DNA of 33,850 nt from positions 1 through 33,850 of IMG/VR virus record IMGVR_UViG_3300005356_000449. The stretch is one strand, 5' to 3'. Position 1 is the stretch's first letter. Each line of letters opens with the position of its first letter. Shown here piece after piece: positions 1-33,850 of this stretch. A program made the position numbers and the translations under genes. The notes below the pieces were generated by a model. It was not told the DNA's origin, made no database searches, and saw only the letters and a program-made list of their open reading frames with translations. This stretch comes from a virus.

Positions 1-180
1 TTCTTCGCCCAGACCCCGTTCTCCAAGGGGCTGTCGGAGTCGATCGCCTCGGCCCATGCCACCAGCGGACTCGCCTCCGCCGTCGATGCCCGGTACTCGT
101 TCATCACGGCGTACGGCAACCTGACCACGCGTCAGCGTCGTCGGCACTTCAAGCTGACCGGCATCGTCGCCGCGCCGTGA
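1..180 (+). CDS. 3' end of probable major capsid protein (partial)
   Basis: The reading frame is open from the first base and stops with TGA at 178-180, leaving 59 residues of a protein whose start lies outside the window. The visible tail contains a segment reading ITAYGNLTTRQRRRHFKLTG. No domain can be recognised from so little. The capsid assignment is inference from position: it sits directly upstream of the head-tail adaptor and tail genes, and is followed by a strong intercistronic hairpin like those often found after highly expressed phage capsid genes. A scaffold or head decoration protein would be alternatives. Confidence 0.6.
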   Translation, partial: FFAQTPFSKGLSESIASAHATSGLASAVDARYSFITAYGNLTTRQRRRHFKLTGIVAAP

Positions 181-184
181 CAAC

Positions 185-228
185 GTGGGGGTGGGCAACC
201 TCCTTCGTCGGTCGCTGCCCGCCCCCAC
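185..228 (+). terminator. Hairpin directly after the capsid-like gene
   Basis: Arms 185-197 (GTGGGGGTGGGCA) and 216-228 (TGCCCGCCCCCAC) form a 13-bp stem with an 18-base loop, five bases after the stop codon. The single imperfect position is a G-U wobble in plus-strand RNA but a C-A mismatch in minus-strand RNA, so the structure favours the plus transcript. No U-tract follows. It is probably a partial terminator or mRNA-stabilising element that lets the capsid gene be expressed above the downstream tail genes. Confidence 0.65.
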
Positions 229-244
229 TCAGCAAGGAGAACCG

Positions 245-529
245 ATGAGCGACGACATCTCCCCGTACGGGGTCACGCAGAACGCCGACGCGGCGATGAT
301 CACCGCCGACGAGCTCGTCGGTGGCCGCGCCGGGTCGATGCGCGAGAACGCCGTGGCGGGCACGCTGTCGCCGTGGTCGACCGCTCCCTACATCCCGCCG
401 CTGCGCCAGCGTGAGCCATTCTGCAAGGCCAAGGGCGACACCTGTAAGGCCCGCCCCATTCGCGGTACCGACCTGTGCGTGTTCCACTCGCCCGGCCAGG
501 GTCGCCCTGATCGGCTCGGTGACGAGTGA
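245..529 (+). CDS. Small Cys/His zinc-finger-like phage protein (94 aa)
   Basis: The ATG at 245 is preceded by AAGGAG at 234-239, which decides this start over an upstream in-frame GTG inside the hairpin. The first half is polar. The second half carries C60, C67, C78 and H81 in a C-x6-C-x10-C-x2-H arrangement, with the core RPIRGTDLCVFH. Small phage proteins with a C-C-RGxxxC-x2-H signature are common in actinophages and are thought to bind zinc; their role is not established. The gene overlaps the adaptor gene by GTGA (526-529), so the two are probably translationally coupled. Its place between the capsid and adaptor genes suggests a head or connector role, but this is inference only. Confidence 0.8.
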   Translation: MSDDISPYGVTQNADAAMITADELVGGRAGSMRENAVAGTLSPWSTAPYIPPLRQREPFCKAKGDTCKARPIRGTDLCVFHSPGQGRPDRLGDE

Positions 530-1206
530 ACCTTCAGTCGCTGCGCGACTACATCCGTATGCAGCTGGACATGGACATCGAGGAGCTCCCTGACCCGATG
601 CTCGATGCCTACCTCGCCGAGGCGTACACGCGGATGATCTCGATGGAGAACGCCTGGCCGTTCCTCGAGAAGCGCTGGAGCGCGGCGCGCATCGGCGACC
701 CCGATGTCGTCCTGCCCCCCGACTGCGATCCGAACGGGCTGTACTCGGTGATCGACGGCAACTCGGGGATGCGCCTCGTGCAGGTGAGCAACGAGCAAGC
801 CGAGGACAACTTCACCCACATCGCCACGACGACCGTGCCGGTGTACTACACGATCTGGGGCAACCTGCTGCGGATGTGGCCGGACCCCGGCGTCGACCGC
901 GATCTCAGCTTGCGCGGCTACCGCTACCCGGCCGACTGGATGGCCGAGGGTGCCGGTGCCGAGGTCGACGCCGACCCGCGGCTGCACATCCTGCTCGCTC
1001 ACTACGCCATCGCGCTGAGCTACGCCCAGCAGGAGGACGAGGTCCTCGAGGACACCTACATGAAGCGCTTCATGTCCGGCTTCAGCGCCGCCCATGCAGC
1101 GATCTGCAACCCGCGTCACCATCGGCCGCTGATCTTCGCCGGGGGCCTGCCCCTCGGTGGGACCGGCAGCCAGACGATGCAGTGGGGACCCCCGGTGCAT
1201 TCCTGA
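526..1206 (+). CDS. Head-tail adaptor protein
   Basis: This 226-aa protein starts with GTG at 526, overlapping the previous stop. Its N-terminus (LRDYIRMQLDMDIEELPDPM, followed by LDAYLAEAYTRM and ENAWPFLEKRW) is a helical pattern I recognise from podovirus adaptor proteins of the SU10/T7 gp11-like kind, which form the ring between portal and nozzle. The middle is beta-rich, with VPVYYTIWGNLLRMWPDP resembling the surface-exposed hairpin region. A further helix LLAHYAIALSYAQQ follows, as in the four-helix adaptor fold. Length fits the family. It overlaps the nozzle gene by one base (TGATG), as expected for parts assembled together. The fold call rests on remembered family patterns, not on a search. 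Confidence 0.75.
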   Translation: MNLQSLRDYIRMQLDMDIEELPDPMLDAYLAEAYTRMISMENAWPFLEKRWSAARIGDPDVVLPPDCDPNGLYSVIDGNSGMRLVQVSNEQAEDNFTHIATTTVPVYYTIWGNLLRMWPDPGVDRDLSLRGYRYPADWMAEGAGAEVDADPRLHILLAHYAIALSYAQQEDEVLEDTYMKRFMSGFSAAHAAICNPRHHRPLIFAGGLPLGGTGSQTMQWGPPVHS

Positions 1207-2942
1207 TGGCGAACCGTCTCGACCCGATCAACATGGTCGACTTCACGGGTGGCCTCAACACCCGCGCCTCGCCCTTCCAGCTGGGCGAGAACGAGACTCC
1301 CGAGTCGCTCAACGTCGCCGTCGACCGCCTCGGCGGGATCTACTCGCGCTTCGGCTGGGAGCGCTGGTCGACCGAGGACCTGTGGGACGATCCCGAGACC
1401 TGGGACCCGCGGCGCGCCTTCATGCATGCCCTGAGCGACGGCACCTTCAACAACTACGTCGCCGCCAACGGCACGATCTTCGGCTCGACCGGCACCCCCG
1501 ACTTCGTCGATCTTGCCGTCGCCTGCGGGGCGGTGACCCACCTCGCCGACTTCGCCGCGATGGGCGACACCCTCTACGTCGCCCGCGGGCGGGAGAACCC
1601 CGGTGCCTACCGCGTCGGCGCCGGGACCCTCACCGCGCTGGCCGAGTCGGGGGCGGGCAACTGGAACGACGACTACACCGACCCGCTGTCGGGGCCCGCG
1701 GCGATGCCCGCCGCCGAGCTCTGCGAGAGCCACGCTGGCTACCTCTTCGTCGCCAACACCGAGGAGGACGGGACCGACTTCCCCAACCGCATCCGCTGGT
1801 CGCACCCGACCAGCCCGCTCGACTGGGCCTCGGCCGACTACATCGACATCTCCTCCGAGGGCGGCAGGATCACGGCGCTGATGAGCTTCCAGGATCACTT
1901 GCTGGTGTTCAAGTCGGACGGCATCTGGGCGATCTACGGCTACGACGCCAACTCCTGGCAGGTGATCAAGAAGTCGACGACGATCGGTGCGCCGGGCCCG
2001 CAGGCGGTGACCCGCTCGGAGGCGGCGGTGTTCTTCTACTCGGCCTCGGACCACGGCTCGGTCTATGCCTACACGGGCGAGATGCCCCAGGAGGTCTCGC
2101 AGGGGCTGCGCCGCTCGATCGGCCAGATCACCCACCCCGAACTGATCTGGGTCGGCTGGCTGCGGCGCAAGCTGTGGGTCACCGTGCCGTGGAACTACGA
2201 GGGCGCCCAGGACGACTCGACCGGGGTGTTCGTCTACGACCCGGCGGTCGGCGAGAACGGCTGCTGGATGTTCTTCGAGTCGCTGGCCGGGGGGCTCGGC
2301 CCGCTCGTCGGCGGCTCCAACCTCGACTCGGCGGTCCGCCCGATGGGCGTGCTGCGCAACACCGAGTCGCCGCGGATCGTGCTCCTCGACGCCATCGAGG
2401 AGTTCGCCTACGACCACATCAGCGACACCTCGGTGCTCGGTGCCACGTCCACGCTGTCGGACCCGTTCGCCACCCTCGCCATCGAGACCGATACCGGCGA
2501 CCTGATCGTCGCCAGCGGGATGCCCGGACTGCAGCCGTTCCGCACGATCTACCGCACGCCGTGGCTGACCGCTGGCTGGCCGACGCGCAAGAAGTCCTTC
2601 CGCCGTCCCGACTTCGTCTGCCGCCGCACCGGGCTCACGCACCAGCTGCGCATCCAGTCCTACCGCGACTACGAGGAGATCAACCCGCGCCGCCAGCACA
2701 CCGTGCAGGTCGACGGCCAGGGTCTGACGGTCTGGGGCGAGTTCGACTGGACGGCGACCGAGGGTGCTCTGCCCGACGCCCCGGTGTGGGGCTCGGGCCG
2801 CGTCGCCGGTAACAAGGTCGTGCGCGGCGGCAGCTTCGGGCTGTGCAAGGCGCTGCAGGTGCGCATCCAGAGCTTCACTCCCGGTGCGCGCTGGGGCATC
2901 GACGCCATCGTTCTGAAGCTCGTCATGCGACGGTTCCACTAG
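1206..2942 (+). CDS. Tail nozzle / hub protein, beta-propeller type
   Basis: The ATG at 1206 overlaps the adaptor stop. The product is 578 aa and almost entirely beta-strand in character. Repeated blade-like strands appear, for example GDTLYVARG, HAGYLFVANT, FQDHLLVFKSDGIWAIYGYD and EAAVFFYSASDHGSVYAYTG. The N-terminal phrase DFTGGLNTRASPFQLGENE is the usual opening of T7 gp12/P22 gp10-type nozzle or stabilisation proteins, which begin by describing the bound adaptor and then form a propeller that closes the tail channel. The C-terminal part (residues ~460-578) is a separate beta domain. Position after the adaptor supports the assignment. An in-frame ORF extends upstream inside the adaptor gene but is a shadow. 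Confidence 0.75.
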   Translation: MANRLDPINMVDFTGGLNTRASPFQLGENETPESLNVAVDRLGGIYSRFGWERWSTEDLWDDPETWDPRRAFMHALSDGTFNNYVAANGTIFGSTGTPDFVDLAVACGAVTHLADFAAMGDTLYVARGRENPGAYRVGAGTLTALAESGAGNWNDDYTDPLSGPAAMPAAELCESHAGYLFVANTEEDGTDFPNRIRWSHPTSPLDWASADYIDISSEGGRITALMSFQDHLLVFKSDGIWAIYGYDANSWQVIKKSTTIGAPGPQAVTRSEAAVFFYSASDHGSVYAYTGEMPQEVSQGLRRSIGQITHPELIWVGWLRRKLWVTVPWNYEGAQDDSTGVFVYDPAVGENGCWMFFESLAGGLGPLVGGSNLDSAVRPMGVLRNTESPRIVLLDAIEEFAYDHISDTSVLGATSTLSDPFATLAIETDTGDLIVASGMPGLQPFRTIYRTPWLTAGWPTRKKSFRRPDFVCRRTGLTHQLRIQSYRDYEEINPRRQHTVQVDGQGLTVWGEFDWTATEGALPDAPVWGSGRVAGNKVVRGGSFGLCKALQVRIQSFTPGARWGIDAIVLKLVMRRFH

Positions 2943-2951
2943 GAGTATCTG

Positions 2952-3860
2952 ATGCCGCTGATCCTCACCAACCGCTTCATCAACGGCGAGGTCGCTGACG
3001 CTGTCCCCGTCGACGGGAACGATCAGGCGATCCAGTCCTACATCAACTCCGAGGTCATCACCGCCGACGGCCTGACGCAGATGAGGGCCCCGCTGCTGTT
3101 GCGCAGTGGCGACCCAACCCAGCCCAATCACGCCGCCAACAAGGACTACGTCGACGCTCAGATGCCGATCGGCACGATGCTGATGTGGCCCGCGGTGGTC
3201 CCTCCCGCCGGGTCGAAGTGGCACCTCTGCGACGGCGGGGCGCTGGCTACGTCCGCCTACGCCATCCTGTTCGGTCTGCTCGACTACAAGTACGGCGGCA
3301 GCGGCGGGTCGTTCCTGCTGCCCAACCTGCAGGGACGCTTCCCGATCGGCTTCGACGCCACCAAGACGGCGTTCGATGTCATCGGCGAGGCGGGCGGCAC
3401 CTTCACCGTGCCGGTCCCGGCGCACGCCCACGACATGCCGCACGAACACGGCCTGTCCATCACGACATCGGTCGAGACCTCCGCCCACACCCACGGCATC
3501 AGCCCCACCGGCACGATCACCACGTCGAGCGACGGCGCCCACTCCCACAACTCGGCGTACATCAATCACTCTCTCCCAACCGCGGGAACCGAGGGGGTCG
3601 ATCGCAGCATGAACGCTGCCCCTCCGTACCCGACCGGCTACCTGCAGGCCGGTACCGATGTCCAGGGTGCCCACACCCACACTTACTCGGGCAACACCTC
3701 GGTCGAACAGGCCCTTCACACCCACGCCGTGAACGGCGTAACGAACGCCATCACTGCGGCGGCCACCGCCAACAACTCCGCCGCCCTGACCCCCACGGGC
3801 GTCACGACGACGATGGTCCAGCCCTACCTCACCGTCAACTTCATCATCAGGATCATCTGA
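2952..3860 (+). CDS. Tail collar domain fibre protein
   Basis: The gene has AGGAG at 2941-2945 and ATG at 2952; 302 aa. Residues ~54-70 (GDPTQPNHAANKDYVDAQ) are the linker common in phage fibres just before a collar domain. Residues ~72-135 match the phage tail collar family: PIGTMLMWP, GSKWHLCDGG, then FLLPNLQGRFPIGFD. The rest is rich in paired histidines (AHAHDMPHEH, AHTHG, AHSHN, AHTHTY, LHTHAV). In T4 gp12-like fibres such HxH pairs coordinate metal ions along a trimeric shaft. The C-terminus QPYLTVNFIIRII is the standard end of the family. It probably makes a short trimeric fibre or collar at the tail, possibly host-binding. Confidence 0.9.
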   Translation: MPLILTNRFINGEVADAVPVDGNDQAIQSYINSEVITADGLTQMRAPLLLRSGDPTQPNHAANKDYVDAQMPIGTMLMWPAVVPPAGSKWHLCDGGALATSAYAILFGLLDYKYGGSGGSFLLPNLQGRFPIGFDATKTAFDVIGEAGGTFTVPVPAHAHDMPHEHGLSITTSVETSAHTHGISPTGTITTSSDGAHSHNSAYINHSLPTAGTEGVDRSMNAAPPYPTGYLQAGTDVQGAHTHTYSGNTSVEQALHTHAVNGVTNAITAAATANNSAALTPTGVTTTMVQPYLTVNFIIRII

Positions 3861-4300
3861 TGCCCTACGTCGACTCCGGCTACTACGAATCTCAGCGCCG
3901 TGGGATCGACGATCAGTACGCCGCGCAGATGGCGTCGAACACGTTCGCCCGCACGCTCGCCCAGACCAGGGGCAACCGCGACCTCAACCTGATGACCCAG
4001 GGGTTCAAGCGCCAGACGCCGAGCTTCCTGGCTGGCTTCGGGCAGCGTGGATTCGGGGGCGGCGTGCGCAGCGGCGTGATGCAACGCTCGATGCAGAACT
4101 ACGTCAACGACTTCACGCAGCAGTACGGCACGGCGCAGAATGATCTCACCAGTCAGCTGCGTCAGTACGACCTGACCACCCAGCAGCTGGGTGCCGGGCA
4201 GGCGAACTCCTATGCCGAGCTCGAACTTCAGAAGGCGCGTGACATCGCCTACGCCGCGCAGAACATCGAGGCGCTACGCCAAGCATGGGGAGGTACCTGA
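3860..4300 (+). CDS. Small Gln/Arg-rich virion protein, possible internal protein (146 aa)
   Basis: The ATG at 3860 overlaps the stop of the collar gene. I do not recognise the family. The sequence is predicted helical, rich in Gln, Arg and Tyr, with segments such as YESQRRGIDDQYAAQ, LTSQLRQYDLTTQQLGAGQ and ELELQKARDIAYAAQ that look amphipathic. It contains one Gly-rich break (FGQRGFGGGVRSG). It is the first of four successive proteins of increasing length placed between tail parts and fibres, the position of internal virion proteins gp14-gp16 in T7-like phages. A role as the small, membrane-interacting ejection protein is inferred from that order alone. Confidence 0.7.
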   Translation: MPYVDSGYYESQRRGIDDQYAAQMASNTFARTLAQTRGNRDLNLMTQGFKRQTPSFLAGFGQRGFGGGVRSGVMQRSMQNYVNDFTQQYGTAQNDLTSQLRQYDLTTQQLGAGQANSYAELELQKARDIAYAAQNIEALRQAWGGT

Positions 4301-5433
4301 TGGCTCTGCCTTGGACATCGACCGGAGCGAGCAGCACCAGGAATACGTGGACGAACTTCCAGAAGCCGACGCCCGGTAGTGCTGCCGCCCAGAGGGTCGC
4401 CGCCAACGCCGCCAACTCGCGCGCCTTCAACGCGAGGAACGCTGCGGCGCAGGATGCTTCGGGTCAGCACACCGGCTTCTACTCGTGGTTCCAGCCGCCG
4501 GACCCCAGGACCTACAAGCCCAACGCCGTCGACCTGGCGCTGATGCGTGTTGGCGGCAACGCTGTCACCAATGCCTTCAACAATCAGCCCGCCCCTGCCG
4601 CCCCTGGCAGCCCCGGTGGCGGCGGTCGTGGTGGGTACGGCGGCGGCGGCGGTGGCGGCGGTGGACCGGCGGTCACCCAGGCGATGATCGACGCCCTCGC
4701 CCAGGCGCTCGGCGTGCATCCGGGCCAGCTGGGCTATACCCCGCTGCCCGCTTTCCAGGGCCAGGCGCTGCCAGCGTTCAACACCGCTCCCTATGACACG
4801 CAGCGCGCCCAGCTGGACCAGGCGGCGGCGCGCGACCAGGCCAACTTCAACACCAACCAGCAGGCCACCACCCAGGCGGTGCAGGGGGCGTACTCCAACC
4901 CCTACGCCAACGCCCAGGTGCAGGCGGGCGCGGCGACACCGCAGATGGGGGCGGGGCTGATGGCCACGGCGGGCGGCGTGACCGACCCGGCGCTGGCCCA
5001 GCAGATGAACGCCCAGAACGCCCAGAACCAGGGCTCGTTCCAGGACCTCTACCGGGTGCTCGGGGCCAACCAGCAGGCCAGTCAGAACTCACGCATGCAG
5101 CAGGTGGCGATGGATGCCAACTACGGGCGCCAGACGGCCGGGGCCCAGGTGGCCGGGCTGCAGGGCGGGATCGCCACCAACCAGGCCAACGCCCAGCAGG
5201 CCTACGCTCAGCAGCAGGCCGAGCGTGACTACCAGAACCAGCTGATGGCGTACCAGACCCAGATGCAGAACGCCCAGGGCCAGCAAGCCACCAACCAGGC
5301 CAACTGGACCCAGCAGAACGCCACCCTGCAGGCCCGCCTGCAGCCGGTGCTCGACCTGATCAGCCAGATCGGCGGGAGCAGCGGGCTCAATATCTCGGGG
5401 CTGATGCAGATGCTGCAGGGATTCGGGGCGTAA
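4300..5433 (+). CDS. Gln/Ala-rich virion protein with glycine hinge (377 aa)
   Basis: The start is ATG 4300, with GGAGG at 4288-4292; an in-frame ATG at 4285 lies before this ribosome site and is less likely. Residues ~1-100 are Asn/Ala rich. Residues ~104-122 form a near-pure glycine linker. From about residue 125 the protein becomes a long Gln/Ala/Asn helix-prone region (AQQMNAQNAQNQG, QQAYAQQQAERDYQNQ), with a short hydrophobic end (IGGSSGLNISGLMQMLQGF). No enzyme motif is seen. Such Gln/Ala-rich proteins are frequent among podovirus internal proteins. The gene overlaps both neighbours by one base, implying coordinated synthesis with the 854- and 3535-aa proteins. Function is unknown. Confidence 0.75.
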   Translation: MALPWTSTGASSTRNTWTNFQKPTPGSAAAQRVAANAANSRAFNARNAAAQDASGQHTGFYSWFQPPDPRTYKPNAVDLALMRVGGNAVTNAFNNQPAPAAPGSPGGGGRGGYGGGGGGGGGPAVTQAMIDALAQALGVHPGQLGYTPLPAFQGQALPAFNTAPYDTQRAQLDQAAARDQANFNTNQQATTQAVQGAYSNPYANAQVQAGAATPQMGAGLMATAGGVTDPALAQQMNAQNAQNQGSFQDLYRVLGANQQASQNSRMQQVAMDANYGRQTAGAQVAGLQGGIATNQANAQQAYAQQQAERDYQNQLMAYQTQMQNAQGQQATNQANWTQQNATLQARLQPVLDLISQIGGSSGLNISGLMQMLQGFGA

Positions 5434-7997
5434 TGAGCAACGACTACACACCGGGCGGTGGCGTCGACCCGACGATGATCCAGGCGCTGATCCAGATGCT
5501 GACGGGGATGGGCGGCAACCAGTCGTGGCAGGGCGCCGCCGATCCCAACCTGCTCAGCCAGTTGAGCTTCGGCTTCGACCCCACCCAGATGCAGAGCCTG
5601 TCGCTGCCGCAGATCCCCGGCACCTCCGAGCCCGATGACGTCGGCTACATCGAGGAGGCGAGCAAGCAGTACAACGTCTCCCAGGACCTCGTCAACCTGA
5701 CCGGCCTCGGCGACCTGGGCTACGCGGCGATGATGGGGCCGGGCAGCTTCGGCGCCAACACCTTTGAGCCGACCGTCACCAACGAGCTCATCCAGCAGCC
5801 AGCGACGCTGCAGTTCCAGCGCTACCTGGCCCCCGGTAACGAGGGCACCTTCGAGGGGCGCGTCGCTCGCGTCATCACCGGGGCCGACGCCGAGGGCAAG
5901 CCCGGTACCGTGTCCGAAGCCGTCGGGCAGATGCGCCGGGTCATCGAGTTCGCCGACGCCCACCCCGACGACGCTCAGGCCCAGGCCGACGCCGACCTGC
6001 TGCGCCCCTACCTGCCGTCCCAGACCTTCTGGGATCAGGGCATCGAGCACACGATCATCGACTGGTCGGAGGCGACACGCCGGGCCCAGGACCTCGTCGA
6101 CCCCTACCTCGCCGAGCAGTCGATCCAGCTGGGCCCGACCGGGGCGACCTACGATCCGGCCACCGGCAAGTCCACCCCCGGTGGAGAGATCGTCGAGATC
6201 GACGGCCAGCTGTACCGCCAGACCAGCACACCCTCGCCAGCAGCCGAGGACTTCCTCGAGGCGGGCATCCCGCCGCCCAACGAGCGCTACACCCCAGCCG
6301 ACATCCTCGGGCCCGACTGGACCCAGGCCAACGAGTCCTACCTGGCCTCGCTGCCCGGCCTGCACGACCTCTACGCCCAGTACCAGTCCGACATCGACCG
6401 GGCCAACGGCCGCGCCGAGATGCTCGGCGGCATGCCGATGCAGGAGTTCTACGACCGCAACTCGATCCCCGGCCAGGGTGGCGGCACGATCGACTTCCCC
6501 GATACCGGCGCCCCTCTTAGCAACGACATCGTTACCGCCATCGCCAACAATGCCGCTGGCGCGGTGGGCGAGGCGGCGGGCAACGCCGGGACCACGGCCT
6601 TCGACCTGGCCAGGCATGGCGCTTCCCTGCTCGGGGGCGGCATCGGCTGGGGCGCGACGGCGATGCGCGACTACCTCAACAGCGCTCTCGGCGGTCGCAC
6701 CGACAGCGCCGACATCCAGACCGAGCCAGGGGGGCAGGGAGCACCGCGCACCGTCGAGGAGGGCGCCGCGGCGCAGGGCAACTACGGCGAGTTGGGGTTC
6801 CGGGGCCAGCCCCTCCACCCGGCGCTGCGCCCTATGGGTGGCCAGACCCAGCCTCCGGGGCCGGGCGACGACAACAGCTACCTCGAGTACGTCCTCACCG
6901 CCAGCCCCGGCAACCGGCTGTCGTACGACGACTGGCTGGAGGCGCGAGCCGGGGCGGGGAACAACGTGCTCGGACCGGCGCCGACCGCCGCACCGGCACC
7001 TCAGCCGGGCGGGGGGACGACCCCGGCCGACCTCGGTCAGTTCTTCGGGGTCCAGCCCCCCGCGCCCGTACCGGCAGCGAACAATCCGGCTAGCCGCAAC
7101 GTCAACACGATGGCCTCGAACCCCGCTGCTGGCGGGCAGATCGACATCACGCAGCTGCCCTCGACCGCCCCGCCCCAGCCGGTGACCGGGCAGTACAACA
7201 CCAACACCCAGACCGCCTATCCCACCGGCCAGCCGGTGCTGCCGATGGGCGGGGCGGCAGCGAACAACCCGGCACTGCGCGGGCTCGGTGGCCAGACCGG
7301 CGGGCCCGCTGGTGGGCGGCTGAGCCAGGCTGGCATCGATGCCATGCTCACTGCCGCCCTGGCGCAGGGAAGCGGCGAGCCCTACGCCAACGAGCCCCAG
7401 TCCCGCACCAACCGCACGGCGACCGGCGGGCCCGTCGGCGGACGGCGGGACCAGGCCATGCTCGACGCCCTGCTCACTGCCGCCCTGGCCAGGGAGAACG
7501 AGCGCTACGCCATCGATCCTGCTGGTCGCACCAACCGCACTCCGACCGGCGGACCCGTCGGCGGGCGTGGCTATCAGCGCGAGAACATGACCGACGTCCT
7601 GAACTACGGACGTGGCAGCGGCACCCCGACCAGCGGGGCAGGCGGGGGCGGCGGGCGTGCCTCGTTCTGGAACCAGCTGTTCCCGCCGGACCAGCAGCCC
7701 GGCTACGTGGCGCCACCAGTGCTGCGCTACGGGACCGACACCCAGACCTCGGCCGGGCGCGTTCGTAACCGTCGTGATCTCGCCGTCGATCGCGAGCGGG
7801 CCAAGGCTGCCCGCGTCGAGAGCCAGGCCCGCGAGACCCGCTACGCCCAGAACATGGCCTACCGGGCCAACTACGGCCGTGACTACTGGCTGGCCCGCGG
7901 CTACACCGATCAGCTGGCCCGGATGGGGGTCACGCCGACGGCGATGGCGATCGCCAACCGCATCGGCGGCACCAACGCGACGCTCGGCCGCGGCTGA
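5433..7997 (+). CDS. Large virion-associated protein with disordered repeat region (854 aa)
   Basis: The ATG at 5433 overlaps the previous TAA. Residues 1-~330 look folded and mostly helical (LIQQPATLQFQRYLAPGNEG, VGQMRRVIEFADAHPDDAQA). A hydrophobic Ala/Gly segment lies at ~360-405 (ITAIANNAAGAVGEAAGNAG-like composition and LLGGGIGWGATAMRD). From ~430 to ~760 the chain is Pro/Gly/Gln-rich and likely disordered, and it carries two and a half copies of a 41-42-residue repeat. The last ~90 residues are basic and helical (NRRDLAVDRERAKAARVESQ), possibly DNA- or partner-binding. I know no named family for it. It sits where T7-like phages have gp15, so an ejection-complex component is the best inference. 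Confidence 0.75.
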   Translation: MSNDYTPGGGVDPTMIQALIQMLTGMGGNQSWQGAADPNLLSQLSFGFDPTQMQSLSLPQIPGTSEPDDVGYIEEASKQYNVSQDLVNLTGLGDLGYAAMMGPGSFGANTFEPTVTNELIQQPATLQFQRYLAPGNEGTFEGRVARVITGADAEGKPGTVSEAVGQMRRVIEFADAHPDDAQAQADADLLRPYLPSQTFWDQGIEHTIIDWSEATRRAQDLVDPYLAEQSIQLGPTGATYDPATGKSTPGGEIVEIDGQLYRQTSTPSPAAEDFLEAGIPPPNERYTPADILGPDWTQANESYLASLPGLHDLYAQYQSDIDRANGRAEMLGGMPMQEFYDRNSIPGQGGGTIDFPDTGAPLSNDIVTAIANNAAGAVGEAAGNAGTTAFDLARHGASLLGGGIGWGATAMRDYLNSALGGRTDSADIQTEPGGQGAPRTVEEGAAAQGNYGELGFRGQPLHPALRPMGGQTQPPGPGDDNSYLEYVLTASPGNRLSYDDWLEARAGAGNNVLGPAPTAAPAPQPGGGTTPADLGQFFGVQPPAPVPAANNPASRNVNTMASNPAAGGQIDITQLPSTAPPQPVTGQYNTNTQTAYPTGQPVLPMGGAAANNPALRGLGGQTGGPAGGRLSQAGIDAMLTAALAQGSGEPYANEPQSRTNRTATGGPVGGRRDQAMLDALLTAALARENERYAIDPAGRTNRTPTGGPVGGRGYQRENMTDVLNYGRGSGTPTSGAGGGGGRASFWNQLFPPDQQPGYVAPPVLRYGTDTQTSAGRVRNRRDLAVDRERAKAARVESQARETRYAQNMAYRANYGRDYWLARGYTDQLARMGVTPTAMAIANRIGGTNATLGRG
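7296..7575 (+). repeat. In-frame 41-42 codon tandem repeat in the 854-aa protein
   Basis: Repeat units start at 7296, 7422 and 7545 (spacing 126 and 123 bases), the last being partial. Each unit opens with TGGP(A/V)GGR, continues with a helix (DAMLTAALAQ or DALLTAALAR) and ends with a short SRTNRTAT or GRTNRTPT linker. The DNA copies are close but not identical, so the duplication is recent enough to see yet has been selected in frame. Confidence 0.8.
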
Positions 7998-10900
7998 TGC
8001 CCAACCTGCAGGACTACGTCAACCGCAACAACGCGGTCACGGCGTACTCCCCGACGCGGGTGCTCGACCGGCCGCGGGCCAACGCCGGGACGGCGCAGCG
8101 CATCCTGCAACAGCGCGCCGCCCCGGCGCAGTATCAGCCGCAGACCCAGGGCTTCCAGCTGGGCCAGACACCCGCTCAGCCGATGCCCCAGACCGGGGCG
8201 GTGCCCACTGCCCCCGCTCCGGTGCGCTCGCTGGCCGAGATGCTCGACCACATCCAAGGCGCCCCCGCGGTGGCGCCCGAGCAGGAGGGTCCCGGCGGAT
8301 GGAAGGGCTACCTCGGTACGGCGGTCAACAACCCGATCGGCAAGGCGATCATGGCCCCGCTCAGGGTGCTCGGCTACCCGCACGACATCGTCGTCTCGGG
8401 GGTCAACGAGCTCGCTGACGCCTTCAACGGGGGTGATGCCAGCTGGAGTGACTTCATCCGTCAGACCAGTGAGGGCATCGGCTTCGGTGATGTTGTCGGT
8501 TCGACCGGCAACATCTGGGCCGACCGCGCTATTGGGTTCATCGGCGACGTCGCCCTCGACCCGATGACCTACGTCTTCGGATCGGGAATCCTTGCCGGTG
8601 CCGGGCGCGAGGCCCGCCTCGGACTGGCCAGCCGTGTGTTCGAGCTCACCGGGGAGGAGGCGCTCTCGGCGCGGGTCGCCAAGCTCGGGCTGCACGCTCT
8701 CGACGACGCCAAGCGCGCCGAGCTCGCCGCCCTGAGCAGGGAGGCGGGCGGCATGTTCGTCGAGGGGGCGGAGAAGATCAAGCGCGCTGGCTACTACTTC
8801 CGCGCTCCGTTCACCGAGGCCGAGTTCCGCCTCCCGGCGTCGGCCACGATCGACCGCGTCCTCGGTGGTGGGTTCGCCCGCGCCCGCAGCGGCCTGGCTG
8901 CCAGCCCGCTCGGGGGCTGGTTCCGCAACCGCAAGATGGAGGAGGGCCTCGTCGAGGCTGCCGACCGTCTGCTCACGGGGCGTGGTGGGCAGAACTCGCT
9001 GGCGCTGTCGACCGCCCTCGAGACGATCAACGCCAACCAGGCCTACAAGCTGGGCAAGCGCTTCACCGCCCGCACCGCCGAGGCCGAGCTCGCTGCCACG
9101 CTGCGCGAGATCCCTCGGGGCATGTCGATGGCCGACTACACCGAGCTCGTCGAGCGGACCGGTGGCCAGCGTGGCAACACGATGATGGAGCGCTTCGCCA
9201 AGATGCTCGAAGAGGCGGGCATCCGCCACGGGCGCGTCGGGCCCGAGACCGAGGGCGGCGTCCACTACTTCCCGCGCTACATGACCCAGAAGGGCAAGGC
9301 CTGGTACACGGGGATCGAAGAGTCGATGGGCGGCAAGATCTTCGGGGCCGGGAACAGTCTGGATGAGTACTCGCCCTCGCTGATGACCCGCCACCTCACG
9401 GGCGGCGACGTCAAGATCAAGGACCTCGAGTTCCACTTCCCCGCCAACGCCACGACGCGCGACTTCAACACCGAGTTCCGCCGCGTCACCGGATCCAACT
9501 TCGACCTGTTCGAGGAGGACTTCGCCAAGGCGACGAAGCGCTACATCCAGAACCTCGCCGACGACGTCGGCCGCAGGACGGTGGCGAACCGGCTGGTCAA
9601 GTCGAAGGGCGGGCTGGTCCGCAGCTACGGCGATCACGAGGCGGTCAAAGAGATCGTCGACGACGTCAATACGAAGCTGCTCACCGAGAAGGCCGGGCAA
9701 GCGCTCAAGGACGAGCTCAACACCGTCGGCACGAACATGGACGAGATCCGCAACGAGGTCGCCCGCAACCTCCGCGGCATCTCGTCGGGCTTCCTCAAGC
9801 CCCGCTTCCAGCAGGTCATCGACGATCTCACCGCGCTGACGGCGCAGCAGCGCCAGTTCCTCACCGACTCGCTCGACCAGGACATCCGCTTCTCCGCCCT
9901 GCTCGGGCGCAGCACCTATGGGGCGGCACCCGGCTCGGCCCCCGGCTTCGGCACGCTCGACGCCGCACTCGAGAGGATCTGGAACGACACCGCGGCAGAG
10001 GTCGCCCGCCTTGGGTCCGAGCGCGCCGATGCGATGCGCGTCCTCGCCCTGCAGCACGACCAGCTGGTCGGCGAGCTTGCTGCCGTCCCGATCAACGCTC
10101 GCAACGCCGAGATGGCGGCACGCACCGAGGCCCGCCAGCGCATGCGCACCGCCGAGTTGGCGATGCTGCGCCTGCAGCAGGCCCGCTCGTCGGTGGAGTC
10201 GCTGCACAACCTGATCAACGAGGCGAGGATCAAGTCAGAGGCCGCTGGTCGGCTGGCTGACGACGCCGGGTTCCTGTCGCTGTTCCTGCCCGGTCAGGCC
10301 GAGGCGCGCCGGGCCGAGGTCGATGCCGCCCGCCAGGCGCTGGCGCCCGACGCCCGCACCCCGGTCTACGACCGCCCGGAGATGTCGACCGAAGCGATCA
10401 CCGGTCACTACAACCGCCAGCGCGAGATCGCGTTCGGGGCCCAGGCCCGCCAGCAGGTCGACGAGATCGCAAAGCGGTCCGAGGCCTTCGTCAAGTCACG
10501 CCGCGAGATGGAGGCGTACGTCGCCACCCACTCCAGTGCACTGGAGGGGGCAAGGCTCAAGCTCGAAGGCGACAGCCACGCCCTTGCCGTGATGCGAATG
10601 CGCCGCGACGACCTAATCGGCATCGCCGAGAAGCGCGCCGAGAAGAATGCTCTCGAAGAACAGATGCGCGAGTTCGAGCTCGGTCAGTTCGCCCAGTCAC
10701 GCGACGACTACGACAAGCTGCGCAAGGAGCTCGACTCCCTGCGCGAGACCGCCGAGGCCGACGCCCGCAGCCTCGCCGAGGCGCACAACGAACTGACCCG
10801 CACCGCCCGCCAGATCGACGAGACCCAGGCACGCGCCGCGGCCAACGATCTCGGGACCGTGCCGCAGGCGCCGGTCCATCCGCCGCTGACGATGGAGCCC

Positions 10901-13900
10901 GCCGCGGCAGCGGCAGCACGCGCCGATCGGGCGGCACTGCAGGCTGAACAGAAGGCATTCGCTGACTCGACCGAGGGGGCCAAGTACCTCGTACTGACCC
11001 GGCGACGTGAGCAGGCGGCAGCGGAGCAGACGGCAGCGAACGAGGTCCTCGAACTCGCCAGCGGCAAGAACACCCGGTACCTCCTCGACGAGAGCGGCAA
11101 CGTCCGGCTGCGCACGTCCAACAGCGTCGAGGGCTACAACGCGGCGCTCGAACTGCAGGACGTCGAGCGCGAGTACCAGCTGCTCAAGACGCGCATCCGC
11201 GCCGCCGAGTCGACGCGGCGCGAGACGCTGATCCGCAACGAAGCCAACGAGCTCAGCAATGCGGAGGCAGCGCGCATCGACCGCAAGGCCGAGGCCGAGC
11301 TCAATGAACTACGTCAGAAGCTGGGGGAGACGGCCCGCAGGCGCACCGCTGCCAACGAGCGCGTCAAGGCCAGCAACGCCCGCGGTGTCGTCACCAACGT
11401 CGAGCTCACCCAGCGCGAGATCGAGCGCATCACCGCTGCGGCGATCAAGACCAAGCGGATGCAGGCCGTGCTCGACGACCTCGACTCCAAGCTGACGTCC
11501 TATGACCACGTCCAGACGCGCGCTACCAAGATCGCCGATCTGGACCGCGACCTCGCCCAGCACGCCCGCCAGGTAGCCGAGCGCAAGGGACGCGATCAGG
11601 CCTACGCCGACGCCGTGCGCGCCTTCGAGGCCGGGCCGCAGCCCGCCAAGACATTGCCGTTCACCGGGGGGCAGCCACTGCCGTGGGGCGCCGACCAGGG
11701 GATGGGCCCCTTCGAGCGCCAGGCCCGCGACATCGCCCAGAAAGAGTCCGACGAACTGTCGCGCTCGGCCCGCTTCCTCGGCTGGAAGACCAAGTGGGAG
11801 GACGTGCCGCAGATCACCGACGCCGAGGCGCTCGGCCTGCGCGGGTTGACCCCTGATCAGCGGCTGGCCTGGAACCAGGCGACGGCGATCATCCGCGAGC
11901 GCGACGTCTTCACCGGGGGAGCGACCAACCCGATCGTGGTCCAGGCCCGCCAGACGATCTCGAACCTGCGCGCCGAGATGGGCAGGGTCATCGGCAGCAC
12001 CGACCAGCAGGCGGTGAACCGGCTGGAGCGGATGTACGACCAGCTGGACATGCTCGCCGAGGCACGCGGCGCCTTCGACCCGACGGCGGTGCAGCGCGCG
12101 GCGATCGAGGGCAAGGTCAAGCTGCCCCAGGCGCTCGCTGAATACGAGGCCGGGCTCGGTGAGCGCGAGCTCGCTCGGGGCACGATGTCCCAGCGCGAGG
12201 AGGCGATGCGCGCTCTCGCCAAGGGCGCGGGCAAGGGCAAGGCGGCTAAGCAGAACGTCAGCTACGAGATCGCCGACCGGGCCCGCCGCTCGTACCGCCT
12301 GGCCCGCTACATGCGCGACACCCACATGCCCACGCTCGTCGAGCGCGGTGCGCTGCCCGAGGCTGACTCGGTGCTCGGGCGCGTCGACGTCGCCGAGTAC
12401 ATCACCAACTCGATCGCCGATCTCGGCCAGGCGCTCGAGCACTACGGGGCCAACCCGACCAGCTTCGCTGTCAACCGGCTGGAGCAGAAGGCCGCGGACG
12501 TCAACCGCATGGCCGAGTTCATGGTCCGCTACAACCGTGCTATCGAGACGGGCGTCGAGCCCTCTGACTCGGTGGCGGCGTACCTGCTGACCGTGCAGTT
12601 GGGCCGCGAGTCCGAGACGCTGGGCAAGCAGATCGAGCGGGCGACCAAGGCCCTCGACGCCAGCACGCCGTCGGTGATGTACCGCCGCTGGCAGGCCACC
12701 TTCGGGACCAAGCTGCCCGAGGAACTGCAGGCAGCCCGCCTGACCGGCGAGCAGATGGAGGAGCTCCGCCACCTCTCCAAGACCATCCCGCTCGAAGATC
12801 AGATCGCCACCGACGAGCGCCTGATCACCGAGCTCGAAGCACGCAAGCTCGACGGGACGTGGGACTCGGCTGCCAAGTCCAAGGTCACCGTCGCCCGCAA
12901 CCGCATCGACCGCAACAAGCAGGCGCTCGCTCAGTTGGCACAGCAAGCTCCGTCGACCAACGGCACGATCAACGAGTTGCTCAACCGCGTCGTCACCGAG
13001 ATCGAGAGCCAGATCCACGAGCTCGACTGGGCGGTCACCGACTTCAACGACGCCCGGCACATGGTCCGCGACGCCCAGGCGATCGGCGAGCACCGGGTCC
13101 GCCTCGAAGCAGCGATCGAACGCGGCGACGGGATGCTCTCCGAGTTCGACGACGGGGCCACCCGCCTGCGCAACGCCGTCGCAGCCGCCGAGGCCGACGG
13201 CACGGGCGTCGTCAGCTACACGCCGCTGATCCAGGACAACTTCCTGATGACGGTCGAGCAGGCACGCAACGCCCTGGACTCGGGCGAGGTTCCGGCGTAC
13301 CTGCGCTCCGCCTACCAGGCGGCGATCGATCGCGCCGAGCGCGGCGCCGAGGGCGTCAACGTCACCTCGATCCAGCGGGTGCGCGAGGAGTTGGCGCGCC
13401 TGGACGAGCTCGCCACCCTCACGGGTGAGCAGCAGGTTCGCCGCCGCGGTCTCCAGCAGCGCGTCGCCTCGTTCGAGGAGCGCTCGGCGCAGGTGGTGCA
13501 GGCAGGCGAGACCGTCCGCAGCCTCGAGGCCAAGCGGCGGCTCGGTGAGCGGCTGACCAACGCAGAGCAGCGCGACTTCGACGCCGCCCAGCGCCTGGTC
13601 GCTTCCGACGAGCAGCGCGCAGCACGCTCGACGCTCAAGCCCAAGCGCCAGCGCAAGGTGTCGAACCCTGCGATCCAGGCCTACGCCGAACTGCACGGGG
13701 TCGACCCGACCCACGTCATCTCGACGAACCAGCTGCGCCAGGGCCAGGACGTCGTCCAGATCCCGCTCGCCGACGCCATCAAGATGGCCGACGACAACGA
13801 CCGCGCCCTCGAGTCCCTGCGCGCTGCGCAGGGCAAGCGCCAGATGCGCCTCGCCGCCCTCGACGGCACGATCAACAAGGACCTGCGCCTGCAGCGGGCG

Positions 13901-16900
13901 GTCATCGCCGACCAGATGGGCGAGACGCTCCCCGACCCGAAGGTGTTGCAGCGCACGATCGACGAGATCAACGCCCGCGCCCGGCGGCGTCGTGCCCCCG
14001 GCCGCGAGACGTACCAGCCGGACCAGCTGGCCGAGGCGATGGCTGCTGCCGAGCGGCCCGTCGACCCCACCCTGACCTCGGGCAAGCTCTTCCCGCACGA
14101 GAAGGACCTGGTCAACCTCACCCAGGGCAGGATCGACGCCATCCGCCAGTTCGGGAACATGACCCCCGAGCAGCTGACCGCGGCACGCAACCACCTCGAC
14201 GAGATGACCAAGGTCATCGACGAGACACGGGGCATGCTCGGCGACCACTTCGATCTCGCCGCGGCGACCGCCGACCACGGGGCGCAGTTCCTCAGCGACC
14301 TGGTCGGCGGACACATGGAACTGACCAGCCGCGGACTGGAGGCGCTGCACTCCATCTACGGCCCGGAGGCGGGCGAGCAGGTCGGCGTGTTCATCAACGC
14401 CCTGCACGGATTGATGGGGGTCGAGGGCCCGACGGCGGAGGACATGCGCACCCTGCTCGCTCAGTTCAACCGCCCCCCGGTGACGGGCCCGGCTGCCTCG
14501 CTGCTGTGGCGCACCACCGACCCCAGCCTGGAGGATCTGCGGCAGCTGCGCGAGGCGATCCTCAACATCCCCAACGCCGAGATGGACGAGGTGCGCGCCG
14601 CCAACCGGATCGGCTGGCTGCAGGGCATCGACGAACTGCTGCAGCCGAGGATCCCAGCGGGCAAGGTGCTCAGCGCCGACGAGGTGGGCGAGGTGTTCCG
14701 CGGTCTGGGGATGGTGCTCGGCGATGACGTGGGGCTGCTGCGCGAGGCCGAGAGCCATGTGATGAACATGATCTCGGGGGGCGAGCTCATCACCGACGAC
14801 ACCCTGCGCGACGCCTTCCGCGATCAGCTGACCGCAGCGGCCAAGGCGCATCACTCCGACGAGCTCAAGAAGTCCACCGACCTGATCACGATGCTCGGGC
14901 TCAGCTTCGCTCCCGGCACGCCTGGGTTCAACGGCAAGCTGCAGTCGCTCGGCTACTCCATGTCGCGCCAGGCCCTCGATCGTCAGAAGCTTCGTCGCTT
15001 CGTCGTCGACAGCTTCAGCCGCATCGGGATCCTCGCCGACGAGACAGCACGCGAGCGGCTGATCACGCTGACGATGCGGCGCAAGCGCGTCGACGACATG
15101 CGCATCGGGCTCGGGGCGGTGGTCAAGGACCTGCCGATGGAGGATCCGCGGCTGGCCTTCGAGGCGCTCGGCCAGCACTCGATGGATGCGGTCGCCGACT
15201 TCGACCGTCAGCTATCGGCGTTCCGCGCCGGGGTCCTGCCCGAGGGTGTCGAGGACAAGATTATCGACCGCGCCGCCAAGCTCGAGGAGCAGATGCAGCG
15301 CGCCGTCGAAGCCAACGACTACGACCGGATCAACGAGATCCGTGAGATGCAGGATCAACTCGACGACCGGGCGCTGACCCAGCCCGGCGAGCCGCCACCC
15401 GGTGGCGAGCCCACGCCCGAGGCCCCGCAGGTCGACTACGCCACACAGCTGAATGACGCGGAGACCAAGGCAGCCAACGCCCACGACACGCTGAACAACG
15501 CCCAGCTGGCGCTGAACCAGGCGAAGGAGACGCAGGCGGGCGCGCAGGTGGCCGAGGTCACTGACCCCGGCCTGATCCCCGAACTCCAACGCCATCCCGA
15601 CACGCCCGAAGGCAAGATCTCTCACGGTGAGGTGCTGCTCGCCTCGCTCGACTTCGACCGCGAGTTGGAGGCAGCGGCAGGCCACGAGGCTGCCGAGATC
15701 GCTGCGATCAACCACTACCAGGACATCGTCCGTCAGGCATGGGAGGGCGAGCCGAAGGCCTCGGTGAAGGCAGCGAGCGATGCCTGGGCCGAGTTCCAGC
15801 GCGGCGGCTCGGCACCGGGGCGCACGACCAACGAGCTCGACGCCGCCCAGTCGGCGTTCGATCAGGCCAAGGCCGCAGCTGACGAGGCCGACAGCGCGGT
15901 GACCAAGCTGCGCCAGACCGGCCCGGCCGAGACCGTGGCGCCCGAGACGCCGTCGAAGTCGCTCGGTGAGGTGGACGCTGCTGCCCACGCCCAGGACCCC
16001 GACCAGCTGCTCGACTGGAACTCGGCCAGCCAGGCCTACGACGAGGCGGTGGCCAGGCTGCAGGCCCTCGACGAGCAGGACCTCAACCTCGACCAGATCA
16101 ACAACCTGCCTGCCGCCGAGCGTGACGAGGCGCAGGCCGTGATGATGGACGCCGCCGAGCAGGAGCGGGCGGTGGCGGCAGCACGGGTGCGCAAGCTGGG
16201 CCAGCGGCGCGCCGAACTGTGGCCGCAGGAGCGCGCTCGCCTCGAGGTCGCCCGGCGCGAGGCGCAGGCACAGGCGCTCAAGCAGACCGTGATCCAAGGC
16301 GAGACGGTGCCGCAGCGTGCGGTCACCTGGCAGTGGGCCCAGGTGCTGACCAAGGGCACGCCGTCGGTCGATGTGCTGCGCCGCGGTCGCGGCATCCCAT
16401 CCCAGACGATGGTCGAGGCGGGCCAGCAGGTCGGCAAGATCGGCAACATCGTCGCCGACGTCACCGGGATCCGCTCGTCGATGTCGGGCCCGTTCCGCCA
16501 GGGTGCGATGCCCGCCATCGAGTCACGGTTGGAGGCCCAGCTGGCACCGGTCGACGCGATGAAGGCCTCGCTGCGCCAGGCCCGTGACACCGCCGCCACC
16601 GAGCGCAGCCGGTTGGAGACGCTGGCCAACGCCTACACGGGCGACCCCGCTTCCATCGACGCCGAGATCGCTGCCCGCCAGGCCGAGGCAGCCGAGGCGC
16701 AGGCGTTCCTGTCCGGCGTGCCCGGTGCCACCACGGCAGCGGAGATGGAGGCGACGCTGCGCCCGCAGATCGCCGACACCAAGGCTGCTGCGGTCGAGGC
16801 CGACCGCGCTGCCGCCGAGGCGATGGCCGAGCAGCAGGCCCGCTGGGAGGCAGCACAGCGCGTCTACACCGACGCCGTGACCACCGCCGACCGCGGGCTG

Positions 16901-18604
16901 GCGGCGGTGCGCACCCGGATCGTCGACACCGAGGCGAGCCTGGCCCGCGACGAGAGGGCCCTGGCTCGGGCCAAGGCCCTCGACTTCCAGGGGGTCAACG
17001 GCTCGGACTTCCGCCAGCACTGGAACGACCTGCGCGATCTCAACGAGTCGCGCCGCGAGATCGTGCGCCAGGGTCCGCCGCGCCCCGGCGGTCCGCTGCC
17101 TCCACCTACCCGCGAGGTCGGCGGGCCCGAGTTGTTCGACGACCTCAACGACATCAACATGATCCAGCGCCTGCTCGCCGGGGCCGACGACCAACTCCGC
17201 CAGCTGGAGGGGGTCGAGCTCAGCCACGCCGAGATCGTCAAGCGGCTCAAGGACTTCGAGTCGGGAGCAACCGGGGTGGCCGACGTGATGAAGTTCCAGA
17301 TCCGCGACGGCTGGGTCCCGATGATCCCGCGCCTGGCCCAGGGCAGCGACGCGCTGTACGTCCGCACCGAGTTGCACCGCGCCATCAACAACCTCTACGA
17401 GGCGCAGCGCAGGCCGCAGACGTGGAGCTTCATCGCCGACTCCTACACCCAGTTCTTCAAGACCTACGCCACCGCCACGCCCGGCTTCCACATCCGCAAC
17501 TGGATCAGCGGCGTGTTCATGAACCTCGTCGACGGCGTGCGCATCCGCGAGATGCGGCGCTCGGGTGGGATCTGGAAGGACTTCCTCAAGGACCCGATCA
17601 ACTACTTCGACAATGCCGAGCCCGACGTGCAGCGTGCGCTGCAGGCGGTGTTCGGTTCGGGCGCCGCCGGTCGGTTCGCCGAGGGCGAGGTCGGCAACGT
17701 CGGACGCGGTCACATCCTCAACAACGCCTTCACGCGTTGGAACCAGCGCCGGGGCGCCAACGTCGAGGGCTCGCTGCGCCTGGCGATGGCACTCGACTCG
17801 GTGCACAAGGGGATGAACCTCGGAGCGGCGATGGATCGCATCACCCGCTACCACTTCGACTACTCCTCGCTCTCGTCGCTCGATCACCAGGCGCGCAAGC
17901 TGATCCCGTTCTGGACGTTCATCTCGCGCAACATCCCGCTGCAGATCGAGTCGATGTGGGCCCGGCCGCGGACCTACCTGCAGTACCAGCACTTCGTGCG
18001 CAACTTCGGTGAGGCCGCTGACCCTCTCACCCCCGACTACTGGCTGAGCCAGGGTGCGTTCACGATGGACCCGAACGCGGCGAAGGAAGACTCCCCGTGG
18101 TACCTGGCACCCGACCTGCCGTTCCTGCGGGTGGCCGAGCCGTTCGTGGCGCTGGCACAGGGCGACGTCGGGCGCGCCACCGCGGGCAGCGTCAACATCA
18201 ACCCGGCGATCGCCGCCCCGCTCGAGGCGTTCGCCTTCGGCCGCAAGCTGTACACCGGTCAGGACATCAACAAGGAGTACAACGAGCCAACGGCTGCGAT
18301 GCGCCCACTGATGGGGCTGCTCGGTGCACTCGGTGGCACGCGCGAAGGCGGCACCTCGGGCGACCAGCTGCTCGACGACCGCTACGCCCACGTCCTGCGC
18401 TCGACGATCCCGACCCTCAACCTGATCGAGCGACTGTTCAACAACGAGGGCGTGCGTACCGGGCGACAGGACGAGACGGTCGCCCGAGCCCTTGGCCTAC
18501 CCGTGCTACAGCTGACCCCCGAGCTCAGGGAATCGACGCGCAAGGGCGCTTACTACGATGCCCGCGACGAGATGTTCAGCCAAGCTGACCTTGCGAGGAA
18601 GTGA
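7997..18604 (+). CDS. Giant internal virion / ejection protein (3535 aa)
   Basis: One uninterrupted frame of 10.6 kb starts at ATG 7997, overlapping the previous stop, and ends at TGA 18602-18604. Residues ~1-90 are a Gln/Pro-rich leader. About 100-200 holds Ala/Gly-rich hydrophobic helices (AIGFIGDVALDPMTYVFG). From ~450 to ~2450 the protein is dominated by charged Ala/Glu/Arg helices with coiled-coil character. A proline linker (GEPPPGGEPTPEAP) lies near 2465, with more coiled coil to ~3080. The C-terminal ~450 residues are a distinct domain with ATPGFHIRNWISGVFMN (~3160) and FDYSSLSSLDHQ plus IPFWTFISRNIPLQ (~3285-3310). This resembles a signature I recall in giant podovirus virion proteins and large polyvalent proteins. 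No lytic transglycosylase or protease motif was found by eye. Best inference: the gp16-like ejection protein. A tape measure is less likely because the surrounding tail genes are podovirus-like. Confidence 0.85.
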   Translation: MPNLQDYVNRNNAVTAYSPTRVLDRPRANAGTAQRILQQRAAPAQYQPQTQGFQLGQTPAQPMPQTGAVPTAPAPVRSLAEMLDHIQGAPAVAPEQEGPGGWKGYLGTAVNNPIGKAIMAPLRVLGYPHDIVVSGVNELADAFNGGDASWSDFIRQTSEGIGFGDVVGSTGNIWADRAIGFIGDVALDPMTYVFGSGILAGAGREARLGLASRVFELTGEEALSARVAKLGLHALDDAKRAELAALSREAGGMFVEGAEKIKRAGYYFRAPFTEAEFRLPASATIDRVLGGGFARARSGLAASPLGGWFRNRKMEEGLVEAADRLLTGRGGQNSLALSTALETINANQAYKLGKRFTARTAEAELAATLREIPRGMSMADYTELVERTGGQRGNTMMERFAKMLEEAGIRHGRVGPETEGGVHYFPRYMTQKGKAWYTGIEESMGGKIFGAGNSLDEYSPSLMTRHLTGGDVKIKDLEFHFPANATTRDFNTEFRRVTGSNFDLFEEDFAKATKRYIQNLADDVGRRTVANRLVKSKGGLVRSYGDHEAVKEIVDDVNTKLLTEKAGQALKDELNTVGTNMDEIRNEVARNLRGISSGFLKPRFQQVIDDLTALTAQQRQFLTDSLDQDIRFSALLGRSTYGAAPGSAPGFGTLDAALERIWNDTAAEVARLGSERADAMRVLALQHDQLVGELAAVPINARNAEMAARTEARQRMRTAELAMLRLQQARSSVESLHNLINEARIKSEAAGRLADDAGFLSLFLPGQAEARRAEVDAARQALAPDARTPVYDRPEMSTEAITGHYNRQREIAFGAQARQQVDEIAKRSEAFVKSRREMEAYVATHSSALEGARLKLEGDSHALAVMRMRRDDLIGIAEKRAEKNALEEQMREFELGQFAQSRDDYDKLRKELDSLRETAEADARSLAEAHNELTRTARQIDETQARAAANDLGTVPQAPVHPPLTMEPAAAAAARADRAALQAEQKAFADSTEGAKYLVLTRRREQAAAEQTAANEVLELASGKNTRYLLDESGNVRLRTSNSVEGYNAALELQDVEREYQLLKTRIRAAESTRRETLIRNEANELSNAEAARIDRKAEAELNELRQKLGETARRRTAANERVKASNARGVVTNVELTQREIERITAAAIKTKRMQAVLDDLDSKLTSYDHVQTRATKIADLDRDLAQHARQVAERKGRDQAYADAVRAFEAGPQPAKTLPFTGGQPLPWGADQGMGPFERQARDIAQKESDELSRSARFLGWKTKWEDVPQITDAEALGLRGLTPDQRLAWNQATAIIRERDVFTGGATNPIVVQARQTISNLRAEMGRVIGSTDQQAVNRLERMYDQLDMLAEARGAFDPTAVQRAAIEGKVKLPQALAEYEAGLGERELARGTMSQREEAMRALAKGAGKGKAAKQNVSYEIADRARRSYRLARYMRDTHMPTLVERGALPEADSVLGRVDVAEYITNSIADLGQALEHYGANPTSFAVNRLEQKAADVNRMAEFMVRYNRAIETGVEPSDSVAAYLLTVQLGRESETLGKQIERATKALDASTPSVMYRRWQATFGTKLPEELQAARLTGEQMEELRHLSKTIPLEDQIATDERLITELEARKLDGTWDSAAKSKVTVARNRIDRNKQALAQLAQQAPSTNGTINELLNRVVTEIESQIHELDWAVTDFNDARHMVRDAQAIGEHRVRLEAAIERGDGMLSEFDDGATRLRNAVAAAEADGTGVVSYTPLIQDNFLMTVEQARNALDSGEVPAYLRSAYQAAIDRAERGAEGVNVTSIQRVREELARLDELATLTGEQQVRRRGLQQRVASFEERSAQVVQAGETVRSLEAKRRLGERLTNAEQRDFDAAQRLVASDEQRAARSTLKPKRQRKVSNPAIQAYAELHGVDPTHVISTNQLRQGQDVVQIPLADAIKMADDNDRALESLRAAQGKRQMRLAALDGTINKDLRLQRAVIADQMGETLPDPKVLQRTIDEINARARRRRAPGRETYQPDQLAEAMAAAERPVDPTLTSGKLFPHEKDLVNLTQGRIDAIRQFGNMTPEQLTAARNHLDEMTKVIDETRGMLGDHFDLAAATADHGAQFLSDLVGGHMELTSRGLEALHSIYGPEAGEQVGVFINALHGLMGVEGPTAEDMRTLLAQFNRPPVTGPAASLLWRTTDPSLEDLRQLREAILNIPNAEMDEVRAANRIGWLQGIDELLQPRIPAGKVLSADEVGEVFRGLGMVLGDDVGLLREAESHVMNMISGGELITDDTLRDAFRDQLTAAAKAHHSDELKKSTDLITMLGLSFAPGTPGFNGKLQSLGYSMSRQALDRQKLRRFVVDSFSRIGILADETARERLITLTMRRKRVDDMRIGLGAVVKDLPMEDPRLAFEALGQHSMDAVADFDRQLSAFRAGVLPEGVEDKIIDRAAKLEEQMQRAVEANDYDRINEIREMQDQLDDRALTQPGEPPPGGEPTPEAPQVDYATQLNDAETKAANAHDTLNNAQLALNQAKETQAGAQVAEVTDPGLIPELQRHPDTPEGKISHGEVLLASLDFDRELEAAAGHEAAEIAAINHYQDIVRQAWEGEPKASVKAASDAWAEFQRGGSAPGRTTNELDAAQSAFDQAKAAADEADSAVTKLRQTGPAETVAPETPSKSLGEVDAAAHAQDPDQLLDWNSASQAYDEAVARLQALDEQDLNLDQINNLPAAERDEAQAVMMDAAEQERAVAAARVRKLGQRRAELWPQERARLEVARREAQAQALKQTVIQGETVPQRAVTWQWAQVLTKGTPSVDVLRRGRGIPSQTMVEAGQQVGKIGNIVADVTGIRSSMSGPFRQGAMPAIESRLEAQLAPVDAMKASLRQARDTAATERSRLETLANAYTGDPASIDAEIAARQAEAAEAQAFLSGVPGATTAAEMEATLRPQIADTKAAAVEADRAAAEAMAEQQARWEAAQRVYTDAVTTADRGLAAVRTRIVDTEASLARDERALARAKALDFQGVNGSDFRQHWNDLRDLNESRREIVRQGPPRPGGPLPPPTREVGGPELFDDLNDINMIQRLLAGADDQLRQLEGVELSHAEIVKRLKDFESGATGVADVMKFQIRDGWVPMIPRLAQGSDALYVRTELHRAINNLYEAQRRPQTWSFIADSYTQFFKTYATATPGFHIRNWISGVFMNLVDGVRIREMRRSGGIWKDFLKDPINYFDNAEPDVQRALQAVFGSGAAGRFAEGEVGNVGRGHILNNAFTRWNQRRGANVEGSLRLAMALDSVHKGMNLGAAMDRITRYHFDYSSLSSLDHQARKLIPFWTFISRNIPLQIESMWARPRTYLQYQHFVRNFGEAADPLTPDYWLSQGAFTMDPNAAKEDSPWYLAPDLPFLRVAEPFVALAQGDVGRATAGSVNINPAIAAPLEAFAFGRKLYTGQDINKEYNEPTAAMRPLMGLLGALGGTREGGTSGDQLLDDRYAHVLRSTIPTLNLIERLFNNEGVRTGRQDETVARALGLPVLQLTPELRESTRKGAYYDARDEMFSQADLARK

Positions 18605-18606
18605 CG

Positions 18607-21519
18607 ATGGCTACCCCCACCACCACGATCGACGCCCTGCCCCCGGCATCATCGGTCAACGGCACTCAGCTGGTCATCATCCAGGAGGCGGGCGTCACCA
18701 AGAAGGCGTCGGTCGACAGCATCGCCACCTACCTCGAGGACCATCTCTCGATCCCGTTGACGGCTGCGGAGATCAGCGCCCTGGCCAACCCGAACATCGC
18801 CGGGACCACGGTGCAGTCACAGCTGACCGACATCATCGCCAAGCTCTCGACGGTCGATACCGGCAGCAACGTCTGGCTGCGCTGGACCGGGACGCAGGCA
18901 GAGTACGACGCCCTCGGTACCTACCGCACCGACACCATCTACGCCATCACCGGAGCGGGCGGCGACCCGGCTGGGTCCCTGTCTGCGCCGCAGAACGTCC
19001 ACGCCCTGGCCGGTGACACCACGGTCACGGTCAGCTGGAACGCCCCGGCCAGCGGCACGCCGACCAGCTACAGCATCGAGCGCTCGACGGTGTCGAACTC
19101 CGGGTTCGTCCCCGTCAACCTCACCCCGATCCCGGCGACCACGTACTCGTTCCTCGACGCGCCGCTGACCAACGGGGTCACCTACTACTACACCGTCACC
19201 GCCCATGACGCGGGCGGCAACTCGACGGCCAGCGTGGTGGTCAGCGTCGTGCCGGTGAGCAGCGCCCCGACCGTGCCCGGTGTGCCGACCAACGTCGTCG
19301 CCATCGCCGGGCCCTCGTCGGTGACGATCAACTGGCTGGCCCCCATCTCCAACGGGAACTCGCCGATCACCGGCTACGTCGTGCAGCAGTTGATCAGCGG
19401 CACCTACACCACCGTCGCCACGGTGAACGGCACCACCTTCTCGCGGCTGGTCTCGGGACTGACCAACGGGACGCCGTACTCGTTCCGGGTCTACGCCGTC
19501 AACGCCGTCGGCAACGGTGCCTTCAGCCCGGTGGTCACTGCCACCCCGACGACCGGTGCCACCGCGCCCAGCGCACCGACCAGCCCCGTCGCCACTGCCG
19601 GTATCGCAGAGGTCACCGTCACCTGGGGGGTGCCTGCCTCTGATGGTGGGGCGGTGCTGAACACCTACCTCATCGAGCGCTCGACGCTGCCGTCGTCCGG
19701 GTTCACCGTCGTCGGGACCAACGCTGCCGAATCCCCGCGCACGTTCACCTCGACGGCGCTCACTCCCGGCACCACCTACTACTTCCGGATCACGGCACAG
19801 AACGTCATCGGCACCAGCCCGGCCACCGCCATCGTCAATGCCGTGCCGACGGCACCGGTCGGCCCGCCGCCGACGGACTGGGCGACCGCCTTCGCCACCC
19901 GCGACCTCGACATCATCACCGCTTGGTACAACACCTACACCGGCTACGACAGCGACAGTTTCGCTGGCACCCTGTGGGGTCCGGGCCAGTCGAACTACGC
20001 CTACATCGACGCCGCCTGGCTGACCGCCAACACCGGGCCCAACGTCGTGTTCTCCGCCGGGCGGTGGACGGTCACCGGGTTCCACGCCGCGGCGTTCGTC
20101 GTCCGTGCCAGCAACATCACGTTCAGCCACTGCTTCTGCGACCGCTTGTCGGGCACTGTCGGCCACGGACTCGACCTGTCCGGCGACGTCACCGGCATCA
20201 TCTTCGACCACTGCACGATCGCCGGGAACTACGGCATCAGCGGCGAGTGGGGCGTCACGCTCGACTACTTTGCCGACAACCACGCTGCCAACAGCCTGAT
20301 CATCCGCTACTGCGACATCAGCGGGTACATCGCCGGGTGCCAGATGTGGTTCGGCACGACGTTGGAGTACTCGTGGGTGCACGACCTGTACATCACGTTG
20401 GAGTCGCACAACACGGCGGCGTCGATCCGTGGTGAGAACTGTTCGATCTACCGCAACCTGCTGACCGACGGCAACTCCTCGGCGGTGTCGCTCTACGCCG
20501 ACTCCACTCCCTTCACCAACTTCTCCCTCGTCGAGAACGTCATGACGACGAACAACGCCGACTACACCATCAACTTCGGCGAGCGGGACCCGGACCACTG
20601 GAACCGGCTGTACGACCCGATCACCGGGGCGCCGATCACCTCGACGTACGGCTTCCGCCGCGAATGCCTCGGCAACCTGATGGTGCCCGCCAACGTCGGC
20701 CTCGGCTCGGACATGGCGTACTTCACGAAGGTCAACGACAACAGGCGGCTCAGCGACAACAGTCCGACCTTCTTCGACGAGGGCGGCACGCCGGTCGCCA
20801 CGCAGCCGTACTTCCACAAGATGCGCTACAACGAACTGGGCGGCGGGATCCTCGACTCGATGCCGACCTACGAGTTCACGCCGACACCGAATTCGACGGT
20901 GCTGGTGTTCGTCGGCATCGTCAACGGCGGGCACGCCACCACCCAGGCACCGACGGTGACGGCGATCGGCCAGTACCCGCAGACCTCGTTCGTCAAGATC
21001 CTCGAGACGCCGTTCACCTCTCCGCCCGGTGACGACAACCACGGGCTGGGCCTGTTCGTGTACAAGGCGGAGTCGGGGTCGACCACCTCGTTCGAGCACA
21101 TCGTCGTCGACCCGTACGTCGGCCCGGCGGCGGGCTACTTCACGATCTGGGTCTACGAGTTGACCGGCATGACCGGGCTGTCACTCGCCCACTCATCGGC
21201 CAAGGCCCAGTCGATCACCAGCTTCGGTGCCACGTTGAGCTCGATCACCTCGAACAACCTGTCGGCGGCGGCGACGACGGGGCGGGTGTGCATGGCGTTC
21301 GCTGCCGGTGCATCGACCGCGCCGGTCGGTCCCAACCCCTACGGCAACGTCACCGGCTGGAACAAGACCGGCGTGCAGCCGACGACGATGCACAGCGGCT
21401 TCCCGTTCGTGACCGGTGCGGTGTACTGGCGCAAGGACTTCACCGGCACCAACATCACCATCCCCAGCCTCGGTGTCGACACCTACTCGGCTGGCGTACT
21501 ACTCGCGGAGTTCGCATGA
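18607..21519 (+). CDS. Tailspike: three FN3 domains plus beta-helix
   Basis: GAGGAA at 18595-18600 favours ATG 18607 over the GTG at 18601, giving 970 aa. Residues ~1-60 ([20 protein letters not shown]) look like the particle-attachment head found on podovirus fibres. Three fibronectin type III domains follow at ~123-217, ~223-315 and ~322-417, each with a conserved Trp strand ([24 protein letters not shown]) and a Tyr strand ([15 protein letters not shown]). Residues ~490-650 look like a right-handed beta-helix of the pectate-lyase type ([42 protein letters not shown]). The last ~200 residues are a beta-rich domain. Beta-helix spikes often bind or cleave surface polysaccharide, but I cannot point to catalytic residues here. 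Confidence 0.85.
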
Positions 21520-23024
21520 CCATCGACTGCACGTACATCGGCGATACCAAGACCTTCCCCGACCCGGTGCCCGGTCCTCCGGGAGCGACCGGCCCTGCTG
21601 GCCCGACCGGACCGACGGGAGCAACGGGGCCGACTGGGGCGACGGGTCCGACGGGTGCGACGGGCGCAGCGTCGACGGTGCCGGGACCGACAGGGCCAGC
21701 TGGCGCCGACGGGGCGACGGGGGCAACGGGCCCCGGCGTGGCGACCGGTGGCACCACCGGGCAGGTGCTGACCAAGATCTCGAGCACCAACTACGACACC
21801 AACTGGCAGACCCCCAGCGGTGGCGCTGTCACCGATGGCGACAAGGGCGACATCGTCGTCAGCGGCAGCGGTGCAACGTGGATGCTCGACACGGGCGTGG
21901 TCACCGCCGCAGCCAAGACGGTGCTCGACGACACCACCACGGCAGCGATGCTGACCACGCTCGGTGCGGCAGCAGCGGCGACGACGATCTCGACGACCGC
22001 TCCGCTGACAGGGGGTGGCAGCCTCGCCGCCAACCGCACCCTCGACATCTCCGACTTCACCGTGTCGACGAAGGGCGCGGTGCCGACACCGGGTGGTACT
22101 AGCTCGGGGCGGATGCTGCGTGACGACGCGACGTGGGCGCTGCCCCCGTCAGCTGCAGCTGCGGTGAGCGGAGTCTTCCCGTTCATGCTCTCGACCACCG
22201 CCACCGAGCCGCCGACCGGCAGCCAGATCCGCGGCAACAACGCCACCTTCACGTCGAGCACCAAGTTGTGGATCATGGAGACCACCGTCGACGGCCTCAA
22301 CGTGGCGGTCGGACTCGGTCGGATCAAGGCCGGGTTCCAGGTGTACGTGCAGGACTACGCAGACGCGTCGAAGTACGCCATCTTCAACGTGACCGCCGAC
22401 TCGGTGGACAAGGGTGCCTACTGGGAGATCACCGTCGCTCTGGCTACATCGGGTGGCACCATCTCGGCGGGCAAGATCGCACTCCAGTCCCTGTCGTCGG
22501 CGCAGTCGTCCAGCCTGTTCTCGACCACGACGACGGCGCCGGGCATTACACCCGGCTCCAACGGTGCGGGTGCTTCGACGTGGCTCAACGGTGCAGCCGG
22601 GTGGACGGCGCCGACTGCTACGACGGTCGGTCTCGGCAACGTGTCGAACACATCCGACGCCACCAAGGACGCCGCGACCGCGACGCTGACGAACAAGACG
22701 CTGACCGATGCCAAGGTCAACCTGGCGATCAACGCACAGACCGGCACCACCTACACGTTGGTGCTCACCGATGCCAGCAAACTGATCACCTGCTCGAACG
22801 CCAGCGCGGTCACCGTCACCGTGCCACCGAACAGCTCGGTCGCCTTCCCGACCGGCACGCAGATCACGATCATCGGGATCGGTGTCGGCATCGTCACCGT
22901 CGCCCAAGGCTCCGGTGTCACCGTCAACTCGACACCGTCGCTGGCATTCCGCGCCCGCTACTCGGCAGCCACCCTCGTCAAGACCGGCACCGACCAGTGG
23001 TATCTCATGGGTGACCTCGCGTGA
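21516..23024 (+). CDS. Collagen-like tail fibre protein (502 aa)
   Basis: The ATG at 21516 overlaps the spike stop by ATGA. After 19 residues the protein enters Gly-X-Y triplets (residues 20-49, a short break, then 57-74), the collagen-like shaft used by many phage fibres to trimerise. Next is [21 protein letters not shown], a fibre sequence also found elsewhere, then low-complexity beta segments ([28 protein letters not shown]). The C-terminal part (~390-502) reads [20 protein letters not shown] and [15 protein letters not shown], again typical of long tail fibres. Its role is probably host recognition. Repeated Gly/Pro codons make the DNA locally repetitive, so length polymorphism is expected. 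Confidence 0.85.
21573..21737 (+). repeat. Collagen-like Gly-X-Y coding repeat
   Basis: Ten Gly-X-Y triplets (mostly GPT, GAT, GPA), then a seven-residue interruption (GAASTVP), then six more triplets. At the DNA level this is a run of near-repeated 9- and 18-base units built on GGxCCGACG/GGxGCGACG. Confidence 0.9.
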
Positions 23025-23032
23025 ATGTAGAT

Positions 23033-23046
23033 CTATTCATGAATAG
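23033..23046. repeat. 14-bp perfect palindrome between fibre genes
   Basis: CTATTCATGAATAG reads the same on both strands. It is AT-rich and lies in the 31-base gap between the collagen-like fibre and the lectin gene, the first real gap after 18 kb of overlapping genes. It could be an operator, an RNA hairpin or chance; no partner copy was found in the window. Confidence 0.6.
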
Positions 23047-23055
23047 GCGTGTCGC

Positions 23056-23742
23056 GTGACCATGACGATCGGGGCGGTCGCCTCAGGCAAGACCACCCTC
23101 GCCACGGGAGCGGTGCGCTTCGACGCCGTCGGCGACAAGTACAGCCGCAGCGCGTCCGGCCTCGGCGGCACGCACACGATGTGCTGCTGGGCCAAGATCG
23201 TCGTCGACCGCAACGCCATCACCTGTTTCATCGGACAGGACGACGCCTCCACCAACTACTACTACCTGTCGACCACCGCCGACGGCACCAGCCTCCGACG
23301 CGACGGCACCAGCGGCGCGGCGTTCCCGAGCGGACTCAACATGACGGTCGGCACCTGGGTGTACATGGCGACCGTCAACGACACCAGCGCGGGCGGCGAA
23401 CTCTTCGGCTACAAGGTGGCGGGCGGTTCATGGGTCCAGGCCACCGCTGCAAACGCGACCGTCACCGGGCCGAACAACGCCAACACGTTCTTCATCGGCA
23501 ACAACGGGTTCAACAACTTCCTCAACGGCTCGATCGCCGCGGTCAAGGTGTGGGACGTCGCCCTCACCGACGCCGAGCTCCAGGCCGAGGCTGCCACCTA
23601 CGCCGCGGTGAAGACGTCGGGACTGTGGGCCAACTACCAGTTCCGCAACGGGCCGCAGACTACGGACGACTCCGGTCTGGGTAAGACCCTGACAGCAGCG
23701 GGAACATTGACAACTGATTCTTCCGGCCCACCAATAACTTGA
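23056..23742 (+). CDS. LamG/concanavalin-like lectin domain virion protein
   Basis: The start is GTG 23056 or ATG 23062 (228 or 226 aa); an in-frame stop at 23044 excludes anything earlier, and no good ribosome site is visible. The body fits a laminin-G/concanavalin jelly-roll: HTMCCWAKIVVDRNAITCFI as the first strands, GTWVYMATVNDT in the middle, and the ending FLNGSIAAVKVWDVALTDAE, a hallmark of these lectin-like domains. It is probably a carbohydrate-binding tip or accessory fibre. Downstream, the extreme C-terminus (TTDSSGPPIT) is read across a possible promoter. Confidence 0.8.
   Translation: MTMTIGAVASGKTTLATGAVRFDAVGDKYSRSASGLGGTHTMCCWAKIVVDRNAITCFIGQDDASTNYYYLSTTADGTSLRRDGTSGAAFPSGLNMTVGTWVYMATVNDTSAGGELFGYKVAGGSWVQATAANATVTGPNNANTFFIGNNGFNNFLNGSIAAVKVWDVALTDAELQAEAATYAAVKTSGLWANYQFRNGPQTTDDSGLGKTLTAAGTLTTDSSGPPIT
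23707..23738 (+). promoter_or_regulatory. Possible promoter ahead of the lysis genes
   Basis: TTGACA at 23707-23712 is a perfect sigma-70-type -35 hexamer inside an unusually AT-rich stretch. The best downstream -10-like sequence is AATAAC at 23733-23738, with a long 20-base spacer, so the match is incomplete. The position, at the end of the lectin gene and before the 122-aa gene, would suit a promoter for the small lysis-region genes. Confidence 0.3.
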
Positions 23743-23762
23743 ACAAGGAGAAATAATTCATC

Positions 23763-24131
23763 ATGAGCAATGAGCCCAAGGGCACCACCGCCCAGAACGA
23801 GATGGCCAAGGACGCCAACAAGCGCAGCGTCAGCCGCGAGGAGCACCCGATCGAGGCGATGCCCAACGCCTACGGCGAGGTCGCCGACATCGACAAGGCC
23901 AAGTACCCGGACGACTCGCCCGCCGCCAAGGGCAAGGCCACCCCGCCGTCAGGTCAGGGCGGCGAGACGCCGAAGTCACGGCCCGACTACCAGGATCAGT
24001 GGCCACCCAACCCCGAGCCGTCCGAGTCGGCGAAGGCATGGGCCGACAAGATCCGCGACGTCGGCTCGGTACAGGCCCACTCTGATGCCATCGCCGAAGC
24101 TGCGAAGGCGTCGTCACCGAAGGAGAAGTGA
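23763..24131 (+). CDS. Hydrophilic protein of unknown function (122 aa)
   Basis: AAGGAG at 23745-23750 precedes ATG 23763 with a rather long 12-base spacing. The protein is highly charged and Pro-rich (EEHPIEAMPNAYGEVADIDK, DYQDQWPPNPEPSESAKAW), with no hydrophobic segment and a predicted disordered middle. I do not recognise a family. It opens a run of small genes that leads into the lysis cassette and overlaps the next gene by one base (TGATG). It could be a small structural or regulatory protein; nothing in the sequence decides. Confidence 0.75.
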   Translation: MSNEPKGTTAQNEMAKDANKRSVSREEHPIEAMPNAYGEVADIDKAKYPDDSPAAKGKATPPSGQGGETPKSRPDYQDQWPPNPEPSESAKAWADKIRDVGSVQAHSDAIAEAAKASSPKEK

Positions 24132-24340
24132 TGGCCACGAAGCAGCCACCGCCGAAGAAGTACGGAACACCGGGGCAGGCGGGTGCACCCCGCGCCTCGA
24201 AGTCGACCGCTGGCAAGGCCAAGCCGATGCCGAAGAAGCGGTTCGCTTACACAACCCGGGACTCCATGGGTAACGCCCTCGGCGGGGAGCATGGCCGCGG
24301 CAAGGGTTCGCCGACGTCAGCCAAACAGGTTCATCGGTGA
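24131..24340 (+). CDS. Small basic protein (69 aa)
   Basis: AAGGAG precedes a GTG at 24128 and an ATG at 24131; the ATG has the better spacing. The product is Lys/Arg/Pro/Gly-rich and strongly basic (QPPPKKYGTPGQ, KAKPMPKKRFAYTTRD, GGEHGRGKGSP), with no hydrophobic core. It is probably disordered and nucleic-acid or acidic-partner binding by charge, which is inference only. It overlaps the next gene start by one base at 24340. Confidence 0.7.
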   Translation: MATKQPPPKKYGTPGQAGAPRASKSTAGKAKPMPKKRFAYTTRDSMGNALGGEHGRGKGSPTSAKQVHR

Positions 24341-24531
24341 TGCTCGCCGAGATCATGACCTCGAACGCGTTCGGGGAGATCATGTTCCTGGTGGCGTTCA
24401 TCCTGTTCGTGATCGAAGCAGTACGTCTCATCGCCGCGCGCTCGTCGACGTGGGACTACAGCTGGCTGCTGATCGTCTGTGGGTTCGCCTGCATGGCGCT
24501 CGGCTGGGTAGCACTGACCACGGGGGACTGA
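24340..24531 (+). CDS. Two-helix membrane protein, holin candidate 1 (63 aa)
   Basis: The ATG at 24340 overlaps the previous stop; a GTG at 24337 is also possible. Two hydrophobic segments, ~14-32 (IMFLVAFILFVIEAVRLIA) and ~42-59 (WLLIVCGFACMALGWVAL), are separated by a short polar loop with Arg and Asp. Size, topology and location 230 bases before the endolysin fit a class II holin, which forms the membrane lesions that release the lysin. There is no sequence signature that proves this. A second two-helix candidate lies after the lysin gene. Confidence 0.7.
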   Translation: MLAEIMTSNAFGEIMFLVAFILFVIEAVRLIAARSSTWDYSWLLIVCGFACMALGWVALTTGD

Positions 24532-24659
24532 TGCCCGGCGGCAAGACGCCCGGTCCCTCGGTCAAGAAGCCGAAGGTGTACGAGGCGCTGAAGAACAAGG
24601 GCTACTCCAAGACGAAGGCTGCCAAGATCTCCAACGCCCAAGCCCGCAAGGGGAGGTGA
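24531..24659 (+). CDS. Small basic KTPGPSVK-type protein (42 aa)
   Basis: The ATG at 24531 overlaps the previous stop. The full product is a short, Lys-rich protein with a recognisable pattern: PGPSVKKPKVYEALKNKG, then YSKTKAAKISNAQARKG. Similar small proteins (GPSVK...YEALR..G.SK..AARI.N) occur in many actinobacteria and their phages as a short helix-turn-helix-like unit of unknown function. The match is from memory of the pattern. The gene is easily missed because of its length, but its ATGA-type overlap and codon use support it. Confidence 0.75.
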   Translation: MPGGKTPGPSVKKPKVYEALKNKGYSKTKAAKISNAQARKGR

Positions 24660-24662
24660 ACC

Positions 24663-24764
24663 ATGAGTGACACGCCACCGTACGAACCAGCTGTCGATCC
24701 CGATGAGGTGCCCGAGCCGGACGTCGACGCCGACGAGGACATCGACGAGGAGGACGACGAGTGA
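24663..24764 (+). CDS. Very acidic small protein (33 aa)
   Basis: GGGGAGG at 24650-24656 gives a strong ribosome site for ATG 24663. Nearly half of the 33 residues are Asp or Glu, ending DADEDIDEEDDE, with prolines in the first half. It directly precedes and overlaps the endolysin start (GTG 24761). Such an acidic peptide next to basic ones (the 69- and 42-aa products) could pair with them or act as a translational coupler for the lysin. No family is recognised. Confidence 0.6.
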   Translation: MSDTPPYEPAVDPDEVPEPDVDADEDIDEEDDE

Positions 24765-25528
24765 CGGTCCCGCCCAACACGTACCCCTACGGGTACGCCC
24801 AGGACGGGGCCGGGGTGGCAGGCATGGGCACGATGCTGACCATCGAGCAGTACCAGACCAGGCGAACGGTGTACAACCTGCATCCCGAGTTCTGGCGGCG
24901 CTACTCGGCGCTGATGCAGTACGCCCTGACCCAGGGCGTGCACCTCGGGGTGGGCACGGGCTGGCGCATCCAGCCCAACCCGCCACCGACTGGCTTCGCC
25001 GCGCCCGGCAACTCGAACCACGAAGGCTTCCCCGCTGACGGTGTCAGCGGCGGAGCCGTCGCCATCGACACGGTGCCCAACCTGTCGTGGGCGTGGATGG
25101 AGGAGCGCCTCGCCTCCTACGGGCTGCGCTCGTTCAAGATGATCGGCAACGAGCCGTGGCACATCCAGCCAGCGGAGATCCCCGCCTCGCGGCGCTGGCG
25201 CACCGCACCGTGGGTGCTGCAGGCGTTCTCACTGCCCGGTCACGCACCGCACCCACCCGAGGTGCTGGCGACACCGCCGGGCAGCCCATCGTTCAAGCAG
25301 GGGGCGACCGACGCCTCGACCAAGATGAGCGGTGCACCCGATGGCCGCGTCACCTGGTGGCAGACGATCCTGCGCAACGAGTACGTGGTAACGATCGTTC
25401 CCGACGGGCAGTTCGGTGCCAAGACCGACGCCGCCACCAGGGTCGCCCAGAAGGCGCTCGGCGTGGTCGTCGACGGGATCTACGGCAACCAGACCGCATC
25501 GGCCCGGCACGCCAAGGTCGGCAAGTAG
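24761..25528 (+). CDS. Endolysin: M15-type zinc peptidase plus peptidoglycan-binding domain
   Basis: The GTG at 24761 overlaps the acidic gene; 255 aa. Residues ~25-140 fit the M15 (VanY/D-Ala-D-Ala carboxypeptidase-like) fold: GNSNHEG gives zinc ligand H87, AVAIDTVP gives D103, and GNEPWHIQP gives catalytic E131 and ligand H134. The stretch between H87 and D103 is longer than in the usual SxHxxGxAxD motif. After a Pro-rich linker (~150-190), residues ~198-252 look like a peptidoglycan-binding domain (VPDGQFGAKTDAATRVAQKA, VVDGIYGNQT). There is no signal peptide, so export depends on a holin. It should cleave peptide cross-links of the host wall. Confidence 0.9.
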   Translation: MTVPPNTYPYGYAQDGAGVAGMGTMLTIEQYQTRRTVYNLHPEFWRRYSALMQYALTQGVHLGVGTGWRIQPNPPPTGFAAPGNSNHEGFPADGVSGGAVAIDTVPNLSWAWMEERLASYGLRSFKMIGNEPWHIQPAEIPASRRWRTAPWVLQAFSLPGHAPHPPEVLATPPGSPSFKQGATDASTKMSGAPDGRVTWWQTILRNEYVVTIVPDGQFGAKTDAATRVAQKALGVVVDGIYGNQTASARHAKVGK

Positions 25529-25530
25529 AT

Positions 25531-25725
25531 GTGTCCACCGCCGAGGTCGTCTTCACGTTCGTGCGGCGCCTCATCGTGTTCGGGTTGGGATGCTGGGTGA
25601 TCGGCAACGCCCTCGTCAACCCCGAGGAGCGGCTCGGACAGCTCGCTGTCGGGATGGTGATGGTCGGCGTGCTGCCGATCGAGAACGTGTTCAGCTGGCG
25701 TCGGATCGATCGGAGAGATGAGTGA
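25531..25725 (+). CDS. Two-helix membrane protein, holin candidate 2 (64 aa)
   Basis: The start is GTG 25531, two bases after the endolysin stop; no ATG is available in frame. Hydrophobic segments lie at ~14-29 (LIVFGLGCWVIGNALV) and ~38-50 (LAVGMVMVGVLPI), joined by NPEERLGQ, with an Arg pair before the first and an Arg-rich tail (WRRIDRRDE). This is typical for small holins or antiholins. Together with the 63-aa membrane protein before the lysin it suggests a holin/antiholin pair, which cannot be assigned from sequence. The stop overlaps the next start by GTGA. Confidence 0.7.
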   Translation: MSTAEVVFTFVRRLIVFGLGCWVIGNALVNPEERLGQLAVGMVMVGVLPIENVFSWRRIDRRDE

Positions 25726-26192
25726 AGCGCTTCGCGCTGGTTGTTGCCGCCGTCATCGGCACCGTGCTGTTCTACGCGGGAACGGCTGGAAGTGGGTACT
25801 GGCCACCATCGCCAACTACCACGACCCAGCCTGGTACCAGCACCACTTCAACGTCGCCTATGGCCTCTACGACCGCGGCTGGCTCAACGACCACGACCTG
25901 CCCCGACTGCGTCCCCAACACTGTCGTCGCCACGACGACCACGACGACGGAGGTGCCGACATCAACGACGACTTCCGTGCCGCCATCCACAAGCTCAAGC
26001 GTGAGTCCGACCAGCACATCGTCGACGACATCTTCCACGCCAACCACATCCTCAAGTTCCTCAACCACGACCACGGAGGTGACGACATCGACATCGACCA
26101 GCAGCACGACGACATCACCCAGCACGACATCGACGAGCCCGAATAGCCCCTTCCCGCCGCTGCGGCGCGATCTACTGCCCCCAACGGCATAA
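25722..26192 (+). CDS. Membrane-anchored or secreted Thr/Ser-rich protein (156 aa)
   Basis: GGAGAG at 25712-25717 precedes GTG 25722. Residues 1-22 (MKRFALVVAAVIGTVLFYAG) are a signal or anchor segment with no lipobox. The remainder, ~30-145, is a stalk of Thr, Ser and Pro (TTTTTTEVPTSTTTSVPPST and similar) with one CPDC pair near residue 60. It is the last gene before the terminator. A spanin-like or wall-spanning lysis role, or a surface-modifying protein, are both possible. The +2 frame also stays open for 142 codons (His/Asp-rich), but it lacks the expected codon pattern and any signal sequence, so I treat it as a shadow. Confidence 0.65.
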   Translation: MKRFALVVAAVIGTVLFYAGTAGSGYWPPSPTTTTQPGTSTTSTSPMASTTAAGSTTTTCPDCVPNTVVATTTTTTEVPTSTTTSVPPSTSSSVSPTSTSSTTSSTPTTSSSSSTTTTEVTTSTSTSSTTTSPSTTSTSPNSPFPPLRRDLLPPTA

Positions 26193-26206
26193 TTCGGGGC
26201 GCGCAA

Positions 26207-26250
26207 AAGCCCCCGCAACTGACCGAGGAGTCAGTCAGTTGCGGGGGCTT
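26207..26250. terminator. Bidirectional terminator between the two gene blocks
   Basis: Arms 26207-26223 (AAGCCCCCGCAACTGAC) and 26234-26250 are perfect complements: a 17-bp stem with a 10-base loop. On the minus strand it is followed by TTTT, on the plus strand by GGTTGGTT. It lies between the last plus gene (stop 26190-26192) and the last minus gene (stop at 26257), so it ends transcription from both sides. Confidence 0.9.
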
Positions 26251-26256
26251 GGTTGG

Positions 26257-26466
26257 TTAGCGGAACCAGTCCGGGTCGGGCTCTGGTATCTCGAGCTCGA
26301 AGGACTGCTTCGGATCGGGCATGATGAAGCGCACACGAGGTAGCCAGTTGCCGTCCTCGTCGCCGACGGGGCGCACGCACAGCTTGGTCATCACCATCAG
26401 CTGAGCGACCACCCACCCGCAGTAGAGGCTGTGGCGATCACTGCGGAAGTTGCGGCTGTCGCTCAC
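26257..26466 (-). CDS. Small protein of unknown function (69 aa)
   Basis: The start is GTG 26466, which overlaps the upstream stop by GTGA; a longer in-frame ORF reaches back into the upstream gene but is a shadow. The protein is mixed, with one short hydrophobic stretch (YCGWVVAQLMVMTKLCV) and an acidic Pro-rich end (FELEIPEPDPDWFR). No motif is recognised. It is the last gene of the minus-strand block, seven bases from the shared terminator. Confidence 0.7.
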   Translation of the reverse strand: MSDSRNFRSDRHSLYCGWVVAQLMVMTKLCVRPVGDEDGNWLPRVRFIMPDPKQSFELEIPEPDPDWFR

Positions 26467-26831
26467 TGGAACACCGCCTCCTCCACGGAGTGCGTGCAGT
26501 TGCGCGCCGTCTCGCCGCACTTGGTACAGCGCGGGCACTCGCAGTCATCCTGGTAGATGCCGCAGTCGGGACAGTCGTCGCAGCTGCACTCGTCGTTGCG
26601 GTTGCCGCAGCCACCGCAGTCATGGTCGTCCCAGTACGGGCAGTCGTCGTAGATGGCAACCGGCCACCACGTCGAGCACACCCCGCACTGGGCGAGGCGG
26701 TCGCGGCCCTCATCGGTGAGGAACCCCATCACCGCCTCGCAGATGTCGGCTCCCTCCCATGAGCCCTCGCTGTCCGAGTGGTTGATGAATATCTCGGCGA
26801 TCTTGTCGATCACCTGTTCTCGTGTCATCAT
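26463..26831 (-). CDS. Cysteine-rich, probably zinc-binding protein (122 aa)
   Basis: AAGGAGA eight bases upstream supports the first of two adjacent ATGs. Residues 1-46 are an ordinary helical domain (TREQVIDKIAEIFINHSDSE). Residues 49-112 contain 14 cysteines, with C31 making 15. Many are in CxxC pairs (49/52, 72/75, 84/87, 87/90, 99/102, 102/105) surrounded by Asp and Glu (DECSCDDCPDCG, DDCECPRCTKCGE). This looks like several stacked zinc ribbons or knuckles. The acidic surroundings argue against direct DNA binding and suggest a protein partner, perhaps host RNA polymerase or another early target, which is inference. It opens the last minus-strand cluster after a hairpin. Confidence 0.8.
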   Translation of the reverse strand: MMTREQVIDKIAEIFINHSDSEGSWEGADICEAVMGFLTDEGRDRLAQCGVCSTWWPVAIYDDCPYWDDHDCGGCGNRNDECSCDDCPDCGIYQDDCECPRCTKCGETARNCTHSVEEAVFQ

Positions 26832-26868
26832 TTCTGTTGTCTCCTTGATTCCGGTTCGGGGCTGACGC

Positions 26869-26903
26869 CAGGGCCCGCTCGGTAGCGCACCGAGCGGGCC
26901 CTG
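26869..26903 (-). terminator. 15-bp perfect hairpin after the 57-aa gene
   Basis: Arms 26869-26883 (CAGGGCCCGCTCGGT) and 26889-26903 are exact complements around a five-base loop. CTGAC/GTCAG (26862-26866 and 26909-26913) can extend the stem past an internal loop. It lies between the stop at 26910 and the next start at 26831 and closes a gene cluster. No U-tract follows on the minus strand. Confidence 0.75.
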
Positions 26904-26909
26904 CTGGTG

Positions 26910-27083
26910 TCAGGCGCTGGCGCGCCTGCGCTTCAGTTGTTCTTCGAGGACGCGGCCGAGCAGCTGTCGGTGCTCGTCCACGCCCTGGTCCTGTCCTGTG
27001 CGCTCTGTCTTGCGCACGATCGCGGTGATCGCCGAGCCAATGTCAACGGCCATGAGCTCGAGCTCGTGATCACTCAGATCCAT
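26910..27083 (-). CDS. Small helical protein (57 aa)
   Basis: AGGAGG just upstream of ATG 27083 gives a strong start; the longer frame upstream is a shadow of the 219-aa gene, which it overlaps by 14 bases. The product is helical and charged: DLSDHELELMAVDIGSAITA, then VDEHRQLLGRVLEEQLKRRR. A basic end and leucine spacing could allow dimerisation. It is not a family I recognise. Confidence 0.7.
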   Translation of the reverse strand: MDLSDHELELMAVDIGSAITAIVRKTERTGQDQGVDEHRQLLGRVLEEQLKRRRASA

Positions 27084-27729
27084 CTGGTCCTCCTTCCTCG
27101 CTGAATGCGGCACGAACCGCCTCGGTGACCCCGGTCCCGTCATCGACTCCGATGTCGGGCCAGCCGTCGGTGCTGTAGAGGTCGCGGCGGCTGCCCTCGT
27201 CCCACACCACCGAGCCGTCGCCGTAGTGGTACGGCATGAACTCGACGGCGACGCGGGCGGGCGTGGCCACAATCACGGTCAGTGCCTCCTTGATGTTGAC
27301 GTCGGTACCGGCGTGCCAGAGCTCGGCGATCTCGCCCCGCGCCGGGCGGGCCTGACCCTGCTGCTGGACACGGAACACCGTCTCGAACAGCACCAGCACG
27401 GCGATGGGCTTACCCATCACCGGTCTCAGTGTCTGCAGCGAGATGGCGATCGCCTCCGGCGGGTTGATCGCCATGCCGTCGCACAGCTGGCGGATCGGGC
27501 AGTGGAAGCTGCCCTGCGGCATGACCACGAGGCACTGGTCCTCGAGATCGGCGGGCCCGGCGACGACCGCTTCGGCCTTGTGCTCGCGCGCCATCGTGAT
27601 GGCGTGGTCGTACATCTCCTCGAAGCCGACGCTGAAGTCGACCTCGGCCCCAGCGGCGTACTCGGGGTCGACCGAGTCGAAGTCGCCGAAGCCGAACACG
27701 ACCCCGCGGACCTTGGGCTCATCGTCCAT
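27070..27729 (-). CDS. Protein of unknown function, acidic (219 aa)
   Basis: The ATG at 27729 has GGGAGG at 15-10 bases upstream and overlaps the previous gene by 11 bases. The chain looks like a folded alpha/beta protein: RGVVFGFGDFDS, YDHAITMAREHKAEAVVAGP, QTLRPVMGKPIAVLVLFETV, EALTVIVATPARVAVEFMPY. The tail is acidic (STDGWPDIGVDDGTG). Repeated hydrophobic beta strands with helices between suggest an enzyme-like or ligand-binding fold, but no catalytic motif is evident. Its neighbours are a zinc-finger-like protein and a 57-aa helical protein in the same cluster. Confidence 0.75.
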   Translation of the reverse strand: MDDEPKVRGVVFGFGDFDSVDPEYAAGAEVDFSVGFEEMYDHAITMAREHKAEAVVAGPADLEDQCLVVMPQGSFHCPIRQLCDGMAINPPEAIAISLQTLRPVMGKPIAVLVLFETVFRVQQQGQARPARGEIAELWHAGTDVNIKEALTVIVATPARVAVEFMPYHYGDGSVVWDEGSRRDLYSTDGWPDIGVDDGTGVTEAVRAAFSEEGGPDGSE

Positions 27730-28105
27730 TGCCCTTCACCTCCCTTCTGGCCAGTGCCGTCGGCTTGGTGTGGCTGATCTCGGCCTCGCGCGTGAAGCGC
27801 TTGCGCCGCTTGGTGTCCGTCATCATCAACAGCATGTCCAGCCGCGACGGCCGCTCGCCCTTGGCGAATCGGTAGCGCGGCGGGTACACGTAGTAGTTGG
27901 ACAGCACCCTGCGGCTGTCGCGCATCACCAGCTGGCGACGCTCGGCGTTGCACTGGATGCAGCGCCGAGTGATCTTCTCGCCGAAGCTGCCCTCCCAGTG
28001 CTTGGACTCCACGAGGATCCAGTTGTGCTGCAGCGCGCCGCACTCGAGGTACTCGTAGACCGCCAGTTCTTCGCCCTTCCACAGGCGTTCAGGTGTCTTG
28101 GTCAT
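27719..28105 (-). CDS. Zinc-finger-like actinophage protein (128 aa)
   Basis: The start is ATG 28105 with AGGAGA; in-frame codons upstream run through a hairpin and are not coding. C22 and H27 (LECGALQHNW) pair with C49 and C52 (RRCIQCNAERRQ) to give a C-x4-H...C-x2-C site. This is followed by SNYYVYPPRYRF. That combination, a C/H pair, then CxxC-xxRR, then YxYPxxY, matches a conserved family of small proteins I recall from many actinophages, usually of unknown function. The C-terminal third is Lys/Arg-rich (MTDTKRRKRFTREAE), so nucleic-acid binding is plausible. It is the first gene of a three-gene cluster. Confidence 0.8.
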   Translation of the reverse strand: MTKTPERLWKGEELAVYEYLECGALQHNWILVESKHWEGSFGEKITRRCIQCNAERRQLVMRDSRRVLSNYYVYPPRYRFAKGERPSRLDMLLMMTDTKRRKRFTREAEISHTKPTALARREVKGNGR

Positions 28106-28114
28106 TAGCTTTCT

Positions 28115-28127
28115 CCTTGTCTGGTTG
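28115..28127 (-). promoter_or_regulatory. Shared 13-base leader, copy 1
   Basis: On the minus strand this reads CAACCAGACAAGG, nine bases before ATG 28105. It contains the start of the Shine-Dalgarno sequence (AAGGAGA) and is identical to copies at 29978-29990 and 31582-31594. Each copy stands before the first gene of a cluster. Confidence 0.75.
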
Positions 28128-28138
28128 TGATTGCAGAT
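28126..28138 (-). repeat. TGTGATTGCAGAT repeat (also at 33638-33650)
   Basis: The 13-mer TGTGATTGCAGAT (plus strand) is identical at 33638-33650. Shorter relatives are TGTGATTGC at 32438-32446 and TGATTGCAGG at 33685-33694. On the minus strand the core is GCAATCA, always upstream of a minus-strand gene cluster and AT-richer than its surroundings. It may be a promoter element or a regulator site. Confidence 0.5.
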
Positions 28139-28140
28139 GG

Positions 28141-28178
28141 CGCGGCGGCAGGTTGGGCAAATCCAACCTGCCGCCGCG
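28141..28178 (-). terminator. 16-bp perfect hairpin after the 52-aa gene
   Basis: Arms 28141-28156 (CGCGGCGGCAGGTTGG) and 28163-28178 are exact complements around the six-base loop GCAAAT. It begins seven bases after the stop at 28185 and ends the AAA ATPase cluster. No U-tract follows. Confidence 0.8.
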
Positions 28179-28184
28179 TGACTG

Positions 28185-28343
28185 TCAGACGATGATGACG
28201 ACGTACACGCCATCGGGCGTGGTCTGGTCATCGACTTCCTGGATGTCCGACTCCTCGATGTCGTCACCGACCTCACGGCGAACGATCACCGTGACGTGGT
28301 CGCCGTAGTTGTCGAGGTCACTCTTCAGTTCTCCGACGTTCAT
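28185..28343 (-). CDS. Small acidic protein (52 aa)
   Basis: GGAGGTGAGAA ahead of ATG 28343 is one of the best ribosome sites in the block. The product begins NVGELKSDLDNYGDHVTVIV and continues with an acidic stretch (EVGDDIEESDIQEVDD) to a beta strand (GVYVVIIV). Short phage proteins of the pattern M.vgeL...L..y..d..V.v are widespread and uncharacterised. It follows the AAA+ ATPase gene after 13 bases and is probably co-transcribed with it, so it may be a partner or regulator of that ATPase. Confidence 0.75.
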   Translation of the reverse strand: MNVGELKSDLDNYGDHVTVIVRREVGDDIEESDIQEVDDQTTPDGVYVVIIV

Positions 28344-28356
28344 TTCTCACCTCCTC

Positions 28357-29970
28357 TCATTGGGTCGACACCCGCGCCCAGGTCTCACCGTCGGCCTCGC
28401 GGTTGATCGCCGCCCCGTGGATGCGGGACTCCACGACCGAGTCCGCCGCTTCGCGGGCCTGCTCGTAGATGGTCGGGGTGTAGCTCTCCAGCATTCCCCT
28501 GACGACGCTCTGCACCATCGGGCTGAGTGCATTGCTGAGCGAGGCACTGAGTGCCTCGCGCGGCCTGGCCTCTGGCGCCTTGCGGTGAATCGCCAGCTGC
28601 TCCGTCTGGTCGTCGACCCCGGCGAGGATGTCTTCGGTGGTCACCTTGCGCCCGAGCCCGTGACGGATCGCACTGGCCGTCTTGGCGTAGTTGAACGCCT
28701 GGCGCATGAACGCCGGGGTGATGTCGGCCTCGGCCTTGAAGATGAGACCGCCCTCGTCGCTGAGGGCGGGCAGGCCCCCGTCGTCGAGGACGATCCCACC
28801 CATCGCCGCGTAGACGCGGTCGAAGTCGACGTCGTCGGCCAGGGTGTCACCCAACTCGATGTAGGCGAGGCGCTCGCACGCCTCGCGGTCGAGGTTGCCG
28901 AGGTGGATGATCGCCTCGGTCCTGCCGTATCGGGTCGATCCCTTGGTGATCTTCTCGATGTGGTTGGTGGTGAACACGAACACGGTCTGACGCAACGTCT
29001 TGGCCTTCGAGCCATCGAGTTGGTCGAGGACCTTGGAGACGTCGAAGGGGTTGGTCACCCCGGCGATCGACTCGGCGTCCTCAAGGAACACGAAGTTGCG
29101 CGGATTGTTCATGTGCGCCATCTGCAGGGCGTAGTCGAAGTTGTCCTCCGGCCTGCACTGCACCACCCCGAACCCGTGGGCGATGGCCAGGCGCGTCAGC
29201 TGGTCGATCAGTTCCGACTTGCCGACGCCGTAGTCACCCTCGAGCCAGATAATCATCTTGCCGTCGTTGCCCAGTTCGATGTGGATGCCCTCCTTCTCGA
29301 TGAGGCTGAACAGCTTGAGGTTGAGCCGGTCCCAGGTGCGGGCGGTGAAGACCAGTTCCTTGGCTGGCTTGTTGAGGTCGATGAACTGCGGCACCTCGGT
29401 GGCGAAGACCGCCTTGCCGCGATAGATCGAGTTCTCGTCGAGGTACCGGGCGACGCGGTCGAAGAGCTCCTCGACCGCGGCCTGCACCTTCTTCACCGCT
29501 GACACCGACAGGCGCAGCACCGACCCGTAGACCGGGTCGCTACCGGCGCCGATCTCCATCACCGCTTTGCGCCCGAACTCGGGGGGCAGCTTGCACAGCC
29601 CCCAGGGCACGAGCTTGTTCTGCTTCCAGCCGATCTCGACGTTCAGCTGCTGTGGATCCTGGACCCACGTCTTCATCCCGAGCAGCTGCCCGAACAGGTC
29701 GTGCATCACGGCGTTGGTGGCGATCGCACCATCACCGGGGCGGTGGTGGAACAGGCGCTGCGTCGTGTTGTACTCGTTGGCGGCGGTGATCGCCGCGTCG
29801 AGCACGTCACGCGCCTCCTCCAGCGGCGTGTCCGGGTTGGAGGCGAGGAACATCGCCCGCGTGTTCTCGTTGTGACGGCGGATCGACTCGTCCGCGGTCA
29901 TCACCTGCCCTCGTGCTGCGGCCATTGCGGCCACGATCTGAGCGCGGGCGATTGCTTGCGTATCTGGCAT
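28357..29970 (-). CDS. BCS1-like AAA+ ATPase (537 aa)
   Basis: The start is ATG 29970, preceded by AAGGAAGAACC and the shared leader. Residues 1-~230 are an N-terminal helical and beta domain with no known motif. The ATPase domain spans ~235-385: Walker A GDYGVGKS (245-252), Walker B FVFLED (293-298), sensor-1 FVFTTNH with N336, and a probable arginine finger R350 in STRYGR, followed by GNLDREACERL. The ED order in Walker B and the TTNH...GR pattern resemble BCS1-type AAA proteins more than FtsH or MoxR types. It should act as a ring-shaped ATP-driven remodeller or translocase. There is no transmembrane segment, unlike mitochondrial BCS1. The C-terminal ~100 residues are polar helices. The substrate is unknown. 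Confidence 0.85.
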   Translation of the reverse strand: MPDTQAIARAQIVAAMAAARGQVMTADESIRRHNENTRAMFLASNPDTPLEEARDVLDAAITAANEYNTTQRLFHHRPGDGAIATNAVMHDLFGQLLGMKTWVQDPQQLNVEIGWKQNKLVPWGLCKLPPEFGRKAVMEIGAGSDPVYGSVLRLSVSAVKKVQAAVEELFDRVARYLDENSIYRGKAVFATEVPQFIDLNKPAKELVFTARTWDRLNLKLFSLIEKEGIHIELGNDGKMIIWLEGDYGVGKSELIDQLTRLAIAHGFGVVQCRPEDNFDYALQMAHMNNPRNFVFLEDAESIAGVTNPFDVSKVLDQLDGSKAKTLRQTVFVFTTNHIEKITKGSTRYGRTEAIIHLGNLDREACERLAYIELGDTLADDVDFDRVYAAMGGIVLDDGGLPALSDEGGLIFKAEADITPAFMRQAFNYAKTASAIRHGLGRKVTTEDILAGVDDQTEQLAIHRKAPEARPREALSASLSNALSPMVQSVVRGMLESYTPTIYEQAREAADSVVESRIHGAAINREADGETWARVSTQ

Positions 29971-29977
29971 GGTTCTT

Positions 29978-29990
29978 CCTTGTCTGGTTG
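29978..29990 (-). promoter_or_regulatory. Shared 13-base leader, copy 2
   Basis: CAACCAGACAAGG on the minus strand, seven bases before the AAA+ ATPase start (29970), identical to copies 1 and 3. Here the ribosome site continues AAGGAAGA. Confidence 0.75.
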
Positions 29991-30063
29991 GTTCCCGATG
30001 CACGGTCGTGCACCGGCTGAGCGCGCCGAGAGAGCTCGGAACGCTGAGCCAGAGAACGACCAC

Positions 30064-30093
30064 GAGCCCCTCCCCGTTGCCGGGAAGGGGCTC
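30064..30093 (-). terminator. Twin hairpin A (strand-specific)
   Basis: A 13-bp stem with loop TTGC: arms GAGCCCCTCCCCG (30064-30076) and CGGGAAGGGGCTC (30081-30093). Position 9 is a C-A mismatch in plus-strand RNA but a U-G wobble in minus-strand RNA, so it pairs fully only in the minus transcript. After the stem the minus strand reads GTGGTCGTTCTC, nearly the same as in twin hairpin B. It ends the five-gene cluster. Confidence 0.8.
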
Positions 30094-30134
30094 TCATGTG
30101 GTTGCTGGTCAGGGGCTGGTTGTCGAAATCGCCA

Positions 30135-30335
30135 CTACCCACCGACCCGGTACGTGCTCATGAGTTCACCGTCGACGAAGAGCTTCAGCCCCTCGTCGCT
30201 CGGGTGCAGCATGATGATCCGCTCGTTGCCGTCGGCATCCATCCCGCGGTAGCCCATCCCCGTGTCATCGGCGAATGGGGCCCATGAGGCGTAGTCGTCG
30301 AGAGCCACTGGTACCGCCAGCACGTAGTGACTCAT
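30135..30335 (-). CDS. Small protein of unknown function (66 aa)
   Basis: The ATG at 30335 overlaps the upstream stop by ATGA and has no strong ribosome site of its own, so it depends on coupling. The product looks like a compact beta protein: SHYVLAVPVALDDYASW, MDADGNERIIMLHP, LKLFVDGELMSTYRVGG. No family is recognised. It is the last gene of its cluster, 42 bases before twin hairpin A. Confidence 0.7.
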   Translation of the reverse strand: MSHYVLAVPVALDDYASWAPFADDTGMGYRGMDADGNERIIMLHPSDEGLKLFVDGELMSTYRVGG

Positions 30336-30919
30336 AGGGCCACCGATCTGAGCGCTGCCGCATCGGCACGCAGATGGCGGCTGACCACGTTGAGACGCTC
30401 ACGCAGGAGCGTGTCCGTCTCCAGCTTGCGCCGCGTGGCGCGGTCGGCATTGCGCGCCGCGCTGAGCAGGTAGTTGATGGCGTGGTCGGCATCGACGATC
30501 TGACGCTTGCACTCGCTGAACTCCAACGCGTCGAGATGCATGATCGCATCGGCGAGCATGCATCTCACCTCGGCCATGCGGCGGCGCTCCTCGGCACCGA
30601 GATGGCGGTACACCCCGGTGGCGAGGCGAGATGCCTGGAGCTCGAGGTCCGAGCGGATGTTGGTCGGCACCGCGGCCAGCGCGGCACGCGCCTTGTCGCG
30701 CTCGGCAGGGTGCAGCAGGTAGCGCTTGGCGAAGTGATAGTCGAACGTCGACATCATCGTCTCGGCGCGGTCTGCCCGGTCCGCCTGCTCTGCGCGCAGG
30801 CTGAGCGCCCACTGGCTGTTGATCTGCTCGGCGATGGCACGCCTGATGTACGCGTCGAGCGTGAAGCGCGAGCGCACATCGGTAGCTGTCGCCTCGATGC
30901 GCTCGCGCTGTGTGGTCAT
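30332..30919 (-). CDS. Helical protein of unknown function (195 aa)
   Basis: The ATG at 30919 overlaps the previous stop by ATGA. The whole chain is predicted alpha-helical with many Arg, Ala and Leu residues: LDAYIRRAIAEQINSQWALS, LRAEQADRADRAETMM, RYLLHPAERDKARAALAAV, RRRMAEVRCMLADAIMHL. There are two isolated cysteines and no catalytic motif. A coiled-coil or helical-bundle adaptor is likely. The context gives no function. Confidence 0.75.
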   Translation of the reverse strand: MTTQRERIEATATDVRSRFTLDAYIRRAIAEQINSQWALSLRAEQADRADRAETMMSTFDYHFAKRYLLHPAERDKARAALAAVPTNIRSDLELQASRLATGVYRHLGAEERRRMAEVRCMLADAIMHLDALEFSECKRQIVDADHAINYLLSAARNADRATRRKLETDTLLRERLNVVSRHLRADAAALRSVAL

Positions 30920-31233
30920 GACTCACGCTCCGCACGCGCATTCATCGCCACCCGACTCCACGGTGAGGCAGCCAGCGTGGAGATGATCAGCCCGATCATC
31001 GTCTCGTTGACGTTGAGCATCACCGGGTCGTCGGGGTCCTCGCGCCCCATCATCATGGCCTTCATCACCAGGGTGATCACCTCGATCGCCCCGCGCCACG
31101 CCTCGGGCGACTCGCCCAGCCTGGCGACGACGGCATCGATGACCTGGTCGATGACCGCCACGACAACCGGCGGCAGCGAGCCGCTGACCTCGGTCATGGT
31201 GTCGAGGAACTCCTGGTGATGGTCAGCGGTCAT
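30916..31233 (-). CDS. Helical protein with hydrophobic face (105 aa)
   Basis: The start is ATG 31233 with AAGGAA eight bases beyond the spacer; the longer upstream frame is a shadow of the neighbouring membrane-protein gene, which it overlaps by 11 bases. It has hydrophobic helices (LPPVVVAVIDQVIDAVVARL, EVITLVMKAMMMG, ETMIGLIISTLAAS). They look amphipathic or weakly membrane-associated rather than clear transmembrane segments. It lies next to a one-pass membrane protein and may act with it at the membrane. Confidence 0.7.
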   Translation of the reverse strand: MTADHHQEFLDTMTEVSGSLPPVVVAVIDQVIDAVVARLGESPEAWRGAIEVITLVMKAMMMGREDPDDPVMLNVNETMIGLIISTLAASPWSRVAMNARAERES

Positions 31234-31411
31234 GATGCTGGTTCCTTGCTTCGATGCGGCCGCGGATGTCTGCCTGGCGCCACGATTCACGCTGGCTCTC
31301 GCGCTCGAGTCGGCGCAGCATCCACATGATGAACGCCGGGATCAGCACGACCGCGCCGATCATCGCCCAGAAGACGTTGAACTCGTCGGGCGTGAGGTGA
31401 TGACGGCTCAT
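31223..31411 (-). CDS. Single-pass membrane protein (62 aa)
   Basis: The ATG at 31411 overlaps the upstream stop by ATGA. Residues ~14-33 (FWAMIGAVVLIPAFIMWML) form one transmembrane helix, followed by a long basic/acidic amphipathic tail (RRLERESQRESWRQADIRGR), so N-out/C-in topology is expected. It could be a membrane anchor, a superinfection-exclusion protein or an accessory to lysis; only the topology is visible. Confidence 0.75.
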   Translation of the reverse strand: MSRHHLTPDEFNVFWAMIGAVVLIPAFIMWMLRRLERESQRESWRQADIRGRIEARNQHHDR

Positions 31412-31572
31412 CGCGTCACCGCCTGATAACGCTCGTCGCGCGCCTCGGCAGGCCAGCATCCATCGTGGCAGACGCCACGATGGATGTCGCAGGCACGATC
31501 ATGCGAGCCCGAGTGATGGGCATACAGCCCGGTAGCTGCTGCTTCGCAGCGGAAGCACTTGAGGTAGGTCAT
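31408..31572 (-). CDS. Cys/His-rich mini-protein (54 aa)
   Basis: GGGAGA and the shared leader precede ATG 31572; the product is too short for usual length cut-offs. C6 and C9 (KCFRCE) pair with C28 and H31 (ACDIHRG), with C35 and C39 nearby, and there are extra histidines at 19, 20 and 24. The CxxC...CxxH arrangement is a zinc-finger pattern. It heads a five-gene cluster, which is often where small phage regulators or host-takeover peptides are placed, but its role is unknown. Confidence 0.75.
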   Translation of the reverse strand: MTYLKCFRCEAAATGLYAHHSGSHDRACDIHRGVCHDGCWPAEARDERYQAVTR

Positions 31573-31581
31573 TGGTATCTC

Positions 31582-31594
31582 CCTTGTCTGGTTG
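31582..31594 (-). promoter_or_regulatory. Shared 13-base leader, copy 3
   Basis: CAACCAGACAAGG on the minus strand, nine bases before ATG 31572, identical to copies 1 and 2; here it continues GAGATACCA. It lies 20 bases downstream (in the minus direction) of twin hairpin B. Confidence 0.75.
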
Positions 31595-31614
31595 TTGGTT
31601 GTGAGAACGACGAC

Positions 31615-31644
31615 GAGCCCCACCCCCTAACGGGGATGGGGCTC
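31615..31644 (-). terminator. Twin hairpin B (strand-specific)
   Basis: Arms GAGCCCCACCCCC (31615-31627) and GGGGATGGGGCTC (31632-31644) with loop TAAC. As in twin A, position 9 is the only imperfect pair and becomes a U-G wobble only in minus-strand RNA. The minus strand continues GTCGTCGTTCTC. It closes the 152/42/56-aa cluster. Confidence 0.8.
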
Positions 31645-31661
31645 GATCGCAGTAGCTGGGG

Positions 31662-31832
31662 CTATGGCTTGTGCTTGAACTCTGAGTTGATGAAGCGGTC
31701 CCAGTCCTGCTGTGGGGACAAGCGGGAGCGCTTCGGACGGCGGAGCTTCTGGGCCAGCCCGATCGTCGAGATCCTCGCCGCGTAGCTGAGGATCACGAAG
31801 ACGATGAAGCCGAGCCAATGGAGCACGGTCAC
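31662..31832 (-). CDS. Single-pass membrane protein (56 aa)
   Basis: GTG 31832 overlaps the upstream stop by GTGA. The N-terminal half is one hydrophobic helix (VLHWLGFIVFVILSYAARI), followed by a strongly basic stretch (LAQKLRRPKRSRL) and a polar end (QQDWDRFINSEFKHKP). The positive-inside rule predicts the tail in the cytoplasm. It is short enough to be missed by length cut-offs, but coupling to the previous gene, the stop just before hairpin B and a clear membrane segment support it. Confidence 0.75.
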   Translation of the reverse strand: MTVLHWLGFIVFVILSYAARISTIGLAQKLRRPKRSRLSPQQDWDRFINSEFKHKP

Positions 31833-31957
31833 AGCGCCACCATCCCGACGTGGCAGGTGCAGTCACAGATGGCGAACGCCATCTTGCCGTTGGCGGTGCG
31901 GCCCTTCACATGGCCGCTGCAGTGACGATGACGACGGAACCTACAGAGCAGGCTCAC
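31829..31957 (-). CDS. Tiny Cys/His-rich protein (42 aa)
   Basis: GTG 31957 overlaps the upstream stop (GTGA) and the gene overlaps the next one the same way. The whole product carries C5, H10, H12, C13, H16, then C31, C33, C35 and H36 (ICDCTCH). Short phage peptides ending CxCxCH are frequent in actinophages and look like metal-binding knuckles. It is tied by overlaps to both neighbours, so it is very probably translated. Function unknown. Confidence 0.65.
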   Translation of the reverse strand: MSLLCRFRRHRHCSGHVKGRTANGKMAFAICDCTCHVGMVAL

Positions 31958-32412
31958 AGCGGCACCTGCGCACCCTTGGCATCGCGGAACGCACCGCGCA
32001 GGCAGCTGTCCTGCTCGAGGCTCTCGGTGAGGTCGCCGACCCCGCACTCCACGCCGCGCTCATGAAAGCGCCTGAACGCCTGGTACATCGTCATGTCGCT
32101 GACCTCGGTGAGCGGGCCCGCGGTGATGTGGGCGCGGACCCATGCGACGAGCGCGTGGACCCACAGCTGAGTGGCCTCCTCGAGCATCTCCGGCCACTCA
32201 TGCACGTCCTGGTCCTGGATCGCCTCAGCGGCCTTTGCAAAGGCCTCTGAGCGGGCGATACCGAAGGGTGGCGTCTGGTCCGGGTCGGGGATGAACCTGA
32301 CCGATCCTGTGATCATGAGCGTGGCTGGCTCGTTGTCGCGGATGATGGCGAGGCACTCCGTGAACTCGTCGATGGTGGCGCACTCGAACGTGGCCGTGAT
32401 GGTGATGGACAT
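31954..32412 (-). CDS. Protein of unknown function (152 aa)
   Basis: Of two ATGs (32430 and 32412) only 32412 has a ribosome site (AGGAG, ten bases upstream). The first ~50 residues look like a ferredoxin-like beta-alpha-beta unit: SITITATFECATIDEFTECL, then PATLMITGSVRFIPDP. The remainder is helical (EAFAKAAEAIQDQDVHEWPE, QLWVHALVAWVRAHI) with three cysteines scattered toward the end. No motif is recognised. It is the first gene of a three-gene cluster. Confidence 0.75.
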   Translation of the reverse strand: MSITITATFECATIDEFTECLAIIRDNEPATLMITGSVRFIPDPDQTPPFGIARSEAFAKAAEAIQDQDVHEWPEMLEEATQLWVHALVAWVRAHITAGPLTEVSDMTMYQAFRRFHERGVECGVGDLTESLEQDSCLRGAFRDAKGAQVPL

Positions 32413-32541
32413 GGCTATCGGTCTCCTCATGTACTGATGTGATTGCTGGCGGGCTCATGGGGTGTTGTGGATTACGAAACTGCCCCCGAGATCCACTCGG
32501 TCCAGGTGCGTGAGCCCATTCGCTGCCTGGACGCGACGATG

Positions 32542-32565
32542 CCGCGCCCCCGTTGGGGGACGCGG
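32542..32565 (-). terminator. Second hairpin after the 267-aa gene
   Basis: CCGCGCCCCC (32542-32551) pairs with GGGGG-A-CGCGG (32555-32565) around GTT: a ten-pair stem with one bulged A. It is downstream of the stronger 32577-32621 hairpin in the minus direction and may back it up. Confidence 0.5.
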
Positions 32566-32576
32566 AAAGACGCGGC

Positions 32577-32621
32577 GATAGGCCGCGATCCCCCTTAGAA
32601 ATCAGGGGATCGCGGCCTATC
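32577..32621 (-). terminator. 17-bp perfect hairpin after the 267-aa gene
   Basis: Arms 32577-32593 (GATAGGCCGCGATCCCC) and 32605-32621 are exact complements with an 11-base loop. It starts seven bases after the stop at 32628 and separates the first minus-strand gene from the next cluster. The minus strand downstream reads GCCGCGTCTTTCC, a weak U-rich tail. Confidence 0.85.
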
Positions 32622-32627
32622 TAGCTG

Positions 32628-33431
32628 CTACTTGCTGGCCCGCGGTGTGGCCTTGGGCTTGGTGGCGTCGGATACCTGCTTAGCGATCTCGCGCTTGGCC
32701 GACTTGCCCTCGTCACCGAGCGCGGCCACCTGGGAGGCCACGAAGGCGGAGAAGTCGTGCTCAAGTGCGACCAGGCGCTTGACATAGTCCTTTGTCGTGG
32801 CGAACGCCTTGGGATCGGCGATGGTGTCCCACACGTAGCCGGTGAGGTTGTACTCCGCCTTGCGGTTGACCTTGGCCTTGGTGGCCGCGGACTTGGCCTC
32901 GTCGGCATCGATCGCCTCTTGCGAGCGCACCGCGATGTCCACGCGCTTGCCCTTGTCATTCGTCATCTGGTATTCGGAGCGCTTGGGCAACCAGGCCAGG
33001 TAGCCATCGATGTCACGCACGCCGTACGTACCTGTCAGATCGTTCGTGCACACCTTCAAGTAGTGCGCCATCGATCCCGTGGTATGGCCCCAGAGTGCGA
33101 GCCCGAACGGGATCGTCAACCTGGCCAGATCGATGCTGTCGATCTCCCATGCCTCGCCGCGCTGGTTGCCCACCGCGGTCACCCAATCCGTCGCCGTAAA
33201 GCGCTTGCGCTCCCATGTTGGGTGCTCGGCCGACCACACGCCATAGGCGCTGGTCACGCTCGGGGCGACCGTGGCCAGTGCTGTCGTCACCTGGTCGATC
33301 ATCGTGACGAAGTAGGCATCCGCGTGCTCCGTCATCCATTCCGACCAGGTGCCAACCGCCCCGATTACCGCGGTGGCTTGGGCTACCGCCTTGGGGTCGG
33401 CCGTCGGCACCATCGTGCTGGTATCGCTCAT
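32628..33431 (-). CDS. First gene of the minus-strand block, unknown function (267 aa)
   Basis: GGGAGA with seven-base spacing supports ATG 33431. The N-terminal ~70 residues are helical (AVAQATAVIGAVGTWSEWM, MIDQVTTALATVAPSV). The middle holds mixed beta segments rich in Trp and aromatic residues (HPTWERKRFTATDWVTAVGN, LTIPFGLALWGHTTG). The C-terminal ~100 residues are Lys/Ala-rich (EAKSAATKAKVNRKAEYN, KREIAKQVSDATKPKATP), suggesting nucleic-acid or acidic-partner binding. It is a single-gene unit with its own terminator and the gene nearest the putative control region, so it may be the first expressed. I recognise no family. Confidence 0.8.
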   Translation of the reverse strand: MSDTSTMVPTADPKAVAQATAVIGAVGTWSEWMTEHADAYFVTMIDQVTTALATVAPSVTSAYGVWSAEHPTWERKRFTATDWVTAVGNQRGEAWEIDSIDLARLTIPFGLALWGHTTGSMAHYLKVCTNDLTGTYGVRDIDGYLAWLPKRSEYQMTNDKGKRVDIAVRSQEAIDADEAKSAATKAKVNRKAEYNLTGYVWDTIADPKAFATTKDYVKRLVALEHDFSAFVASQVAALGDEGKSAKREIAKQVSDATKPKATPRASK

Positions 33432-33492
33432 CGTTCTATCTCCCTGTGTCCTGCCGATACGGACCATCCCGATCGGTCTACTTAGTGCTCTG

Positions 33493-33548
33493 ACCAGGGC
33501 TTATGTCCACCTTCGTCGGCCGATATGGCCATCTACCAGGGGTTATGT
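33493..33548. repeat. Direct repeat ACCAGGG(C/G)TTATGT, two copies
   Basis: ACCAGGGCTTATGT (33493-33506) and ACCAGGGGTTATGT (33535-33548) match at 13 of 14 bases, 42 bases apart (four helical turns). The spacing would let two proteins bind the same face of the DNA. They lie 60-120 bases upstream of the first minus-strand gene. Confidence 0.6.
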
Positions 33549-33637
33549 GGGTCGGCCCTGCCCCTACCCCCCCCACCTGGGCCACGAGCGGGAGTACTGG
33601 GTGGAAGCAAGAAGGGTGTGGCCTGGGTACAAAATCA

Positions 33638-33695
33638 TGTGATTGCAGATTTGGGCTTTTCGGGGCCCCATACGCTGGAATGATTGATTGCAGGT
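33638..33695 (-). repeat. Two GCAATCA motifs in the control region
   Basis: TGTGATTGCAGAT at 33638-33650 equals the 13-mer at 28126-28138. TGATTGCAGGT at 33685-33695 is a shorter relative. On the minus strand they read ATCTGCAATCACA and ACCTGCAATCA. Confidence 0.5.
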
Positions 33696-33756
33696 GGGAG
33701 TGACAGTTTCTAGCGGCGCCAGGTCGGAAGAACTCGCATGCTTCGGATAGAAGAGC

Positions 33757-33777
33757 ACGGAGTAGGCGATACTCCGT
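33757..33777. repeat. 8-bp hairpin in the control region
   Basis: ACGGAGTA (33757-33764) and TACTCCGT (33770-33777) are exact complements around the loop GGCGA. With no neighbouring gene end it looks more like an operator or a structured 5' leader than a terminator. Confidence 0.6.
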
Positions 33778-33785
33778 TCAGCGGA

Positions 33786-33836
33786 GTGTGGGGGGGGCTG
33801 CAGGGGGGGCTGGGGGGGCCAGCCCCCCCCCCACAC
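33786..33836. repeat. Run-rich G/C inverted repeat next to the window end
   Basis: GTGTG followed by eight Gs and CTG (33786-33800) is nearly the reverse complement of 33820-33836 (CAG, ten Cs, then ACAC). An inner perfect 11-bp stem pairs GGGGGGGCTGG (33803-33813) with CCAGCCCCCCC (33819-33829) around five Gs. The two foldings compete. Possible meanings are a terminal hairpin, a replication or packaging signal, or sequence error in homopolymers near a contig end. Confidence 0.6.
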
Positions 33837-33850
33837 GGACAGATCTAGGG

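Follow-up and report, generated by a model that had tools for sequence, protein, structure and literature searches.

The gp16-like ejection proteins that have been reviewed comprise 609–1337 residues and come mainly from phages of Gram-negative hosts, with none in the phi29-like phages of Gram-positive bacteria; membrane-spanning segments are predicted for proteins of this type, and P22 gp16 lacks a transglycosylase (PMC8954989). In T7, gp16 (1318 residues) is the product of the last and largest internal virion gene, located directly ahead of the tail fibre gene in the order gp11-12-14-15-16-17. SU10 possesses the ejection proteins gp20–gp24, the largest of which (gp24, 1473 residues) is encoded at the end of the cassette. 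These proteins leave the virion upon genome release, and an extension of the nozzle is the role supposed for ejection proteins of the SU10 type (PMC9509320). Considerably larger are the virion RNA polymerases (vRNAPs) of N4 (gp50, 3,500 residues, 4 ± 1 copies per virion) and DEV (gp71, 3,398 residues), which are ejected as single chains (PMC12633501, PMC10925440).

Here, we analysed a stretch of virus DNA of 33,850 bases (the window), probably a fragment of a virus genome, in which one gene occupies 31% of the sequence and encodes a protein of 3535 residues and 388 kDa, hereafter the giant. We propose that the giant probably serves a short-tailed phage with P22/SU10-type gene content as its large ejection (internal virion) protein, i.e., as the counterpart of T7 gp16, SU10 gp24, and the vRNAPs of N4 and DEV. 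We base this proposal on a gene arrangement equal to that of the T7 and SU10 ejection genes, together with a weak structural and sequence likeness. A preliminary description of the window took T7 gp16, with about 1300 residues, as the usual comparison, which leaves out the ejected vRNAPs of DEV and N4 with their 3,398–3,500 residues. Because of these proteins, the size of the giant has a precedent, and large size is not itself new. What appears to be new is a largely uncultured family of elastic length in podovirus-type phages with probable actinobacterial hosts, for which we suggest the role of an ejection protein.

Reading frame and family of the giant protein

The gene starts with ATG and runs without an internal stop, confirming the single uninterrupted frame that the preliminary description had reported. 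The probability of an equally long stop-free run at the base composition of the window is about 5e-35. An independent contig (L003) contains a frame of 3559 residues with 62% identity to the giant over 3561 columns, i.e., over the full length, and pN is smaller than pS in each 250-codon segment of the comparison between the two homologues (dN/dS of 0.37–0.79 across the segments, values inflated by GC-rich third positions). The giant gene is therefore coding over its entire length. Its start overlaps the stop of the upstream gene by 1 base (CTGATG) and its stop overlaps the start of the next gene by 4 bases (GTGA); the giant is translationally coupled to both neighbours. An open frame of 1289 residues lies antisense to the giant (11309–15178, minus strand). 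This frame and several other long antisense frames look like a by-product of GC-rich codon use.

The preliminary description had suggested defining the family by a profile search with the C-terminal end. We searched viral contigs with the last 506 residues of the giant and then with profiles of both ends, which recovered more than 100 relatives. Complete frames numbered 131, of which 87 were left after the removal of near-duplicates, and each is a single chain. The giant is the long form of a widespread, previously undescribed family, mostly from actinobacterial short-tailed phages. The total length of the 87 non-redundant complete members varies from 1074 to 3945 residues, as taken on frames measured from the upstream stop. 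The end modules are constant, and the middle between them ranges from about 70 to 2461 residues; members totalling 1074–1109 residues have both end modules and a middle of only about 70–125 residues. The N-module, of about 450–500 residues across the family, is recognised by GFxGD[VL]AxDP (in a longer form, GFxGDVALDPxTY). The C-module comprises about 400–500 residues and carries YTxFFKTYATxxPGFHxRN and PFWTFxSRNLPLQ (also written YTQFFKTYATxxPGFHxRN and PFWTFxSRNxPLQ). A few frames that give no score with the N-profile still have room for an N-module, and those that were aligned carry it (NFVLDVTHDP and similar). A fusion of separate genes was rejected as the origin of the giant, since in no relative seen were the two modules encoded by complete genes of their own. 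Relatives whose C-modules are more than 50% identical have nearly the same length (median difference of about 50 residues), and length diverges with evolutionary distance (permutation 0/2000).

The only cultured relatives found are Microbacterium phage Shocker gp37 (about 1743 residues) and a protein of Cellulosimicrobium phage DS1 (6593–11944, about 1783 residues), both about half the length of the giant but belonging to the same family and lying in the same adaptor-nozzle context. The C-module search directly reached only two uncultured complete genomes; Shocker (E 1e-15) and DS1 (E 3e-14) came via a relative, with ctEqG8 as the query. An N-module tblastn search against cultured phages gave no match, segments of the middle used as queries were either too variable or matched the same virus only, and bacterial and archaeal genomes contributed a single weak match, in a Clostridium MAG. 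Actinobacteria are the probable hosts of the family, as indicated by WhiB genes in 5 of the 26 records and by the bacteria that Shocker and DS1 infect.

Compared with the end modules, the middle of the family members contains more KRDE (0.29 vs 0.22–0.26) and fewer aromatic residues (0.05 vs 0.07–0.10), as well as less proline and glycine. We modelled residues 2340–3535 of the giant (pLDDT 72.9, pTM 0.45). In the model, residues 2340–3040 are entirely α-helical with helices of up to 85 residues, and the nearest solved structures are unrelated coiled coils such as colicin receptor-binding hairpins and the MukB elbow; gp16 entries were not returned. The charged coiled coil that the preliminary description saw as dominating the frame applies to the middle and not to the end modules. 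The complete sequence of the giant had no match in Pfam, PHROGs, NCBIfam, or PADLOC, PDB sequence searches with profiles of both modules and of the middle returned nothing meaningful, and phmmer of the middle retrieved no PDB sequence. No enzyme domain was found in the 48 members examined: the 20 whole members yielded coiled-coil families and domains of unknown function and nothing else, each in one member, and 28 further middles had no Pfam domain. Internal duplication as the origin of the insert was rejected, as the middle has no self-match at E<=1.

Gene neighbourhood

In the window, genes for an SU10-type adaptor, a nozzle, a collar fibre, a 145-residue protein, and two variable proteins precede the giant, and fibre genes follow it (Table 1). 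Among the fetched loci, homologues of the adaptor occur in 79, next to the counts given for the nozzle and the 145-residue protein in Table 1. In 68 of 79 informative loci, the giant is preceded by the adaptor-nozzle-(collar)-145-residue protein order, whole or partial but including the adaptor or the nozzle. A nozzle homologue is found ahead of the giant in all but nine of the 79 loci with enough upstream sequence, in the order just given, of which one or more members went undetected in some loci. The 145-residue protein, encoded close upstream of the giant, is conserved to about the same extent as the giant and may, judging from sequence, be the small pore-type ejection protein of these phages. 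The 382- and 854-residue proteins are of low complexity and conserved in the closest relatives only; their slot (1.6–3.4 kb in the measured loci) is kept and their sequence is not.

Table 1. Positions of the cassette genes, the parts of the giant, and downstream genes in the window
Feature	Position	Strand	Basis
SU10-type head-tail adaptor	526..1206	+	PF24175 E=1e-15
Nozzle-type tail protein, start approximate	1182..2942	+	phrog_3287 2.6e-15; conserved in 95 loci
Tail collar / short fibre protein	2952..3860	+	PF07484 9.6e-14
Small conserved 145-residue protein, candidate small ejection protein	3863..4300	+	85 loci; phrog_4287 'DNA ejection protein', weak, E=0.0023
Gln/Ala/Gly-rich 382-residue protein, fast evolving, candidate member of the ejection cassette	4285..5433	+	Position
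854-residue fast-evolving protein, candidate middle ejection protein	5433..7997	+	Position; stop overlaps giant start
Giant, 3535 residues, 388 kDa, proposed large (gp16-slot) ejection protein	7997..18604	+	Reading frame, L003 homologue, family
Conserved N-module, residues ~89-570	8261..9706	+	Alignment A2; present in family members
N-module signature GFIGDVALDPMTYV, residues 180-193	8534..8575	+	Alignment
Variable middle, residues ~571-3040, charged, all-α where modelled, no recognisable domain	9707..17116	+	
Conserved C-module, residues ~3041-3535	17117..18601	+	Alignment A1
C-module signature YTQFFKTYATATPGFHIRN, residues 3150-3168	17444..17500	+	Alignment A1
C-module signature PFWTFISRNIPLQ, residues 3304-3316	17906..17944	+	Alignment A1
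FN3-containing tail fibre	18601..21519	+	fn3 5.5e-33; start overlaps giant stop
Candidate wall hydrolase, PG-binding with M15/VanY-like N-terminal half	24761..25528	+	PG_binding_1 1.8e-8; M15-type residues by eye

The complete relatives carry podovirus-type genes as well. The complete-genome relative ct52p938 has an SU10-type portal (SU10_portal 8.5e-23) and adaptor (SU10_adaptor 6.8e-19), Shocker has an SU10-type adaptor (SU10_adaptor 5.5e-29) and a P22-type portal (P22_portal 1.3e-12), and DS1 has the adaptor (SU10_adaptor 1.3e-22). The Shocker gene matching the SU10 adaptor family (L165 11678–12322) is publicly labelled 'tail tube protein', a label that is probably wrong on the strength of this match.

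Relationship to podovirus ejection proteins

The giant resembles T7 gp16 in being the last gene of the internal virion cassette, downstream of the adaptor and nozzle genes and ahead of the fibre and lysis genes, and its surroundings match the T7 order, in which gp14-15-16 precede the fibre gp17. With SU10 the window shares the adaptor family and, through the relatives of the giant, the portal type, as well as the position of the largest protein at the end of the cassette. However, SU10 has a different gene set between the nozzle and the ejection genes, and hhalign of the giant family to gp24 detected no similarity.

The structural likeness was examined with a family member of 1073 residues, modelled with a pTM of 0.75. 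Of 872 aligned PDB chains, the top four all belong to podovirus cores or ejectosomes, those of cyanophage A4 (Z 6.0), T7 (Z 5.6), PhiM1 (Z 5.1), and E1004 (Z 4.9). Each match is weak, as a Z of at most 6 lies under the level that the tool calls trustworthy for helical proteins; the weight of this structural evidence lies in the coincidence of all four top chains and not in the single Z values. Together with the gene slot, the four chains support the placement among podovirus ejection proteins made in the preliminary description. Profile-profile alignment (hhalign) to T7 gp16 gave four collinear short segments with E of 0.003–0.3 and a probability of at most 10%: DPLTYV/DPLSYV, YVPH, an ExD...Y...DxG segment, and the PGFHxRN region. 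Taken singly, no segment is significant, and block-shuffled decoys score just as high over single segments. The motifs in common with T7 are missing from gp16 of SP6, phiKMV, and P-SSP7. Should the correspondence be right, the insert would be located between residues ~816 and ~928 of T7 gp16.

The giant also differs from T7 gp16 in several respects. It has no significant sequence similarity, an insert that reaches about 2,460 residues in the family, and no transglycosylase. Searches of Pfam, NCBIfam, and PDB sequences found no match to an N-terminal lytic transglycosylase domain and bore out the absence of transglycosylase and protease motifs noticed earlier. Since P22 gp16 lacks this domain too, it is not required of the wider class of ejection proteins. 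The maximum 19-residue hydropathy of the giant (mean Kyte-Doolittle 1.14) is lower than that of gp16 proteins (1.44–1.64), with the T7 gp16 control itself at 1.44; the giant has no obvious transmembrane helix, at odds with the hydrophobic N-terminal helices previously attributed to it.

The main rival to the ejection-protein reading is a delivery module with variable cargo. The giant would then be an injected effector of the polyvalent type, in which the C-module serves delivery or packaging (LPD38 class) and the middle is a cytoplasmic cargo for DNA binding or host inhibition rather than a conduit. Over about 500 columns and with a probability of 1.00, the C-module indeed has a fold-level match in parts of phage proteins that bear the name 'Large polyvalent protein associated domain (38)', among them records whose names mention Zeta-toxin and methylase domains, and polyvalent proteins, whose genes lie among the late genes, are presumed to be injected (PMC5512222). 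However, the disparate enzymatic domains that define such proteins, two or more per chain, were found in none of 48 members, and members with a middle of 70–125 residues make any cargo dispensable. A search with the PF18857 (LPD38) model was silent in every record, controls included, and thus weighs little either way. We consider the effector reading unlikely. A virion RNA polymerase hidden in the middle is hardly credible. The vRNAPs of N4 and DEV are nearly identical to the giant in size (3.4–3.5 kaa) and occupy the corresponding position in their ejection operons (PMC10925440, PMC12633501), and there is one weak structural match to a vRNAP fragment of a Roseobacter phage (E 7.3e-3). Yet the giant matches no RNA polymerase family in Pfam, PHROGs, or NCBIfam, the modelled part of the middle consists of helices only, no PDB sequence was retrieved with the middle, and the short members have no space for such an enzyme.

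An elastic helical middle between conserved ends, with a length that tracks lineage, would also be expected of a tape-measure protein setting the length of a tail, and BFVD yielded a small number of tape-measure matches, all very weak (probability at most 0.15). The SU10 adaptor, the P22/SU10 portal, and the nozzle nevertheless indicate podovirus-type gene content, the supposed tail tube gene of Shocker is of the SU10 adaptor type, and neither the giant nor the searched members match a tape-measure family. A confident match to siphovirus tape measures, the result that the preliminary description had named as one that would refute its reading, was not seen. Given the gene content, a tape-measure function seems highly improbable. 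The middle could instead be a host-specific ruler, its length fitting the depth or architecture of the envelope and setting the reach of a trans-envelope conduit. The near-constant length among close relatives and its divergence with distance are consistent with a ruler, as is the idea that SU10-type ejection proteins extend the nozzle (PMC9509320), but phylogenetic inertia alone explains the correlation between length and distance, and hosts are known for few members. Moreover, a helix of 2,461 residues would measure about 370 nm (by arithmetic), far longer than any envelope. We therefore rejected length as linear reach and regard the ruler as very unlikely. The very long conduit or merged functions that the preliminary description read from the size are likewise unsupported, given the short middles and the lack of an enzyme in 48 members.

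Proposed role of the length-variable middle

What we observe in the family is constant end modules, an elastic helical middle, a conserved place in the cassette, and no recognisable enzyme. If the giant is a large ejection protein, as we favour, established podovirus biology suggests that a few copies would be packaged inside the head, close to the portal, and would exit ahead of the DNA by way of the portal-adaptor-nozzle channel. The functional work would fall to the N- and C-modules, which would dock onto other ejection proteins and the inner membrane and contact DNA. The middle would consist of helical bundles and coiled coil in series, able to unfold or to thread a channel of about 3.5 nm, and would presumably re-form beyond the channel as a wall- or membrane-spanning extension, part of a trans-envelope route. 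Its length would drift with lineage, and it would encode no enzyme. More speculatively, the middle might act as a length-tuned and functional part of a Gram-positive DNA ejectosome. In actinobacterial phages, the large ejection protein would then itself build the route through the thick wall by means of its coiled-coil insert, with an insert length particular to each lineage, and this route would replace the periplasmic tunnel known from Gram-negative podoviruses; we give this extension of the model little credence.

On the proposed reading, the size of ejection proteins would extend from the reviewed 609–1337 residues (PMC8954989) to about 3,900, and an ejection cassette would be placed in phages of monoderm actinobacteria (Microbacterium and Cellulosimicrobium). 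Natural length variants from about 1,070 to about 3,900 residues with the same ends are available together with the cultured phage Shocker, which makes the purpose of the bulk of an ejection protein directly testable.

The opening of peptidoglycan is probably carried out by another gene product. In the window, the candidate is the putative wall hydrolase (Table 1), whose sequence on visual inspection shows M15-type residues (SNHEG...AVAID...EPWHIQ). In ct52p938, the homologue of the giant is closely followed by an M15 (VanY) gene. Between the FN3 fibre and hydrolase genes, a collagen-like tail fibre (GPTGPTGAT) is followed by a LamG-domain protein (PF13385, 7.7e-11; 21510–23742 for both), which are likely adhesion modules. 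After the hydrolase gene, a short frame (25722–26192) has a hydrophobic start and then a long Thr/Ser-rich stretch of low complexity, and its product is possibly lysis-related or anchored to the wall. Further downstream, the minus strand encodes an AAA-type ATPase of 568 residues (28357–30063; phrog_10440 1.6e-31), which recurs downstream of the giant and on the opposite strand in about ten relatives.
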